Origin: Desulfovibrio sp.
GTDB lineage: Bacteria; Desulfobacterota; Desulfovibrionia; Desulfovibrionales; Desulfovibrionaceae
Length of the DNA: 64,000 bases
Direction: 5' to 3'
Assembly: GCA_031271265.1 (NCBI GenBank)
Contig: JAISWB010000028.1
Span: 1-64,000, forward strand
Below, piece by piece: positions 1 to 64,000 of this stretch. Numbering within the stretch: the first letter of the stretch is position 1; every line of letters starts with the position of its first letter. A model generated the notes under the pieces. It searched no databases, was not told where the DNA came from, and was given only the letters and a program-made list of their open reading frames with translations. Position numbers and translations under genes: made by a program.

Positions 1-73
1 CACCAATAGAATACATATCTTTTGCTGTTTCATGCATTTCTGCTGCTATACGATTTCTATACTTTATTTCCAT
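1..73 (-). CDS. Partial HTH-type antitoxin-like protein (N-terminus only)
   Basis: The 24 visible residues (MEIKYRNRIAAEMHETAKD...) run off the left edge of the window. A GGAGG ribosome-binding site at 83-87 lies nine bases before the ATG, so the start is well supported. The opening resembles short XRE antitoxins of HigA type, which often begin with a basic stretch followed by a helix containing H-E-T-A. That resemblance, together with hicB and a decayed toxin just downstream on the map, suggests a toxin-antitoxin setting. Most of the gene is missing, so the family is a guess. Confidence 0.45.
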   Translation of the reverse strand, partial: MEIKYRNRIAAEMHETAKDMYSIG

Positions 74-491
74 TTGATATTTCCTCCAATTTACCTGCAT
101 TCTTAAATATTTCCAGTAAGCCGTTTTAAGCGGTAAACAATAAACTGCCCCGGTAGGACTGCGATTCCTGCCGGGGCATCAAACTTTGACTAAACACAGG
201 GGGATTGCCCTTCTGCAACTCCCTTATAGTCCTTTACGCCGGCCATGTCAAGGCCGAAGAGTCGACGGCTCGGGAGGGATTATCCCTCCTCGGCCGGAAA
301 CCGGCATAGAGCTGTATACTCACCTATGGTCATCGCCAAGAATTCCTCTGGGATGAGTCTCCATCAGACCCGGTACCCTCATTTGAAAGCTGGACCTTGT
401 CATCATCTTCATCCTCATCCGCTTCCGTGTTCTCGTTTGGGCTTCAATTCTCGTGATATCCCCGGCTCATCTATCCCATTGAGCAACGTCC
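74..491. other. Non-coding, palindrome-rich gap
   Basis: No convincing gene lies here. The segment is rich in inverted repeats: a stem at 146-178, GGAGGGAT/ATCCCTCC at 273-289, and GGCCGG/CCGG around 291-304. A plus-strand reading frame at 245-541 has no ribosome-binding site and runs antisense into the end of hicB, so it is not accepted. The stretch may be the degraded end of a mobile element or a structured RNA. I could not place it in any family. Confidence 0.4.
146..178. terminator. Strong hairpin, possible terminator
   Basis: TGCCCCGG at 146-153 pairs with CCGGGGCA at 171-178, and AGGA/TCCT extends the stem inward. Neither side carries a clear T-tract, although the minus strand continues into a moderately T-rich stretch. 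It lies between hicB and the left-edge gene, both on the minus strand, so termination or mRNA-end protection is plausible. Confidence 0.4.
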
Positions 492-914
492 TCACTGCCC
501 GTATGCGCGAACGGCCTGAGCCAACAGGCCGGAGCGGGTAAAGCCGTAAACTTCGGCCTTTTTGTCGGCTTCTTCCAAGATAGCTTTCGGCAAAGAAACG
601 GTTATTTTCACAGGTACCATATCAAGCGACGGAGCGAGGAAAAGCTGGTAATGCACATCATCCGGCAGAGCAAGGCCGCTCTCTTTCCTCATTTTCGCGA
701 CTTTGCGCTTGACAGTTTCCATGTTTGACGGTTCGGGGATCGGCTTTTTCGCTGCCGCGAGTTCTTGCAGGAGGTCTTCCAGAATATCAGCGCCGTATTC
801 CGCGCATTCTTCCAGTGAATATCCGCCTGTAACGGCACCGGGGACATCCGGGAAATACACGGAAAAACTTCCTTCCTTTTCCGGCACGAACGCCGCGATG
901 TAATACTTGCGCAT
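492..914 (-). CDS. hicB: HicB-family antitoxin
   Basis: The 140-residue product has the HicB layout. Residues 1-75 form the partial RNase H-like fold typical of the family (AFVPEKEGSFSVYFPDVPG, then a GYSLEECAEYGADILEDLL helix). Residues 105-140 form a ribbon-helix-helix DNA-binding end (ITVSLPKAILEEADKKAE). HicB proteins neutralise the HicA mRNA interferase and repress their own operon. The usual upstream hicA is missing here: only a 36-residue chimeric remnant precedes it (933-1043). The antitoxin is therefore probably an orphan or regulates without its toxin. Confidence 0.85.
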   Translation of the reverse strand: MRKYYIAAFVPEKEGSFSVYFPDVPGAVTGGYSLEECAEYGADILEDLLQELAAAKKPIPEPSNMETVKRKVAKMRKESGLALPDDVHYQLFLAPSLDMVPVKITVSLPKAILEEADKKAEVYGFTRSGLLAQAVRAYGQ

Positions 915-932
915 GGCTCCCTTTCCTTCATT

Positions 933-1043
933 TCAATGCAATTTCACGCCTGTTTGCTTCTCAATTTCAGCCAACGTGCCCGCGGGATGCCGGTATCCCA
1001 TGAAAACAGCTTCGGTCACCTTATCTGTGAGGGACTTTATCAT
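933..1043 (-). pseudogene. Chimeric toxin remnant (HigB-like start, HicA-like end)
   Basis: This 36-residue frame sits immediately upstream of hicB. Its first 17 residues (MIKSLTDKVTEAVFMGY) read like the start of a RelE/HigB toxin. Its last part (PAGTLAEIEKQTGVKLH) reads like the C-terminal PxGTLxxIxKQxG segment of HicA toxins. Neither catalytic region is present. The simplest explanation is a deletion that joined the 5' end of a higB gene to the 3' end of hicA and left the hicA/hicB junction intact. There is almost no leader between the promoter and the ATG. The resemblances are by eye. Confidence 0.5.
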
Positions 1044-1071
1044 ATGGTAGCACATTCTGTTGATGTGTCAA
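1044..1071 (-). promoter_or_regulatory. Sigma70-type promoter of the hicB operon
   Basis: Read on the minus strand there is TTGACA (1066-1071), a 16-base spacer, and TACCAT (1044-1049), directly abutting the ATG of the toxin remnant. The match to the -35 consensus is perfect. Its position suggests that the original promoter of the toxin-antitoxin operon survived the decay of the toxin. Confidence 0.6.
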
Positions 1072-1123
1072 AGAGAAAGCAACGCTTTACACGCCCCGCG
1101 AAAAAGCGTAAGCGTTTTCAACC

Positions 1124-2092
1124 ATGTCCACCATACTGATCGGCGGCGCCGGTTTTATCGGCAGCAGGTTGGCCCGGCGTCTCCTGGAACGCGGGGAGCA
1201 TGTCCTCGTCATAGACAACCTCTGCCGGGGCAGGCGCGCATTCCTGCAGGATATGCCGGGTCATGCGCACCTGGAGTTCGTCGAAGCCGACGCAGCGGAT
1301 CCGGACGCGCTTCTTCGCGTCTGTACGCCGTTCCACGCCCGTTTTCCGACGGCGGTGGTACGGCACATGGCCGCCAACTCCGACATCCCGGCCGGCATCG
1401 CCGACCCGGCCGTTGACTTGCGCGACACCTTCATGACCACCTATGCCGCGCTGCAGGTCATGAAAACGCTGGGACTCAAGCGCCTGGCCTTTGCCTCGTC
1501 CTCCGCCGTCTACGGCGACCACGGCCCGGAAACCCTCTTGCGCGAGGAAAGCGGGCCGTTGCTGCCCATATCCAACTACGGGGCCATGAAACTGGCCTCG
1601 GAAGCGTTGATCGGCGCTGCCGCGGAAAGTTTCCTGGATCGCGCGCTAATTTTCCGTTTCCCCAATGTCGTGGGCATTCCCGCCACGCACGGCGTGATTT
1701 TGGACTTCATCCGCAAACTGCGGACGTCGCCCGGACGACTTGAGGTACTGGGCAACGGCACGCAGCAAAAAGCGTACCTGCACGTCGAGGAACTGGTCGA
1801 GGCCATGCTTTTCATAGAAGAACGCGCATCCGGCAAACTCAGCCTTTACAACATAGGCCCTGAGGACGCGGGTTGCCGCGTGTCCGACATAGCCGAGGCT
1901 GTTGTCGCGCGAGTCGCGCCGCGGGCGGACATCGTCTACGGCACAGAAGAACGCGGCTGGGTCGGGGATGTTCCGAAATTCCGTTACTGCGTGGACAAGC
2001 TTGCGCGCCTGGGTTGGAAGCCGCGCCTGTCTTCCCTGGAGGCGGTGCGCCGCGCCGTGGAGGAAATCGCCGCGCAGGAAGGACTATGCTGA
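1124..2092 (+). CDS. NAD-dependent epimerase/dehydratase (extended SDR)
   Basis: The 322-residue protein is an extended short-chain dehydrogenase of the UDP-sugar epimerase type. The NAD-binding Rossmann motif GGAGFIGS is at residues 7-14. The catalytic Ser region is ASSSAVYGD and the YxxxK pair is SNYGAMK, near residue 150. It probably epimerises, dehydrates or reduces a nucleotide-linked sugar for lipopolysaccharide or another surface glycan. It is the first gene of a tight operon: the next start codon overlaps its stop (ATGCTGA). The exact sugar cannot be read from sequence. Confidence 0.85.
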   Translation: MSTILIGGAGFIGSRLARRLLERGEHVLVIDNLCRGRRAFLQDMPGHAHLEFVEADAADPDALLRVCTPFHARFPTAVVRHMAANSDIPAGIADPAVDLRDTFMTTYAALQVMKTLGLKRLAFASSSAVYGDHGPETLLREESGPLLPISNYGAMKLASEALIGAAAESFLDRALIFRFPNVVGIPATHGVILDFIRKLRTSPGRLEVLGNGTQQKAYLHVEELVEAMLFIEERASGKLSLYNIGPEDAGCRVSDIAEAVVARVAPRADIVYGTEERGWVGDVPKFRYCVDKLARLGWKPRLSSLEAVRRAVEEIAAQEGLC

Positions 2093-3420
2093 CCCGGGCC
2101 GTCATCCTCGCCGGCGGCAAAGGCACACGGTTGGCGTCGCGCCTGAACGGCCTGCCCAAACCCCTGGTTGAGGTCGCCGGCGTTCCTCTGCTGGAGCGGC
2201 AACTGCTGCACTGCAAGGCTGCGGGCATCCGTTCCGCCCTGGTGCTGGTCAATCATCTGGCGGATCGCATAGCCGGATTCTGCCGGGCGAAGAACAATTT
2301 CGGCCTTGACCTGTCCCTTGCGGACGACGGCGAGCCGCGCGGCACGGCCGGCGCTGTTCTGGCCGCGCTGCCGTTGCTCACGGCGGACGAAGACCTGCTG
2401 ATCGTCTACGGCGACACCCTGTTCAATGTGGACCTGGAGCGTTTTTACGCGGCCCATGCCCGATGCGGGGCGGACGCCTCGCTGTTTCTGCATCCCAACG
2501 ACCATCCGCGGGATTCAGACCTTGTGGGGCTGAATGAGGAAAACTTCATCGTCCGCTTTCTTCCGTACCCGCATCCGCCGGGCGCGGAATATCCCAACCT
2601 TGTCAATGCGGCCCTGTACATTGTCCGCCGCGCGGCCCTCGAACCTCGGCGCGGCTTGGGCGAAGGTCCGCCGCGCGCTGTCGACTTCGTCAAGGAGCTT
2701 TTTCCGGCCATGCTTGAGGCCGGGCAAAAACTTTACGGGTACATTTCGCCGGAATACGTTAAGGATATCGGTACGCCGGAACGTCTGGACGCGGCCGAGG
2801 CGGATATGGCCTCCGGCCGCTTTGCCGGTGGAACACTGAAGGTTGCCCGGCGGGCCGTGTTTCTGGACCGGGACGGCACGCTCAATGAAGACCGCGGGTA
2901 CATCAGCCGGCCGGAGCAGTTGACGCTGCTGCCCGGCGCGGCCCGTGCCGTGCGCCGTCTGAACAGGGCCGGGCTGCCCGCCGTGCTTGTCACCAACCAG
3001 CCGGTCCTTGCGCGCGGCGAATGCACGGAAGATGAGCTGCGGGCCGTACACGCGCGGCTGGAACATCTGCTGGGCCTGGAAGGCGCTTACCTGGACAGGA
3101 TTTATTACTGCCCCCATCACCCGGACAAAGGCTTTGCCGGTGAACGGCCGGAACTCAAGATCGCCTGCGCATGCCGCAAACCCGGCATCGGCATGCTGCG
3201 CCGCGCGGCGGCGGACATGCGTATCGATTTGGCCCGGAGTTGGCTCGTCGGCGACAGGACGGCCGACATTCAGTGCGCGCGCAACGCCGGCGCGCGGTCT
3301 ATTCTGGTCGGCGCCGGAACCGCCGGGGAGGACCGCGCTTGCGATGCGGTGCCGGATTTCCGGGCCGAAAACCTGAAAGGCGCGGTGGACATCATTCTCG
3401 CGGCGGAAGGAATGGTCTGA
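2086..3420 (+). CDS. Fused sugar-1-phosphate nucleotidyltransferase and heptose-bisphosphate phosphatase (HddC/GmhB-like)
   Basis: The 444-residue product joins two enzymes. Residues 1-240 are a nucleotidyltransferase with the signature LAGGKGTRL, GLPKPLV and the metal-binding YGDTLF; it would activate a sugar 1-phosphate. Residues 260-440 are a HAD phosphatase of GmhB type, with FLDRDGTLN, VTNQP, a Cys/His zinc cluster (YYCPHHP ... CACRKP) and VGDRTADI. Separate HddC and GmhB carry out neighbouring steps of GDP-D-glycero-alpha-D-manno-heptose synthesis, so the fusion fits that pathway. I chose the ATG at 2086 because it overlaps the upstream stop; the frame stays open further upstream without a better start. 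The nucleotide used (GDP or other) is inferred. Confidence 0.82.
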   Translation: MLTRAVILAGGKGTRLASRLNGLPKPLVEVAGVPLLERQLLHCKAAGIRSALVLVNHLADRIAGFCRAKNNFGLDLSLADDGEPRGTAGAVLAALPLLTADEDLLIVYGDTLFNVDLERFYAAHARCGADASLFLHPNDHPRDSDLVGLNEENFIVRFLPYPHPPGAEYPNLVNAALYIVRRAALEPRRGLGEGPPRAVDFVKELFPAMLEAGQKLYGYISPEYVKDIGTPERLDAAEADMASGRFAGGTLKVARRAVFLDRDGTLNEDRGYISRPEQLTLLPGAARAVRRLNRAGLPAVLVTNQPVLARGECTEDELRAVHARLEHLLGLEGAYLDRIYYCPHHPDKGFAGERPELKIACACRKPGIGMLRRAAADMRIDLARSWLVGDRTADIQCARNAGARSILVGAGTAGEDRACDAVPDFRAENLKGAVDIILAAEGMV

Positions 3421-3423
3421 GCC

Positions 3424-4473
3424 GTGCCGCGGATTTCCGTCCTGCTGCCGGCCCGCGAGGCTGAAACTTTTCTGGAAGAAGCCGTACAAAGCATTTTGAA
3501 CCAGACTTTCAGAGACTTTGAGTTGTCGGCCCTCTATGCCCCGTCCGGCGACGGAACCTTGGCTGTTCTGGAAAAACTCGCCCGACGCGACAGGCGCGTT
3601 AAAATTTTGGAAACGCACGGCCCCAATCTGGCCGCCGACCTGAATGAAGGATTGCGCGTCGCGGACGGAGAGTTCATCGCCCGCATGGACGCGGACGACG
3701 TAAGCCTGCCGGATCGCTTCGCCCGGCAGACGGCCGAGTTTCAGGCCCGGCCCGGCCTGGGTCTGCTGGGCTGCTCCGCAAGGTATATTGATGCCGCAGG
3801 GCGCAGGGGAAGGCGCATCGCGCCGCCGCGCGGGGTGAACATGGAAAGGGCCTTGTACTGGGGCTGCCCCGTTATCCATTCATCCGTCATGATGCGCCGT
3901 TCGGTTTCGGCACGGCACGGCGGCTACCGTCCTTTTTTTCAACAGGCCGAGGATTACGACTTGTGGCTGCGTCTGCACGGTCAAACGGAAATGGACAACC
4001 TGCCCGACGTCCTGCTGCTTTACCGCCTGCACGGCGGCAACAGCATCCGGCGTAATGCCCCGGCAATACGCCGCTACGCCTTTTTGGCTCAGGCCGCCTG
4101 GCTGTCGCGGCGCAAAACCGGCCGGGATCCGCTGGACAATCCGGACGAACCGGGGGAACCGCCGGATCCCGCCTCTCTGCCCTTGTCCGAAACTGAATCG
4201 GCAGGTCTGTACGGACGCATACTGGCCGGTTCCACGCATCTGCTCGGCGATGAACGCGACGATCCGGAAGGGAATCTATGGTGGCCTTGGGTAAAAAAAA
4301 TCCAGGATAAGAAGCTGCGCCGTGAAGTGGAATTTTTCTGCGCCATGCGCGCGGCTCGTTTTTACGGCATGGGCAACCCTGTGCGCTGCCTGCGGCATTG
4401 CCTGCGGGCATTGGCCGCCGGCCCGGATCTCGCTGCCGGACACGGCCTTAAACTGATTTTTCCTGATTTGTGA
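3424..4473 (+). CDS. Family 2 glycosyltransferase
   Basis: The 349-residue protein starts with GTG four bases after the previous stop. The N-terminal half is a GT-A fold: VLLPAREAETFLEEAVQSIL, then the DxD-type metal site in ARMDADD near residue 90. The acceptor region carries QQAEDYDLWLRL, matching the ED motif of inverting GT2 enzymes. No membrane span is evident, so it should act at the cytoplasmic face. As the last gene of the sugar operon it probably transfers the activated sugar made by the two genes before it to a surface polysaccharide. Confidence 0.85.
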   Translation: MPRISVLLPAREAETFLEEAVQSILNQTFRDFELSALYAPSGDGTLAVLEKLARRDRRVKILETHGPNLAADLNEGLRVADGEFIARMDADDVSLPDRFARQTAEFQARPGLGLLGCSARYIDAAGRRGRRIAPPRGVNMERALYWGCPVIHSSVMMRRSVSARHGGYRPFFQQAEDYDLWLRLHGQTEMDNLPDVLLLYRLHGGNSIRRNAPAIRRYAFLAQAAWLSRRKTGRDPLDNPDEPGEPPDPASLPLSETESAGLYGRILAGSTHLLGDERDDPEGNLWWPWVKKIQDKKLRREVEFFCAMRAARFYGMGNPVRCLRHCLRALAAGPDLAAGHGLKLIFPDL

Positions 4474-4504
4474 GACTGGAGTTTCGCTGTCGGCGGTTTG
4501 TGAT

Positions 4505-4662
4505 TAGGGAAACGCTGATTTATTTTTTTGAAAAGCAAAAAGATGGATTCTTCGCTACGCTCAGAATGACAAAAGCGTAGTCATTCTGAGCCGTAGCGAA
4601 GCGAAGACGAAGAATCTATCTTGATGTCTTTTGCCTTTCCTGCATTAATCAGCGTTTCCTTA
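4505..4662. mobile_element. MITE-like element with terminal inverted repeats
   Basis: A 158-base element fills part of the gap between the convergent GT2 and cbiK genes. Its ends are 16-base inverted repeats (TAGGGAAACGCTGATT at 4505-4520; the complement at 4647-4662 differs at one base). The interior is a second palindrome built from ATTCTTCGCTACGCTCAGAATGAC and its inverse. It encodes nothing, so it would need a transposase in trans. The rest of the 4474-4926 gap shows no gene, promoter or terminator that I can support. Confidence 0.7.
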
Positions 4663-4926
4663 GATTTTTCCGGTAATTGCAAGTTGCTTCGGGCTGGTTG
4701 AAGTTAGTGATTCCATTGCGCCGGGGGGAGAAAAGTAAACCGGCCCGTCTGTCGGGGGATATATAATTATTGCTGAAAACCAAGTGCCGGCGGCGAAACT
4801 CCTGTCTGAAAAAGATACTGTCTGAACTTTCATTCATGAAGCAGTGCGGGCCAGGGAGCGGACAACGTCCGCTGTTCAAGGAAACGACATAAGCAAAAAG
4901 ACAATCATCCTTGCCGACCTTGTTTC

Positions 4927-5799
4927 CTACTCTCTTTCAAGCGCGTGGAGCGCTGCGGTCAGGCGGGCGAGCCAGATACGGGCGAAGTATTCACGTTCCG
5001 CAAGGCCCTTGAGTTCCACGCGGCAGTCGAATCCGGCCGCCGCAATGCGCCCGCGCCAGGAACGCGTCCCGGCGCCCGCTATATCTTCGGCCGCATGCTT
5101 GCCGACCGCCGCAAGCAGGGGAACAAGCAGAACCCTGCCCGCAGTGCCGTTGCACAGGACGCGTAACTCCTCAATAATGTTATCCACGCGCTTTTCCCCC
5201 GCCAGGGTGCCGAGCAGCATCCGCCCGTCCCGCGCCGCGACGGCGGCAGCCGACAGCGCGTAAACATCGTCCGCCGCGCGCCCGCCGTGGCCCACCCAGA
5301 CCACGACCTCATCCGGGCCGCGTTCCTCGCCGATTGATGCCGCCAAGGCGGCGGCGACTTCTTGCGTGTCTTCTTCCGTGTGGAGAAGCGGAGCGCCGAC
5401 GCGGATATGCGGCGGCCCGCCCGCCTTGCGCGCCTCGGCGATTTCTTCCGTCATGGCCCGGTATTCCAGGCCGGGCACAAGGTGCAGGCTTTGCACCGCA
5501 ACCCGCGCGCAGCCCGCGGCGCTCATGCGGAGCAATGCCCCGTATACCGAATCTTTTTCCCCGCCGCCTCCGCGCGCAACCGATGGAAGCCGCCCCCCGC
5601 GGGCATCCCCCGACCGCTCCGGGCACACCCCGGATACGGCTCCGGCCGGGCTGCGACGCCTGCTCTCCGAAGTAAAAGCCCGGTACACCGGCAGGGAGGG
5701 AAATGCCTGCTTTACCAGACTCTCGAAAAAATCCGGGGCCTTTTGCGCCGCGGCCCCGGGCGATCCGTAACTGACCAGAAGTATGCCGACGTTGTCCAC
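4927..5799 (-). CDS. cbiK: Sirohydrochlorin cobaltochelatase, CbiK type
   Basis: CbiK inserts Co2+ (or Fe2+) into sirohydrochlorin for cobalamin or siroheme synthesis. The chelatase landmarks are present: NVGILLVSYGSPG at the start, QSLHLVPGLEY and VVWVGHGGRAADD (the two His regions that hold metal and porphyrinoid). Absence of a signal peptide implies a cytoplasmic form. I favour the GTG at 5799 because AAGGA lies just upstream and the conserved fold begins there; the frame is open to an ATG at 5838. Oddly, the segment after RAFTS is replaced by a Gly/Arg-rich stretch containing VCPERSGD, whose DNA shares an 18-base word with the helicase gene at 26545. Confidence 0.85.
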   Translation of the reverse strand: MDNVGILLVSYGSPGAAAQKAPDFFESLVKQAFPSLPVYRAFTSESRRRSPAGAVSGVCPERSGDARGGRLPSVARGGGGEKDSVYGALLRMSAAGCARVAVQSLHLVPGLEYRAMTEEIAEARKAGGPPHIRVGAPLLHTEEDTQEVAAALAASIGEERGPDEVVVWVGHGGRAADDVYALSAAAVAARDGRMLLGTLAGEKRVDNIIEELRVLCNGTAGRVLLVPLLAAVGKHAAEDIAGAGTRSWRGRIAAAGFDCRVELKGLAEREYFARIWLARLTAALHALERE

Positions 5800-5872
5800 G
5801 ATCAGACATATTCCTTGATGTTGAGCGCATGCGACCAATAAGTGACCGGAAGAATGCCGGTTTTACCCAACA

Positions 5873-6250
5873 TCACCCGCCTCCGTCCGGTTCACCCGCA
5901 CAGAGCCGCGGGTCTGCGCTTCTTCGCGCGGAGGCCGGCTCCGCGGACTCGGCACCGGGCAGGATCAACGGGTCGGAGCACGGCAGCATAGCTTTCACGT
6001 CCTCAATGAACTCCCGCATCTCCTGTTCCATGCCGGGGGCAAAACGCAACAGCAACGCGGCCCTGCGGCGATCAAGCACGGTCATCAGACCGAGATTGTC
6101 GTGCGCTTCCAGCAGGAAACGGAACAGGCCGACAGCGGACGGCGCGATGACGACATACAACCGGGCCGAGCGGCCGGGCGGGACGCCGAGCCTCTTTTTC
6201 CAGCGTTTTTTTCGCTTGGGAAAGTACACCGGAACGGCCGGCATGCGCAC
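5873..6250 (-). CDS. DUF4911 domain protein
   Basis: A short protein whose middle (ARLYVVIAPSAVGLFRFLLEAHDNLGLMTVLDRR...) matches the pattern of DUF4911, a small uncharacterised domain common in Desulfovibrio-type genomes. The basic N-terminus and the Ala/Gly/Pro-rich C-terminal tail look unstructured. The frame is open to an ATG at 6268, but that ATG abuts a dispersed repeat and lacks a ribosome-binding site. A GTG at 6250 has AAGGA seven bases upstream, so I prefer it. No function is known. Confidence 0.65.
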   Translation of the reverse strand: MRMPAVPVYFPKRKKRWKKRLGVPPGRSARLYVVIAPSAVGLFRFLLEAHDNLGLMTVLDRRRAALLLRFAPGMEQEMREFIEDVKAMLPCSDPLILPGAESAEPASARRSADPRLCAGEPDGGG

Positions 6251-6270
6251 TGTGCAATCCTTCGTCATCG

Positions 6271-6307
6271 CGCACCCGACGGACAGGAGCCGGGTGCGGA
6301 TTGAAAC
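6271..6307 (+). repeat. Dispersed hairpin repeat, family A, copy 1
   Basis: CGCACCCG (6271-6278) pairs with CGGGTGCG (6291-6298), followed by GATTGAAAC. The stem sequence differs from the other copies but remains perfectly paired, while the tail is kept. It lies between the DUF4911 gene and the end of mtaB. Confidence 0.6.
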
Positions 6308-6311
6308 ATCG

Positions 6312-7742
6312 TCACGTCAAAGCCGTAAGCAGCCTGCCGCCGCGCAACGCCAGGGGGCGGACCGGCGTCAGCACGCGGGGACGGACGCGCGCGGCGTCCT
6401 CATCGCGCAGAAAGCATTCAGCGTAGTACTCGCACATGCCGGCGGGCGGATTGCCGCTTCCTTCCTCAAATACCACATGCAGTACCGGGACGTCGAGAAG
6501 CGAGCGCAGAAAGGCTTCCTTCCTCTCACGCGCGAAGGAGCGCAGGCGGGCCGCCCTCGTTTTCTTCACTCCGGCCTCCACCTGCCCCGCCATGCCGGCG
6601 GCGGGCGTGCCCGGACGCCGTGAATAGCGGAACACATGGGCATAGGTCAGGGGAATACGCCGCAGGAGATCCAGGCCGGTCACGAATTCCGCCTCTGTTT
6701 CGCCGGGAAACCCCGTCAACAGGTCGGCGCCCAAGGCAAAACGCGGCCATAGGGCGCGCAGGCGGGCGAAAAATTCCGGAAGAGCCTCCGGGTCATAGTG
6801 CCCGCGCCGCATACGCCCGAGGACGGCCGGATCACCGCTTTGCAGCGACAGGTGCAGATGCGGCGCGACCATGCGGCTGCGGCCCAGAACGGCGAGAGCC
6901 TTGCCGTCGAGTTGTCCGGGTTCGAGTGAACTCAGGCGCAGGCGCGCCCGCCCCGCCCACTCCGGGGCCAACGTATCCTCCAGCCGTTCCAGAAAATCCC
7001 GAAAATCCCCTCCGCCCGGTTCACGGTATGCGCGCAGGTTGATGCCGCTGATCACAATTTCCCGAAAGCCGGCGCGCAGCAGGCGCAGGGCTTCTTCGAT
7101 CGAGGCCTCCGGCGGCCGCGAACGCGATGCGCCGCGAACCGAAGGCACAATACAGAAGGCGCAGGCATGGGAACAGCCGTCCTGTATCTTGAGCGCCGCC
7201 CGCGAACGGTCGCCGGAGGACACGGAAAACTCACGCGGCCCTGCCTCATTGCCTGTTGACAACCCACGCAGCCCTGCCTCACTGCCTGTTGAAAACTCAC
7301 GCGGCTCTGCCTCACTGCCTGTTGACAACCCACGCGGCTCCGCCGCGCTGTTTCCGGAAAATCCGTATGGAGCCGCGGCGTTGTTTGCGGAAAAAACATC
7401 CAGAAGGTCGGCCTTGTTCCGCTGCGGCACAAGACGGGAGGCCCCCGGCAGCTCCGCAAGCCCGGCCGGCCCGGCGGCGCAGCCCGTAACGATGATCTCG
7501 GCATCCGGGGCCGCGCGTCTGAAGCGGCGCACGGCCGCCCGCAGATCGGCCACCGCCGCGGCAGTGACCGCGCAGGAGTTGATCACCACAGTCCCGGCGT
7601 CTTCGGGCCGCGAGGCTTCCTTTATGCCCTGAGCCGTCCAGCGTTCGCGCAGGGCCTGCGCCTCGTAGCGGTTCACCTTGCAGCCCATTGTGCAGATATA
7701 GAAAGCGCCTCGCGGCGCGGCGTCATTCGTCGTTTTCCGCAT
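6312..7742 (-). CDS. mtaB: tRNA t6A37 methylthiotransferase MtaB
   Basis: MtaB is a radical-SAM enzyme that converts t6A to ms2t6A at position 37 of tRNA. The N-terminal methylthiotransferase domain holds CTMGCKVNRYEAQ, NSCAVT and TGCAA, supplying the three auxiliary-cluster cysteines. The radical-SAM motif is CSHACAFC. Between them a Ser/Gly/Glu/Arg-rich linker of about 60 residues is encoded by five 33-base tandem repeats (7222-7386). A TRAM-like segment closes the protein. I use the ATG at 7742, just before RKTTNDAAPRGAFYICTMGC; it overlaps the end of coaD by 20 bases, implying coupling. The frame is open to 7808. Confidence 0.88.
   Translation of the reverse strand: MRKTTNDAAPRGAFYICTMGCKVNRYEAQALRERWTAQGIKEASRPEDAGTVVINSCAVTAAAVADLRAAVRRFRRAAPDAEIIVTGCAAGPAGLAELPGASRLVPQRNKADLLDVFSANNAAAPYGFSGNSAAEPRGLSTGSEAEPREFSTGSEAGLRGLSTGNEAGPREFSVSSGDRSRAALKIQDGCSHACAFCIVPSVRGASRSRPPEASIEEALRLLRAGFREIVISGINLRAYREPGGGDFRDFLERLEDTLAPEWAGRARLRLSSLEPGQLDGKALAVLGRSRMVAPHLHLSLQSGDPAVLGRMRRGHYDPEALPEFFARLRALWPRFALGADLLTGFPGETEAEFVTGLDLLRRIPLTYAHVFRYSRRPGTPAAGMAGQVEAGVKKTRAARLRSFARERKEAFLRSLLDVPVLHVVFEEGSGNPPAGMCEYYAECFLRDEDAARVRPRVLTPVRPLALRGGRLLTALT
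7222..7386 (-). repeat. In-frame tandem repeat, 5 x 33 bp, inside mtaB
   Basis: Unit starts at 7222, 7255, 7288, 7321 and 7354 are exactly 33 bases apart. The two central units are nearly identical and the outer ones have diverged. Each encodes an 11-residue block of the form STGSEAEPREF. Because the unit is a multiple of three, gain or loss of copies keeps mtaB in frame. Confidence 0.8.
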
Positions 7743-8262
7743 CGGGATCCGCATCGGGATCCACGGGATAGGGATACCCGAATTTCTCGCGCAGGCGGTA
7801 ATACACATTCTCCGGCACCAACCCCCTGATGTCGCCTCCGAGCTTGGCGGATGCCTTGACCACTGTGGAACTTATGTAGAGCCACTGGTAATCCGCCATG
7901 AGAAAGACGGTGTTGATGTGGCGTTTCATCTTGCGGTTCATGAGCGTGATTTGAAACTCGTAATCGAAATCGGAAACGGCGCGCAAGCCGCGCAGGATGA
8001 CGCCGGCCTTGCGGCGATCGGCGTAGTCCACAGTGAGGCCGGAAAAAGACTCCACCTCCACGTTGGGATTGTCGACAAAGGCCGTGCGGGCCATTTCCAC
8101 ACGCTCCTCCACGGAAAAAAGGGTATTTTTCGGACTGTCGCCGGCCACGGCCACGACCACGGTGTCGAAAACGGCGCAGGCCCTGCGGACAAGGCCGGCG
8201 TGGCCGTTGGTCAGGGGGTCGAAGGTGCCGGGGTATACGGCGACAATGGCTTCACGCTGCAT
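7723..8262 (-). CDS. coaD: Phosphopantetheine adenylyltransferase
   Basis: CoaD transfers AMP from ATP to 4'-phosphopantetheine, the penultimate step of coenzyme A synthesis. The signature nucleotidyltransferase motif YPGTFDPLTNGH is at the N-terminus, and ILRGLRAVSDFDYE and the ISSTVVK motif follow, all as in the family. The ATG at 8262 is preceded by AAAGGA and gives 179 residues, close to the usual 160-170 plus a short acidic tail (DPDADPDAENDE). That tail comes from a 12-base DNA repeat and overlaps the start of mtaB. An in-frame ATG at 8334 would add 24 residues lacking any family match. Confidence 0.93.
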   Translation of the reverse strand: MQREAIVAVYPGTFDPLTNGHAGLVRRACAVFDTVVVAVAGDSPKNTLFSVEERVEMARTAFVDNPNVEVESFSGLTVDYADRRKAGVILRGLRAVSDFDYEFQITLMNRKMKRHINTVFLMADYQWLYISSTVVKASAKLGGDIRGLVPENVYYRLREKFGYPYPVDPDADPDAENDE

Positions 8263-8375
8263 ATGCCGATCCTTTGTTTGAGTGACGGGCTGCGGCGACA
8301 CCGGTTGCAGGTTTCGCGGAAAGCGCCTGCGCACGTCGCTTCAGCCGGAGCAACTCTCCGTCGGGCCTGCCGTGC

Positions 8376-8963
8376 TTACAGTTCCGGACAGGCATCGGGT
8401 TGCCGTACTTTCCACAGGATAACGCGGGTCTGGCCGTAGACGCGGTCCGCCGCCACTTCCAGGGACGGGTGCGCCTTGTCGGGCGCGAAGGCGCTTCCCG
8501 CGCGGAATTCGGCGTTGATCAGCGCGCCGGGCATGGTGAAAGGCTTCCTCAGCAGCGCTTCCAAGGTGCGCTGCAGAAGCTCCGCGCGGTATGGAGGATC
8601 AATAAATACCAGGGAAAAAGGCTGCTCGGGAGCAACAGCCAAAGCCCTGCCGACCTCTTCGCAACGTATGTCGAAGCTCGCCGCGTCCAAGCCCAGGGCG
8701 GCGGCATTGGCCCTGATCACCTTGGCGGCGTAGGGGGCGGATTCCACGAAGCAAACGTGGGCAGCGCCCCGGCTCAGGGCTTCAAAACCCAGGCTGCCGC
8801 CGCCGGCAAAGAGATCCAGGGCGCGGACCTGGGGCCGGATCGCGCCTTGGGATTCCAGCATGGAAAACAGCGATTCGCGCACCTTGCCCATGGCCGGCCT
8901 GAAACCGGGACCGACGGTGGTCTTGAGCCTTCGTCCGCGGTATTTTCCCGCGATGATGCGCAT
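8376..8963 (-). CDS. rsmD: 16S rRNA (guanine966-N2)-methyltransferase
   Basis: The 195-residue protein opens with MRIIAGKYRGRRLKT and RPAMGKVRESLFSML, hallmarks of RsmD. The SAM-binding motif is ALDLFAGGGSLGFEALSRGA and the N6/N2-methylase catalytic motif is VFIDPPY. RsmD methylates G966 of 16S rRNA in the assembling small subunit. Pairing of rsmD with coaD is a very common bacterial arrangement, and both lie in the same minus-strand run here. Confidence 0.93.
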   Translation of the reverse strand: MRIIAGKYRGRRLKTTVGPGFRPAMGKVRESLFSMLESQGAIRPQVRALDLFAGGGSLGFEALSRGAAHVCFVESAPYAAKVIRANAAALGLDAASFDIRCEEVGRALAVAPEQPFSLVFIDPPYRAELLQRTLEALLRKPFTMPGALINAEFRAGSAFAPDKAHPSLEVAADRVYGQTRVILWKVRQPDACPEL

Positions 8964-8975
8964 ATCCGAGTTTCT

Positions 8976-9698
8976 CTAGGGTTTTGCGGAAACAGCCGGC
9001 TCCGTGCTGCGCAGGACGAGCGGCGTGCCGGCGTACAGGGGAGCGAAATCCACGCGCAGACCGGCTACAGCCCCGATGGGCAGGGGAAAATTCAGGCTGT
9101 TCGCGCGCCGCAAAAAAAATCCGTTGCGCCAGGTGCAACGCGGCCCAGGCAGAGCCGAAGCCCAGGCTCGTGTTTTGCCGGGCCAGACCTTGCGCGCCGT
9201 TGCGGCCAGAGCATACGGGCTGTGCAAACGCCCCGGCGCAGCGGCCCGTCGGGCTCGGCACTCCAGGCCGAAGACGGACCACGCGTTGAAAAAGACAAAA
9301 ATCACCCCGGCGCAGGACAGCCTGCCCATTTCCGCCTGCACGGCCTCATGGTCACCCGCGAAATCAAGGGTCGGCGACGCCGCCGCATAGTCGAAGGACT
9401 TGTCGTCGAAAGGCAGGCGGTCCGGGGCGGAAAGCACGCACTCGACGCGCCGGCCCATAAGGCCCGCGATGCGTTCCAGCCCGGACGCGTCGTTATCCTG
9501 CACGGTGACGTCGAAACCGGCTTCCCAGACGCTTTCCACCAATTCCACATTGCCCGCGCCCATGACAAGAAGGGAACGGGAACGCCGGGGCCAGCCGGAC
9601 AACAGCCCGCGCAGGAGATCACGGCACCGCCGCATGGCGCAATCTCTTCCGGAAGCGTCCGGAACCTTCGTGCCGTTTTCCGCGGCGTGCTCGTTCAC
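8976..9698 (-). CDS. SAM-dependent methyltransferase-like protein
   Basis: Residues 40-120 resemble a class I methyltransferase: SLLVMGAGNVELVESVWEAGFDV for the glycine-rich loop, then VTVQDNDASGLER and APDRLPFDDKSFDYA as motifs II to IV. The C-terminal half (AGTPLVLRS ending) shows no recognisable substrate domain. It lies 12 bases upstream of rsmD and is probably co-transcribed. The substrate is unknown. The N-terminal 20 residues are poorly supported and the start may be internal. Confidence 0.6.
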   Translation of the reverse strand: MNEHAAENGTKVPDASGRDCAMRRCRDLLRGLLSGWPRRSRSLLVMGAGNVELVESVWEAGFDVTVQDNDASGLERIAGLMGRRVECVLSAPDRLPFDDKSFDYAAASPTLDFAGDHEAVQAEMGRLSCAGVIFVFFNAWSVFGLECRARRAAAPGRLHSPYALAATARKVWPGKTRAWASALPGPRCTWRNGFFLRRANSLNFPLPIGAVAGLRVDFAPLYAGTPLVLRSTEPAVSAKP

Positions 9699-9732
9699 GC
9701 GGGCTGCCTCCTCAAGTACCGTGCAATGTTAT

Positions 9733-9791
9733 GTTTCAATCCACATCCGGCTCCATCCGCCGAATGACTCCGCCCCGGCGGACAGGAATCG
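9733..9791 (-). repeat. Dispersed hairpin repeat, family A, copy 2
   Basis: Read on the minus strand it has two parts: a short CCGCC/GGCGG palindrome, then CATTCGGC-loop-GCCGGATG followed by TGGATTGAAAC. It lies in the 175-base gap between the methyltransferase gene and the end of cheA, where nothing else was seen. Confidence 0.7.
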
Positions 9792-9873
9792 GGTGGATTG
9801 CCCCGATTTTGCGTCGCTCATGTCGCGCATCGCCGGGAAGCGCCGGGCGGCCGGCGCGGCTTGCGCCGTCGGG

Positions 9874-12800
9874 TCAGCCGGTTTTCGACGTGGCAAGGGC
9901 GTATATTTCGTGCGGGTCGAGGATGAGGATAACCGAGCCGTCGCCCATGATTGTCGCGCCGGAAATGCCCTTGATGTCTCCCAGATAGGAGCCGAGCGGC
10001 TTGATCACCACTTCCTGCCGTTCCAGCAGCCGGTCCACAACCAGGCCGAGCCGCCGGTCGTTGTCCACAATGACCACCACGTTCAGCAGCCCTTCCTTGA
10101 GCACGGTGGAGTGCAGTCCTAGAAATTCCGCAAGACTGATGATGCCCAGGACCTCGCCGCGCAGGGTGACGGCTTTGCGTCCCTTGACGTCGGTCAGGCG
10201 CTCCGCCTCAATTTTCACCGTTTCGGATACGGCATCCAGCGGAATGGCGAAAGTCTCGTTGTCCACGTTGACCATCAGGGCGTCTATGATGGCCAGAGTC
10301 AGGGGCAGGACAAGCGTGAACTTTGTGCCTTTGCCGACTTCGGAAGCGATATTGATGCTGCCCTTGAGGTTTTTGATGTTCGTGCGCACCACGTCCATGC
10401 CCACGCCCCGGCCGGAAATGTCCGTGACCACCTCCGCCGAGGAGAAACCGGGGGCGAAGATAAGCTCCGTCGCCTCGCGGTCGTCCAGATTCTTGGCTTC
10501 CTCGGGCGAAATGATCCCCTTGCGGACCGCCACCTGACGCATGACTTCGGGGTCTATGCCTTTGCCGTCGTCCTCTATTTCAATGGCGACGGAGTTGCCC
10601 TTGTAAAAGGCGCGCAGCCAGACGCTGCCCTGGGGCGTTTTGCCGCGCTCGCGGCGGACGGCTTCCGGCTCGATGCCGTGGTCGACGGAATTGCGTATGA
10701 GGTGCACAAGGGGATCGCCGATGACTTCCACAACGCTCTTGTCCAGTTCTGTCTCCTCGCCTTCGACAATCAAGGCTACTTCTTTGCCGCTTTTGCGCGA
10801 AAGGTCGCGCACCAGGCGGGGAAAACGCGAGAACACCGAGGCCACCGGCACCATGCGCACCTTCATGATCGTGTCCTGCAGGTCGTCGGAGATACGGGCC
10901 ATGGAGTACGTGGTTTCCGTAAGATTCTGGGCTATGACGGAAACATCCACCTGTCCGCCGGTTTCTTCCAGTTGACGGGCGAGCATGGAATAGCGGTTGC
11001 GGTTGATGATGAGTTCGCCGATCAGGTTCATGAGGTGGTCGAGCTTTTCATGGTCCACGCGGATGGTGGAAGACACTTTGGCCGCGGTATCGCCTCCGCC
11101 CGCAGGCTTGGCCGCGGGCGCGGGGTGTGCGGCGGGCGCCCCGGCCGTCGCCGCTTGAGGCGCGGCCGCGCGGGCTGTTGCCGCGGGCGCGGTTTGGAGC
11201 GGCCCTGTTTGAGGCGCGGCCTCCTGAGCAGGTGTTTTCGGCGCGGCTTGAGCTGCGGGCCGCGGAGACGCCGCCGCTTGAGGCGCCTCCTTTGCCGCGG
11301 CTTCGGGCGCGGCCGCTGCCGCTTTTTCGGACGCCGCTTTTTCAGGCGCAACGGCTTGCGGGGCCGCCGATACTTTTTCCGCCGCGGGCGCCGGCGGGGC
11401 AGCCTGTTTGCCGGCGGGGGCGGCAGCCTTGCCGGCCTTGGCGGTCAGCGTCTCAAGGGCCGCGGGGATAAGGTCCTTCAGTATGGCGCATTCCTGATCC
11501 ATCAGATCGGTCATGATCGTAAAGTCCATGTTCGCGGACCGGGCCTTCTCCACTATGCCGGCCGTGCGCTGGGCGTAAATCTTGATGTCTTCCAGACCCA
11601 TGAAATTAGCGCAGTTCCGGATGGTGGTCAGGGAGCGGAACAGGGCGTCTATGTAGTCGCGGTTGGTTCCGTCCTTGCGCAGCGTTTCCAGAGCCTGGGC
11701 GATGTGGTTGAACTGCAGGTTGACGGTGCCGCGGAAGAGCGCGACATCATCGCTGTCCACCGCGGGTTTGAAATCCTTATCGGCGGCCGGGCCGGGGGCG
11801 GGAAGGCCCTGCATCGGAGCCGGAGTCACGGCAAGACCGGAGGGCAGGGACAACTCTTTGCCGGCAACGGCGTCGCGCAGTTTTTCCAGAAGTTCGCCGA
11901 TGTCGAACGGCGTAACCGCGCCGGCGGACGGGTCTATGCAGTATACAAGCGCTTCCAGAACATCAACGGACATGAGCAGCAGGTCCACCAACGGGCCGGA
12001 CACCTGCCGTTCGCCCTTGCGCAGTGAATTGAGCAGAGTTTCGGCCTCGTGGGTGAGGCCGTTCATCTCCTGAAAGGCGATGATGCCGCTGTTGCCCTTG
12101 AGATTGTGGAAATAGCGGAAAATATCGTTGACCAGATCGTCCCGGCCTTCGGGATGTTTTTCCAGATCAAGCAGGCCGTCCGAGAGGTTGGAGACGTTGT
12201 CCTTGGCCTCTTCGATAAAATCGCGCAGGTGACCTTCCCCGAAAGCGGTAAGCGCGTAGGCGGGCAGTTTTTTTCTGGACTCTATCCAGGCTTCGGTATC
12301 CAGCGGCTTGCGCGTTTCGGCGGGCGCTCCCTGCTGCTCCCGGCTTTCTCCTGTCGCCGGGTCGCCCGGCGCGGAGCTTTCGCCGGCGCCGTCCGCTTCG
12401 GGCTTTGCCGTATCGGATGCGGCGGTCCCGGCGGCGTCCTTCGCAGGCGCGCCCGGCGCGCCCCGGTCCATGACCGGCGTTTGCCCGGCCAGCACGGCAT
12501 CAAGGGCGGCGATCATGCCGGAGGTATCGACGTCGCCTTCGCTGCTCTGCGTTTCCAGGTTGTCTATCATGCGCCGCAGCAGGTCGGTCGTAGCCAGAAT
12601 CACGTCCATAATGTCCGACGTGACGGCCACCGCGCCTTTACGCAATTCGTCCATGACGCTTTCGGCCTTGTGGGCCAACGCATTCATCTTGTTCAGCCCG
12701 AGAAAGCCGGAGGCGCCCTTCAGGGAATGCATGGGTCGAAAGATATCGTTGAGTATCGACAGGTTGTCCGGCGCTTTTTCAAGCTCAAGAAGGTTCGGCT

Positions 12801-12876
12801 CGATGGTTTCCAAATGCTCTTTGGCTTCAATGATAAAATCCGCGAATAGTTCCGGATCCATAAAATCCTGACTCAT
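9874..12876 (-). CDS. cheA: Chemotaxis histidine kinase CheA with multiple Hpt domains
   Basis: This 1000-residue kinase passes chemoreceptor signals to CheY and CheB. Hpt domain 1 has its phospho-His at H50 (FRPMHSLKGASGF). Hpt domain 2 has H257 (YFHNLKGNSG). A third helical repeat at about 378-450 has Thr where the His should be (FRSLTTIRNC). A long Ala/Pro-rich linker follows (about 490-620). The dimerisation/catalytic core carries LIGELIINRNR, HLIRNSVDHGIE, EDDGKGID and GRGVGMDVV, and a CheW-like domain ends the protein. It is the last gene of the che operon; ATTTTCC before the ATG gives a fair GGA-type site. Confidence 0.95.
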   Translation of the reverse strand: MSQDFMDPELFADFIIEAKEHLETIEPNLLELEKAPDNLSILNDIFRPMHSLKGASGFLGLNKMNALAHKAESVMDELRKGAVAVTSDIMDVILATTDLLRRMIDNLETQSSEGDVDTSGMIAALDAVLAGQTPVMDRGAPGAPAKDAAGTAASDTAKPEADGAGESSAPGDPATGESREQQGAPAETRKPLDTEAWIESRKKLPAYALTAFGEGHLRDFIEEAKDNVSNLSDGLLDLEKHPEGRDDLVNDIFRYFHNLKGNSGIIAFQEMNGLTHEAETLLNSLRKGERQVSGPLVDLLLMSVDVLEALVYCIDPSAGAVTPFDIGELLEKLRDAVAGKELSLPSGLAVTPAPMQGLPAPGPAADKDFKPAVDSDDVALFRGTVNLQFNHIAQALETLRKDGTNRDYIDALFRSLTTIRNCANFMGLEDIKIYAQRTAGIVEKARSANMDFTIMTDLMDQECAILKDLIPAALETLTAKAGKAAAPAGKQAAPPAPAAEKVSAAPQAVAPEKAASEKAAAAAPEAAAKEAPQAAASPRPAAQAAPKTPAQEAAPQTGPLQTAPAATARAAAPQAATAGAPAAHPAPAAKPAGGGDTAAKVSSTIRVDHEKLDHLMNLIGELIINRNRYSMLARQLEETGGQVDVSVIAQNLTETTYSMARISDDLQDTIMKVRMVPVASVFSRFPRLVRDLSRKSGKEVALIVEGEETELDKSVVEVIGDPLVHLIRNSVDHGIEPEAVRRERGKTPQGSVWLRAFYKGNSVAIEIEDDGKGIDPEVMRQVAVRKGIISPEEAKNLDDREATELIFAPGFSSAEVVTDISGRGVGMDVVRTNIKNLKGSINIASEVGKGTKFTLVLPLTLAIIDALMVNVDNETFAIPLDAVSETVKIEAERLTDVKGRKAVTLRGEVLGIISLAEFLGLHSTVLKEGLLNVVVIVDNDRRLGLVVDRLLERQEVVIKPLGSYLGDIKGISGATIMGDGSVILILDPHEIYALATSKTG

Positions 12877-13146
12877 TTTCCATCCTTTGCTGCCGGGTAT
12901 TCCCGCATCGTTATTCTGATTTCACATCAAAACTGCGTCCATACAGTTCGGCATTCAGCGCCTGCGGCGGCAGCGCTGCCCCGCCTTCCGTGCGCGATCC
13001 CGCGCATTTCGGCGCGGCCTATCCGGCGCGCATTCCCCTGCCGAATACCTGCTGCGGCAAGTGCCCCCGGTATCGGCATTCCCCCGTACGCAACGGGTTC
13101 TCCCCGGCAGGCGACAATTTGCAGTTCTGTTGCTCGAGTTTGCCTG

Positions 13147-13515
13147 TTATCCGAGCAGCATGCGTATATTTTTCATCATTTGTTCCGGCTGTGCAGGCTT
13201 GACCATGTACAGGTTGGCGCCGAGCTGTATCCCCTGCTGGATATCCTGCTCTTTACCCTCCGTGGAAAGAACCACGATCGGGACATCACGGTACGCATCC
13301 TGTTCACGCACGGTCTTGATGAAGGTAAACCCGTCCATACGCGGCATATTGATATCCGAGACAATAAGGTCGATGCCTTCCGACGAGTAGAGTTTTTCCA
13401 AACCGTCCAGGCCGTCTTCCGCCATCGTCACCTTGAAGCCTTCTTTTTTCATAATAAAGGCTACCAGGTTACGGATGGTTTTGGAATCATCGACAATTAA
13501 AATGTGCTTGGCCAT
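13147..13515 (-). CDS. cheY: Chemotaxis response regulator CheY
   Basis: The 122-residue single receiver domain has the full acidic pocket (ILIVDDSKT), the phospho-acceptor Asp in VSDINMPRMDG, Thr/Ser in VVLSTEG, and Lys in MVKPAQP. CheY-P binds the flagellar switch. It lies 12 bases downstream of cheW. The 270-base gap after it, before cheA, holds no gene and no clear promoter, so cheA is probably read through. Confidence 0.93.
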   Translation of the reverse strand: MAKHILIVDDSKTIRNLVAFIMKKEGFKVTMAEDGLDGLEKLYSSEGIDLIVSDINMPRMDGFTFIKTVREQDAYRDVPIVVLSTEGKEQDIQQGIQLGANLYMVKPAQPEQMMKNIRMLLG

Positions 13516-13527
13516 ATACGTACTCCA

Positions 13528-14193
13528 TCATTTGATAATGCTGGTTATTACGCGATCAACGGAAACTATGCCGACAAGTTGTTCGCGAACCTTCAGGAGA
13601 CCGGAGATAAAATCCACGTTCGCGCCGATATGCGCCTCAACGCTCCAATCTATGTCTTCCTGTCGGACCCTGTACATCGTATGGACGCGCTCAATAATCA
13701 TGCCGATCTGTATACCTTTGCGCCGGCACACGATAATGAATTTGTCCTCACCCATTCGCGGTGACGATACTTCCAGCACATCGCGCAGATGGATCAACGG
13801 GGTCACCCGTCCCCTGAGGTTGATGACGCCTGCCACAAATTCCGGCGCCGAGGGCAGGCGGGATGCGGGTTCGTGCCGGATGACCTCCTGCACGGCCACG
13901 GTCGGGATGGTGAATTCCTGTCCGCCTATAAAAAAGCCGACCAGAAGCAGTTCATGGGAAGAGCGCAACATGGTGTCCAGAAAGTCTTCCCCGTCCATTT
14001 CCGGGTGCAGGTCCGCTGCGGCGTCCGGATGCCGCTTTTTTTCTTCCAGTCCGAGGCCGGTGATGACGGATCGCCCGTCAACGCCGACATATTTGTCCAT
14101 AAACGCCTGCTCGGCCGGAGTGAAGCCCGTGTGTTCGGCTTGATCCGCATGAAAATTCTGTTCCTTGAAATATTCTTCGGGGCTTTTGTTCAT
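13528..14193 (-). CDS. cheW: CheW adaptor with N-terminal extension
   Basis: The C-terminal 145 residues form a CheW domain (LLVGFFIGGQEFTIPTVAVQEVIRH, VAGVINLRGRVTPLIHLRDVL, IIVCRRKGIQIGMIIERVH). CheW couples receptors to CheA. About 75 extra N-terminal residues, acidic and without known domain, precede it and make the protein longer than the usual 150-170. Its ATG overlaps the stop of the ParA-like gene by four bases, indicating coupled translation. Confidence 0.9.
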   Translation of the reverse strand: MNKSPEEYFKEQNFHADQAEHTGFTPAEQAFMDKYVGVDGRSVITGLGLEEKKRHPDAAADLHPEMDGEDFLDTMLRSSHELLLVGFFIGGQEFTIPTVAVQEVIRHEPASRLPSAPEFVAGVINLRGRVTPLIHLRDVLEVSSPRMGEDKFIIVCRRKGIQIGMIIERVHTMYRVRQEDIDWSVEAHIGANVDFISGLLKVREQLVGIVSVDRVITSIIK

Positions 14194-15002
14194 AGTGCGA
14201 GTATCTCTTTTGCAAGCTCTTCGTATTCACGCGCGCCTCGGCTCTCCGGCGCGATTTCATAGATAACGCGCCCTTGGGCGCTTGCTTCGCGAAAGCGCGT
14301 ATCCATGCCTATCACGGTCCGGAACATGCTGTCCTGCATTTTCAGGGACAGCAGTTCAAGCACGCGCGCGCAGGCTCTGGCCCGCCTGTCGTACAGGGTG
14401 GGCAGCACGCGGTAGCAAATGGGCCGCGGAAGAACCTTGTTCAGCACCTTGATGGTGTCGAACAGCAGCTTGAGTCCGTGCAGGGCCAGAAAATCCGTCT
14501 GGATGGGAATCACCAGCAGATCAGAAGCCACCAGCGCATTGACCAGCAAAATGCCGACATGCGGGGGACAGTCCAACACGATAAAGTCGTATTCGCCGCG
14601 CACATGTTCCAATGCCTGCTGCAGGATGGCGCCCTTGCCCTTGCGGTTGCGCAGATCGACCTCAAGTTCCGCCAGACGGATGGTAGCGGGCACCACGTCG
14701 AATTCCTGTTCCGCGTGATGCTGCCGGATCCTGTCCCAGAGATCGTCGGCCTTCTGTCCGCCCGCGCCGTCCGCGAAAATATCGTTCACGGAATACTGGA
14801 AGTCGTCTGGATAATAGCGCAAATGCACAGATGCGCAGGCATGCGGGTCAAGGTCCATGATCAGGACCTGCTTGCCCAGCCTGGTCAGCGCCGAGGCAAG
14901 AGTCACGCTTGTCGTGGTTTTGCCCACGCCGCCCTTCTGGTTGGCTACAGCCAGTACCCTGGCCCGTCTTGCCCCTGTCGCGGAGCCGGCACCTGCCTCC
15001 AT
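14190..15002 (-). CDS. ParA/Soj-type ATPase of the chemotaxis operon
   Basis: The 270-residue protein has the deviant Walker A VANQKGGVGKTTTSVTLA, DLDPHACAS, and Walker B DFIVLDCPPHVG of the ParA/MinD family. A single ParA with no ParB partner, inside a che operon, matches the pattern of ATPases that position chemotaxis arrays (ParC-like proteins). That role is inferred from context. It overlaps cheW by four bases and follows cheR by six. Confidence 0.85.
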   Translation of the reverse strand: MEAGAGSATGARRARVLAVANQKGGVGKTTTSVTLASALTRLGKQVLIMDLDPHACASVHLRYYPDDFQYSVNDIFADGAGGQKADDLWDRIRQHHAEQEFDVVPATIRLAELEVDLRNRKGKGAILQQALEHVRGEYDFIVLDCPPHVGILLVNALVASDLLVIPIQTDFLALHGLKLLFDTIKVLNKVLPRPICYRVLPTLYDRRARACARVLELLSLKMQDSMFRTVIGMDTRFREASAQGRVIYEIAPESRGAREYEELAKEILAL

Positions 15003-15008
15003 TCCGCC

Positions 15009-16055
15009 TCACCCTTCCTTGCGGTACACTATTGTGCCCGCGTGGTACTCCGGCTTGAACGCCCTGGAAATATTGTGCAGCGATTCCGAATGCCCGATAA
15101 GCATGCATCCTCCCGGAAGGAGGTTGTCGTAAAAGGATTCGATAACCTGCCTTTTCATTTCCTCGTCGAAATAAATGATAACGTTGCGGCAGAAAATGAT
15201 GTTGGATCGTTCCACGCGTTTCAGCATCATTTTATCGCTCAGATTGACGGGCCCGAACGATATGAGCCGCTTCAGCCTGGGGTCGATCCGGTAATTGCCG
15301 CCTTCCGTGATGAAGTAGCGCGTTATGACGTCGCGGGGCGTAGTGCGCAGGGCATAGGTCGAGTATACGCCTCTGCGCGCCGCGGCCAGAACGGCTTCCG
15401 ACAGGTCGTTGGCCGTTATCTTGATGTCCCACGTAGAGATTTCGCTTTTCAGCACCTCGTGCAGAATAATTGCCAATGTGTAGGGCTCTTCGCCCGTCGA
15501 GCAGCCGGCCGACCAGATGCGCAATTTTTTCTGTCCGGAGCGGCGCAGTTTGTCCAACTCGCCGGTCAGCACCTTGTCCTGAAAAATCTGAAGTTGCGGA
15601 GGGTTGCGCCAAAAGCTGGTTTCATTGGTGGTGATGACCTCGAACAGCTTGGTCAGTTCCTCGCGCCGGCTGGGATCAAAGCGCAGGTAATAGTAATATT
15701 CGCCGAAACTTTTGAGGTTGAGCGTTTTGATCCTGTTGTTGAGGCGGTTTTCCACGAGATATTTGCGCGCCTCGGCGATGAAGATGCCGCTTTGCGCATA
15801 AATGAAATCGCGGAGTTGCAGGAACTCGTCATTGCTGATCTGGAGTTTGCCGCCCAGGCTCACCGCGGCACGACCGCCGGAAAGCGGAGGTCTCTGCTTT
15901 GCGTCCGCGGGCAGAGAGAAAGTTTGCCCGCCCGCCGCTCTGCCCGCAAGTCCTCCGGCTCCGGCAACGCCCGCGCGTGTGCCCGATGCGCCTCCGGTGC
16001 CCGTTCCGCCCGGAAACATGCCCGGGACCGTGCCGGAGGTCGGAAAAAGCGCCAT
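15009..16055 (-). CDS. cheR: Chemoreceptor glutamate methyltransferase CheR
   Basis: CheR transfers methyl groups from SAM to receptor glutamates. A Gly/Ala-rich N-terminal tail of about 75 residues is followed by the helical CheR N-domain (DEFLQLRDFIYAQSGI) and the catalytic domain with TNETSFWRNP, IWSAGCSTGEEPYTLA, ITANDLSEAVL and IIFCRNVIIYFD. I start it at the ATG at 16055, which has GGAG about eight bases upstream inside the end of the HEAT gene; the frame is open to 16121. Confidence 0.92.
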   Translation of the reverse strand: MALFPTSGTVPGMFPGGTGTGGASGTRAGVAGAGGLAGRAAGGQTFSLPADAKQRPPLSGGRAAVSLGGKLQISNDEFLQLRDFIYAQSGIFIAEARKYLVENRLNNRIKTLNLKSFGEYYYYLRFDPSRREELTKLFEVITTNETSFWRNPPQLQIFQDKVLTGELDKLRRSGQKKLRIWSAGCSTGEEPYTLAIILHEVLKSEISTWDIKITANDLSEAVLAAARRGVYSTYALRTTPRDVITRYFITEGGNYRIDPRLKRLISFGPVNLSDKMMLKRVERSNIIFCRNVIIYFDEEMKRQVIESFYDNLLPGGCMLIGHSESLHNISRAFKPEYHAGTIVYRKEG

Positions 16056-16059
16056 TATG

Positions 16060-18027
16060 TTACTCCTCTCCGGTCTGTTTATGAATGGTGTTGACAGCTT
16101 CTTCGGCAGCCGTCCGCACATCGGGGTCCGGGTGATCCAGCATCGGCAGGAGCGCGCGGAAAGCAGTTTCTCCGCCCAAAGTTCCGAGTACCGCCACTGC
16201 TTTAACCACGATCAGCGTGTTCTCGTCGGACAGCATGCCCACAAGCGGTTCTATGGCCTGCATAGCTTTTTTCTCGCCCAGGCATTCGGCGCAGCGCACG
16301 CAAACCCAAGGATCCGAATCTTTGAGGCCTTCTATAAGGTACGCGTAAAAGCGCGGGTCGTCGCAACGCCCCAGCGTGTCGTACACGGCAAGGCGCACGT
16401 CGCGGCTTTCATCATGCAGTTTGTTTTCCAGCAGTTCCAAATACTCGGGATGCTCCTCCGCATTTTTGCCGATGGCTTCTACCGCGACTTTACGCACATC
16501 GGAGGAGGCGTCGTTAAGGGCATCGCACAAGGCTTCCAGGGAATCCTGTTCGGGGAAGAACCCGAGGCCGTAAGTGCCGATCATGCGCTGCACGGGGTCT
16601 GTGTCCTGCATGAGCCTGCGGAACACGTCCTCCACCTCGGGGGTATGAATGGAAATACAGGCTTCCAGGGCGGATTCCTTGACATCGTTGTAAGGGTGCT
16701 CCAAAAAGGGCAGTATCTTGTCCAGCACTACCGCCGGGTCGCCTTTTTTCCCGAGAAAATGCAGTACGCCGCGCAGCAGGATGCCGTCTTCGGCGGTTTC
16801 CAGCAGATGCAGGAAGAAGTCCTGATATTCGCGTCCGGCGCGGGCTGCGAGTTCCATGATCATGTTGCGCTGCATGTCCCTGCTGCGTTCCGCAAAGGTT
16901 TCAGCCATCATGGCGACGGCGGCTTCTTCATCCACGGCGAGCATCACGCCGAGGGCAGTGGTGGCGACATGCTCGTCGGAGTTGTGCACGGCGGCGTCCA
17001 GTTCCGGGTTGCGGCCCAGTTTGATCAGGGCCTGGGAAGCGAGGGCCACGCGCTCGGCATCCTGTTCCGGGTCAAGGCTGTCAACATGGCGCAGCACATA
17101 AGTTGTCGCGCCGTTGCCGCCGAGGACGGCGAAACCGCGGACAGCGGAATCCTGGATATCCGGATCGTCGTCTTCCAGGACCGACGGCAGGTACCCGGCC
17201 AGGCGCCGGCATTCCTTGCTGCCCAGCAGGCTCAGGGAGCGTTCGCCCATGATGTTGAGCACCGCACGCACGATTTTGTTGCAAAGCGGCGTCACGGCGT
17301 TATCCAGTCGTTTGATGAGTTGCGGCACAGCCTTGATGTTGCCCATTTCGCCCAAGGCGTCCACCATGACGGAGGACACGAGTTCCGAAGCTTTGCCCAG
17401 GGCCTGGACCATGGCGCTGATGGATGATGCGTCCTTGATTTTTATCAGTGCTTCTATGACCGCGAACTGCACCCATTCCTCGTCGTTCAGGGCACTGTTC
17501 AGGCAGGGCGCGGCTTCCGGAAAGGCGAGTTGGCCCAGGCTCACGGCCGCCTGGTAGCGCACGTTGACCTCCGGGTCGTTCAGCAGCGCGACGCAGAGGG
17601 AAGCCACCGCCAATGCGCTGCCCGTGGATCCCAGAATGTCGGCAGCGAAAATCCTGACGTCCGGATCCTCGTCGCGCAGCAGGTCCTGCAAGGCGGGCAG
17701 GTCGCTCTTACCCAAGGCGCGCAGCAGGTCCATGGCGATATTGCGCGCCGGGGCGTTGTCCGAGCGCAACAAGGGGATTACGGCATGCACGACGGCCGGC
17801 CCGCCGATTTTGCGCAGCGCCCTGTCCACCGCTTCCTGCACCCCGATGTTGGGGCTAGCGATATGGCGCACCAGATAGGGAATGGCGGCGGCCGCGGCTT
17901 CCTCGCCGGCTGTCTGCGCCCCCCGGCGCACCAGTTCGGGGTCGCTCTGTTGCAAAAGAGAGAGTATATCGGCTGGTTCTGACATCGGCATCTCCAGAGG
18001 TAAACCGTGCTTGCCGTCCGGCGTCAT
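16060..18027 (-). CDS. HEAT-repeat protein of the chemotaxis operon
   Basis: About 655 residues consist almost entirely of HEAT/PBS-lyase-type helical repeats of 30-35 residues, such as DPEVNVRYQAAVSLGQL, DPDVRIFAADILGSTG and DPVQRMIGTYGLGFF. Such solenoids are binding scaffolds. Its place between cheB and cheR, with ATGA overlap to cheB, implies a role in the signalling complex, but the partner is unknown. A second start at 17985 (MSEPADIL) has GGAG six bases upstream and may be the main one. Confidence 0.85.
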   Translation of the reverse strand: MTPDGKHGLPLEMPMSEPADILSLLQQSDPELVRRGAQTAGEEAAAAAIPYLVRHIASPNIGVQEAVDRALRKIGGPAVVHAVIPLLRSDNAPARNIAMDLLRALGKSDLPALQDLLRDEDPDVRIFAADILGSTGSALAVASLCVALLNDPEVNVRYQAAVSLGQLAFPEAAPCLNSALNDEEWVQFAVIEALIKIKDASSISAMVQALGKASELVSSVMVDALGEMGNIKAVPQLIKRLDNAVTPLCNKIVRAVLNIMGERSLSLLGSKECRRLAGYLPSVLEDDDPDIQDSAVRGFAVLGGNGATTYVLRHVDSLDPEQDAERVALASQALIKLGRNPELDAAVHNSDEHVATTALGVMLAVDEEAAVAMMAETFAERSRDMQRNMIMELAARAGREYQDFFLHLLETAEDGILLRGVLHFLGKKGDPAVVLDKILPFLEHPYNDVKESALEACISIHTPEVEDVFRRLMQDTDPVQRMIGTYGLGFFPEQDSLEALCDALNDASSDVRKVAVEAIGKNAEEHPEYLELLENKLHDESRDVRLAVYDTLGRCDDPRFYAYLIEGLKDSDPWVCVRCAECLGEKKAMQAIEPLVGMLSDENTLIVVKAVAVLGTLGGETAFRALLPMLDHPDPDVRTAAEEAVNTIHKQTGEE

Positions 18028-19124
18028 GCTTTCCGCTGAAAGTGGGCCAGGATGGTTGCACTCATATCTTTAATATCCACTATTTCGTCGGCCAGCCCGG
18101 CGTCCACCACCGCTTTGGGCATGCCGTAAACCACGCAGGATTCTTCGTTCTGGGCTATGGCCCAACCGCCGCGCTGCTTGAGCACCTTGGTGCCTTCCAG
18201 CCCGTCGTAGCCCATGCCGGTCAGGGTAACACCCAAAGCCTTGCTTCCGGCCGCGATGCCGACGGTTTCCATCAGCACGTTGGCCGAGGGTTTGTAGAGG
18301 GCTTCCTTCGGCTCTTCGGTGACGACGGCGAGAAGGCTTCCGCTTTTGTTTTCAAGGCGCAGGTGTTTGCCGCCGGGACAGATGTACACCGTGCCGGGGC
18401 GGACCCGCTCCACGGATTCGGCTTCCTTCACCTTGACGGCGCACTGGTTGTTCAGGCGTTCTGCAAAGGGACCGGTGAAGGACGCAGGCATGTGCTGGGC
18501 TATGAGTATGGGCACGGGAAAATTGCCGGGCAGTTCGGACAGCACTCGCTGGACCGCGGGCGGACCGCCTGTGGATACGCCGACGGCAACGACTTCGAAG
18601 GGCACGCTGCCGCCCGTGTGGAGGATGCGCGGCGCAGGCGGAGGCACCTGCGTGCGGGGAGGCAGGGTGCAGGCGGTTACTGTGGCCTGCCTGCCGGAGG
18701 CGTTTTTGAATTTAAGCCGCATAAAGGCCTTGCGTCTGCTGATGGCCTTGATCTTGGGGCAGAGTTCCTTTTCCAGGCGTTGCGTATCGTGCAGGTTGCC
18801 CGAGCCGAGTTTGGGTATGAAATCCATAGCCCCCAATTCCATGGCCCGCAAAGTGGTGGCTGCTCCTTCACTGGTTATGGAACTGACCATGATGACCGGG
18901 ATCGGATTGGTCGACATAATGCGTTCAAGCGCCTTAAGCCCGTTCATTTTCGGCATTTCGACATCCATGGTGACGACATCGGGATCGAGTTGGGCGGCCT
19001 TGGCCACCGCCTCCTCGCCGTTGGCGGCGGTCCCCGCCACCTGGATATCCTTGTCTTTTTCCAGGATAGATATCAGCGAACGTCGCACAAAAGCCGAGTC
19101 GTCCACAACCAAGACCTTAACCAC
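18024..19124 (-). CDS. cheB: Chemotaxis response regulator / methylesterase CheB
   Basis: Residues 1-120 are a receiver domain (VLVVDDSAFVRRSL, phospho-Asp in TMDVEMPKMNG). After a linker, the methylesterase domain contains the catalytic triad motifs VGVSTGGP (Ser), IAQHMPASFT (His) and GMGYDGLEG (Asp). CheB removes methyl groups from, or deamidates, receptor side chains when phosphorylated by CheA. It is the first gene of the che operon, reading cheB, HEAT, cheR, parA-like, cheW, cheY, cheA. Confidence 0.95.
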   Translation of the reverse strand: MVKVLVVDDSAFVRRSLISILEKDKDIQVAGTAANGEEAVAKAAQLDPDVVTMDVEMPKMNGLKALERIMSTNPIPVIMVSSITSEGAATTLRAMELGAMDFIPKLGSGNLHDTQRLEKELCPKIKAISRRKAFMRLKFKNASGRQATVTACTLPPRTQVPPPAPRILHTGGSVPFEVVAVGVSTGGPPAVQRVLSELPGNFPVPILIAQHMPASFTGPFAERLNNQCAVKVKEAESVERVRPGTVYICPGGKHLRLENKSGSLLAVVTEEPKEALYKPSANVLMETVGIAAGSKALGVTLTGMGYDGLEGTKVLKQRGGWAIAQNEESCVVYGMPKAVVDAGLADEIVDIKDMSATILAHFQRKA

Positions 19125-19308
19125 CGGCTGCTCCTTTATGCCCGCGTTTTTACGCGGCGCTGCAGAATGCCGGTTTCGAAACCGGCCGCAGCGTTGTCGA
19201 TTTTTTTTATCGTAAATCGAAACCGCATAATAAACAACACCTTTCCGGCCGTTATTTTTACTTGCCGGATGTCACGGCAGGGCTTATACCAATCGCCGGC
19301 GCGGGTAT

Positions 19309-19385
19309 CGGGATGTGGCTCAGCCTGGTAGAGCACAGCGTTCGGGACGCTGGGGTCGGAGGTTCAAATCCTCTCATCCCGACCA
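19309..19385 (+). tRNA. tRNA-Pro (anticodon CGG)
   Basis: A 77-base cloverleaf with encoded CCA. The acceptor stem pairs CGGGATG (19309-19315) with CATCCCG (19375-19381). The anticodon stem CAGCG/CGCTG encloses TTCGGGA, giving CGG, which reads the proline codon CCG. The T-loop is GGTTCAAATCC. A terminator hairpin follows 10 bases later. Confidence 0.95.
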
Positions 19386-19395
19386 GAATTTCAAG

Positions 19396-19427
19396 AGGGG
19401 CAGGCAAGTCGTCTGCCCCTTCATTTT
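19396..19427 (+). terminator. Rho-independent terminator after tRNA-Pro
   Basis: AGGGGCAG (19396-19403) pairs with CTGCCCCT (19413-19420), followed by TCATTTTTT. It is a classic intrinsic terminator in the right place for the tRNA transcript. Confidence 0.85.
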
Positions 19428-19522
19428 TTGATACAGACAAATCAGGACAGACAACTGAGTATTCAGCCTGAAAACGCGTTGCCGGAGTTGGTGAGGGGTG
19501 CTGTGCACGGGGTGGAGAACAG

Positions 19523-19687
19523 ATGAAGAAGGAACTTTTGAAGTACCTCTCCGGGCTGTGTCAGACGGCATCGGCGGCACTGCTTGCCGCAGCAATGATT
19601 ATACCCGCCGTTAAGACGCAATCCATTCGGGGCGCGGCCTCAACTGCGGTTATTCGATTTCCGAATAAACAAATGGAAACCGGTTGA
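19523..19687 (+). CDS. Small putative membrane protein (54 residues)
   Basis: A short frame with GGAG six bases before the ATG. The product begins with a basic segment (MKKELLKYLSGLC), continues with one hydrophobic stretch (TASAALLAAAMIIPAV, about residues 15-30) and ends in a polar tail. This is the layout of a small single-span membrane protein or an exported peptide. It lies downstream of the tRNA-Pro terminator and is convergent with folD. I recognise no family; the ribosome-binding site and the amphipathic N-terminus are the only support. Confidence 0.4.
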   Translation: MKKELLKYLSGLCQTASAALLAAAMIIPAVKTQSIRGAASTAVIRFPNKQMETG

Positions 19688-19723
19688 CGCGTATGGGGCG
19701 GAACCTCATCAGTCAATGCTTCC

Positions 19724-20593
19724 TTATATTTCGATACGGACCTTCCGCGCGTGAGCCTTGAACGCCTGTACGGTGTTGCCCATGAGCATGGCTATGGTCA
19801 TGGGACCGACGCCGCCGGGCACGGGACTTGCCGCCGAGGCCACGGCACTTATGGAGGCAAAGTCGGCATCACCGCGCAGACCCTTGTCCGTAACGGAAAT
19901 GCCGATATCCACCACCACGGCGCCCGGCTTGATCATATCGCCGCGCACGGATTCCGGCTTGCCCACGGCCGAAAACACAAAATCCGCTTCTTTGCAGTGT
20001 GCGGCAGCATCCGGCGTCGCAGAGTGGCAGACGGTGACCGTTGCGTCGATACCCTTGGCGCCGAGCATGACGGCCAAAGGTTTGCCGACAATATTACTGC
20101 GGCCCAAAACCACGGCCCGTTTCCCGGCAAGGTTCAGGGAACAGCGCCTGAGCATTTCCATTACTCCGGCCGGTGTGCAGGGGCGCAGGCCGGGAAGGCC
20201 GAGCATGAGCCGGCCCATGTTCACGGGGTGAAAGCCGTCAACATCCTTGGAAGGGTCTATGCGCTCCAGGCAGGCCCGGCTGTCCTGACCGTCCGGCAGG
20301 GGCAACTGGACCAGGATGCCGTCCACGTCCGCGCGGGCATTCAGAGCGTCGATCAGGGCGAGAAGTTCGTCCTGTCCGACCGCGGCAGGAAGGTACACGG
20401 TTTCGGAGTGTATTCCGATCTCGGCGCAGGCCCGCTCCTTGTTGCGCACATAAGTCCGCGAGGGCGGGTCATCTCCGGCCAGAATGACCGCAAGACCGGG
20501 AGGGCGCCCGATTTTGCCCGTCAGGGCGCGAATTTCGACGGCCAATTCGGCGCGGACGACCGCGGCTATACCTTTACCGTCAAGCAGCCGCAC
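19724..20593 (-). CDS. folD: Bifunctional methylenetetrahydrofolate dehydrogenase / methenyl-THF cyclohydrolase
   Basis: FolD interconverts 5,10-methylene-THF and 10-formyl-THF. The family motifs are in order: PPSRTYVRNKERAC (catalytic Tyr/Lys), ILVQLPLPDGQD, DVDGFHPVNMG, GRSNIVGKPLAVML (NADP-binding Rossmann loop) and the C-terminal PVPGGVGPMTIAML. At 289 residues it has normal length. It feeds one-carbon units to purines and methionine and is one step of the folate branch of the acetyl-CoA pathway; metK is encoded nearby. Confidence 0.95.
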   Translation of the reverse strand: MRLLDGKGIAAVVRAELAVEIRALTGKIGRPPGLAVILAGDDPPSRTYVRNKERACAEIGIHSETVYLPAAVGQDELLALIDALNARADVDGILVQLPLPDGQDSRACLERIDPSKDVDGFHPVNMGRLMLGLPGLRPCTPAGVMEMLRRCSLNLAGKRAVVLGRSNIVGKPLAVMLGAKGIDATVTVCHSATPDAAAHCKEADFVFSAVGKPESVRGDMIKPGAVVVDIGISVTDKGLRGDADFASISAVASAASPVPGGVGPMTIAMLMGNTVQAFKAHARKVRIEI

Positions 20594-20652
20594 CTTTGCC
20601 GTCCCTGTTCAATCGCCGTCTGTTACTGTCAAGCGCCCGCACCGTCGTCGGC

Positions 20653-21996
<1,344 letters not shown>

Positions 21997-22091
21997 TTAT
22001 CAGGGAGATTCTCGGTTGACTCCCGAGCCGGGAATATCCTTTTATTTTTTTCAGGAAACGCCCGCGCCGGCCTCCCGGCTTTTCTATGTCC

Positions 22092-22877
22092 TTATCCGGT
22101 TATGCCCTCTTTGTACAGCAGACGCAAGCCGTCCAGCAGCATATCCGGCAATACGGCGTCGAAGCGGCGGGTGACCCGGGCGACAACGGGGGCAAAGCCG
22201 CCCGTGCCCACAACAGCGACCGGGCCGCGCATGCCGGCGGCCAGACGTTCGCAGAGACCTTCGGTCATGGCGGCAAAGCCGAAGACAAACCCGTGCTTCA
22301 GGCTGGTGGCCGTGGAGATGCCCGGTGCCGGCACGGCGCTTTCCACCTCCAGGCTGACCCCCTGCAGCTTGGCCGTGCGCGAGGTCAGAGCGGCTATGGA
22401 CGAGAGTACGCCGGGGCAAATCAAACCGCCCAGATAGGCGTTGCCTTCCACGCAGTCGAAGGTGGTCGCCGTGCCGTAGTCCACGGAAATCAGCGAAAAG
22501 ACGTCCGGAAACAGGCGCCGTGCGGCGTACGCGCCCACCAGACGGTCGGCGCCGACTTCATGGGGGAGGGCATAACGGTTTTCCAGGGGTACGGGCACAT
22601 CTTCGGGGGCAAAGAGCAGTGTTTTCCCCAAAAAGCGCAGGCAGGCGTCACGCGCGAGTTTGCCGATGCCGGGCGACACGGAGCAGGCGAGGCCTCCTTC
22701 AATGTCGCCGGCTTCAAGACCCTGCAGGCGCAGCAGCGCAATGAGAAAAAGCCCGAACTCGTCGGCCGTGCGGCGTTCGTCGCTGGGCAAGGCGAAGGAA
22801 GCATGCAGCTTTTCTCCGTCGCCTATGCCGATTTTAGTGTTGGTGTTGCCTATATCCAGATAGAGACGATAACGCAC
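22092..22877 (-). CDS. coaX: Type III pantothenate kinase
   Basis: CoaX phosphorylates pantothenate, the first step of coenzyme A synthesis. The 261-residue protein has the ASKHA-fold phosphate loops LYLDIGNTNTKIGI and SVDYGTATTFD, and GGLICPGVLSSIAALTSRTAKL for substrate binding. Length is typical. It lies 38 bases downstream of metK and is probably co-transcribed with it. Confidence 0.93.
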   Translation of the reverse strand: MRYRLYLDIGNTNTKIGIGDGEKLHASFALPSDERRTADEFGLFLIALLRLQGLEAGDIEGGLACSVSPGIGKLARDACLRFLGKTLLFAPEDVPVPLENRYALPHEVGADRLVGAYAARRLFPDVFSLISVDYGTATTFDCVEGNAYLGGLICPGVLSSIAALTSRTAKLQGVSLEVESAVPAPGISTATSLKHGFVFGFAAMTEGLCERLAAGMRGPVAVVGTGGFAPVVARVTRRFDAVLPDMLLDGLRLLYKEGITG

Positions 22878-22915
22878 GGGCTGCCGGCTCCGAAGACTGT
22901 CGGGCTGTCGGATGT

Positions 22916-24088
22916 TCAGACCTTGGCCGCTGTTCTGAGGTCGCCTGCGGCGTCGGTTTTTTCCCAGGTGAACTCCGGTTCTTCGCGGCCGAAGTGGCCG
23001 TAGCAGGAGCTTTTAAGGAAAATCGGCCGGGTCAGGTCAAGGCGTTTGATAATGTGATAGGGGCGCAGGTCGAAGACTTTCGTGACGGCCGAGGTCAGCA
23101 CGTCGTCGGGCACCTGCCCGGTCCCCAGCGAAGACGCGAGTACGGAAACGGGCCGGGCAACGCCTATGCAGTAGGCGATCTGCACCTCGCACTTGGGCGC
23201 GAGGCCCGATGCCACCACGTTTTTGGCTATGTACCGGGCCATGTACGCGCCGGAACGGTCCACCTTGGAGCAGTCCTTGCCGGAGAATGCGCCGCCGCCG
23301 TGGTGTCCCATGCCGCCGTAAGTGTCCTGGATGATCTTGCGCCCGGTCAGACCGCAGTCACCCATGGGACCGCCGATAACAAAGCGTCCTGTGGTGTTGA
23401 TGAAAATTTCGCAGTTGTCCTTGTCGAACAGGGAAGCGGGCAGGACGGGATAGATGACCTTTTCCCTGATGTCGGCGACGATTTGTTCCTGCGATATTTC
23501 CGGGGCGTGCTGGGCGGAAACGACCACATTGTTGACGCGTTCGGCCTTGCCGTCCACATATTCGAGGGAAACCTGCGTTTTGCCGTCCGGGCGCAGGTAG
23601 GCGAGCACACCCTGCTTGCGCGCTGCGGTGAGTTGTTGCGAGAGCTTGTGCGCCCAGTAAATGGGCGCGGGCATGAGCGTCGGGGTCTCGTCGCAGGCGA
23701 AACCGAACATCATGCCCTGGTCGCCTGCGCCCTGGTCCTCGTCGACGGCGCGGTCCACGCCCTGAGCGATATCCGGCGACTGCTTGTCTATGGAGGACAC
23801 AACGGCGCAGGTCTGCCAGTCGAAGCCCGTTTCCGAACTGTTGTAGCCTATGTCGCGGATGGTCCTGCGGACTATGTCCGGAAGATCGGCGTAGGCTTTG
23901 GTGGATATTTCACCGGCCAGAAAGGCCATACCGGTGGTGACCAGGGTTTCGCAGGCCACGCGGGAGCCGGGATCCCGGCTGAGCAGGGCGTCGAGCACGG
24001 CATCGGAAATCTGGTCGGCAACCTTGTCCGGGTGTCCCTCGGTGACGGACTCGGAGGTGAAGTAGTATTTGCCTTGGGCAGGAATCAT
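22916..24088 (-). CDS. metK: S-adenosylmethionine synthetase
   Basis: MetK makes SAM from methionine and ATP. The 390-residue protein contains the conserved [23 protein letters not shown]-binding [14 protein letters not shown] and the P-loop-like [19 protein letters not shown]. All three domains are present and the length is normal. The upstream leader contains an ACAGAC/GTCTGT stem around 24117-24142, but I could not fit a SAM riboswitch core to it. Confidence 0.96.
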
Positions 24089-24535
24089 AAGTACTCCCGG
24101 ATATTCAGGGTGAATACAGACAGGCGGCCGGAGGCCCGTCTGTACGGGCAGCGCCGCGGGCGCGTATATATCAGGAAATTCATATATATTGCTTTGCTGT
24201 TTTACCTATACTCCCCGCCAGGCCTTTTGTCCAGCCGGAATGCAGGCTCCAGGGCGAGGGAAAACTATGTATAACAAGTTGCAATAACACCATATCGGTG
24301 TCGGCGGCATAAACAGGACGCGAAAATTTACTCCGGTCCGCGGCGCATAACTCCGGACACTCCTGCCGGAGATGCCGGTGACTTCCGTCTGGACATCCAC
24401 CTCGGCGCATGCCTATTATATACGGTAACGCGTGACGCAGGCCGTTCGGGCGGCGGAATTTCGACCGGCGGCATGCAGGACTTGGAGGACATTTGCGACA
24501 CAAGTACTGCACATCACGAATCAAGGGAGGAACGC
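24089..24535. other. Divergent intergenic region between metK and the SLC13 gene
   Basis: This 447-base gap must hold promoters for both flanking genes. There is a GC-rich stem near metK (24117-24142) and an AT-rich stretch (24175-24200, CATATATATTGC). A GGGAGG ribosome-binding site lies just before the SLC13 ATG. I see no reading frame with support and no riboswitch I can name. Confidence 0.4.
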
Positions 24536-25828
24536 ATGGAATTATCCCCGGCGGCATTGACGCTGATTGTTCTCGGAGTCATGGCCGTGCTGTTCGTCAC
24601 GGAAATCACCCCCCTGGCCGTCACCGCCATGGGCGGGGCCATAGCTTTGGGGGTATTGGGGGTAATCCCGCCGTCAACAGTATTTTCAGGACTTTCCGAC
24701 TCCACGGTGGTACTCTTCGCGGGCATGTTCATCATCGGCGCGGCCATGTTTCACACGGGCCTGGCGCAGCGCATGGGCGCCCTTGTGGTGCGGGCCTGCG
24801 GGGCGGGCGAAAAAAGCCTGATGTTCGGCACCATGCTTATCGCCGCGCTGCTTTCGTCCGTGTCGTCCAACACGGGCACAACAGCGGCGCTTATGCCGGT
24901 AGTCATCGGCATCTGCTCGGCGGCGCGCATTTCTCCGTCGCGCCAGCTCCTCCCCCTGGCCTATGCCGCCGGCTTCGGCGGCACAATGACTCTGGTCGGC
25001 ACCCCGCCCAACCTGATAGCCAACGCCGCGCTCAAAGCCTCGTCCATGGAACCGTTCGGCTTTTTCGAGTTCGGCCGCATAGGCGTACCCATGACGCTGC
25101 TGGGCATGGCCTATATGATGTTCATCGGCGTCAGGCTGCTGCCGAAGGGAGGCGAAGCGCAGGAGGCGGTGGAAGCCGCCGAGGCGGTTGAAAACGCCGG
25201 CGGCGGCAAGGTGCGGGAAAATCCGCGCGGCATGTGGATCACCGGGCTGACGCTGCTCGCCGTTGTCGTAGTCATGGCCCTGGACGTCAAGAGAATCCCG
25301 CTGGAAACGGCGGCGGTCATCGGCGCGAGCGTACTCATCCTCACGCGTTGCATCGACGAACGGCTTGCCTACCGCAGCATCGACTGGGTAACCATTTTCC
25401 TGTTTGCGGGGATGATGCCTGTGGCGATTGCTTTGGATATGAGCGGGGCGGGCAAACTTATTGCCGACGAGGTCATCGTGTTCATGGGCGGCAAACCTTC
25501 GCCGTATCTGCTGACGGCCGTGCTGTTCATGCTCACCGCCGGTCTTACCCAGTTCATGTCCAACACGGCATCGGCGGCCCTGCTCTGCCCTGTGGGTCTT
25601 TCAATAGCCGGCGGTATCGGCGTTTCTCCCCACGCCGTGGTTATGGCAGTCGCTATCGCCGCCTCGAGCGCCTTCGCCACGCCTGTGGGCACGCCGCCCA
25701 ACACGCTTGTGCTGGGCGCGGGCCGGTACCGCTTCACGGATTACGTCAAGGCAGGCTTACCCCTGACCCTGCTCTACCTGGTGTTCTGTACCTTCCTTAT
25801 TCCGCTGCTCTGGCCTTTTTACGGGTGA
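24536..25828 (+). CDS. SLC13/DASS-family anion or dicarboxylate transporter
   Basis: The 430-residue protein is very hydrophobic with about 11-12 predicted membrane spans in two inverted halves. The paired SNT motifs of the DASS fold are present: SVSSNTGTTAALMPV in the first half and MSNTASAALLCPVG in the second, with TPVGTPPNTLVLG near the end. Family members use Na+ (or exchange) to move di- and tricarboxylates or sulfate. The substrate cannot be told, but sulfate or C4-dicarboxylate would suit the organism. I start at 24536, preceded by GGGAGG. Confidence 0.85.
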   Translation: MELSPAALTLIVLGVMAVLFVTEITPLAVTAMGGAIALGVLGVIPPSTVFSGLSDSTVVLFAGMFIIGAAMFHTGLAQRMGALVVRACGAGEKSLMFGTMLIAALLSSVSSNTGTTAALMPVVIGICSAARISPSRQLLPLAYAAGFGGTMTLVGTPPNLIANAALKASSMEPFGFFEFGRIGVPMTLLGMAYMMFIGVRLLPKGGEAQEAVEAAEAVENAGGGKVRENPRGMWITGLTLLAVVVVMALDVKRIPLETAAVIGASVLILTRCIDERLAYRSIDWVTIFLFAGMMPVAIALDMSGAGKLIADEVIVFMGGKPSPYLLTAVLFMLTAGLTQFMSNTASAALLCPVGLSIAGGIGVSPHAVVMAVAIAASSAFATPVGTPPNTLVLGAGRYRFTDYVKAGLPLTLLYLVFCTFLIPLLWPFYG

Positions 25829-25977
25829 ACCTGAGTTGATCTGTCGCTGTAAATGCGGAATGCAGTCACCACTACCGACTTATTTTTTCACTTCGACAAA
25901 CTGCTTTATCTATATTTGAGTAAACACTATCCCCGAACTTACGCGGCTTCCGTCTGCCGTCTGTCCCGTGCCGCGCT

Positions 25978-28900
25978 TCATCCGCCTGCCGCCTGTCCCG
26001 CCTCGCCGTCCTGCCAGGCGGCCCGTACCCGCACATGCCGCCCGGCCTTGTTGGTGAAAAGCAGGTAGCCGTGTTGCCGTCCGAAGACATATAGGTCGCG
26101 CGTGACCGCCACGTCCTGCCGGCAATATGCCTCTATGAGGTCCGTCCTGCCTTCCCGCCACCAACGCAGGGCGGCAAGACCGTCGGCGCTTTTGGAGTTG
26201 TTCAGCGTGGCCCGCGCCAGATTGTCCAGGGAAAGGCGGTAGGAAAGCTGCTCGTGTATCTTGAGCAGCATATCCAGCGTGGGCAGACGGCGAAAATCGC
26301 AGCCCGGCGCATGCGGCGCCAGCACCGCATAATCGAAACGCAGCAGGTTGAAGCCCACCACCAGCGGCGCCCCTTCCAGAACCGCGGCCAGGGCCGGAAT
26401 ATCTTCCTGCCCGTACGCGCTGAAGAGCTCCGTGCGCGAGTCGTACAACACGGCCACGCTGACGCCCATTGCCCCGGCCCTGTGCCACCCGCCGACCTCG
26501 GCGGCGGAACGCCGGGTTTCCACGTCCAGCACCACATACTCCTGCCCCGACCGCTCCGGGCAGGAGCCGGAAGCGTCCCGAACCGGTATCGGCGATACCG
26601 GCGCGGACGCGGGGTTGGGGTCCGCATCCTCCTTGCGGGCAAAAGCCCGGGATGCGGAGGGAGTCTCCTGCAGCCCGCTCGGCGGCGTCCGCAGCAACAG
26701 CGCGGCCTCCTCGCGGCAGGCAGGCGTATCCGTGAGCAGGATTTCCAGCAGGCAGGCGGCTCCCTCCTTGTCGATGGGCCGGTTGCCGGAGCCGCACTTG
26801 GGCGAATGTACGCATGAAGGACAGCCCGTCTCGCAAGGGCATTCACGAATGACCGCGAGCACCCGCCGGAGCAGCTCGGGAATTTGGTCGAAAGCCGCCC
26901 GCGAAAGCCCAGCGCCGCCGGGAACTCCGTCGTACACGAACACCGTGGGCCTGCCCGTCTGCGGATGCATGGGCGTGGAAATGCCGCCGAAGTCGTTGCG
27001 GTCGGCCATAACCTGCAGGGGCAGAAGTCCGATGGCCGCGTGTTCCAGAGCATGTATGGCGCCCATGAAATGCAGGCGGGCTTGTTCGACGGCGTCCTGC
27101 GCCCGGGGCGGCACCATGATCCACAGCCCCTCGGTTTCAAAAATCAGCGGCGGGAACTGCAACGGGTGCACCCCCAAAAGTTGCCCGTTGCGCACCGCGC
27201 GCTTCTCGTACCCGGTGACGAAATCAGTGATGCGCAAACGGCCCCGTTGCACCGCCGCGCCGGCATGGATGCACGACGCGTCGAGGCTGAGGATTTCCGT
27301 TTCCTTGTGTCCCCGCGCCCTGGTGTACCAGGAAGGACGAAAAGGCCGGGCCAGGGCGCGCCCCGCGCCGAGATCCAGTTCCGTAATCTCGAAATGCCGC
27401 CCCAAATGCAGATAAATGCTGCCCGGATGCGCCTCGCGCACCGCCCGCACACCGTCCACCACGCCGATAAGTTCGCCGGATGCGGTTTCAATGACGACAT
27501 TGCCGCCGGAACCGCGTAGGGAAATGCCGCGCTGCGGGCGTTTGCGGGCGGAGTACAACTCCGTGCCGTCCGCGGAACGCAGGAGCAGGCCGCGACGCTC
27601 CAGCGCCGCTGCCGCGGCAAGCGCTTCCGGCCCCATCCAGGTCTTGTCCGGGGCAAGGTCCGGCCGCAGGGGGAGTTCGGAGGCGGCGCATTCGAGGTGC
27701 CGCTCCACAATGACCGGATTGTCGGGGTTCAGGACGGCCTTTTCCGGCGGGCGCTCGAAAAATTCCCCGGCATGCCGCACGATATACTGATCCAGGGCGT
27801 CTTCACCGGCCACGAGCAGCACGGCCGCCTCCTGCCCCGCTCGCCCTACCCTGCCCCCGCGTTGCAGGGTGGACATGATGGTGCCCGGATACCCCACAAG
27901 AATGCAGATATCCAGGCTGCCGACGTCTATGCCCAACTCCAGGGCGCTGGTGGAAATGACGGCAAGGAGTTCGCCCGAGGCCATGCGCCGTTCGATATCC
28001 CGCCGTTCTTCCGGCAGAAAACCCGCCCGGTAGGCGCTGATGCGCCCGGCATAGACGCCGGATTTTTCCGCTGCCCAGAGGCCGACCAGTTCCGTCATGC
28101 GCCGGGACCGACAATAGACGATGCTGCGCAACTCCCTGGCCAGAGCGGCCTTGAGCAGCTTGACGGCTGTCGTGCCGGGACTTTCCGGGGGATTGATGAA
28201 GACGTAATGCCGCCGGCCCTGCGGCGCGCCGCTAGCCCGCACGGGCGCCGCAGGAGCGCCGGTAAGCAGGCGGGCCAGTTCTTCCGGATTGCCCACTGTG
28301 GCCGAACACAGGGCAAAGACCGGCGAGGCGCCGTAATGCGCCGCAACACGCCGCAGCCTGCGGAAAAGCTGGGCCGCGTGCGCCCCGTATACCCCCCGGC
28401 AGGTGTGCGCTTCGTCGGCCACCACCAGCGTAAGCCCGGCGAAAAGACCGGCCCAGAGCCGATGATGGGGCAGAAGGGAAAGATGCAACATTTCCGGGTT
28501 GGTGAACAGCACCTGCGGAAGATTGTCACGGATCTTACGTCGAAAATGCCCCGTGGTGTCGCCGTCATACACGGCGGCGACCGGCCGCGCCGCCTCGGGC
28601 CAATGGGCGCACAGAGCCTCAAACGCGGCCAGTTGGTCCCTGGCCAAGGCTTTGAGCGGGAAAAGAAAAAGGGCGCGGGCATCAGGGTCGCGCAGGAAAT
28701 GTTCCAGAACCGGCAGCGTGTAAATGAGAGATTTGCCGCTGGCCGTGGGCGTGGAAACGATGATGTTCAGCCCGGCGCGCAGGGCGTCTATGCCTTCGGC
28801 CTGATGGCTGTACAGGCCGCGGATGCCCAGGTGTTCCAGAACGCCGTCCATTGCGCGGGGCCAGGGCCGGGCAAGAGGCGCAAAACGGGGAGCCGAGGCG

Positions 28901-29046
28901 GGCAGCACCACATGCCCGGTGATCAGCGGCCCCAGGCTTTGTGAGGCTTCCAGCGCTTCAAGGTATTCCGCGACGCTTCCGTTGCTCGACATCGTATGTT
29001 TGTACCCAAGGGCAATTTTCCCGTCAAACTCAAGGTATTTCATCAA
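25978..29046 (-). CDS. DEAH-type helicase with MZB/DUF1998 domain fused to a YprB-like exonuclease domain
   Basis: The 1022-residue protein combines two parts. Residues 80-480 are an SF2 helicase with STPTASGKSL (Walker A), VVADEAHTCRGVYGAH (DEAH box), CSATVGNPEEL, and a helicase C domain (STSALELGIDVG, QRGGRVGRAGQ). Then comes an MZB/DUF1998 region with a four-Cys zinc site (CPCETGCPSCVHSPKC). After a low-complexity linker (about 790-835), residues 838-1010 form an RNase H-fold exonuclease domain: VVLDVETRRS, GFNLLRFDYAVL and YCRQDV supply the acidic residues. B. subtilis YprA and YprB (MrfA, MrfB), separate proteins there, act in mitomycin-damage repair. The start is uncertain; MSSNGSVAEYLEALEAS is an alternative. 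Confidence 0.85.
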   Translation of the reverse strand: MMKYLEFDGKIALGYKHTMSSNGSVAEYLEALEASQSLGPLITGHVVLPASAPRFAPLARPWPRAMDGVLEHLGIRGLYSHQAEGIDALRAGLNIIVSTPTASGKSLIYTLPVLEHFLRDPDARALFLFPLKALARDQLAAFEALCAHWPEAARPVAAVYDGDTTGHFRRKIRDNLPQVLFTNPEMLHLSLLPHHRLWAGLFAGLTLVVADEAHTCRGVYGAHAAQLFRRLRRVAAHYGASPVFALCSATVGNPEELARLLTGAPAAPVRASGAPQGRRHYVFINPPESPGTTAVKLLKAALARELRSIVYCRSRRMTELVGLWAAEKSGVYAGRISAYRAGFLPEERRDIERRMASGELLAVISTSALELGIDVGSLDICILVGYPGTIMSTLQRGGRVGRAGQEAAVLLVAGEDALDQYIVRHAGEFFERPPEKAVLNPDNPVIVERHLECAASELPLRPDLAPDKTWMGPEALAAAAALERRGLLLRSADGTELYSARKRPQRGISLRGSGGNVVIETASGELIGVVDGVRAVREAHPGSIYLHLGRHFEITELDLGAGRALARPFRPSWYTRARGHKETEILSLDASCIHAGAAVQRGRLRITDFVTGYEKRAVRNGQLLGVHPLQFPPLIFETEGLWIMVPPRAQDAVEQARLHFMGAIHALEHAAIGLLPLQVMADRNDFGGISTPMHPQTGRPTVFVYDGVPGGAGLSRAAFDQIPELLRRVLAVIRECPCETGCPSCVHSPKCGSGNRPIDKEGAACLLEILLTDTPACREEAALLLRTPPSGLQETPSASRAFARKEDADPNPASAPVSPIPVRDASGSCPERSGQEYVVLDVETRRSAAEVGGWHRAGAMGVSVAVLYDSRTELFSAYGQEDIPALAAVLEGAPLVVGFNLLRFDYAVLAPHAPGCDFRRLPTLDMLLKIHEQLSYRLSLDNLARATLNNSKSADGLAALRWWREGRTDLIEAYCRQDVAVTRDLYVFGRQHGYLLFTNKAGRHVRVRAAWQDGEAGQAAGG

Positions 29047-29257
29047 GAAATGGAATAATTGGGCTCCGCCCCCAAAACATGCCGCGACAAAGCCCCATTA
29101 ACCGAGACTTGCCTCCGAAATTTTTTGTGTTCGATGAAAAGCCGCGGACTCGTCATTATCTTGTCACAAATCCCGGCTAAAAGAGGACCTCATGCTGCGG
29201 CGCACGCTGCCGTTTGCCGCGGACACCTGCCGGAAACACGGCTCAAACCGCCCCGGC

Positions 29258-29282
29258 GGCCGGAAAGATTGTCTCTCCGGCC
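29258..29282 (+). promoter_or_regulatory. Leader hairpin upstream of the GAK operon
   Basis: GGCCGGA (29258-29264) pairs perfectly with TCCGGCC (29276-29282) in the leader of the first amphi-Trp gene. The 285-base gap to the divergent helicase gene shows no other clear element except GGAGG just before the ATG at 29332. Confidence 0.4.
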
Positions 29283-29331
29283 CACGGAAACCGAATTCAA
29301 ACCAAAACGAAATTGCTGATGGAGGACGACC

Positions 29332-29790
29332 ATGGAAAAGAAAAAGATTTCCATAGAACAAAGGCTGGAATACAATGCAGTGGTTACCTATCTTGAAAAT
29401 TTGCTCGACGCGTTCAAAACCGGCAGTATTGAAGTCCGCAAGGGAGAACGCAGAATCGTGCTCACTCCCGCGTCCGATGTGTATGTTGCCGTTGAAGCAA
29501 AGCAAAAGCCGGAAAAAGAGTCTTTTTCAATGGAAATTTCCTGGCAGCACACCCGGGAAAGCAAAGAAGGAGACGAGTTCTGTATTGCCGCCGTTTGCGC
29601 AGAACAGCCCGGCAGTGACGCAAAAACCGGCACAGAGCCGGCTCAGGCAAGTACCCCGGCCCAGGTAAATCCCCAGGCTCCGTCAAGTACCCAGGCACTG
29701 ACAGGCACGGCTTCCCACGGTCACGACCCGGAGAAAAAACAGGCGGACGAAACAAAACCCGCCGACATGAAAAACAAAAAAAGCATGTAG
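29332..29790 (+). CDS. Amphi-Trp domain protein (GAK system)
   Basis: Residues 1-75 match the small amphi-Trp domain: a helix (ISIEQRLEYNAVVTYLENLLDAFKTGSIEV), the strand RIVLTPASDVYVAVEAK, and a Trp-ended strand (SFSMEISWQHT). The last 75 residues are a Thr/Ala/Pro/Lys-rich unstructured tail. GGAGG precedes the ATG. Amphi-Trp proteins are found next to ATP-grasp and HprK-like genes in the so-called GAK system, whose function is not known to me. This is the first gene of that set here. Confidence 0.8.
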   Translation: MEKKKISIEQRLEYNAVVTYLENLLDAFKTGSIEVRKGERRIVLTPASDVYVAVEAKQKPEKESFSMEISWQHTRESKEGDEFCIAAVCAEQPGSDAKTGTEPAQASTPAQVNPQAPSSTQALTGTASHGHDPEKKQADETKPADMKNKKSM

Positions 29791-29797
29791 GCTTCCG

Positions 29798-31012
29798 ATG
29801 GCTCCATCCGCAACTACTGCTGCCGCTGCTGCGGCACGACGCCTCAGAGGCCCTCTTCCCGACACGCGGGGCGCGTTCAGACCCTCCGGGGTGATCGGCG
29901 TCGAGCCCACAGCGGAAGATGAAGCCGATTTCACGACGATCATCGACACCGCCCTGACCCCTGAACAGGAAGAGCGCATACGCGTTCCCGACGCCGTCTA
30001 CCCGCAGCAACGCAGCACCCTTGCCGTACACTGGCACCCGGAATTCATCCCGATTCCCCTCGTTCGGGAACGCATGGGCAGAATGTTTCCGGGTGCGGAA
30101 GAAGAATTGTGCATCCCCACCCAGCACAATGAACTGCTTGCCCTCAACGGGTTTTCAGGAGTGGAAGCGGACTGCTGGTCCGAAGAGTTTTCACAGAAAA
30201 TACAGCTTCTCGCCCATTTTCAAACAGAGAAAGTCGCACAGGCCGTCACTTTCCGGGCCATGCTGGAACATACCGCGGACTACCGCCGTACGCAGCTCGA
30301 CTGCCTGCTGGATGCCCTCGCCGGCGCATCACAGGGCGGCCGCAGACAACTCGCGCAGCAGGCCGCGGCCCTGTGCGGCGCCGACGCTTCCTGCGCGGCC
30401 TTTGCGGCCGCCGTCGCCCGCAAACTCCGCACCCTGATTGAACGGCACAGGGGAACAATGGACAGGAACAGTTTGAAAAACAAACTTGTCCGCAATTTTC
30501 TCAACCGCATGCGCGGCAGATTCGATCCCGCCTTCATCGGCAGGGTGCAGGCCTATGTCAATGCCGTCAAAGCCGCCGTCAAGGCCGCGTTCCCATCGGT
30601 ATACTACTTCGCCGCTCAGGAAATGATTGAAGAAATACGCGGTCTGGGCGGCTGCATCGTCATTCCTCACCCGGAACAATTCTGGCCGGTCCTTCTGGCC
30701 GGCTACGACGTCGACGGCTACGAAGTCTGGAATCCCCAATCACAGCGCTACACCGACTTTCTCATCTCGGTGACGGCCGAACAAAACAGGAACCGTCGGA
30801 AAAACCGCCGGGAATTGCTCGTCTTCATGGGCGACGACTGCCACATGGGCGAAAAAATTCTCCCCCCGACGGATCAGGACCCCCTGAAGGCCGAACGCGA
30901 AGTAGGACTGCAACCCGCGTGGGGCGACCTGAACCTCCGCAAAAAACTCATAGCGGATCAGGCCGGCCGCGTCTGCGTCATCCGCCGCTATACAGAACGC
31001 TTGTCAGGCTGA
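29798..31012 (+). CDS. PHP-like hypothetical metal-dependent hydrolase (GAK neighbourhood)
   Basis: The 404-residue protein begins with a polar Ala/Arg-rich segment. Metal-site-like motifs follow: AVHWHPEFIPI near residue 80, PTQHNE near 107, CIVIPHPEQFW near 287 and FMGDDCHMGEK near 345. This spacing of His/Asp resembles a PHP-type phosphoesterase or polymerase-histidinol hydrolase fold, with a large helical insertion (about 140-270). It lies eight bases after the first amphi-Trp gene and belongs to the same operon. The PHP assignment is by motif reading only. Confidence 0.6.
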   Translation: MAPSATTAAAAAARRLRGPLPDTRGAFRPSGVIGVEPTAEDEADFTTIIDTALTPEQEERIRVPDAVYPQQRSTLAVHWHPEFIPIPLVRERMGRMFPGAEEELCIPTQHNELLALNGFSGVEADCWSEEFSQKIQLLAHFQTEKVAQAVTFRAMLEHTADYRRTQLDCLLDALAGASQGGRRQLAQQAAALCGADASCAAFAAAVARKLRTLIERHRGTMDRNSLKNKLVRNFLNRMRGRFDPAFIGRVQAYVNAVKAAVKAAFPSVYYFAAQEMIEEIRGLGGCIVIPHPEQFWPVLLAGYDVDGYEVWNPQSQRYTDFLISVTAEQNRNRRKNRRELLVFMGDDCHMGEKILPPTDQDPLKAEREVGLQPAWGDLNLRKKLIADQAGRVCVIRRYTERLSG

Positions 31013-31103
31013 ATACGGTCGGTGTCCCGCGCCCGGCCGACATGCACGGAAAAGTTGCCGTTGCATCGACATTACACCTCAACCCGCGCTACGGAGCTGG
31101 AGC

Positions 31104-31370
31104 ATGGCTGCTGAAAAAAAATTCATTTTTGAATCCCTGCAAGATATCAAAAGCATATCTTCGTTCCTTGAAGCCATTGTCGAGGGGATGCAGACCGGTA
31201 AAATACTTTTATCATCATCAGATGAATGCATTGAAATGCATCCCAACGGGCTTTTACACCTGTCCATAAAGGCCAAAAAGAAAGGAGGCAATAACAAGAT
31301 AGGCATTAAAGTGGAATGGAAAGAAACTCAAAATCAAGAGCAAAATACTGTATTATCCGTAGGTAAGTAA
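31104..31370 (+). CDS. Second amphi-Trp domain protein (GAK system)
   Basis: The 88-residue product is essentially a bare amphi-Trp domain: FIFESLQDIKSISSFLEAIVEGMQTG, an edge strand, LHLSIKAKKKGGNNKIGIKVEW. It differs strongly in sequence from the amphi-Trp protein at 29332, so the two are old paralogues rather than a recent duplication. The DNA here and in the next 400 bases is clearly more AT-rich than the flanks. The stop is separated by one base from the next start. Confidence 0.75.
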   Translation: MAAEKKFIFESLQDIKSISSFLEAIVEGMQTGKILLSSSDECIEMHPNGLLHLSIKAKKKGGNNKIGIKVEWKETQNQEQNTVLSVGK

Positions 31371-31371
31371 T

Positions 31372-33033
31372 ATGGATAATATTGATGAGATACAAGAAAA
31401 TTTTAAGTTCATTGTCACAGAAACGCAAACGCAAGTCAATCGTATCCATAATTTTGTCAAATCACCAACGCGCGAGGTTTATGAAAAAGCGCTTAATAGG
31501 GAATCATATATCAATAACCTGAAGACGGTTATTGAAAACAAATGCTACGCTTACATCCATACGCACGGCGATCTGGATACGCGCAGTCTGAACCGGATCC
31601 GGGCTGTGTTATCCATTACGGCCAACCTGGAGCGCATCTGCGACGTGTGCATCAATATTCTGGAGCAGATGGACCATCTTGTGGAGCGGCGTATTCTGCG
31701 CAACAGTGAATATGCTCCCATGTTTCAGGTTATTGAGGAAAGTCTGGACCAGGTCCTGCAGGCCCTGGAAGAAGCCGGCTTGTCCAAGGCCCTGCACATC
31801 TGCCGTTCGGAATACATACTTGACGCCCTGTACCGCACGTCTTTCGAGCGCCTTACCGCCCTGCTCGACGCCGGCCGGGAAAACGCGGGCAACTGTATCA
31901 CGGCCGTTTTTATTTATCGCTATCTTGAGCGCATCGGCGACATGCTGCTCAATGTCGGCGAAGCGGTTCTTTTCGCCGCCCTCGGGCAACGCATCAAAAT
32001 AGAACAGTTTGATTCGCTGCAGCAGACGCTTGAAAATTCCGGCTATACCGGCGCGATTGAGAATATCAACTTTCAGGCCATCTGGGGTTCGCGCTCCGGC
32101 TGCCGCATCGGCAAGGTCGAAAACGCGGGCGGGGGCCATATGCCTGAACACGGCTCCCTGTACAAGGAGGGCGCGCCCAAAAAGATTTTACGCGAAAAGG
32201 AAAACCTGGAAAAATGGAACGCCCTTTTCCCCGGCTCCGTCCCCCGTATTTTCGGGCATCATGAAGACGTGGACCGCGCGTCGCTGCTTGTGGAATTTTT
32301 GCGCGGTTGCGGCTTTGACGACCTGATTATCCTCAGGGACGGGGAAACCGTGACCGAAGCCTTTCGCGTGCTGGAAAAGGCTGTTCGGCATATCTGGGAA
32401 AAGACGCTTGTGCCGGGACAGATTGCCGTCGATTTCATGCATCAGTTGCAACACCGCTGCGATGAAGTGCGTCAGGTCCACCCCGATTTTGCGCAGCGCT
32501 CGGATATGGCCGTAGGCAAAGCGCGTGTGCAGTCCATACAAAGCCTTATAGAACAGTGCACCGGATATGAGAAGAGCCTGCATGCGCCGTTTTCCGTGCT
32601 GATTCACGGCGATTTCAACACAAACAATATAATTTATGACGATCAGGAACATGTTGTTCGGTTTATCGACCTCTATCGTTCAAAACAGTATGATTACGTT
32701 CAGGATGTCTCTGTATTTCTGGTTTCCAATTTCCGGCGTCCGATTTTTGACGCCAATCTGCGCGACAGGCTGAACAGGGGTATTGCCGAATTTTATTCCT
32801 GGGCGCTGCAATTTGCAAAAGAAAAAGAAGACGGATGCATGCAGGCGCGCATGGCGTTTGCCCTGGCCCGGTCGTTTTTTACTTCGATCCGTTTTGAACT
32901 GAACCGGACCTTTGCCGGAGCGATGTTCATGCGCGCGGCATTTTTGCTGGAATCCCTCAGTTCGCACGGGCAGAGCGGGGCAGCGTGGGAAACATTTACC
33001 TTTCCTCCCGAGCTTTTGTATTATACGGCATAA
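31372..33033 (+). CDS. PhoU-like domain fused to an aminoglycoside-phosphotransferase-type kinase
   Basis: Residues 1-220 are all-helical and resemble a PhoU repeat pair (NRIRAVLSITANLERICDVCINIL, CITAVFIYRYLERIGDMLLNVGEAVLF). Residues 250-530 resemble an APH/choline-kinase fold: YKEGAPKKILREKENLEKW for the nucleotide-proximal region, then the Brenner motif LIHGDFNTNNIIYDD and metal-binding Asp in RFIDLYRS. Such kinases phosphorylate small hydroxylated molecules. The join of a PhoU-like sensor to a kinase within the GAK set suggests control by phosphate or by a phosphorylated product; this is inference. The translation start is close to the previous stop. Confidence 0.75.
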   Translation: MDNIDEIQENFKFIVTETQTQVNRIHNFVKSPTREVYEKALNRESYINNLKTVIENKCYAYIHTHGDLDTRSLNRIRAVLSITANLERICDVCINILEQMDHLVERRILRNSEYAPMFQVIEESLDQVLQALEEAGLSKALHICRSEYILDALYRTSFERLTALLDAGRENAGNCITAVFIYRYLERIGDMLLNVGEAVLFAALGQRIKIEQFDSLQQTLENSGYTGAIENINFQAIWGSRSGCRIGKVENAGGGHMPEHGSLYKEGAPKKILREKENLEKWNALFPGSVPRIFGHHEDVDRASLLVEFLRGCGFDDLIILRDGETVTEAFRVLEKAVRHIWEKTLVPGQIAVDFMHQLQHRCDEVRQVHPDFAQRSDMAVGKARVQSIQSLIEQCTGYEKSLHAPFSVLIHGDFNTNNIIYDDQEHVVRFIDLYRSKQYDYVQDVSVFLVSNFRRPIFDANLRDRLNRGIAEFYSWALQFAKEKEDGCMQARMAFALARSFFTSIRFELNRTFAGAMFMRAAFLLESLSSHGQSGAAWETFTFPPELLYYTA

Positions 33034-33087
33034 TCCCATCAGGAAGTTTCCTGAAGGGAAATGCTGCAAACCATAAAGGACTTTCAG

Positions 33088-33990
33088 ATGAAGATAGGCG
33101 TAGTCGGCGTACCGGGAGGCGAATCTTCCGAAAAACTGGCGGATGCGGTGGCGGCTGTCACGGGAACGCGCATACTTGTTTCCATGGACGCCGTGCGGCT
33201 CGACCTGCCCTCGGGCCGCTGTTTTCACGACGGCATGGATATTTCCGCGCTGGATGCCCTGATTATCAAGAAGATCGGGGAGCGCTATTCGCCGGACCTG
33301 CTGGACCGGCTGGAGATACTCTGTTTTCTCGCGGACAGTGGGGTGCGCGTGTTTTCAAACCCCCGTGTCGTCATCCGCATGCTGGACCGTCTGGGCTGCA
33401 CGCTCAAACTGCAGTCCGCCGGCGTCCCCATGCCTCCGACCACCGTCACGGAAAGCCCGGAACAGGCCCTGCAGGCAATCAGGCGTCAGTACGGCCGGGC
33501 GGTCCTCAAACCGTTGTACACGTCAAAAGCCAGGGGCATGCGGCTTGTGGACGGCGACGATCCCGAACTGCCCGGACTGCTGACCCGCTATGCGCGGGAA
33601 AACACCGTGCTCTATGTGCAAAAAGCCTTGGAATTACAGCATAATCGCGATCTTGGCGTTGTTTTTCTGGGCCGGGAGTACCTGACGACCTATGCCCGCG
33701 TCAAAGCGCATGACGCCTGGAACACCACCACCGCCAACGGCGGGCGCTATGCGCCCTTTACCCCTGACGCGCCGATACTGGACGTGGCCCGCAAAGCGCG
33801 CGACGTCTTCGATCTGGAGTTTACCTGCGTCGATGTGGCGGTCACGGATGAGGGTCCCGTGGTCTTTGAAGTTTCGGCGTTCGGCGGTTTTCGGGGCGTG
33901 GAAGAAACGACGGATCTCGACCCGGCGGCTCTGGTGGCGGAGCACCTGACGGCACGCCTGCGGGAGCCGGCCGCGGGAGGCAACGCATGA
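33088..33990 (+). CDS. GAK-system ATP-grasp enzyme
   Basis: The 300-residue protein has an RimK-like ATP-grasp layout: MKIGVVGVPGGESSEKLADAV at the N-terminus, KIGERYSPDLLDRLE, the ATP-contacting AVLKPLYTSKARGMRL, and the acidic metal site in VDVAVTDEGPVVFEVSAFGG. ATP-grasp enzymes join a carboxylate to an amine or thiol through an acyl phosphate. I favour the ATG at 33088 with AAAGGA seven bases upstream over the frame opening at 33061. The next gene starts four bases inside its end. Substrates are unknown. Confidence 0.85.
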   Translation: MKIGVVGVPGGESSEKLADAVAAVTGTRILVSMDAVRLDLPSGRCFHDGMDISALDALIIKKIGERYSPDLLDRLEILCFLADSGVRVFSNPRVVIRMLDRLGCTLKLQSAGVPMPPTTVTESPEQALQAIRRQYGRAVLKPLYTSKARGMRLVDGDDPELPGLLTRYARENTVLYVQKALELQHNRDLGVVFLGREYLTTYARVKAHDAWNTTTANGGRYAPFTPDAPILDVARKARDVFDLEFTCVDVAVTDEGPVVFEVSAFGGFRGVEETTDLDPAALVAEHLTARLREPAAGGNA

Positions 33991-35087
33991 CGACATCCTG
34001 TACAGACTTTATCCGCACCGTGCGTGAACGCCTGCCCGCAACTCTTGGACTGCGCCTCGATTTTGACGGCGTCAATGTTCTCGTCGCAAGCAACAGTCAA
34101 CACGTGAACGTGCTGTTGGAGGATTATTTCCGCGAGTTTGTCGCCGCTCCTGAGAACAATTGCCCGCCGGACTTCGTAATTACCGCGCATGAAGGGACCG
34201 TGCCGGACCTCGACGAAGCCTTTACGGAAAAAGCCCCCGACCCGGGAAAAACGAAAATCAAGGAAGAGTATGTGAACTGCGGCGACGGCAGGCTGGTGCG
34301 CAAGAGCCTTACCGGCATGCTGTTCGCTTTTACGCCCGCGGAGCATCTTGCCGTGGGGGAATGCGCGCGCAACTGCAACCAGGTTGTCAACTTCATCAAC
34401 AGCCGGCTTATCGCCCGGCATCTTGACCGGGGCTGTTACCTGGGGCATGCTGCCGCGGTCGCCTTCCGGGGAAAGGGGATTGCCCTGTGCGGATTTTCCG
34501 GCATGGGAAAATCGACGCTGGCCCTGTTTCTAATGAACGAGGGATGCACTTTCGTCAGCAACGACAGGGTGTTGCTTTCCGGCGATCTTCCGGCCAAGCT
34601 GTACGGCGTTCCCAAGCAGCCGCGCATCAATCCGGGCACGGCGCTGCACAACGACGCTCTGAGGAATATCGTGGACAGTGAAGACAGAGAGCGCTTTGCC
34701 GCCCTGCCGCCGGAGCGGCTCTGGTCGTTGGAGCACAAGTACGATGCGCCTATCGGGCAATGCTGGGGACCGGGCCGCTTTGTTTTGCGGGCGCCCTTTT
34801 CCGGGCTTGCGGTGCTGAACTGGCACCGGGAAGGCGGGGCAACCCGCTTTGTCGAGGTGTATCCGCCCGACAGGCCGGACCTTGTCCGCGCGTTCCGCAA
34901 GGATTCGGGATTGTTTTATGCGCCGGACGAAGCGGAAGCCCGTCCCGCGCCTTCTCCGGAAGCCTATGCCGTGCGGCTCGCGCAGGCGCCGATGCTGGAA
35001 ATAACCGGCGGGGTGGACTTTGCGGCGGCGGCAAAGGCCTGCCTGGATTTTTTTTGCGGCCGGCAGCGGGAACAGCGGTGCCGGTAG
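33987..35087 (+). CDS. HprK-related kinase B (GAK system)
   Basis: The 366-residue protein has a P-loop kinase core like the C-terminal domain of HPr kinase: CGFSGMGKSTLALFLM (Walker A, about residue 170) and FVSNDRVLL just after it, followed by KQPRINPG. The N-terminal 130 residues have no similarity I recognise. It is not the carbon-catabolite HPr kinase, since no PTS gene is nearby and the length differs. It overlaps both neighbours by a few bases, so it is translationally coupled to the ATP-grasp and CofD-like genes. The phosphorylated target is unknown. Confidence 0.82.
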   Translation: MTTSCTDFIRTVRERLPATLGLRLDFDGVNVLVASNSQHVNVLLEDYFREFVAAPENNCPPDFVITAHEGTVPDLDEAFTEKAPDPGKTKIKEEYVNCGDGRLVRKSLTGMLFAFTPAEHLAVGECARNCNQVVNFINSRLIARHLDRGCYLGHAAAVAFRGKGIALCGFSGMGKSTLALFLMNEGCTFVSNDRVLLSGDLPAKLYGVPKQPRINPGTALHNDALRNIVDSEDRERFAALPPERLWSLEHKYDAPIGQCWGPGRFVLRAPFSGLAVLNWHREGGATRFVEVYPPDRPDLVRAFRKDSGLFYAPDEAEARPAPSPEAYAVRLAQAPMLEITGGVDFAAAAKACLDFFCGRQREQRCR

Positions 35088-36331
35088 TCCGCCCCGACGC
35101 CCCGCTTGCCGCGCCCCGGCGCGTTGCCGTTCCGGATGCCTTGGCGGCGGCCCCTCTTGTCGTGCCCAGACGCGTCGTCGTTCCGGATGAGGTCAAGATA
35201 GAGCGTTTCAGGCGTGTGCCGGAACTGGGGCCGGCCCTGCTCTTTTTTTCCGGCGGCACGGCCATGCGGGACACGGCGCGCGTGCTGACCGAATACACGC
35301 ACAACGCCGTTCACATCATGACCCCCTTTGATTCCGGGGGAAGCTCGGCGGTCTTGCGCCGTGCCTTCAACATGCCCGCCGTGGGGGATATCCGCGCCCG
35401 CATCATGGCTCTCGCGGACCAGAGCGTGAAGGGCAATCCGGAAATTTACGCGCTGTTCGCCTGTCGTCTGGCCGCGGATCAGCCGCAGGAAACCTTGCGG
35501 CGCGAACTCGCAGCGTTGTGCGCGGGCAGGCATCCGCTCATCCGGGCGGTTCCCGACCCCATGCGCAAAATCATCCGCACCACGCTCATGCAGTTCACGG
35601 AACGCATGCCGGCGGATTTCGATCTTGCCGGAGCCGGCATCGGCAACCTCGTGCTTGCCGGCGGTTACCTCACCCAGAGAAGGCATCTTGATCCGGTGAT
35701 TTTTCTCTATTCCAAGCTGGTGGAGGCGCGGGGCACAGTCCGTCCGGTCGTGAACGCCGTCGCCCATCTCGCGGTACGGCTCGCGTCCGGCGAGGTCATT
35801 GTCGGGCAGCACGCGTTCACCGGCAAACAGGGCGGACCTGTCACCTCGCCTATAGAAGATATATGGGTCACGCGCTCACTCGACGACCCGGCGCCTTTCA
35901 CCGTTGCCGTCCGCCCGAAGCTGCAGGAGCTTATAGCCGGGGCGGATCTTGTTTGCTATCCCTTCGGCAGCTTCTATTCAAGCCTCATCGCCAACCTGCT
36001 GCCCCGCGGGGTAGGCAGGGCAGTGGCCGCCGCGCGTTGCCCCAAGGTTTTCATTCCCAATCTGGGCACGGACCCGGAGCTTTTGGGGCACACCCTGCGC
36101 GACCAGACGGAGCGCCTTGTGCGCTGTTTGACGCGTGACGGCGTCGCCCGGCGCGATGTGTTGCAGGTGCTTGTCGTTGACGACGACGAGAGCGCCTATC
36201 CGGGCGGGGTACCATACGCGTGGCTGCGCGCGGAAGGACTCCAGGTGGTGCGGACCCGGCTGGTGTCGCCGGAATCCGCGCCTTACGCCTGCCCGCGACT
36301 GGTCGCCCGGACCCTGCTTTCCCTCGTCTGA
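35078..36331 (+). CDS. CofD-related protein (GAK system)
   Basis: The 417-residue product begins at a GTG inside the end of the kinase gene. Its first 45 residues repeat a PxxPRRVxVPD block encoded by a 51-base duplication. The body resembles CofD/YvcK folds: LLFFSGGTAMRD, MTPFDSGGSSAVLRRAF, DIRARIMAL, LAGGYLTQ and YPFGSFYSSLIANLLPRGVGRA. CofD itself makes the phospholactyl bridge of coenzyme F420; GAK members form a separate branch with unknown reaction. It is the last gene of the operon and is convergent with the CoA-transferase. Confidence 0.82.
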   Translation: MPVVRPDAPLAAPRRVAVPDALAAAPLVVPRRVVVPDEVKIERFRRVPELGPALLFFSGGTAMRDTARVLTEYTHNAVHIMTPFDSGGSSAVLRRAFNMPAVGDIRARIMALADQSVKGNPEIYALFACRLAADQPQETLRRELAALCAGRHPLIRAVPDPMRKIIRTTLMQFTERMPADFDLAGAGIGNLVLAGGYLTQRRHLDPVIFLYSKLVEARGTVRPVVNAVAHLAVRLASGEVIVGQHAFTGKQGGPVTSPIEDIWVTRSLDDPAPFTVAVRPKLQELIAGADLVCYPFGSFYSSLIANLLPRGVGRAVAAARCPKVFIPNLGTDPELLGHTLRDQTERLVRCLTRDGVARRDVLQVLVVDDDESAYPGGVPYAWLRAEGLQVVRTRLVSPESAPYACPRLVARTLLSLV

Positions 36332-36350
36332 CGCAGTGCGGACAGGGCTG

Positions 36351-37688
36351 TTATTTTTTGTTGACGCGTTTCCAGATATTCATTTTTTCCGCTTCCTTGA
36401 TGAGCTGTTCACGAAAATCGGGATGCGCCGTGGAGATGATGCGTTCGGCTTTTTCCCAGGTGGACAGCCCCTTCAGATTGACCTTGCCGTACTCGGTTAC
36501 CAGCCAGTGCACGTTCGCCCTGGTCGCGGTCACCACCGCGCCGGGCTTGAGGACGGGGACAATGCGGCTGCTCTGCGCGCCGTCCTTGGCCGAAACCGTG
36601 GAAGAGCAGCAGATGAAGCTCTTCCCGCCCTTGGAAAGGTACGCCCCCAGGACAAAATCCAACTGACCGCCTGCGCCGCTGATATGCCGGTACCCGGAAG
36701 ACTCGGAGGCAAGCTGCCCGAAAAGATCCACCTCCACCGTGTTGTTGATGGAGATGAAATTGTCGATGGAAGCCAGCACCCTGATGTCGTTCACATAATC
36801 AACGGGGGCACTCATAAGCTGGGGATTGTCGTCAAGAAAATCATACATGCGCTTGCTGCCCGCGGCAAAGGCATAGCACTGGCGGTACCTGTCGACGCTT
36901 TTGTATGCTCCTGTGACCTTGCCGCATTGGGTTAAATCGACGAAGGCGTCGACATACATTTCCGTATGCACGCTCAAATCTTTCAGATCGGTTTCCGTCA
37001 GGAGCATGCCCACGGCGTTGGGCAGGCCGCCTATGCCGAGTTGCAGACAGGCACGATTGGGGATTTCGTCGACAACCATGGCGGCGACGGCGCGGTCCAC
37101 GTCGGAAGGCTTTGAAGCGGGCATTTCGCCCAATGCGGAGTCGGCTTCAACGATCATGTCCGCGCGCGTGATGTGGATATTGGCCTCATGTCCGCCGAGG
37201 CAGCGGGGCATATTGCGGTTGACTTCAAGGATTATGCATTTCGCCCGCTCGCACATGGCCGCAAGATAGGACGCGCTGGGGCCGAAATTGAACCAACCGT
37301 GCTTGTCCATCGGCGAAACCTGGATCATGGCGACGTCGACCGGGGTGTAATTTTCCCGATAGTAGCGGGGCACTTCGGAAAAGCGCATGGGGATGTAAAA
37401 ACAATTCCCGTTCGCTGTGAGTTTCCGCGTCGCCCCGGTCATGTGCAGGGTGTTCCAACTGAAAGGATTTTCAGCCGGCGGGATTTTCATGATTTCAGGC
37501 GTCCACAGTTCAACGCAGCCGCGCACCTTGACGTCTTCCAGCTCGCCTTTGCGCGCGGCAAGGGCGGCATCCAGCGCCTTTGTCTGGGACACGCAGAAAC
37601 CGTAGTCCACCCAGTCGCCGGACTTGACCACCGCGGCGGCTTTTTCCGGCGTGACCAGCTTTTCTTTATACATTGCGGCGTAACTCAC
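36351..37688 (-). CDS. Acetyl-CoA hydrolase/transferase family CoA-transferase (butyryl/4-hydroxybutyrate type)
   Basis: The 445-residue protein begins [30 protein letters not shown], as do butyryl-CoA:acetate and 4-hydroxybutyrate CoA-transferases. The catalytic Glu is expected in [11 protein letters not shown], and the CoA-binding [20 protein letters not shown] is typical of that branch. It would move CoA between acetate and a short-chain acyl group in fermentation or fatty-acid use. I start at a GTG at 37688 because GGAGGG lies five bases upstream; the ATG at 37706 would put that site inside the gene. Confidence 0.85.
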
Positions 37689-37704
37689 GGGACCCTCCTC
37701 AAGC

Positions 37705-37720
37705 ATACAACATGCTGTAT
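37705..37720. promoter_or_regulatory. Palindrome upstream of the CoA-transferase gene
   Basis: ATACA-ACATGC-TGTAT is a perfect 5-6-5 inverted repeat just before the ribosome-binding site of the CoA-transferase gene. A dimeric regulator could bind here. No regulator gene is adjacent, so this is only a candidate operator. Confidence 0.3.
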
Positions 37721-38291
37721 TTTTTGACTGTTACAATGCTGATTGCGTTAAATTCCGTACCATGCCGGGCATTTTTTGTAAAGCCGGTACGGCGCTTTTT
37801 CCCCGGCCGGCGCAAGCTTCAGAACATACCCCTCTTCCCCTTGCCTCCCTCTTTGCCGAACTGCGCCTGCGTCGGCTGATCCCGATACCCGGTCAACATA
37901 AGTACGTGAAAGTTTCACGGTTCATCCGGTTAAAGCGTACTTGGCCTCATCAATGGCCAATATCCCGAGTTTGAAGAAATTTTGGCTCATACGGATTGAG
38001 CGTACTTTGTGCCGAAAAAGGCTCCGCAGACTCTCTTGCCGGAAAGCCGGCCCGGCGAGTTCCCCGGAGCCGCTTCGCGCGTACAAAAAGCCGTCGCGAA
38101 CCGAGCCTGCCAAGGGCGCGCAGCGGCGCGGCGAACCCATGACGGAGCGGGGGAACAAGACCTTGCAGCGCGAAGAGCGGCAAGGGGAGTTCCCTGGTGG
38201 GCTGAGCAAGGTCTTCAAAACCGCAGCAAAGGCGACAAGGGGCCAAAATGAGAATTTCCGGGCCGTATCCGTAGGGGATTGACGCTTTGCA
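37721..38291. other. Unassigned gap with inverted and direct repeats
   Basis: No supported gene lies in these 571 bases. GCGTACTT occurs twice (near 37936 and 38005), and AAGACCTTG (38157-38165) faces CAAGGTCTT (38207-38215) across 41 bases. A minus-strand frame at 37922-38410 runs through the gap into the aldolase gene in another phase, is very Arg/Ser-rich and has no ribosome-binding site, so I reject it. The region could be a degraded insertion. Confidence 0.35.
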
Positions 38292-39071
38292 TTACAGCGC
38301 CGGGAGTTTTCCCCCCGTCTGGAGAAAAAGGCTGTCCATGCCGTAGGCAAGGAAAGTGTACCCGGCCCGGACCTTGTCACGCAGAAGGGGTTCGTCCGGA
38401 CGGACGACATGGTAGCCCCGGCTTACGCCGTACTGCACGGCTTTGGCTTCAATGCGTTCCAGGGTCTTTATGAACTCCGGCTCATCAAAGCGCGCGGTCA
38501 GGCCCATGGACGCCGACAGGTCGTATGGGCCGACCATGTAGGCATCCAGGCGCGGATGAGAAAAAATCCCGTCCAGAGCGGCGACAGCATTGATGTGTTC
38601 AATCTGGGCGACAAGGACCAGTTCGCGGCTGAAGCCGGCGCGCGGGTCCAGATGGGCGTCGAAATCCATTCCGTAGGCGTTGGCGCGGCAAAACCCGACG
38701 CCGCGTCGGCCGCCGGAAAATTCCTCCCCGCCGGGGTACAGGCTGGAGTTTACAGCTTCGTCGAGTTGCGCGCGGCTTTCGATCATGGGGAAAATCAACC
38801 CCGCCGCCCCGGAATCCACAGCGTACTTGATAAGTTCGGGTTTTGCCGCGGCAACGCGGACAAAGGGCAGCGTTCCCCAGCGTTCCAGAGCGCGGAACAT
38901 GTCCGGCAGGACCGCGCGCGTGAAAGCGCCGTGTTCGGCGTCCGCGGCCGCCCATTCATAGCCCGTGCGGGCAAGTATTTCAGCGATTTCCGGACTCGGA
39001 ATCTGCAGCCAGGTGCCTATGCTCGGCGTGCCCGCACGCAGTTTCTGCCTGAGTTCCCTGTTCGTAAGCAC
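38292..39071 (-). CDS. HpcH/HpaI-family aldolase
   Basis: The protein (about 260 residues) is a class II pyruvate-dependent aldolase of the HpcH/HpaI/GarL type. Landmarks are GTWLQIPSPEIAEILA, AAADAEHGAF (catalytic His), GAAGLIFPMIESRAQ, VAQIEH (metal-binding Glu) and YMVGPYDLSASMGL. These enzymes cleave 4-hydroxy-2-oxo acids or 2-keto-3-deoxy-glucarate to pyruvate and an aldehyde. I start at a GTG at 39071 with AGGAGGAG just upstream; the frame is open to 39149 through a region overlapping repetitive DNA. Confidence 0.85.
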   Translation of the reverse strand: MLTNRELRQKLRAGTPSIGTWLQIPSPEIAEILARTGYEWAAADAEHGAFTRAVLPDMFRALERWGTLPFVRVAAAKPELIKYAVDSGAAGLIFPMIESRAQLDEAVNSSLYPGGEEFSGGRRGVGFCRANAYGMDFDAHLDPRAGFSRELVLVAQIEHINAVAALDGIFSHPRLDAYMVGPYDLSASMGLTARFDEPEFIKTLERIEAKAVQYGVSRGYHVVRPDEPLLRDKVRAGYTFLAYGMDSLFLQTGGKLPAL

Positions 39072-39162
39072 GGCTCCTCCTTTCCGGAGCATCCGGCAAC
39101 GCTGATCGCGCACATCCCCGATGCGGGGAGTCGGCCCGAGCCGGCGCAAGGACGACTGCGGA

Positions 39163-39230
39163 CAGCATCAGCCTCAAGCCTGCCCAGACCGACCCCGGCG
39201 GGGACCGGGGCAGCGCCCCGGCCTCCGAAG
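39163..39230 (+). repeat. Dispersed GC-rich repeat, family B, copy 1
   Basis: It contains CATCAGCCT, then GACCCCGGCGGGG and CGCCCCGGCC. The same ordered words recur at 47103-47166 (inverted) and in part at 55372-55446. The copy lies in the gap between the aldolase and zinc-ribbon genes. Confidence 0.5.
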
Positions 39231-39260
39231 ATGCACAAAATCAACCTCGGCATGCTCCGA

Positions 39261-39497
39261 TCACAAGTAATCCGGGTCCACGGCCGCGGGTCCGTCCCCG
39301 AACATGATCCGGACGAAATGCACCGAATGCCGGTCCACGGGCATGATGGGAAAATTACGCCGGCAGACGTCGCAGCCGATCATCGAGGGCTGGAGCGGAG
39401 ACGGCACGGGTATTTGCCGGCGGCAGTACGGGCAGACGTAAAAAAAAACCAGTTCCATGCCGGACGGTTTGACCGGTGTGGGTTGCCGGCTCGACAT
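39261..39497 (-). CDS. Small zinc-ribbon protein
   Basis: A 78-residue protein with two CxxC pairs (VCPYCRRQ and GCDVCRRN, about 20 residues apart) forming a probable zinc ribbon, and a short C-terminus ending in VDPDYL. It starts within bases of the gpmI stop, so it is likely co-transcribed with rsfS and gpmI. No function is known. Confidence 0.65.
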   Translation of the reverse strand: MSSRQPTPVKPSGMELVFFYVCPYCRRQIPVPSPLQPSMIGCDVCRRNFPIMPVDRHSVHFVRIMFGDGPAAVDPDYL

Positions 39498-39498
39498 C

Positions 39499-41028
39499 TC
39501 ATTCCTCCACAAGACTGCTGCCGGTCATTTCCGGCGGCTGTTCCATGCCCCAGAGACGCAGGACGGTCGGCGCAATATCCGCGAGTTTGCCGTCGGCAAT
39601 GCGGACGGGCGGAGACGCCCCCGTTATGACGACGGCGACGGGATTTTTGCTGTGTGCCGTTTGCGGACGTCCCTCGGGCGTGAGCATTTCTTCCGCGTTG
39701 CCGTGGTCCGCGGTCAGGAGCAGCCTGCCCCTGCGTTTTTCGACCGCGGCGAGTACCCGGCCCACGCATTTGTCCACAGCCTCGCAGGCCTTGACGGCGG
39801 CCGGGATCACGCCGGTGTGCCCGACCATGTCCAGGTTGGCGAAATTGCAGACCACAAAGTCGTATATCCCCGATTCCCATTCCCGAATCAGGGTGTCGGT
39901 CACTTCGCGAACGCTCATTTCGGGTTTCAAATCATAGGTCGGCACGTCGCGGGGCGAATTGATCAGGCGCCGTTCCTCGCCCGGCAGCGGATCTTCAATG
40001 CCTCCGTTGAAAAAGTAGGTAACGTGGGCGTATTTTTCCGTTTCGGCAATGCGCAGTTGGCGCATCCCCGCGCGGGACACGATTTCGCCCAAGCCCATCT
40101 CCGGAATGCGCTGCCGGAACGCCGCGGGCATGGGGAAGCTTTCCTCGTAGGAGGTCATGGTGCTGAACGCGGCCGGACGCGGCAGGCTGCCCCGGTCAAA
40201 TTCCCCGAACGCGGGATCGAACAGGCAGCGCGCGAGCTGCCTTGCCCGGTCGGCGCGGAAATTAAAGAAAAAGACGGCGTCTCCGTCCCGGATGCAGTCC
40301 GGTTCACCCTTTGCGTCGGCGATGAGCCGGGGGGTGATGAATTCGTCTGTTTCGCCCTCGGCATAGGCCGCTTCCACCGCCGCAATTGGGTCGGCGAACA
40401 GGGGGGCGTTCCCGTGTACCATGGCGTCCCACGCCTTTTTCACGCGCTCCCAGCGCTTGTCCCGGTCCATGGCGTACCAGCGGCCGCAGACGCAGGCGAC
40501 GCGGGCCGTCGGGCCGAGTTTTTCCGTAAGCATGCGCATGAAGCCCAGGCCGGCGTCGGGCGCGGTATCCCGTCCGTCCGTAAATGCGTGTACGCGCGCC
40601 GGGACACCCGCCTTGTCCGCCGCCCGCAGCAGCGCGAAAAGATGGTTGATGTGGCTGTGTACGCCGCCGTCGGACAGGAGGCCGAGCAGGTGTACTTTCC
40701 CGCCGCTTTGTTTAGCCGCGTCCAGGGTCTGCATGAGCACGGGGTTGCTGAAGAAGCTCCCGTCTTCAAGGGCTACGTCGATGAGCGTCATGTCCTGGTA
40801 AACTACGCGGCCCGCGCCTATGTTCATGTGCCCGACTTCGGAATTGCCCATGAAACCCGCGGGCAGACCGACGGCGCGGCCCGAGCAGAGCAGTTCGGCG
40901 CGCGCGGGCCGGGAGAGCAGGGCATCGATTTGCGGGGTTGCCGCCGCGAGAACAGCGTTGCCCGGCCCGGCCGGAGCCTGCCCCCATCCGTCCAGAATCA
41001 GCAGCAGGGTCGGCGTAAGGCCGCTCAT
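39499..41028 (-). CDS. gpmI: 2,3-bisphosphoglycerate-independent phosphoglycerate mutase
   Basis: GpmI interconverts 3- and 2-phosphoglycerate through a phosphoserine. The N-terminal LLLILDGWG gives one metal ligand, GNSEVGHMNIGAGR holds the catalytic Ser, and DGRDTAPDAG, RADRARQL and LLTADHGNAEEM complete both Mn sites. About 509 residues is normal. The ATG at 41028 overlaps the rsfS stop (ATGA); the frame is open to 41073 without support. Enolase, the next glycolytic step, is encoded at 20653. Confidence 0.95.
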   Translation of the reverse strand: MSGLTPTLLLILDGWGQAPAGPGNAVLAAATPQIDALLSRPARAELLCSGRAVGLPAGFMGNSEVGHMNIGAGRVVYQDMTLIDVALEDGSFFSNPVLMQTLDAAKQSGGKVHLLGLLSDGGVHSHINHLFALLRAADKAGVPARVHAFTDGRDTAPDAGLGFMRMLTEKLGPTARVACVCGRWYAMDRDKRWERVKKAWDAMVHGNAPLFADPIAAVEAAYAEGETDEFITPRLIADAKGEPDCIRDGDAVFFFNFRADRARQLARCLFDPAFGEFDRGSLPRPAAFSTMTSYEESFPMPAAFRQRIPEMGLGEIVSRAGMRQLRIAETEKYAHVTYFFNGGIEDPLPGEERRLINSPRDVPTYDLKPEMSVREVTDTLIREWESGIYDFVVCNFANLDMVGHTGVIPAAVKACEAVDKCVGRVLAAVEKRRGRLLLTADHGNAEEMLTPEGRPQTAHSKNPVAVVITGASPPVRIADGKLADIAPTVLRLWGMEQPPEMTGSSLVEE

Positions 41029-41414
41029 CGTTTCTCCCGCCCGGTATCGACCAGAGTGGGCGCCCAAGGCCACATATCTTCCAGCCGGAACATTTCCCGG
41101 CTTTCCGTCTGGAAAATATGGACGACCACCTCATTGAAATCCAGCAAAATCCAACTTCCCACGGCGTGCCCTTCCATGCGCAGGTATTCCAGACAGTCTT
41201 CCGGGGCCGATTCCAGCAGGTAATCGGCCAAGCCTTGTCCGTGGCGCACAGAGCGCGCCCCGCAGATAACAACCGCATCGTACAGGGTATTTTCGCCGGC
41301 GAGATCAAGGGCGACGATGTCCACGCCTTTCTTGTCGAGAAGCCGCCGGACTACGGCGGCTACTTTGTCGCGTACGGGAGGGGGGGAAAACTTCTTCGGT
41401 TGCGCTGTCGACAT
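41025..41414 (-). CDS. rsfS: Ribosomal silencing factor RsfS
   Basis: The 129-residue protein belongs to the RsfS/Iojap family that binds ribosomal protein L14 and blocks subunit joining in starvation. Recognisable are VRRLLDKKGVDIVALDL, DAVVICGARSVRHGQGLADYL and GSWILLDFNEVVVHIF. Length fits. It is coupled to gpmI by a four-base overlap. The 229-base gap upstream of it shows nothing I can support. Confidence 0.92.
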   Translation of the reverse strand: MSTAQPKKFSPPPVRDKVAAVVRRLLDKKGVDIVALDLAGENTLYDAVVICGARSVRHGQGLADYLLESAPEDCLEYLRMEGHAVGSWILLDFNEVVVHIFQTESREMFRLEDMWPWAPTLVDTGREKR

Positions 41415-41643
41415 GCATCCTCTTCGGTTTCGAATCTACGGCAGTTCCGCGGATTCCGCAAAGGAAATTTTCCGGGGCCTCATTGTTCGCCTTGACCCGG
41501 CGCGTTCACGGCAGGCGAAAACCGCGCAGGCAGAGGGCAATGCCGGGTAATCTCACCCGGCTGTCCGGCCGCTGCACACGCGACAGCGAAGAGGCATCAG
41601 TAATTGTTCCCCGACTGCAGGAGATATGCAACGCTGCACCGGC

Positions 41644-42783
41644 CTATTCACCGCTGCGGATTGCCGCGTAAGGTTCCGCGCCGGCCGCAAACAGCGCCGG
41701 AACAAGCGCGGCCAGTACCCCCGCGGCAACGGCCGAGAACAGGGTCGCAAGCATGCTGACCCCGACAAAGCCCGCAAAAGATGAAACGGAAAACGCGCCG
41801 GTCAGACGGCCGGCATCCGTTGCGAACAGCCAGACGGCCGCCGCGGGCATGCCCATGAGGCCGCCCAGGCATCCGAGTACGGCGGCCTCCGCGATGAGCA
41901 TTCTCAGGATGAAGCCGTTGCGGGCGCCCATGGCCTTGAGCAATCCGAATTCCCGCCTGCGTTCATGCGCCGTCAGGGCAAACACTGCGCCGGTAAACAG
42001 CAACGCCCCGGCCGTCACCAGCAACGCGGCAAGGCTCAAGCCCTCTCCCCGAAAAAGCCCGTAAAGCTGCTCATTGATGGTTTTCAGCATTTCGGGGCGG
42101 GTAATGACTTCAATACGATCAATATTCGCTTCAAGTTTATTAACCACGGCATCCAGATAGGTGCCCTGCCGCAGGCGGACCAAAATCCAGGAAGGCTCTG
42201 TAATATGTCCGACGGCCGCGGGGAAAAAAAGCGCTGTGTCGAGAAAGGAGTCCGTTTTCTTCAGCCGGCCCGAGAGCGCAAACTGCTTGCCGTTCACGTC
42301 GAGGGCGGCGCCGGGGCGGCTGTTTACGGCAACGCGCGCACCCGCCGCAATGCCGTCGGAACCCGCCCGGGATTGCCCGGCAGTGTTCTTTTCCAGCCAC
42401 GGCACGACGACGAAGTCGGTTGCCGGCTCAAAGGCGACGAGCGTTGCCTGAGCGCCTTCGAGCATTGCGCTGCCGATGTATTTCTGGACAGTCACGGCTT
42501 CCGTTTCGGCAAACGCCTTTACCCGTGCGGCCGTGCCGGCGGGCAAAACGCCTTGCGCGGGCGGTCCCTGGACAAATTCGGTATGCCCCTTGACCTTTGT
42601 CGCGGCCGGAACAACGGCCAGGTCCGGCGCCTGCAGCCTGCGGGCCTGTTCAAGTTCCTTGCGGGCGCCGCAGGCCGTGAAAAGGACAACGAACACCATC
42701 GCCGCCGCCGAGGCAACGGCAAAAACGATCAGGGCGGCATACGCCCTGCGTCCCCGCATATTCTTCAACGCCAACTGCCACAT
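41644..42783 (-). CDS. FtsX/MacB-type ABC permease (respiratory cluster)
   Basis: About 379 residues: one N-terminal membrane span (AALIVFAVASAAAMVFVVLF), a large periplasmic domain (about 50-250), and three C-terminal spans, with AHERRREFGLLKAMGARNGFILRMLIAE as the ATPase-coupling helix. This is the MacB/LolCE topology. It is the last gene of the long respiratory run and may pair with the ATPase at 44633 and the permease at 45377. I start at 42783 (MWQLALKNM), the usual beginning of the family. The cargo is unknown. Confidence 0.85.
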   Translation of the reverse strand: MWQLALKNMRGRRAYAALIVFAVASAAAMVFVVLFTACGARKELEQARRLQAPDLAVVPAATKVKGHTEFVQGPPAQGVLPAGTAARVKAFAETEAVTVQKYIGSAMLEGAQATLVAFEPATDFVVVPWLEKNTAGQSRAGSDGIAAGARVAVNSRPGAALDVNGKQFALSGRLKKTDSFLDTALFFPAAVGHITEPSWILVRLRQGTYLDAVVNKLEANIDRIEVITRPEMLKTINEQLYGLFRGEGLSLAALLVTAGALLFTGAVFALTAHERRREFGLLKAMGARNGFILRMLIAEAAVLGCLGGLMGMPAAAVWLFATDAGRLTGAFSVSSFAGFVGVSMLATLFSAVAAGVLAALVPALFAAGAEPYAAIRSGE

Positions 42784-42808
42784 GTCCGTTTCCCGTGCCG
42801 AAGGAGGC

Positions 42809-43981
42809 CTACCAGACAGGCCGCGCGGCGTCCGGCGTTTTTCTCCGCCTGCCCCGCCGCAGCAGACAGGCGCCGGCAATCACCGCCGCCGCAACGCCGA
42901 TGATGCCGTACCGCACAAGCGGCGACACGCCGCCGCCGGCAACCGGCAACAGTTTCGGCAGGTCCGCATCCGTGTACGACAACAGGCCGAACGTCGTGCC
43001 GGCAAGGATGACGGGCGGCTCGCCGGGTTTGACATAGAGTTTGTGCATAAAGGCGTTGTCCAGGCCGTTGTTGATGTCCACCCAGGTTGCGCCTTTATCC
43101 ACGCTCCGGTAAGCCCCGCCCCAGGCCCCGACATAGACCGTGCCGGGGTAAGCCGGCGTCGCGGCAAAAGAGAACACCGTAGTTGTGAGCAGGCCGGTTT
43201 CCTGCCAGGTTCTTCCTCCGTCCAGGGTCCGGAATACGCCTCCGTTGGCCTCGCCGACGTAAAAATCCGTCGGCGTAGCCGGATGATAGGATCCGGCCAG
43301 CACGATGTCTGGGTTTTTCGGGTCGATATGCAGGGCAAGAATGCTCAGGCTGCTCAATCCCTCATTGACGTCCACCCAGGAAACCCCGCCGTTGCCGCTT
43401 TTAAAGACCCCGGCGCCGCCCGTGGCCGCGAACAGGTATTGCGGGTTCTTCGGATCGACGGCCAGGGCGTTGACGTTCACCGTGCGTTTGAAACCGGACG
43501 ACATATGCCAATTTTTGCCGCCGTTGGTACTCAGCGCCGCCCCGCCCATGATGCCGATGTAGATGAGGTTGGGGTCCTTCGGACTGATGAGGATGCACCG
43601 GACATTTAGGTTGGGCAGACCTTCGTTGACGGTCTGCCAGGTATTGCCGCCGTCGGAACTCTTGTACAGGCCCGCGCCGTCATACCCGACATACAATTCC
43701 CTGCTGTTGAGATGGTTGACGGCAACCGAACTCGGAAACACGCCCTCCGGCAACAGATTCGCGCCGAGCGGAACCCATTCCGTCCCGCCGTCGGCACTTT
43801 TCAGCAGGCCGCGGGATGTCGCGGCATACAGCGTGTCGGGCCGCGCCGGGTCGCTGATGAACGACACCACATGCACTTTGTCGAGGGCAATTTTATGCCA
43901 GATATTTTCCCCTGACCGGGCCGGAGAAGCGACCACGCAGAGAAAACCGAAAATTACCGGTATGCAGCATGCTCTGATCAC
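42809..43981 (-). CDS. Membrane-anchored Asp-box (YCF48/BNR) beta-propeller protein
   Basis: A GTG start at 43981 gives 390 residues with a Sec signal peptide (CCIPVIFGFLCVVASPARS). At least six Asp-box repeats follow at intervals of about 45-50 residues: SADGGTEW, SSDGGNTW, STNGGKNW, SGNGGVSW, TLDGGRTW and SVDKGATW. They predict a periplasmic six- or seven-bladed propeller. A C-terminal span (YGIIGVAAAVIAGACLLRR) anchors it. YCF48-like propellers elsewhere help to assemble membrane cofactor proteins; an assembly role for the neighbouring copper/heme enzymes is a reasonable inference. The frame is open upstream through repeat DNA. Confidence 0.8.
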   Translation of the reverse strand: MIRACCIPVIFGFLCVVASPARSGENIWHKIALDKVHVVSFISDPARPDTLYAATSRGLLKSADGGTEWVPLGANLLPEGVFPSSVAVNHLNSRELYVGYDGAGLYKSSDGGNTWQTVNEGLPNLNVRCILISPKDPNLIYIGIMGGAALSTNGGKNWHMSSGFKRTVNVNALAVDPKNPQYLFAATGGAGVFKSGNGGVSWVDVNEGLSSLSILALHIDPKNPDIVLAGSYHPATPTDFYVGEANGGVFRTLDGGRTWQETGLLTTTVFSFAATPAYPGTVYVGAWGGAYRSVDKGATWVDINNGLDNAFMHKLYVKPGEPPVILAGTTFGLLSYTDADLPKLLPVAGGGVSPLVRYGIIGVAAAVIAGACLLRRGRRRKTPDAARPVW

Positions 43982-44033
43982 GACATCACCGCCGGTGTTA
44001 TTCTGTTTCCGAGTTTGCAACGCAGGCAAATAT

Positions 44034-44104
44034 GTTTCAATCCATAGATGTCGCACTCCACATCCGGCTCCGTCCGCCGGATGACCCTGCCCCGGCGGAT
44101 AGAA
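44034..44104 (-). repeat. Dispersed hairpin repeat, family A, copy 3 (split)
   Basis: Read on the minus strand: CCGCCGGGGC hairpin, then CATCCGGC-loop-GCCGGATG, TGGA, and after about 14 extra bases GGATTGAAAC. The insertion separates the stem from its tail. It occupies most of the 248-base gap before the propeller gene. Confidence 0.65.
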
Positions 44105-44229
44105 CCGACCGGCATATATCCCCCCTGAAGGGAGAAGTTTCAAATCATAAATGAATTTCAGATGAGAAAATCGTTGCTCCGCTTTGCCTGCGTATGCGTT
44201 ATACCTGCATTGTCGACTGCGCAATGGAA

Positions 44230-44631
44230 TCAGGGGTGGACAATTTTCCATTCCCGTTGAACGCGGACCAGATCCATGCTCGAATCGGAAGAATACAGGC
44301 CGAATTCCAAAGGGACAACGACCCTGGTCGCAACGACGGCCGTATCTTTCGTAATGTTTTCCCCTGTTACTTCCAGGTGCATGTCCGGCGCGTACATGGC
44401 CGCCCTGTCGATAAACTGGTTGAAAGAATTATTATAGTGCCTGAGGCTGATGAAGCCGTAGGCTTTTTTATAATCCCGGCCCTTCAGGGCCGAGAAATAA
44501 TCTTCGACGACCTGCGTCGGAGACACCGCCGGCAATTTGATGTTGTCGAGCCAGTACTGCACGCCGGCGACCCCGGCTGCCGCAACCAGCAAACAACCCA
44601 GCAACAGCGTCGCTTTTTTCCCGATCGTCAT
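44230..44631 (-). CDS. Membrane-anchored NTF2-like (DUF4878-type) protein
   Basis: The 133-residue protein starts two bases after the ATPase stop. A hydrophobic N-terminus (TLLLGCLLVAAAGVAGVQYW) acts as an anchor and includes LLGC, a weak lipobox. The rest (TQVVEDYFSALKGRDYKKAYGFIS ... WKIVHP) resembles small NTF2-like/DUF4878 domains that sit in the periplasm. Its place in the ABC set suggests an accessory subunit. No enzymatic motif is visible. Confidence 0.6.
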   Translation of the reverse strand: MTIGKKATLLLGCLLVAAAGVAGVQYWLDNIKLPAVSPTQVVEDYFSALKGRDYKKAYGFISLRHYNNSFNQFIDRAAMYAPDMHLEVTGENITKDTAVVATRVVVPLEFGLYSSDSSMDLVRVQREWKIVHP

Positions 44632-44632
44632 A

Positions 44633-45370
44633 TCACAACACCTCTCCCTGCGCCGAAACCGCCGGAGCAAGGGCATTCCCTCCCTGCGCCGAAGCTTCCG
44701 GGGCAAGGGCACTCCCTGCATACGGCAAAAGACCGCCGTTTTTCAACACATACGCCCTGCCGAGCCCGGCGTAATCCAAAGCGTGGGTCACCATGACAAC
44801 GGTTGTCCCCCGGTGGTTGATGCCTTGAAAAAGGTTCATGATTTCCGCTTCGGTTGTTTCATCCAGGTCGCCCGTAGGCTCGTCGGCCAGAATTATGGAC
44901 GGCCGGTTCATCATCGCCCTGGCTATCGCCACCCTGCGCTGCTGTCCCCCGGAGAGCTGAGACGGGTACAAGGCGTTTTTTCCCGTTATCCCGACCTGTT
45001 CCAAAAGCGATTCGGCGAAGTCCCGGTCCGCGTGATTGGGGTTCCTGTCGCTGAAGGCCACGGGCAAAAGGACGTTGTCCAATACCGTCAAGGGGGCAAT
45101 CAGGCTGGGAAACTGAAACACAAAGCCGATCTTCCTGTTGCGCAGGGCCGCCAGTTCAGGCTCCGGCAACTGCAGGATATCGACCTCGTCAATGCAAACG
45201 CTCCCCTCGTCAGGTCTGGTCAACGCGCCCGCGATGCTGAGCAGCGTCGTCTTGCCTCCGCCGGAACGTCCTGTAATGATGACGAATGCGCCGTCATCAA
45301 CGGTCAGGCTTACCCGATTCAACACCTCAACATTTTTATAACGTTTGCCGAGAGCTTCCAGTCGAATCAT
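44633..45370 (-). CDS. MacB/LolD-type ABC ATPase (respiratory cluster)
   Basis: The 245-residue ATPase has all nucleotide-binding motifs: [13 protein letters not shown] (Walker A), Q-loop in [26 protein letters not shown] (signature) and [13 protein letters not shown] (Walker B). It would drive the FtsX-type permeases encoded on both sides. The last 26 residues are a duplicated 12-residue block from a 36-base DNA repeat (44645-44716), absent from normal LolD proteins. Its start lies six bases after the upstream permease stop. Confidence 0.9.
44645..44716 (-). repeat. In-frame tandem repeat, 2 x 36 bp, at the ATPase C-terminus
   Basis: Two 36-base units (44645-44680 and 44681-44716) share most positions and encode the [12 protein letters not shown]-type tail. 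The unit keeps the reading frame. Confidence 0.7.
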
Positions 45371-45376
45371 CGCCGG

Positions 45377-46585
45377 TCATTCTCCTTTCCTGACGGCTTC
45401 GTACGGTTCGATCCGGCTGATGCGGCCGGCCGGATACAGGGCGCCGAGTATTCCCACCGCCGTTGTCGCGGCCGCGGTCAGCACTGCGACCTGAATAAAA
45501 TACGCCGTGTCCGGCCACATGTACATGTTGCCGATCATCTCCGTAATCGTTTCGCGACTGAACCGGGTCGCGGCCCATCCGACGATGACGCCGAGCAGAC
45601 CGCCGCTTACGGCAAGGCAGGCCGCCTCAAGGACGATCAGCCGGAAGATCAGCCCGCGTCCGGCGCCCATAGCCATGAACAAGCCGATCTCCCGCATTCT
45701 CTGCCGGACGGACAAGGTGAACAGGGTCCCCGTCAGCGCCGCGGCCAGGATGCCGAACAGTACGCCCGCCGTAAAAAGGGCGTCGACCAGACTCTGCAAC
45801 TGCCCGCTGAAGGAACGCATCAGCGCGCCGGGAGTATAGGTTTTGATCTGCGGAAGTTGTTTTTCAATATTTCCTGAGACTTCCGTAGGATTTGCCCCTT
45901 CAGCGACCTTTACCAGAATGGTTGATATCTGATCCCGCTTGACCGGTACGGTGTAGAGCGGCGAGCCCTGAATCATCTGGTAGGCCGTCTCCATGGTGAG
46001 AAATACCGTATAGTCCGTGCCCAGCCCCGTCGGCTCGAGAATGGAGGCGACGGTAAACGGTTTTCCCATAAACATCAGCCGTTGCCCGATGGCTTTGGCC
46101 GGAGTGCCGACCACCGCCGAAATGACCTTGGCTCCCACAATGATCTGGTCGTTCCGCAACGGCTCCGCCATTTTCCGCAATACCCACGGGGTAATGGTGA
46201 AGTCGCGTTCCTGATCGTAGCCCACCAGAGCCACCGGCGCCACGCAACATGCCGCATCCAGGCTGCGCAGATAAACCTGAGCGCAGGTCTGCCGTACCCC
46301 CGGCACCTTGCGCACCGCATCTTCCAGGGACGCCGGCATGTAAAACGATGTCGGGTTGCCGGAAATCAAAGCCGACAGCGCGTCTTCCCCGGCAGAGGCC
46401 GGGACCGCCACAATATCTGCGCCCAGACGTTCGGCGGCCGTCCGCAGAGTAACGTGAATGCCCCTGGACAGTATCGCGGCCGAGAACAACACGGCACAGG
46501 CCAAGGCAACAGCGCCGACCGTCAGCCATGTGCGGAACGGCTTCCGTTTCAGGTTTTGTCCGACCAGATAAAAAATCCGCCGCAT
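45377..46585 (-). CDS. FtsX/MacB-type ABC permease (respiratory cluster)
   Basis: The 402-residue protein has the same plan as the permease at 41644: an N-terminal span (LTVGAVALACAVLFSAAIL), a periplasmic domain, and three C-terminal spans with LSVRQRMREIGLFMAMGAGRGLIFRLIVLE. The two permeases differ enough to form a heterodimer around the shared ATPase, as LolC/LolE do. It begins 65 bases after the YtkA-like gene. Confidence 0.85.
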   Translation of the reverse strand: MRRIFYLVGQNLKRKPFRTWLTVGAVALACAVLFSAAILSRGIHVTLRTAAERLGADIVAVPASAGEDALSALISGNPTSFYMPASLEDAVRKVPGVRQTCAQVYLRSLDAACCVAPVALVGYDQERDFTITPWVLRKMAEPLRNDQIIVGAKVISAVVGTPAKAIGQRLMFMGKPFTVASILEPTGLGTDYTVFLTMETAYQMIQGSPLYTVPVKRDQISTILVKVAEGANPTEVSGNIEKQLPQIKTYTPGALMRSFSGQLQSLVDALFTAGVLFGILAAALTGTLFTLSVRQRMREIGLFMAMGAGRGLIFRLIVLEAACLAVSGGLLGVIVGWAATRFSRETITEMIGNMYMWPDTAYFIQVAVLTAAATTAVGILGALYPAGRISRIEPYEAVRKGE

Positions 46586-46650
46586 CGCCGCCGCACCTTA
46601 CGCCGGGGCCGCGTTCTTCGGGCCGGGATTGTTACGGACCGGCATACGCT

Positions 46651-47091
46651 TCACTCCGCTATATCGAGGTCGAAAGACTGCCGGCGGCGTTGTCCGCCGT
46701 CGTCCGTGAATTCCGCCGTGATCCGCCAAAAGCCGCCGTGCCCGTACTGCACCAGCGCGAAGTATTGTCCGGCATCGGCTTCCTGAAACGCCAACTCCAT
46801 GGGGTATCCCTGCATGGGCATATCTGGCATCCACACCCCGCCTTTTATCGTCCGCCCTTGCACCGAAGCGCCGCGGGCATCGCGCAACGTCAGGCCGACC
46901 TGCACCACGCCGGGCTTGTTGGCCGTCCGCAAGGTCCAGGTATATTCCGGCGTAATTTTTTCAGCGGTTATATGCGGCGCTTTTTGACCGCCCGCGGCCG
47001 CCGTAGCCGGTCCGACCCGCAAAAGGGTCGCCGGCAGGCTCAGAAGGCAAATTACCGTGAAAATAAGGCATGGTACCGTGCAACGCTTTAT
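46651..47091 (-). CDS. Exported YtkA/FixH-like protein with a Met-rich motif
   Basis: The mature part (about 115 residues) resembles the YtkA/FixH beta-sandwich family: TWTLRTANKPGVVQVGLTLRDA, then WMPDMPMQGYPMELAF, then QYFALVQYGHGGFWRI. The Met-rich block and following His could bind copper. A clean Sec signal (KRCTVPCLIFTVICLLSLPA) precedes it. No ATG, GTG or TTG fits: the only codon placed correctly after GGAGG is ATA at 47091. The frame is open to 47241, but that part is repeat family B. The start is therefore uncertain. Confidence 0.6.
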   Translation of the reverse strand: MKRCTVPCLIFTVICLLSLPATLLRVGPATAAAGGQKAPHITAEKITPEYTWTLRTANKPGVVQVGLTLRDARGASVQGRTIKGGVWMPDMPMQGYPMELAFQEADAGQYFALVQYGHGGFWRITAEFTDDGGQRRRQSFDLDIAE

Positions 47092-47102
47092 TTTTATGCC
47101 TC

Positions 47103-47166
47103 CGGCGGCCGGGGCTCCGCCCTTTGAGCCCGCCGGGGTCAGCCTGAGCCGGCGTAAGGCTGATGA
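47103..47166 (-). repeat. Dispersed GC-rich repeat, family B, copy 2
   Basis: On the minus strand it reads ATCAGCCTTACGCCGGCTCA, then GACCCCGGCGGGC and GGAGCCCCGGCC. It shares ordered words with 39163-39230 and 55372-55446 and lies just upstream of the YtkA-like gene. Confidence 0.5.
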
Positions 47167-47337
47167 TTTCCCCCGGACCCCTTCAATAGAGGCCGATGCG
47201 AAAATGTAAGCGTTACGCGGTAATAGTCGTGAACAGGTCATTAATGTATCCCGTGAGTTACGGTTGCCGGCGGGGGTGCCGCATAACGCTCCGCCGTAAG
47301 TGCGTAGGCGTTGCGCAGGCTCGGCGCGGCGAACAGC

Positions 47338-47910
47338 TTACCAGCTAGGCACATCGGCGTCCATCATCCAAAAATATTGCGGGAAGCGATAATGGAGGGC
47401 CAACCATTTATTATCATAACGCTTTGAAAAATCGGATATTTTTGTAGGGGTTGCGGCAAAGGACCGGCCGAAGCCTTTTTTGTGACAGCTTGCGCAACTC
47501 CACAGCGGCGTGGTGTCGGCGGTATGGAACGTCACTGTCGAAAATACCGCAAAAAAGGCTGCACACAGGAGAATAAGTGTCCGTTGCAGCCGTTTTCCCC
47601 CCCTGCTCCCGCGCGCGACGAACGGCAGGAGGATCAGTCCCGCCGTAATCAGCGCGGGGATCCAAAAGACGCCTACCATCTCCATGCCGTCATGAAAATA
47701 GCGCGTCGCCTGAAAAATCATCACGAAAAGCCAGTCCGGCTGGGGGACGGCGGAGGTGGAAACCGGGTCGGCAATTTCCTGTTCCTGTATCCCGAACGCG
47801 GCCAAAGCGAAAAGCAGCAGGACCGTGCCTGCGCAGAGCAACGCTCCGTACAGGAGCTGCCTGAATCCGAAGGGTCGGGTTTCCGCCGGGTTGTACTTGT
47901 GCGTCGCCAT
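47338..47910 (-). CDS. Cytochrome b C-terminal subunit with a c-type heme (second bc module)
   Basis: The 190-residue protein matches the C-terminal half of cytochrome b (subunit IV), with about three spans, followed by one heme c site (CASCH, near residue 140). The Qo-site PEWY motif reads PDWL here (AVPQPDWLFVMIFQ), so the key Glu and Tyr are both changed. It follows its cytochrome b partner by 15 bases. No Rieske gene accompanies this pair. Confidence 0.82.
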   Translation of the reverse strand: MATHKYNPAETRPFGFRQLLYGALLCAGTVLLLFALAAFGIQEQEIADPVSTSAVPQPDWLFVMIFQATRYFHDGMEMVGVFWIPALITAGLILLPFVARGSRGGKRLQRTLILLCAAFFAVFSTVTFHTADTTPLWSCASCHKKGFGRSFAATPTKISDFSKRYDNKWLALHYRFPQYFWMMDADVPSW

Positions 47911-47925
47911 CGAAAAAGCGCCTCG

Positions 47926-48540
47926 CTACATAGGCTCGGCAACGCCGAGTTTGCGCACCATAAAAAAATGAACGGTGAGGAATGCACAGGCCGCCGCGGG
48001 AAGGACAAGCGTATGTATGACAAACCACCTGCCGACCGGCACGATGCCGTTCAGCGTATCCCCATGCAGCAGCCAATCCGTTGCCCCGGAAAACAGGGGC
48101 AGGGCTTCGATCCAGTTCCCCATGGTTTTGACGGCCCAATAGGCCCTGAAATCCCACGGCAACAGGTATCCGGTCACGGCGAACGCGGCGGTAAGCAGCA
48201 ACAGCATGACGCCGCTGAGCCAGTTCAACTGCCGGGGCGCGCGGAAAGCGCCGTGCAGGAGAGTGCGGAAAACATGCGCGAGCAGGAAAAGCACCATTAG
48301 AAAAGCGCCCCAGCGGTGGAGCGAACGCGCAAATTTGCCGAGGAAGATGTTCTTCTCAATGAATTCAATGCTCGCCCAGGCTTCGCCGGGCGACGGCTGA
48401 AAAAACATCGCCAGGTATATCCCCGACAGGACCTGCAGCAGAAATACCAGCAAGGTCAGCCCGCCGAAGCAGTACAGCCAGGTTACCCATTCGGGAATCG
48501 GCGAGAACAGCCGTTCACACCATTGTTGCTTTTCCGACAT
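47926..48540 (-). CDS. Cytochrome b N-terminal subunit (second bc module)
   Basis: The 204-residue protein has four membrane spans. The heme-ligand His pairs are SLHRWGAF...LAHVF (14 apart) and VIHTLVL...TVHFF (15 apart, as in b6-type proteins). It should hold two b hemes and connect the quinone pool to the c-type heme of the next gene. I start at 48540 (MSEKQQWCERL); the frame runs upstream to 48588 only through dispersed-repeat DNA. Confidence 0.85.
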   Translation of the reverse strand: MSEKQQWCERLFSPIPEWVTWLYCFGGLTLLVFLLQVLSGIYLAMFFQPSPGEAWASIEFIEKNIFLGKFARSLHRWGAFLMVLFLLAHVFRTLLHGAFRAPRQLNWLSGVMLLLLTAAFAVTGYLLPWDFRAYWAVKTMGNWIEALPLFSGATDWLLHGDTLNGIVPVGRWFVIHTLVLPAAACAFLTVHFFMVRKLGVAEPM

Positions 48541-48550
48541 AACAACCTGT

Positions 48551-48610
48551 GTTTCAATCCACATCCGGATCCCGGTCCGCCGGATCATAAACGGCTTTCC
48601 GGCGGGGAAC
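48551..48610 (-). repeat. Dispersed hairpin repeat, family A, copy 4
   Basis: On the minus strand: CCCCGCCGG, then ATCCGG-loop-CCGGAT and TGTGGATTGAAAC. It lies in the spacer between the NosZ-like gene and the second cytochrome b gene. Confidence 0.65.
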
Positions 48611-48647
48611 CGGAGAAAGCGTCGGCCGCAAAGCCGATGCGCCGTAT

Positions 48648-48685
48648 GTGTTCATCGGGGAAGCCGTGCCTCCCCGAATGAACAC
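48648..48685. terminator. Long stem-loop after the NosZ-like gene
   Basis: GTGTTCAT-c-GGGGA (48648-48661) pairs with TCCCCG-a-ATGAACAC (48671-48685). No T-run follows on either strand. It could partially terminate or stabilise the 3' end of the NosZ-like mRNA, letting that gene be expressed above the genes that follow. Confidence 0.5.
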
Positions 48686-48697
48686 GTTGCTTTAGGC

Positions 48698-50275
48698 TTA
48701 TGCTTCGACGATAAACCATCCGCGCATTTCCAAATGCAGCGGCCCGCAAAAATAGGAGCAGAACATGGCGAATTTGCCGGGTTTGTCGGCGACAAACTCG
48801 AAAATAACCGATTTGCCCTGCGGCACGCCCCAGTTCGTTTGCAGCCCGTATTCGTTGATGATGAAGCCGTGCACCGGCGCAGGGTCGTTGGTCAGCCCCG
48901 TGGCTTTGTCGATGTTTGTCAGAATGACGCGCACCTTGTCGCCTTTTTTCACCGTGACGGTTTCGGGCTTGAAGCCGTAGCTGAACTCCTGCAGGCGGAT
49001 TTCCACCACGCCGTCGGCGGTCTTCGACATGCCGGGAGCGCCCTTGTCCTCGGGAACCAGTCTGGCCTTCACGTTCGGGTCTTTATGCGGCGCCCACAGG
49101 GAGGCATGTCCTTCCGGGGGCAGTTTGGCGTTCAGATATCCGAGAACGGCGTCGGCCTTGATGATTTTCGCGTTATGCGGCTCGGGCACGGTCGGAGCCC
49201 TGGCGACGACTTCCTCCTTGGCCAGGTCGATAAGTTCGACGTTGGTCGGATCCTGATTGGAGATGGAACCCGCAAAAAGCCCTGTGGAATACTTGTTCCA
49301 CACGGTGATATACTTGCTGTCGGGCGTTATCTGCAGGTGGCCCGGCCGATAATGGACGGGGATTTTTTTCACCATGGTCATTGTTCCGAGGTCGATTTTG
49401 GCCACGGCATTGTCGACGAACAAGGTTGTGTAGGCCCATTTCCCGTCATTGGTAAAGACGGTATGCAGCGGTCCCGGCGCGGGACTCTTGTTGAACCCCG
49501 CAACGGCAGGCGTCAGGTCGATCTCTCTGACCACTTCCATTGTGGCGATGTCGATGACCGGGATATTACCGGAGAGTTTGCCCGCGACAAAGGCAAGTTT
49601 GCCGTCCATGGTCAGGTCTATGCCGTGCGGATTTTTGCCTGCGGGAATAAACTTGACGCGCTTGAAACCGTCCACCTCGATCACGTGGACGCCGGAGCGG
49701 TAATAGTCGGTGGCCATACAATATTTTCCGTCATGCGTAACCAGAAGATAGTCGGGGGCCGATTCCTGCCCGTCGGAAACGTCGATGACTTCGACCTTGC
49801 CGCTTGCAATGTCGATTTTGGCCATTTTGCCGGACAGCTCGCCTGTGGCGAAAAGGGTTTTGCCGTCCGGTGTTATGGCGATGTGGTGCGGTCCGAAGGG
49901 CGCGGGGATGTTGATCTTGCGGACAAGTTCCTGGGTGGCGATGTCCACGACCCCGACGGAGGAGTCGCCTTTGTCGTTTATGAAAACGTAGCGTCCGTCG
50001 GGAGTCCCGTTGGTGCCCGGCTTGTTGGACCCGGAAAATACCGGTTCATGGGTGTCGACCCCGACCGGAATCAGCTTGAGGGTTTGCAGACTGGGCAGGC
50101 CGATAACCTGCAGTGTTCCGGAAATGCCGCCGGAAGCAAAAATGACGTATTCATCTTTGGCATTGAGTTGCGCGGCTCCGCCCGGCACGGCTGCGTACGC
50201 CTCCCATCCCGCCGTTACCGCAAAAAGCGTTATCAGCAATTTTACGGCTGTCTGCACGATTTTTACGTTTTTCAT
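48698..50275 (-). CDS. Sec-exported NosZ-like CuA-containing beta-propeller oxidoreductase
   Basis: The 525-residue protein has a Sec signal (cut near residue 29), not the Tat signal of clade I NosZ. Residues 40-410 form a propeller with NosZ-like phrases: DGRYVFINDK, NPHGIDLTMDGKLAFVAGKL, GPLHTVF, AYTTLF, VHYRPGH and EPHNAKI. His at 76, 130/131, 217, 271, 313 and 367 fall at CuZ-ligand positions, but the DxHHxH motif reads DTHEPV, so one ligand position is Glu77. Residues 425-525 are a cupredoxin domain with a complete CuA set: H469, C506, C510, H514, M517 (CSYFCGPLHLEM). At 525 residues it is about 100 shorter than usual NosZ. N2O is the likely but unproven substrate. Confidence 0.8.
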   Translation of the reverse strand: MKNVKIVQTAVKLLITLFAVTAGWEAYAAVPGGAAQLNAKDEYVIFASGGISGTLQVIGLPSLQTLKLIPVGVDTHEPVFSGSNKPGTNGTPDGRYVFINDKGDSSVGVVDIATQELVRKINIPAPFGPHHIAITPDGKTLFATGELSGKMAKIDIASGKVEVIDVSDGQESAPDYLLVTHDGKYCMATDYYRSGVHVIEVDGFKRVKFIPAGKNPHGIDLTMDGKLAFVAGKLSGNIPVIDIATMEVVREIDLTPAVAGFNKSPAPGPLHTVFTNDGKWAYTTLFVDNAVAKIDLGTMTMVKKIPVHYRPGHLQITPDSKYITVWNKYSTGLFAGSISNQDPTNVELIDLAKEEVVARAPTVPEPHNAKIIKADAVLGYLNAKLPPEGHASLWAPHKDPNVKARLVPEDKGAPGMSKTADGVVEIRLQEFSYGFKPETVTVKKGDKVRVILTNIDKATGLTNDPAPVHGFIINEYGLQTNWGVPQGKSVIFEFVADKPGKFAMFCSYFCGPLHLEMRGWFIVEA

Positions 50276-50416
50276 AGATTATTCCTTTATACCGCTGCAA
50301 CAATCGGTATACTTTTGCGAAGCAATGCCTCTGTATCTTGTGTTGTAAATTTTTCCTGCCCGACAATATGTACGCCGCCGGATTTGCTGTCGCTTTCCCT
50401 CCTTCATTTTGTATGC

Positions 50417-51118
50417 TTATTTCTTTCGGGAAAGAAATGCCGAAACTTCGTGCCTTTCCGCATCGCTGAGCGGAATTACGGACATAATCGTCGTTTGGCT
50501 GACAATTTGCGGATTGATGATCACCCGCTCAATATACGCCCTGTTTGCTCTTGAACCGATTTGCGTCAAATCGGGAGCCATAAATCCGCCCTTGCCGTCT
50601 ATTGCATGGCAAAGCATGCAGAATTTGTTGAAAATCTCCCGCCCCGCGGTGATTTGTTCCTCGGTAATCGGGGGCAGGACAATCTTGTCGACATGCGACT
50701 CGTCTTCCACGACGGACAGCGCCGTCAAGGCAACAACGGCAACAACGCCTGCCAGACTGAGCGCGGCGGCGCACGGCCGTTTCCTGATATCCGTCGTCGG
50801 GCTTGTGTCGAGAAACGGAAGCAGTATGAGCAGCGTCAAGGTCAGGAGAGGGAGAAAAAAGGTGCCGACGACGACAAGCGGCCCTTCGAAATATTTCAGC
50901 AGTTGAAAATAGAATAAGAAATACCATTCCGGCCGGGGCACATAGGTTGTGTCGCCGGGATCGGCCATTTCCTCCAAAGGCACCTGCCAAACATAGGCGG
51001 CGAGTACTGTTGCCGCAAAAACCGCCAGAGCGGCAAGGGATTCGACGAACAGATGGTTCGGGTAAAAGGAGCCGGGGTTGCCGGCCTGCGTTGCGGAAGG
51101 CGCGTCTCTGTTCATCAT
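50417..51118 (-). CDS. Cytochrome b C-terminal subunit fused to a monoheme cytochrome c (first bc module)
   Basis: Residues 1-130 are the cytochrome b C-terminal half with three spans and an intact Qo motif (YVPRPEWYFLFYF). Residues 145-233 form a class I cytochrome c (FNKFCMLCHAIDGKGG, distal Met in TTIMSVIPLSD). This fusion puts the electron-exit heme on the bc complex itself and can pass electrons to a periplasmic CuA protein. It follows cytochrome b by 15 bases and precedes the NosZ-like gene by about 140. Confidence 0.88.
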   Translation of the reverse strand: MMNRDAPSATQAGNPGSFYPNHLFVESLAALAVFAATVLAAYVWQVPLEEMADPGDTTYVPRPEWYFLFYFQLLKYFEGPLVVVGTFFLPLLTLTLLILLPFLDTSPTTDIRKRPCAAALSLAGVVAVVALTALSVVEDESHVDKIVLPPITEEQITAGREIFNKFCMLCHAIDGKGGFMAPDLTQIGSRANRAYIERVIINPQIVSQTTIMSVIPLSDAERHEVSAFLSRKK

Positions 51119-51133
51119 TGATGCTCTACCTCG

Positions 51134-51802
51134 CTACAGCGGGCGGGAAATCCCCTGGCGCCGCACCATAAAGAAGTGGGCCGCCAGAAAAATCACCAGG
51201 AGTGCCGGCAGAAACATGACATGGACAACATAAAAGCGGACCAGGGTGAGCATGCCCACCTCGCTCCCTCCGCGCAATGCCGCAGCCAAAAAATTGCCGA
51301 CCAGAGGAATGCTTTCGACCATGTTCACGCCGACAGTTGTAGCCCAATAGGCTTTTTGATCCCACGGCAACAAATAGCCGGTAAAACAGAACCCCATGAC
51401 GGTCAGCAAAAGCACTATGCCGACAATCCAGTTTAATTCGCGCGGATTTTTGTACGATCCGGTCAGAACCACACGCATCATGTGCAAGAAGACCATAACC
51501 ACCGCCGCGCTTGCCCCGACTCTGTGTATACCTCGGACCAAACCGCCGAAGGCAAGTTCGTTCTGAATGTAGTTGACGCCGGCATAGGCGTTGTCCGGCG
51601 AAGGGACATAATAAAGCATAAGAAATACGCCGGTCAATATTTGAAGTAGAAGTATAAATAAACATATACCGCCAAAACAGTATATCAATGCTGTTGGTGT
51701 CTTCAAAGGATTTGCATGATCCGGAACCTGATGATCCGCTATTTCCTTCAGCAGTGGGCTTAGGTTTAAGCGGTCGTCAAGGAATTTATAAATTCGGCTC
51801 AT
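51134..51802 (-). CDS. Cytochrome b N-terminal subunit (first bc module)
   Basis: The 222-residue protein is a four-span b6-type cytochrome b. Heme His pairs are GIHRVGAS...FLHMM (14 apart) and YVVHVMF...AAHFF (15 apart). LLPWDQKAYWATTVG is the Qo-side segment. It oxidises quinol together with the Rieske protein, whose stop overlaps its start by four bases. Confidence 0.9.
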   Translation of the reverse strand: MSRIYKFLDDRLNLSPLLKEIADHQVPDHANPLKTPTALIYCFGGICLFILLLQILTGVFLMLYYVPSPDNAYAGVNYIQNELAFGGLVRGIHRVGASAAVVMVFLHMMRVVLTGSYKNPRELNWIVGIVLLLTVMGFCFTGYLLPWDQKAYWATTVGVNMVESIPLVGNFLAAALRGGSEVGMLTLVRFYVVHVMFLPALLVIFLAAHFFMVRRQGISRPL

Positions 51803-52290
51803 TGCTGGGCATCCTTTATAAAAATTTTATTTACTTCCACTTTGACCATCAAGCGTGTCAACGGCTTAGGTGGAGGTCCGGCGGTTACATTTCCCTGTAT
51901 ATCAAATACTCCTCCATGACAAGGACAGGTAAATTGTTTGGAAGAGGCGTTCCACTCGACACCGCAGCCGAGATGGGTACATTTGTTGGTTAATGCCGTG
52001 ATCTTGCCGTCCGCATGTTTCACGACAAAGGCGGTTTTGCGCGTTTCCGCCGTCTTCCAACCGTCGCGCCGGGTATACTGATAGGTTACTTTTGCAGGTT
52101 CACCGGCGTTCATCAGGTTGAGGTCCGCTATCGCAATCCAGTCATGCTGCTCTTTTTTCAGCGCCGGGGCAATGAAAAAGCCGACCAGAGGGATACCCAG
52201 ACCCAGCCCTAAAAGACCGGCGACCACCTTAATTCCGTTGACGAAAAATCGGCGTCTGGACAATGTCTCGTTTGCTTCGGGCAGTTCCAC
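51799..52290 (-). CDS. Rieske iron-sulfur protein
   Basis: The 163-residue protein has an N-terminal anchor preceded by RRRFF (VNGIKVVAGLLGLGLGIPLVGFFI), as expected for a Tat-exported Rieske protein. The cluster motifs are CTHLGCGVEWN and CPCHGGVFD, with two Cys and two His ligands and the disulfide Cys pair. It is the first gene of the long minus-strand respiratory run and is the only Rieske gene for two cytochrome b pairs. Confidence 0.93.
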   Translation of the reverse strand: MELPEANETLSRRRFFVNGIKVVAGLLGLGLGIPLVGFFIAPALKKEQHDWIAIADLNLMNAGEPAKVTYQYTRRDGWKTAETRKTAFVVKHADGKITALTNKCTHLGCGVEWNASSKQFTCPCHGGVFDIQGNVTAGPPPKPLTRLMVKVEVNKIFIKDAQQ

Positions 52291-52636
52291 GCGCGCTTCC
52301 TCTTTACAGTAATCGACTTTATCGTCCGTCCGTGCGGAAAAAACCGCATGCCGTAACCCCTCATCAACATTACTTTAGGAGTGCGGGGGCCGGTTCCCTC
52401 AGGAAGCCGGCGGCGTACGCGCGGCAGAGTCTCATGTTGCGGAATATGGCATTTTTCCCGCCGACGTACAACCCGTTTGGTTGTTGGGAATTGCCGGCCG
52501 CGCCTTATGTCGCTCCCTCCCGGCATCCGTTCTTTCGCAGGCATGGTGTCAGCCGTTGCCGAACGCTTTTTGACTTAATATATTACGACATCATTTGTCA
52601 AGGCTTGCAGCTATATTGTGCGGTGAGGAGTACGGT
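52291..52636. promoter_or_regulatory. Divergent control region between the respiratory run and an XRE gene
   Basis: This 346-base gap must drive both the Rieske operon (minus) and the XRE gene (plus). An AT-rich segment holds TTGAC (52570-52574) facing GTCAA (52597-52601), an inverted repeat that contains a minus-strand TTGACA with TATTAA 15 bases on. The XRE gene has GAGGAG six bases before its ATG. The remaining 270 bases toward Rieske are GC-rich leader with no clear element. Operator use by the XRE protein is a guess. Confidence 0.4.
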
Positions 52637-52867
52637 ATGCTGACGAGCAATGTCAAGGAGATCATGGAAAAACAAGGTGTTACAATTAGAGCCATGGCTG
52701 AAAAAACCGGCTTGTCCGATGTGACCATTCTCCGGGCAAGGCGGAAGCACATCGCGCAATGCCGGTTATCCACTCTGGAAATTATCGCAAAATGCTTGGG
52801 CTGCAAGGTCAAAGACTTGTTTGAGGAAGACCTGGGACCTGCCGGGCCTGAAATATACCATGCGTAG
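52637..52867 (+). CDS. XRE-family transcriptional regulator
   Basis: The 76-residue protein is little more than a Cro/C1-type HTH: VKEIMEKQGVTIRAMAEKTGLSDVTILRARRKHIAQCRLSTLEIIAKCLGCKVKDLFE, split here only by reading. Helix-turn-helix residues fall at AMAEKTGLSDVTILRAR. Three Cys (in QCRL, KCLGC) could sense redox state or metal, but this is speculative. It is the only plus-strand gene between the iron cluster and the respiratory run and faces both. Confidence 0.8.
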   Translation: MLTSNVKEIMEKQGVTIRAMAEKTGLSDVTILRARRKHIAQCRLSTLEIIAKCLGCKVKDLFEEDLGPAGPEIYHA

Positions 52868-52878
52868 TTTTTGAGCTG

Positions 52879-53460
52879 CTAATTGTGGCAGGCCGATTCC
52901 TCGCACCCGGCCATGCGCTTCAAAGTCGGCGCGTCGTCCCCGGCCTGCTCCGTATGGCAGGCGACACAACTGTAAAAACGTCCCTTGGGCGCGGCGTGCG
53001 TGGACAGGTAGTAGGAACGGACGCTTTTATCTTTAGGATTGAGGTTGTCGTGACAGTCCTGCGTCGCGCAGGCCAGATGCCTCGTCATGCCGTCGACGGG
53101 ATGGTGGCAGCTCGCGCAGACTTCGGAATCCGGAAGCAGCTGGCTGTTCGCGTTACCTCCTCCCTCGGGCTGCGCCGGGGAACGCGCCGATACGCCCGCC
53201 CCGCTCCGCAACGCGGGCGCGTTGAGATGGGTCTGATGGCTGAACAGGACGGGCCTGCGGGACCAGTTCAACTCCGTCGGCTCGGGAGGCGGCGATGCGG
53301 CCGCCGCTGTGGCTGTGCCGGCGGCGACGGCTGTGGCTGCTGCAACGGCTGCGACGATGATTGCAACTACCGCGAGGGAGACCCTAACTGCTGCGATGAG
53401 GGCTGTAACTGCTGCGTCTGCGCAAAGCAGGCATGCGGAGAAAATGCCGTTTTTTTTCAT
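52879..53460 (-). CDS. Exported tetraheme c3-like cytochrome
   Basis: The 193-residue protein has an unusually long, Ala/Val-rich hydrophobic leader (about residues 14-55) encoded by repetitive GCN/GTN codons. The mature part has four heme-c sites: CASCH, CATQDCH, CVACH and CEESACH, the last two spacings as in class III c3 cytochromes, with extra His (FSHQTHLN) for axial ligation. It is the last gene of the iron-uptake run, where the Campylobacter counterpart has thioredoxin-like genes, so it may supply electrons to reduce Fe3+. Confidence 0.85.
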   Translation of the reverse strand: MKKNGIFSACLLCADAAVTALIAAVRVSLAVVAIIVAAVAAATAVAAGTATAAAASPPPEPTELNWSRRPVLFSHQTHLNAPALRSGAGVSARSPAQPEGGGNANSQLLPDSEVCASCHHPVDGMTRHLACATQDCHDNLNPKDKSVRSYYLSTHAAPKGRFYSCVACHTEQAGDDAPTLKRMAGCEESACHN

Positions 53461-53495
53461 GCCGCGTCCGCCGAATTGCCCGGATGCGCGTCGCC

Positions 53496-54176
53496 TCAGG
53501 CCACCATGGAGCGCGCCGGCGCGCCGTCCCGAACCATGCGGCCGAATTCAAGCTGCACGATGCGCTCCGCATGTTCCGCCACTTCCGGCGAATGGGTAAC
53601 TACAATGATGGTACTCCCTTCGCCGTGCAACTGGTGAAAAATGTCCAAGACCGCGGCCTGATTGCTTTCATCCAGGTTGCCCGTAGGCTCGTCTGCCAAA
53701 ATAAGCTTGGGATGATTGATCAGCGCGCGCGCGATGCACAGCCTCTGTTGCTCGCCGCCCGAAAGCTGCCGGGGCAGATGCCCGGCCCGATGCCCGAGGC
53801 CGACGCGTTCCAGGGCCTGCAAGGCTTCCTCTTCGTCCGCCATGCTGTGGTAATACTGGGCAATCATCACGTTTTCCACGGCCGTGAGGTAGGAAATCAG
53901 GTGGAATTCCTGAAAAATCAGGCCGATCTTGTCTCTGCGGATGGCTGTAAGGTCCTTGGTGTTCAGGCGGGATATCTTCTCTCCGTCAAGGATGACCGTG
54001 CCGTGCGTGGGCTTGTTCATGCAACCGACGATGTTCATCAGCGTCGTTTTGCCCGAGCCCGACGACCCCATGATTGCCGTCCATTCGCCCCGGCGTATGC
54101 TGAGCGTGATATTCCGCAAGGCCGTCACGGAGCCGTACACCATGGAAACATCGTGTAATTCAAGGATGTTTTTCAT
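53496..54176 (-). CDS. MacB/LolD-type ABC ATPase (iron cluster)
   Basis: The 226-residue ATPase contains IMGSSGSGKTTLMNIVGC (Walker A), FQEFHLISYLTA (Q-loop), LSGGEQQRLCIARALI and [13 protein letters not shown]. It serves the two FtsX permeases upstream. The arrangement FTR1, P19, DUF2318, FtsX, FtsX, ATPase parallels the Campylobacter Cj1658-Cj1663 iron system. Confidence 0.9.
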   Translation of the reverse strand: MKNILELHDVSMVYGSVTALRNITLSIRRGEWTAIMGSSGSGKTTLMNIVGCMNKPTHGTVILDGEKISRLNTKDLTAIRRDKIGLIFQEFHLISYLTAVENVMIAQYYHSMADEEEALQALERVGLGHRAGHLPRQLSGGEQQRLCIARALINHPKLILADEPTGNLDESNQAAVLDIFHQLHGEGSTIIVVTHSPEVAEHAERIVQLEFGRMVRDGAPARSMVA

Positions 54177-54200
54177 AGATATTTTCCTTGTTAATCTACT

Positions 54201-55337
54201 CTATTCCCCGCGCAGCGCCGTTGCCGGTTCCACTTCGGCGGCGCGGGAAACCGGGAAAAAGGACGCCGCCAGCGTGACAAGCAGCGAGGCGCACAGGGTC
54301 AGTCCGACAAGGAAGACAGGCAGGCTGACTTCGCGCCCGAATACGCTCATGCTCACGACCTGAGCAAAAACGTAGCCGGTGCAGGAGCCGAGAAGCGCTC
54401 CCGCGCAGGCCAGCACCGCTCCCTCGCCCGCGAACTCCCCGATAATGCTCCGGTTTTCCGCTCCGAGGGCCTTTTTCAAGCCTATTTCCTTTCTGCGCTC
54501 CATTACCACGGTCATCATGCCGGTGCCCACGCAGACCATGGTCAGCAGGAGAACCACGGCCGTCACCAGACAGACAAGCACCTGCAGTTTGTTCAGCACC
54601 GTCGCTTCGGAATGCATGATGCGTTTGACGGGGCGGGGGGCTATACCGGGGACTTCCTTCCGGATTTGTTCAGCCAGCCGGGTGATTTCTCCGCTTTCGG
54701 CGGCAAGGCTGACTTCCACGGCATCAGCCCGGCCGGGCGAGCCGAGCAGCGCCTCAAGAGCGCGCGCGGGCATCAGCACAAAAGCGTCTTCGGGGCCGCC
54801 GGTGCGGAGTATGCCGCTGACCGTAAATTCCTTTTTAATCCTGCGGCCCCTGGGCGGAACCGCTTCCAGCACTATGGACGTGCCTGCGTACAGGCGCGCG
54901 TTCTCAGCGATATCCGTGCCGACCAGCACCTGGTTGTCGGCTGCCGGCCATGTGCCGTGCACCTGCCGGTACGGTCCGGTTTTGCGTGCGGCGTCCATGT
55001 CGACGCCCACCGCCGTAAGCCCCTGCTTGTTGTAGTACAGCGTCTCATAGCGCAGGGGCGCCATGCCGACGAGTTTGTCCTTCGGCAGCAGTTCCTCTGC
55101 TTGGCGGAGTTCCCCCGGACTCAGTACGGCGTTGTCGCCGGAAGGGACGAGGACGAGGTTGGCGCCGTATGAGCGGAATTCCCGGCCCATCTGGCGCGGA
55201 ATGTCGAAATACACCGCGCCCATGCCCAGAACCACGGTCGCACCGATGATCACCGCCGTCAGGGCGAGCGCCAGACGCGAACGGCGGCGCAACATCGAAT
55301 AGAACACCATCTTCGCGTACATCGTTTTACGGTTCAT
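54201..55337 (-). CDS. FtsX-type permease (iron cluster, second)
   Basis: About 378 residues, with one N-terminal span, a periplasmic domain, and three C-terminal spans carrying VVMERRKEIGLKKALGAENRSIIGEFAGEG. I start at the ATG at 55337, preceded by AAAGGA; the frame is open to 55412 only through repeat DNA. It forms a pair with the next upstream permease. In Campylobacter the equivalents are needed for iron from some sources; the moved molecule is not known. Confidence 0.87.
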   Translation of the reverse strand: MNRKTMYAKMVFYSMLRRRSRLALALTAVIIGATVVLGMGAVYFDIPRQMGREFRSYGANLVLVPSGDNAVLSPGELRQAEELLPKDKLVGMAPLRYETLYYNKQGLTAVGVDMDAARKTGPYRQVHGTWPAADNQVLVGTDIAENARLYAGTSIVLEAVPPRGRRIKKEFTVSGILRTGGPEDAFVLMPARALEALLGSPGRADAVEVSLAAESGEITRLAEQIRKEVPGIAPRPVKRIMHSEATVLNKLQVLVCLVTAVVLLLTMVCVGTGMMTVVMERRKEIGLKKALGAENRSIIGEFAGEGAVLACAGALLGSCTGYVFAQVVSMSVFGREVSLPVFLVGLTLCASLLVTLAASFFPVSRAAEVEPATALRGE

Positions 55338-55371
55338 CAAAAATTCCTTTGAGGAAATCATTTCCCCCGGC

Positions 55372-55446
55372 AGGCCGGCCTGAGCAGGCGCAAGGCCGAA
55401 CATTCGTCCCAATGCTCCCGGCGGGGTTCAAAGCAGAGCCCCGAAG
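55372..55446 (+). repeat. Dispersed GC-rich repeat, family B, copy 3
   Basis: Contains CAGGCGCAAGGCC, then CTCCCGGCGGGGTTCAAAG and GAGCCCCGAA, in the same order as the other two copies though more diverged. It lies between the two FtsX genes of the iron cluster. Confidence 0.45.
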
Positions 55447-55467
55447 TAATCAGCTTTTCCTTTAAAA

Positions 55468-56763
55468 TTATCTTCCATGCAGCACTTCCGCGGGTTTGAG
55501 GCGCAGCAACATGCGGCAGGCAGGCAGACTGCCGCCGGTGGTCACCGCGAGCACCAGCAGGGCGACAAGCGGGACGACCAGTCCTTTTGCGGACACCGCC
55601 GCGCCGAAGACGCTTTGTCCGATGACCTGCGCCAGGCCGAGCCCGGCAACGTAGCCGACCACGCCGCCGACAAGAGCCGCGGTCAGCGTTTCCGCCAGAA
55701 CGAGCAGCACGATCTCCCCGTCGCCCGCGCCCAGAGCCTTGAGCAGGCCGATCTCCGTACTGCGTTCCATGACGTTCGCCGTCACAAGACCGGCGACGGC
55801 CAGCGCGGAACAGGCGAGACTGAGTACGGTGAGCAGCAGCATGAGCAGGCTGGTCTTCTGCAGTATGGTGCCCTCGGAAGCCGCTACCTGCAGCACGGGC
55901 TTGGCGCGCGACTCCGTCAGGACTTCCTCGATCTGGAAGGCAATGGCGCTTGCATAGGCCGTACAATACCAGATCTCCCATTCGTGACGGGAAAGACTGT
56001 TCGGATTCTGCGCCGCCCGTTTGGCAAGGTCGTTCTCGGGCGTGGTAAGGGCGCTCACTTCCACGCGCCGGACCTTGCCTTCCAGGCCGGACAACCGCTG
56101 CACCACGGCCAGGGGCGCGAGCAGCACCTCATCCTCCTTGTCCCCGGAATGGAACAGCGAACGCACCGTCAGTTCCGCCCCGCGCTTTTCGCCCGTCCGG
56201 TCTTCAACCGCGACCCGTATCCTGTCGCCGATGCGCAGCTTGTGCCGGTCCGCCAAAAGTCCGCCGACCATGACCCCGTCCGCGTCGTCGTCGTCGAGCC
56301 ACGGCCCCTGCACGTCCCACCAGGATTTCAGATTGATGACGCCGGCATGCGCGGATTCTCCCGTGGGAATGTCCAGACGCCGGGCAAACCATGTGCCCAG
56401 CAGCGTCACCCCGCCGATTCCCTCCGCTTCGGCCCGGACGTCAAGATAAGGCGTGAAATCCACAATGTTGAAGGCCCAGAAGATGGTTTTCATTTTAGGC
56501 AGTTCGGCTTCTCGCAAAAATTTGTCGGCAACGCCCTCCCCTTCCCCGATCCCGTAGAGATCGCCGAGCAAAGACGCGCCGCGCGACTCGACCGTGATAT
56601 TGGCCCCGTAGGTCCTGAGCGCCTGGTTCACCTTGTCGCCCACATCCAGCATGACGTTGAGCATGGCCGTAGCCAGTGAAATACCCAGCGCCACGGTGCC
56701 GGCCGTCATCAGAAATTTGCGTTTGCGGCGGGTAACGGCCCGGCCGATCATGCGCAGAAACAC
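55468..56763 (-). CDS. FtsX-type permease (iron cluster, first)
   Basis: About 431 residues with MacB/LolCE topology: N-terminal RKRKFLMTAGTVALGISLATAML, a long periplasmic domain, and three C-terminal spans starting at VMERSTEIGLLKALGAGDGEIVLLVLAE. A GTG at 56763 has AAGGAG six bases upstream and is preferred over the ATG at 56790, which would put that site inside the gene. Similar permease pairs occur in Ftr1-P19 clusters. Confidence 0.87.
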   Translation of the reverse strand: MFLRMIGRAVTRRKRKFLMTAGTVALGISLATAMLNVMLDVGDKVNQALRTYGANITVESRGASLLGDLYGIGEGEGVADKFLREAELPKMKTIFWAFNIVDFTPYLDVRAEAEGIGGVTLLGTWFARRLDIPTGESAHAGVINLKSWWDVQGPWLDDDDADGVMVGGLLADRHKLRIGDRIRVAVEDRTGEKRGAELTVRSLFHSGDKEDEVLLAPLAVVQRLSGLEGKVRRVEVSALTTPENDLAKRAAQNPNSLSRHEWEIWYCTAYASAIAFQIEEVLTESRAKPVLQVAASEGTILQKTSLLMLLLTVLSLACSALAVAGLVTANVMERSTEIGLLKALGAGDGEIVLLVLAETLTAALVGGVVGYVAGLGLAQVIGQSVFGAAVSAKGLVVPLVALLVLAVTTGGSLPACRMLLRLKPAEVLHGR

Positions 56764-56906
56764 GGCGAACTCCTTGCATTCGACTGTCAAGGCAAAATCG
56801 TGTCCACGCGGTTTTGCCCCGTCGTTTACGGCGGGAACGCGTTCCCGCCCTGACCGGCGAAATACTCCGTATTCCGGCGTGCCGGCCCCCGTTGCACGGA
56901 CCGGGG

Positions 56907-58160
56907 TTACATGAACCGGGGCGCCTCGGCTTCAAGGTCCTCAATGTCGATGGTCAGCAGGCCGCCCTCAATCCGGAAAGGCAGCGGCACAGGATTGCAG
57001 CCCCCGGCAAAGCCGATGGTGGACGTGTTCATGACCACGTCGCACAGCGTGCAGACCACCTGCCCCTTGCGCTCGTAATACCCGCCGCCGGCGCCGCAGA
57101 CCTCGCAGGCGTCAAGGCCCACCCCGTAGGCGCTTTCACTTTTTTTAATCACAATATAGCGTATTTCCACACCTTTACGGGAAGTGTAGACGTAGCGGTG
57201 CAGGGCGCCGTCGCCCACCTCGGAGAGCGGCAGCCGAATCAGTCCTTCCGTCGCCGGCGTTGCCGCCGGCGGCGAAAGCTCGACCTCCTTACCGTCGAAG
57301 TGTACGCCCGCCGTCAGCAGCAGCACGCCGAGCAGCAGCGAGGCAAGGACGGCCTTGCTCCAGCGCATGCGCGCGATCCGACGGCTTTTCGCCTTGCGTC
57401 TCTCGGCCGGATTGTTTCCCTCAATGGAAACATCGCCGGAGCGCGCCGTGAGAAAGACGGCGGGCAGGGCGGCAACGGCCAGACTGCAGAAAAAGAGCGG
57501 CCGGTCCTTGCCGAGCAGGAAAATTATCAGGTCCAGGGCCGTATCGGAGCGGGGCAGAAGACCGCGCCCGAGCAGTATCTGCCCGGCGGAGATCAGTTGC
57601 CGGCAGACGGCGAGGGACACGGCGGCGAACAGCACGGGGAATACGACCCGCGCGGGCACGGCGGCGCATGCCGCGTACAGCGCCCGGCAGACAAGCAGGC
57701 AGAGCAGCAGGCCGGCCAGGTAGCCCGCGACGATAAAGACGAATTCGCTGCTGACGACCTGAACGACGCCCACGGCGAAATACGAGGGGAATATGAAAAT
57801 GTCGGGCAGATAATAGGCGCCCCAGGAAGCGGCGAGGACGAGGACGACGCCCCGCAACGGGGGCGAGGCCGCTTTTTCGGCCGGGAAGGAACGGCTGCGG
57901 AAAAGCAGGAAGAGCAGCAGCAACTCGGCGGGGATCATGACGCCGAGCACGGCGAGATCATAATATTCTCGCACCACGAAACCGGTGCCCGTTTTGAGGG
58001 CGGCCAGCGTGCCGGAAATCAGTACGCCGAGCGCCGCGCCGCGTCCGAGCGGCCCGCGGAGTTCGAAAAGCTCCCGTCCGCGGACGAAACCCGGCAGAAT
58101 GCCCGCCGGCACGGCAACCGGCAACAGCGTTGCTGCGACAAGAATCAAAAAATGCAACAT
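56907..58160 (-). CDS. DUF2318 membrane protein (iron cluster)
   Basis: The 417-residue protein has about eight or nine spans in residues 1-290, then a periplasmic DUF2318 domain with CEVCGAGGGYYERKGQVVCTLCD and GGCNPVPLPF; two CxxC pairs and a nearby Cys suggest metal or cluster binding. It corresponds to Cj1660 of the Campylobacter iron system and may move electrons or metal across the membrane. AGGAAG precedes the ATG at 58160. Confidence 0.85.
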   Translation of the reverse strand: MLHFLILVAATLLPVAVPAGILPGFVRGRELFELRGPLGRGAALGVLISGTLAALKTGTGFVVREYYDLAVLGVMIPAELLLLFLLFRSRSFPAEKAASPPLRGVVLVLAASWGAYYLPDIFIFPSYFAVGVVQVVSSEFVFIVAGYLAGLLLCLLVCRALYAACAAVPARVVFPVLFAAVSLAVCRQLISAGQILLGRGLLPRSDTALDLIIFLLGKDRPLFFCSLAVAALPAVFLTARSGDVSIEGNNPAERRKAKSRRIARMRWSKAVLASLLLGVLLLTAGVHFDGKEVELSPPAATPATEGLIRLPLSEVGDGALHRYVYTSRKGVEIRYIVIKKSESAYGVGLDACEVCGAGGGYYERKGQVVCTLCDVVMNTSTIGFAGGCNPVPLPFRIEGGLLTIDIEDLEAEAPRFM

Positions 58161-58289
58161 GGACTTCCTGTCCGCATGGGAGCATGTCGACCCGGCGGGC
58201 GCCCGTTTTGACTGCCGCCGGAGCAATTTCACAGCGAAATCTCAAGGATCTGCAGGGCAGCCTGTGCGGCGATACCGTCAAACAAAGCA

Positions 58290-58323
58290 GCCTGTGCGGC
58301 CGGTTTACGTCGGCCGCACAGGC
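58290..58323. promoter_or_regulatory. Perfect 13-bp stem-loop between the P19 and DUF2318 genes
   Basis: GCCTGTGCGGCCG (58290-58302) pairs exactly with CGGCCGCACAGGC (58311-58323) around an 8-base loop, and GCAGCCTGTGCGG also occurs upstream at 58257. No T-run follows. It lies inside the operon and may stabilise the P19 message or attenuate the downstream genes. Confidence 0.5.
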
Positions 58324-58376
58324 AGTGTACAGAAAAGGAATGTCGTTTTCAATACAAAGGCGCTGATTTTCTCAGC

Positions 58377-58955
58377 CTACCATTTCCGGGGAACCCACTT
58401 GAAGTCCCAACTCACAACCAGGGGTTCTTTCCAGAAGCGGCCCGGCACGCCCGTTTCCTTGTCCACGTGCAGCAGGTAGCCCTGTTTTTCGGGGTTGTCG
58501 ATGATGAAGGTCACCTTGTAGTCGCCCGCGCCGTCGAGTTTGACGTTGTTGCCGTAATGGGGGCCGTCGCTGGCGCTCATGGGCATGAAGCTGCCCTCGA
58601 TGACCTTGCCGCCTTTTTTCTCAATGCGGTATTTCACGGTCAGGTTGGGCACGAAATCGCCCGCGCCGTAGCCGAGATTGTTGCCTTCGGCCGCGCTTAT
58701 GTCGGCTTCCAGGTGCATGTCGGCCTTGGAGGCGGGCAGTCCGCCGAGCGAGGCTGGTTCCATGTCGACGGGCTGGAAGTAGACGCCGGCCACCTGCAAC
58801 GGACCGACTTTCTGTTCGTCGCCGAGTGGGAACTCCTCAAAGCCCTTTTCCGTTCCCGGAGCCGGGGCGGCCGCCCCGGCCGCGGAGGCAAAGCCCATGA
58901 GCAACAGGGTCAATGCCGGGATGCAGACAAGTTTGCGAAATACTGCTTTTGTCAT
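58377..58955 (-). CDS. P19/Tp34-type periplasmic iron-binding protein
   Basis: The 192-residue protein has a Sec signal (PALTLLLMGFASAAGAAA) and the immunoglobulin-like P19 fold: FEEFPLGDEQKVGPLQVAGVYFQPVDM, KADMHLEADISA (His and Glu copper/iron ligands), SFMPMSASDGPHYG (Met and His ligands) and a C-terminal ending in WDFKWVPRKW. P19 proteins bind Cu and Fe and work with FTR1-type permeases. It follows the FTR1 gene by 26 bases. Confidence 0.92.
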   Translation of the reverse strand: MTKAVFRKLVCIPALTLLLMGFASAAGAAAPAPGTEKGFEEFPLGDEQKVGPLQVAGVYFQPVDMEPASLGGLPASKADMHLEADISAAEGNNLGYGAGDFVPNLTVKYRIEKKGGKVIEGSFMPMSASDGPHYGNNVKLDGAGDYKVTFIIDNPEKQGYLLHVDKETGVPGRFWKEPLVVSWDFKWVPRKW

Positions 58956-58981
58956 CTCTTCTGTCCTCCGATGCTTTCGGC

Positions 58982-60181
58982 CTAAGCCGTGTTGCGCCGC
59001 CGGACGGCGGCGGTTTTGCGGGTATGATAAAGGAAAGTCGCCGCCGCGAGGACGATGAGCGCCGCTTGCGGGGCCAGGGTTTCCAGCGTGGGATACACGC
59101 CGAGCAGGTCAATGGAGCCGATAAAGGATACGGGGGTCACGGATACCGCATCGGCCTCCTGCAGTTCTTTCACGCCGCCTCCGGCAAACACGACGGCCAT
59201 GATGTACATAAGGATTCCTGTACCGATAAAGAAGGGACGCAGGGGAATGCGCAGGCTGCCGAAACGGATGAGGACGAACAGCGCGATGAGGCACACGCTG
59301 CCTACGCCGAAGCCGTACCAGACCATGTCGATATGGTCTTCGGCGTCCGCCAGCAAGGCCTGGTAAAAGAGAATGGTTTCCGCCCCTTCTCGGAACACCG
59401 CGAGAAAGGCTGCCGCACCCAGGGCGAAAACGCTGCCCCTGCCGACCGCCGCGGCGACCTTGCCTTCGATGTAAGAGCGCCAGGCCGCGCTTTCCGCCTT
59501 GGAAATCATCCAGTTGCTGACAAAGAACAGGACGACCACGGCCAGCAGCATGGTGACGCCTTCCAGGATTTCCTGGTCGGCTCCGCTGACGGCAAAGAAG
59601 CTTTGCAGAGCGAGGGCCAGAATGGCGCTTGCGGGCACGGCGATCGCCCCGCCCGCATAGACTACCCTGGTCAGGGCGGCGTTGCCCGAGCGGATCAGGT
59701 AGGCGGCGATGGCCGCGACTACCAGGATGGCCTCAAACCCTTCGCGCAGCAGGATAAGCAGAGATGCCGCGAAAACGGTCCAACCGCTCTCCTGCCTGCC
59801 GTCCAGGGCATCTCCGTCCTCGCGCAGCATCTTGTTCAATCCGTCGAGGCTTGTCCGGACCTCTTTGTTGGCGGCGCCCTCGGTCATCAGGCGTTTGACC
59901 TCGGCAAAGCGGTATTCGACGACGGAAGCGCGTTTGCCTGACACATAGGCCATGACGGCGCGCTCCACGCCGAGCTTTTCGTAATATTCAAAATAGGCCT
60001 TGTTGACCAGCTCCTTGGCTTTTTCGGCATCCTTGGTGGTGAAGTAGACGTCATAGGAATCGTTCAGAATCACGGTCATTTCGTCCGTGATTTCCCGCCA
60101 CGAGGCGTATTGGGCGGCAAAGGCCGGCGCGGCGAGGCAAAAGAGCAACGGCATGCCGACAAGTAAGGCGAATTTTTTCAT
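58982..60181 (-). CDS. FTR1-family high-affinity iron permease
   Basis: The 399-residue protein has a signal peptide, a periplasmic helical domain (about 25-140), and seven membrane spans. The two iron-binding ExxE motifs of the family are in LLREGFEAILVV and FREGAETILFYQ. It imports Fe3+ after handling by P19. The ATG at 60181 is preceded by AGGAG. It is the first gene of the iron cluster, directly behind the promoter at 60250-60278. Confidence 0.93.
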   Translation of the reverse strand: MKKFALLVGMPLLFCLAAPAFAAQYASWREITDEMTVILNDSYDVYFTTKDAEKAKELVNKAYFEYYEKLGVERAVMAYVSGKRASVVEYRFAEVKRLMTEGAANKEVRTSLDGLNKMLREDGDALDGRQESGWTVFAASLLILLREGFEAILVVAAIAAYLIRSGNAALTRVVYAGGAIAVPASAILALALQSFFAVSGADQEILEGVTMLLAVVVLFFVSNWMISKAESAAWRSYIEGKVAAAVGRGSVFALGAAAFLAVFREGAETILFYQALLADAEDHIDMVWYGFGVGSVCLIALFVLIRFGSLRIPLRPFFIGTGILMYIMAVVFAGGGVKELQEADAVSVTPVSFIGSIDLLGVYPTLETLAPQAALIVLAAATFLYHTRKTAAVRRRNTA

Positions 60182-60224
60182 TCCCGGCTCTCCTGCGGGC
60201 AAGTTGTTGGGAACGTTGCGCAGA

Positions 60225-60245
60225 AAATGAACGTCAAATTCATTT
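60225..60245. promoter_or_regulatory. Palindromic operator candidate of the iron operon
   Basis: AAATGAA-cgtcaaa-TTCATTT is a perfect 7-7-7 inverted repeat starting five bases downstream of the -10 element, where a repressor would block transcription. TTGCGCAG flanks it as a direct repeat (60216-60223 and 60244-60251). Fur is the obvious candidate, although the arm spacing is not the classical 19-bp Fur box. Confidence 0.5.
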
Positions 60246-60249
60246 GCGC

Positions 60250-60278
60250 AGAATGCCGGACCTGCTCCGCCCTGTCAA
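60250..60278 (-). promoter_or_regulatory. Sigma70-type promoter of the FTR1 operon
   Basis: On the minus strand TTGACA (60273-60278) is followed after exactly 17 bases by CATTCT (60250-60255). The leader to the FTR1 ATG is about 60 bases. Confidence 0.65.
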
Positions 60279-60399
60279 CTTTTTTTTTCTGCTTTGTCGA
60301 CAACAGGCTCCTCCAGGTAAGCGGACACGGAAAGTCAAGTCACACGGCAAGCCTTGGAACGGTCTGGAACGTCTTGCAAGTTTTTGCTAAAACAGCAAT

Positions 60400-61554
60400 G
60401 TGAACGGCGCTTCCGAAACGGAAAAACAAAGCCCGCCCGCGAAACGCTCGCTGGGCCAACATTTTTTGCGCGACCCGAACATCGCGCGGAAAATCGTCGG
60501 ACTGCTGCGCATCACCGCCGAAGATTCCGTTCTGGAAATAGGCCCCGGCCCCGGCGCCCTGACGCGCTTTATCGCGGAACACAACCCCGCCCGCCTGCTG
60601 GTTGTGGAAAAAGACGCCCACTGGGCGGAAGCAACGGCGCACATGCTCGCCGCATACGGCCTCGTCTCATCCACCGTTGCGGAGGGAGAGGTTCCCCGCG
60701 TTGCGGAGGGGGGTAATCCACGCGCCCGGGAGGCGAAAATTTCCCGCACTGCGGACACGGAGATCCCACGCGCCGCCGAACCCGCGCCGGTCGACGCCCG
60801 CAGGCTGCGCGTCCTGCAAGCCGATGCCCTGACCCTGCCCTTTGAACACTTCTCCCCCGGTTGGAAAATTATCGGCAACCTGCCGTACAACATCGCCTCC
60901 CCCCTGCTCTGGGAATTGTTCAGCCGCATGCCCTCCCCGGCAAGGGCCGTGTTCATGCTGCAAAAAGAAGTCGGCCTGCGCCTGACGGCCGCGCCGGGCA
61001 GCCGCGCTTACGGCGCCCTCTCCGTTTGGCTGCAAAGCTTTATCAGGCCGCGCACCGCCTTCGTCGTCCCGCCCCATGTCTTTCATCCCCGGCCCAAAGT
61101 CGACTCCATGGTCCTGGTTTTTGAACAGCTTGTTCCCCGCCCCGCGGATAATGAGGATCCGGAACGCCTCCGGAGCACAGCGGACCGCCTTTTCGCTCCT
61201 GCGGACGTGCCCTGCGCCCCTGCGGACGTGCCCCGCATCACGGCGGACGTGTCTTGCGCCCCGGCAAACCCGCCCCGCGCCCCGGCCGATCCGGCCGACT
61301 CCTTGGCGGAGCCGCCCGGCGCCTCAGTTAATCTGCCCCGCGCCTCCGGACACCTGCCCTGCTCCCCGGCAGAGTTGGCCGCGGCGCTGCACGCCTGCTT
61401 CCGGATGCGCCGCAAGCAGATGGGGAGCATCGCGGCGGCCCGCGGCATCGCTCCGCACAGGTTGGAAGCTCTGGGTATAAGCGTGCGCTCGCGGCCGGAA
61501 AATCTGACCCCCGAAGAATTTCAGCGCCTTGCGGCTGCTCGCCTTTTCGTCTGA
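60400..61554 (+). CDS. rsmA: 16S rRNA dimethyladenosine transferase RsmA (KsgA) with repeat insertions
   Basis: RsmA dimethylates A1518 and A1519 of 16S rRNA. SLGQHFLRDPNIARKIV, EIGPGPGALT (SAM site), NLPYNIASPLLW (catalytic NLPY), and VPPHVFHPRPKVDSMVL are intact, and the C-terminal ACFRMRRKQMGS is present. At 384 residues it is about 110 longer than usual because of two inserts: residues 93-124 (four 24-base repeats) and about 267-322 (eight 21-base repeats). They fall between conserved blocks, so activity can be retained. GTG start at 60400. Confidence 0.9.
   Translation: MNGASETEKQSPPAKRSLGQHFLRDPNIARKIVGLLRITAEDSVLEIGPGPGALTRFIAEHNPARLLVVEKDAHWAEATAHMLAAYGLVSSTVAEGEVPRVAEGGNPRAREAKISRTADTEIPRAAEPAPVDARRLRVLQADALTLPFEHFSPGWKIIGNLPYNIASPLLWELFSRMPSPARAVFMLQKEVGLRLTAAPGSRAYGALSVWLQSFIRPRTAFVVPPHVFHPRPKVDSMVLVFEQLVPRPADNEDPERLRSTADRLFAPADVPCAPADVPRITADVSCAPANPPRAPADPADSLAEPPGASVNLPRASGHLPCSPAELAAALHACFRMRRKQMGSIAAARGIAPHRLEALGISVRSRPENLTPEEFQRLAAARLFV
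60676..60771 (+). repeat. In-frame tandem repeat, 4 x 24 bp, in rsmA
   Basis: Units at 60676, 60700, 60724 and 60748 encode VAEGEVPR, VAEGGNPR, AREAKISR and TADTEIPR. The period is exact and a multiple of three. Confidence 0.8.
61198..61365 (+). repeat. In-frame tandem repeat, 8 x 21 bp, in rsmA
   Basis: Eight 21-base units encode seven-residue blocks of the form PADVPCA, PADVPRI, TADVSCA, and so on, becoming more diverged toward the 3' end. It is a second, unrelated minisatellite in the same gene. Confidence 0.78.
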
Positions 61555-61594
61555 ACCGCGCGCCGAAAAGCGCGCCAAAAAGCGCGCGCAAAAC

Positions 61595-61623
61595 TTGACT
61601 GTCCGCAACGCGCGGTGTACATG
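61595..61623 (+). promoter_or_regulatory. Promoter candidate for the small membrane protein gene
   Basis: TTGACT (61595-61600), a 17-base spacer and TACATG (61618-61623) lie about 100 bases before the ATG at 61724. The rest of the 169-base gap has repeated GCGCGC words near 61556-61588. Confidence 0.4.
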
Positions 61624-61723
61624 ACGAAAAAGTACATCACGATGTTGTTTCCGTTCGCAGTCGGCTGCCCAACATCACAGGGAAGCGGTTTTGCTTTGAA
61701 AATCAAATAACGACAGGTGAGCC

Positions 61724-61906
61724 ATGATCCGTTACGGTGAAACCATTCACAGCATGCTGCCCCAGGACATTCCCTGGTTCCTGCCGGACCACGCCATATT
61801 CTTCGGAGTGCTGTACGCCGTCCTCGGCGTTCTCGGCCTCGGACTGACGTATGTGGTAGTCAAATCCGTGCGTCAGACCTCGTGCGGTTGCTCCGACAAG
61901 CATTAA
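61724..61906 (+). CDS. Small single-span membrane protein with Cys tail
   Basis: A 60-residue protein with one strong membrane span ([24 protein letters not shown]) and a short tail ending TSCGCSDKH, whose CxC could bind metal. AGGTGA precedes the ATG. Similar small proteins accompany respiratory genes in sulfate reducers, but I cannot name a family. Confidence 0.6.
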
Positions 61907-61986
61907 GCCGCGCCTCTCTCGGCCCGCCGGACGGGATTTCCTTGTCCCTCTTTGCCGGAGAGAGGTCCGGCGTGGCATGCAGATTT

Positions 61987-62049
61987 CATCCGGAGCCGAT
62001 TCGCAGGGACGGAGTTATCCGGCGTATGGAGCCGGATGTGGATTGAAAT
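61987..62049 (+). repeat. Dispersed hairpin repeat, family A, copy 5
   Basis: TATCCGGC-loop-GCCGGATG followed by TGGATTGAAAT, preceded by a second CATCCGG-rich part. It lies upstream of rpsU. Confidence 0.65.
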
Positions 62050-62126
62050 ACAACAAGACCGCGTCCTTTTGTGTCCGCCGCTTGCGGCGGGGTCGCGCCG
62101 CAGCTTCCCGAAAGGGGGTGATTTCT

Positions 62127-62330
62127 TTGCCCGGAGTCTATCTCAACGAAGACGATTACAGCTTTGACATAGCATTGCGCCGCTTCAAGAAGCAGGTGGA
62201 AAAAGCAGGCATTCTTTCTGAAATGAAAAAGCGCCAGCACTACGAAAAACCCAGCGTCATGCGCAAGAAGAAAAAGGCCGCTGCCCGAAAGCGCCTTATG
62301 AAAAAAATCAGAAAGATGAACATGGCCTGA
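62127..62330 (+). CDS. rpsU: Ribosomal protein S21
   Basis: The 67-residue protein has the S21 layout: [27 protein letters not shown] followed by a very basic helical tail ([23 protein letters not shown]...). S21 binds the 3' end of 16S rRNA and helps initiation. I use a TTG at 62127 because AAAGGGGGTGA lies just upstream and the S21 homology begins there; the frame is open upstream to 61977 through repeat DNA. Confidence 0.92.
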
Positions 62331-62406
62331 GCTTTTGTCCTCCCCTGAGGAGTGAAAACATTGCAAGGTTATCGAAAATTCCTTCATGGAACGGACAATC
62401 CCCCGG

Positions 62407-62462
62407 CTTCTACCCGCCGGAGCGGACACATCCGGCGGACGGAGCCGGATGTGGATTGAAGC
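62407..62462 (+). repeat. Dispersed hairpin repeat, family A, copy 6
   Basis: CATCCGGC-loop-GCCGGATG followed by TGGATTGAAGC, preceded by CCGCCGGAGCGG. It lies between rpsU and mutS2 in a 264-base gap that shows nothing else certain. Confidence 0.7.
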
Positions 62463-62594
62463 ATCAACAATCGGAACAGTGAACACGGCCTGATGTTCCG
62501 TCCTTTCCGGGCCGGGACGCACAACGCGGACCCGGCCGGGAGAGGACGTTCCTTTCTTCCGGCAGCCGGTTTTTAAAGCCGGCGGCTTGCCCTT

Positions 62595-64000
62595 ATGGAT
62601 ACGCGCACCCTACACGCCCTTGAACTGCAAAGAGTCCTGGCTTACCTTGCCGGTTTTGCCGTGTCCGAGGCCGGTTTCCGGACCTGCCTGAACCTGCGTC
62701 CCCTGCGCAGGCAGGATTTTCCGGACGGGACGGACGGCACGGCGGCCTTTCCCGCCGTCCTGCGCCGCGAGGCTGAACTGTTCGAGCAAGGCCGGCTGTT
62801 CATCGCGCGCAGCGGTTGCGTCCTTACCCCCTTCGTCGCCGTCGACGGTCTGCTGAACGCCGCCGCCGCGCCGAACTACGCCCCGGACGCCGACGATCTC
62901 TTCGCCCTGCGCGGCCTCCTCCTGCAAGGCAAGGAAAAAGTTGCCGCCGTGCTCGACTGCCCTGCCGCCCCGGAACCCGGCTGGCCCCTCTGGGTCGAGC
63001 GTTGTCCGGCCGGTTCCATGCCGGTAAAAACACTCTCGGGTCTGAGCCGTTGCTTCTCCGACGACGGTCTGATCCGGGACGAGGCCTCGCCCGGCCTCGC
63101 GGCGGTGCGCGGCGAACTGCGCGCCCTGCATCGGCGTTGCATAAACAAGGTCAAGGATTACGTCGCCGAATACAACATCATGCATTTCCTGCAGGACGAA
63201 TTCATGACCCTGTCCTCGGACCGCTATGTCTTGCCCCTGAAAAGCAATTTCAAAGGCCGCCTGCAGGGCGTCGTTCACGGGTATTCCCGCACGGGTGAAA
63301 CCTGCCGGTTTGAACCCCTGTTCCTGGTGGAGGTCAACAACCGCCTGCAACGACTGAAACAGGAGGAAAGGGAGGAAGAACGCAAGATACTGCGCATGCT
63401 CGGCGACCTGCTCAAGGACGAATTGCCCGGCATCGGCGCCGTATACAGGTTCCTGCGCGATCTGGATGTACTCTGCGCCCGCATTGCGCTGGCGGAATGT
63501 TACGACGGACGCATGGCGGACTTTGCCGAAGACAGGGGTTTTCTGCTGCGCTCCGCCCGCCATCCCCTGCTGCTTCTGGAAAGCTCACCCGCGGCGCGCG
63601 CGGCCCTGCGCCGCACGGAACAGTGTCTGATCGACGCGGGCCGCGGGCCGGAGGCATCGGCGGAACAGGACCGCGCAGCCGCGCCTGCTCCTCCCGGCGC
63701 GCCCGCCGCCGTTGTGCCGTCCGACATAGAACTGCCGCCCGAACGCCGCGCCCTGATCATCAGCGGCGGCAATGCCGGGGGCAAGACCGTCTGCCTGAAA
63801 AGCGCGGGACTGATCGCCCTGATGAGCCTCTGTTCCCTGCCGGTCCCCGTTGCGGCGGGCAGCGTGATGCCGCCGTGGCGCAACATACGGGCCTTTATAG
63901 GCGATGCGCAGAGTCTGGAAGAGCATGTTTCCACGTTCACGGCCCAGATTGAGCGCCTGGCGCGCATCTGGCCGGAACTGTCCGATGCCGACCTGATCCT
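62595..64000 (+). CDS. mutS2: MutS2-family ATPase (partial, C-terminus beyond the window)
   Basis: The visible 468 residues open DTRTLHALELQRVLAYLAGFAVSEAG, typical of MutS2, and continue through the core (NKVKDYVAEYN, YVLPLKSNFKGRLQGVVHGYSRTGETCRFEP, ILRMLGDLLKDELP) to the ATPase (ALIISGGNAGGKTVCLKSAGLIALM, then FIGDAQSLEEHVSTFTAQ). The Walker A reads GGNAGGKT rather than the usual GPNxGGKT. MutS2 acts on branched DNA or on collided ribosomes; the Smr domain would lie past the edge. There is no strong ribosome-binding site before the ATG at 62595. Confidence 0.88.
   Translation, partial: MDTRTLHALELQRVLAYLAGFAVSEAGFRTCLNLRPLRRQDFPDGTDGTAAFPAVLRREAELFEQGRLFIARSGCVLTPFVAVDGLLNAAAAPNYAPDADDLFALRGLLLQGKEKVAAVLDCPAAPEPGWPLWVERCPAGSMPVKTLSGLSRCFSDDGLIRDEASPGLAAVRGELRALHRRCINKVKDYVAEYNIMHFLQDEFMTLSSDRYVLPLKSNFKGRLQGVVHGYSRTGETCRFEPLFLVEVNNRLQRLKQEEREEERKILRMLGDLLKDELPGIGAVYRFLRDLDVLCARIALAECYDGRMADFAEDRGFLLRSARHPLLLLESSPAARAALRRTEQCLIDAGRGPEASAEQDRAAAPAPPGAPAAVVPSDIELPPERRALIISGGNAGGKTVCLKSAGLIALMSLCSLPVPVAAGSVMPPWRNIRAFIGDAQSLEEHVSTFTAQIERLARIWPELSDADLI

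Follow-up and report, generated by a model that had tools for sequence, protein, structure and literature searches.

Nitrous oxide (N2O) is a greenhouse gas; among the bacterial enzymes that degrade it, clade III is a third family, described only recently. The stretch of DNA analysed here, called the window below (64,000 nucleotides of a Desulfovibrio sp., positions 1 to 64,000 of the forward strand of contig JAISWB010000028.1), codes for a member of this family at 48698–50275 on the minus strand. The gene product, a lactonase-type nitrous-oxide reductase (L-NosZ) of 525 amino acids with an ATG start, was assigned by the NCBIfam profile NF052460, alignment, an AlphaFold2 model searched with Foldseek, and a phylogenetic tree. 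Our joint reading, to which we give a probability of about 90%, is that this clade III N2O reductase is fed by quinol, that its CuZ site is most likely ligated by H131 and would be assembled without NosD and NosL, and that the cassette encoding it was moved horizontally.

If this reading is right, the propeller domain would hold a CuZ-type copper–sulfide cluster and the cupredoxin domain would hold CuA; in a head-to-tail dimer the CuA of one subunit would feed the CuZ of the other, where N2O would be reduced to N2 and water. Electrons would pass from quinol to the Rieske/b6/c complexes encoded alongside, and from these to CuA.

Family, fold and phylogeny

The window protein matches the L-NosZ equivalog NF052460 with 870 bits (cut-off 700, E = 3.7e-262, profile positions 1–479 of 480). 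With a dN/dS of 0.058 against the nearest relative (locus L002), this shows that the open reading frame is not due to chance. The neighbouring genes gave dN/dS values of 0.125 and 0.170; L-NosZ is under strong purifying selection, and comparison of related loci showed it to be the best conserved gene of its cassette. The original prediction, made from the letters of the window, had placed an open reading frame here with no strand given; the 525 codons from ATG were found on the minus strand. Its further statements about the gene held as well: the protein is shorter than usual (most solved NosZ chains have 581–646 residues), its N-terminus appears by eye to be a hydrophobic Sec-type signal with no twin arginine (a helix at residues 3–28 in the AlphaFold2 model), and the gene lies between two bc-type modules, one with Rieske, cytochrome b6 and subunit IV-c genes (50417–52290), the other a second cytochrome b6/subunit IV-c pair (47338–48588).

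The equivalog profiles of the other two clades scored far below their cut-offs of 625 bits: 232.5 bits for clade II (TIGR04246) and 185.4 bits for clade I (TIGR04244). With Pfam we saw a YncE/lactonase propeller, a nos_propeller repeat and a cupredoxin domain; the top sequence match in PDB was NosZ of Shewanella denitrificans (E = 2.9e-42). The AlphaFold2 model, built from 17 natural sequences, is of middling quality (pLDDT 75, pTM 0.70), mostly 80–97 in the propeller and weak near the CuA residues 509–515. All 50 PDB fold matches listed by Foldseek were NosZ, with a poor superposition of the whole chain (TM about 0.54, rmsd about 17).

The tree included 23 clade III proteins (the window protein and 22 others), NosZ of clades I and II and one archaeal NosZ. 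The 23 clade III rows, on long branches, were split from clades I and II with support 100/100, and inside clade III the subclade of the window protein was deeply split from the other one. The original prediction had left it undecided whether such a branch had been described, and had proposed either a distinct branch of N2O reductases or a relative acting on another small molecule. The first alternative is the one favoured by the tree and by NF052460; the branch is already known and named (L-NosZ, clade III, in NCBIfam), and the window protein is a further member of it. The family (L-N2OR, L-NosZ) was reportedly introduced by He et al. (2025, Nature 646:152–160; doi 10.1038/s41586-025-09401-4, PubMed 40836093). 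Four other articles cite or mention this clade III family (PMC13274427, PMC13122619, PMC12569097, PMC13033781).

Clade II NosZ, which is Sec-dependent, shares with the window protein the propeller and cupredoxin domains, six CuZ histidines, all CuA ligands and the lack of a twin-arginine signal; it differs in having histidine where the window protein has glutamate at the second His position of blade II, and in being longer by ∼100 residues. TAT-dependent clade I NosZ has the same fold; however, the window protein has no twin-arginine signal. The repeats of YncE/lactonase seven-bladed propellers match the window protein (about 1e-18), but the latter also carries a CuA cupredoxin domain and the set of CuZ histidines. 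We also observed, in another genome of the phylum Desulfobacterota (G374, contig C21, locus L048), a 741-residue frame that falls near clade I NosZ on a long branch and has a D-T-H-H motif and a full CuA site.

The CuA and CuZ sites

Alignment with canonical NosZ bore out the residues named in the original prediction. H469, C506, C510, H514 and M517 align with the canonical CuA residues; H76, H130, H217, H271, H313 and H367 align with six canonical CuZ histidines; the motif DTHEPV (residues 74–79) aligns with canonical D-x-H-H-P, E77 falling in the column of the second blade II histidine. K293, K328, E365 and F509 also align with canonical residues near the metal sites.

In canonical enzymes the CuZ ligands are two consecutive histidines from blade II and one from each of blades I, III, V, VI and VII, with none from blade IV; replacement of any of six of the seven leads to loss of metalation (PMC11573801). 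In clade III, blade II carries D-[TL]-H-E (D-T-H-E in the window protein) instead of the D-x-H-H of clades I and II; blade III carries H-H (H130–H131 in the window protein) instead of a single His followed by Gly, Val, Ala or Ser; blade IV (APDY) has no His ligand, as in canonical enzymes. The D-x-H-E and H-H motifs are common to all intact clade III members compared. The deficit of one CuZ ligand implied by the original prediction is not supported by the count: the loss in blade II is matched by H131, and the candidate ligands of the window protein are seven histidines (H76, H130, H131, H217, H271, H313 and H367). The presence of seven histidines would be most simply explained by a move of the double histidine one blade on, from II to III; as far as the alignment can tell, H131 is the most likely substitute for the seventh ligand, which was lost at E77.

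The main alternative is that E77 itself is the seventh ligand; one could also suppose that the cluster has fewer coppers, e.g. 3Cu:2S. E77 is as invariant across clade III as H131, and a 3Cu:2S site is possible in the canonical H382A variant, though that variant is inactive (PMC11573801). However, H131 is a new histidine that adjoins the canonical blade III ligand, and all 22 intact clade III proteins compared have it; we consider ligation by E77 or a smaller cluster rather unlikely.

The two subclades of clade III differ at the column of the CuA gating histidine (H583 in P. stutzeri, H579 in M. nauticus; PMC11573801): the deep subclade (L013–L016, L018, L037–L041) has Met, while the group of the window protein retains His and has its own cassette. 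This difference, the depth of the split and the glutamate at position 77, where canonical NosZ requires a ligand (the loss of metalation mentioned above), could be taken to suggest a copper enzyme derived from NosZ and sharing its fold that reduces another small molecule, or that lowers N2O as detoxification rather than in respiration. Such a role is quite improbable: the window's group scores higher with the L-NosZ equivalog than the deep members (854–880 versus 690–779 bits), the remaining site residues are all kept, and the co-encoded quinol-to-cytochrome c electron chain fits respiration. We found no sign of a substrate other than N2O. A degenerate or inactive paralogue, for which there is a precedent in the Nitrospinota relative described below, is barely credible here, as all ligands of the window protein are intact and its gene shows the low dN/dS and the conservation given above.

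The Nitrospinota L-NosZ paralogue (L017:1222-2760) no longer has the CuA Cys pair and lacks several CuZ histidines; not all members of the L-NosZ family can therefore be active reductases.

The cassette

L-NosZ is the fourth gene of a 12-gene cassette on the minus strand. The first three genes code for a Rieske [2Fe-2S] protein (51799–52290, PF00355), a cytochrome b6 type protein (51134–51802; 307.8 bits with the NCBIfam cytochrome b6 subfamily, below its cut-off of 325) and a subunit IV fused to cytochrome c (50417–51118, PF00032 and PF00034). L-NosZ is followed by a paralogue of the first cytochrome b6 type protein (47926–48588, PF00033) and a subunit IV-like protein with one CxxCH (47338–47910, weak PF00032 and TIGR01156). 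All five of these genes are conserved in their order. Wherever the cassette is complete, the two paralogous b6/subunit IV-c modules and the single Rieske gene are kept.

Next in order are an exported FixH/YtkA-like protein, a candidate copper-site accessory factor (46651–47241; weak PF05751/PF13115, both passed over cut-off by the homologue at L010); a MacB/FtsX-type ABC permease (45377–46585; PF12704, PF02687; conserved); an ABC ATPase of LolD/FtsE/MacB type (44633–45370; PF00005), closest to FtsE and LolD in NCBIfam, though below cut-off; a small membrane-anchored protein (44230–44721; weak DUF4829); a YCF48/sortilin-like beta-propeller (42809–44251; PF15902, PF14870; conserved) and a second FtsX-type permease (41644–42879; PF02687; conserved), the start codons of the last two being uncertain. 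The cassette recurs in related Desulfovibrionaceae metagenome-assembled genomes (MAGs), several of the loci being interrupted by contig ends, and in Sporomusa acidovorans, there with no FixH-like gene; this gene was not found at the L006 and L009 loci.

The deep clade III loci L016 and L018 have in common with the cassette only cytochrome b/subunit IV-type genes and the small DUF4829-like protein, whose homologues adjoin L-NosZ there; it is the sole non-cytochrome accessory gene common to the window and the deep loci. Its Sporomusa homologue is also weakly NTF2-like. Near L-NosZ the deep loci carry virginiamycin-lyase-like propellers (L018:14506-21500 and the corresponding stretch of L016), to which L018 adds several cytochromes c as well as a GldA/GldF-like ABC-2 transporter next to L-NosZ. 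The propellers or the ABC-2 transporter are perhaps the counterpart of the MacB-type genes of the window.

Upstream, the cassette adjoins an iron-uptake operon of FTR1/P19/FtrD type (52879–60202), which also encodes an FtsX-type ABC transporter of its own and a class III cytochrome c. We did not count these genes as part of the cassette: FTR1, P19 and FtrD have no match in any related locus.

Assembly of CuZ

We searched 15 genomes with L-NosZ for NosL, NosD and canonical NosZ. NosL was found in none of the 15; NosD over cut-off was likewise absent from all of them, with weak fragments below cut-off in three; canonical NosZ over cut-off was absent too. The source genome, which is 95.4% complete, thus lacks nosL and a nosD over cut-off, the pair that goes with NosZ of clades I and II. 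From these absences it is reasonable to infer that CuZ assembly differs from the usual one and that a dedicated alternative system is present. The MacB-type ABC transporter and the YCF48-like propeller are candidate assembly factors through guilt by association; CuZ would then probably be built by them together with the FixH-like protein.

Host, distribution and horizontal transfer

The source genome (2.55 Mb) belongs to a gut-type relative of Desulfovibrio in the Desulfovibrionaceae, and its nearest relatives are Desulfovibrio-type MAGs. One of them (L006) carries the sample code Nt197, which denotes the gut of Neocapritermes taracua, a termite (PMC7024585); judging from their names, other near relatives are termite-gut MAGs as well.

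Of the 288 genomes searched in the family, 11 have L-NosZ over cut-off, and 7 of these belong to the window's own genus; in the phylum it was found in 6 of 395 genomes. Among 398 genomes of Bacillota it was present in S. acidovorans only, the single case among 12 genomes of the Sporomusa family. Between the window and S. acidovorans L-NosZ is 84–85% identical, while phosphoglycerate mutase is 51% identical; the deep-clade hosts L016 and L018 are about as close by the mutase (48–50%), yet their L-NosZ is only 40–42% identical. The excess of L-NosZ identity over that of the mutase in Sporomusa supports horizontal transfer, by which the cassette would have passed between the Desulfovibrionaceae and Sporomusa lineages. 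As the tree does not separate the branch order inside the Desulfovibrionaceae/Sporomusa group, we claim no direction of transfer. A literature search for Sporomusa with nosZ returned nothing relevant.

Going further, one could speculate that the Desulfovibrionaceae/Sporomusa subclade possesses a self-contained mobile module for N2O respiration, with the double histidine in blade III, two b6/c complexes and MacB-type/YCF48-like CuZ assembly replacing NosDFYL; we hold this tentatively, at somewhat short of even odds. If true, gut bacteria with the module would consume N2O and be missed by primers for nosZ of clades I and II. A study of N2O in termites used clade I and II primers only (PMC12993464); are termite guts an N2O sink as yet uncounted? 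The present interest lies in the construction of CuZ without NosD and NosL and in the possible move of a ligand to another propeller blade. Since the cultured S. acidovorans DSM 3132 has nearly the same cassette, these questions can be addressed without the uncultured host.

Two observations concern the metabolism of the host. No dsrA over cut-off was detected in the source genome, while three sister genomes have it; this may reflect a loss of sulfate reduction in the host or a gap in the assembly. A gene for an NrfA-type nitrite reductase is present.
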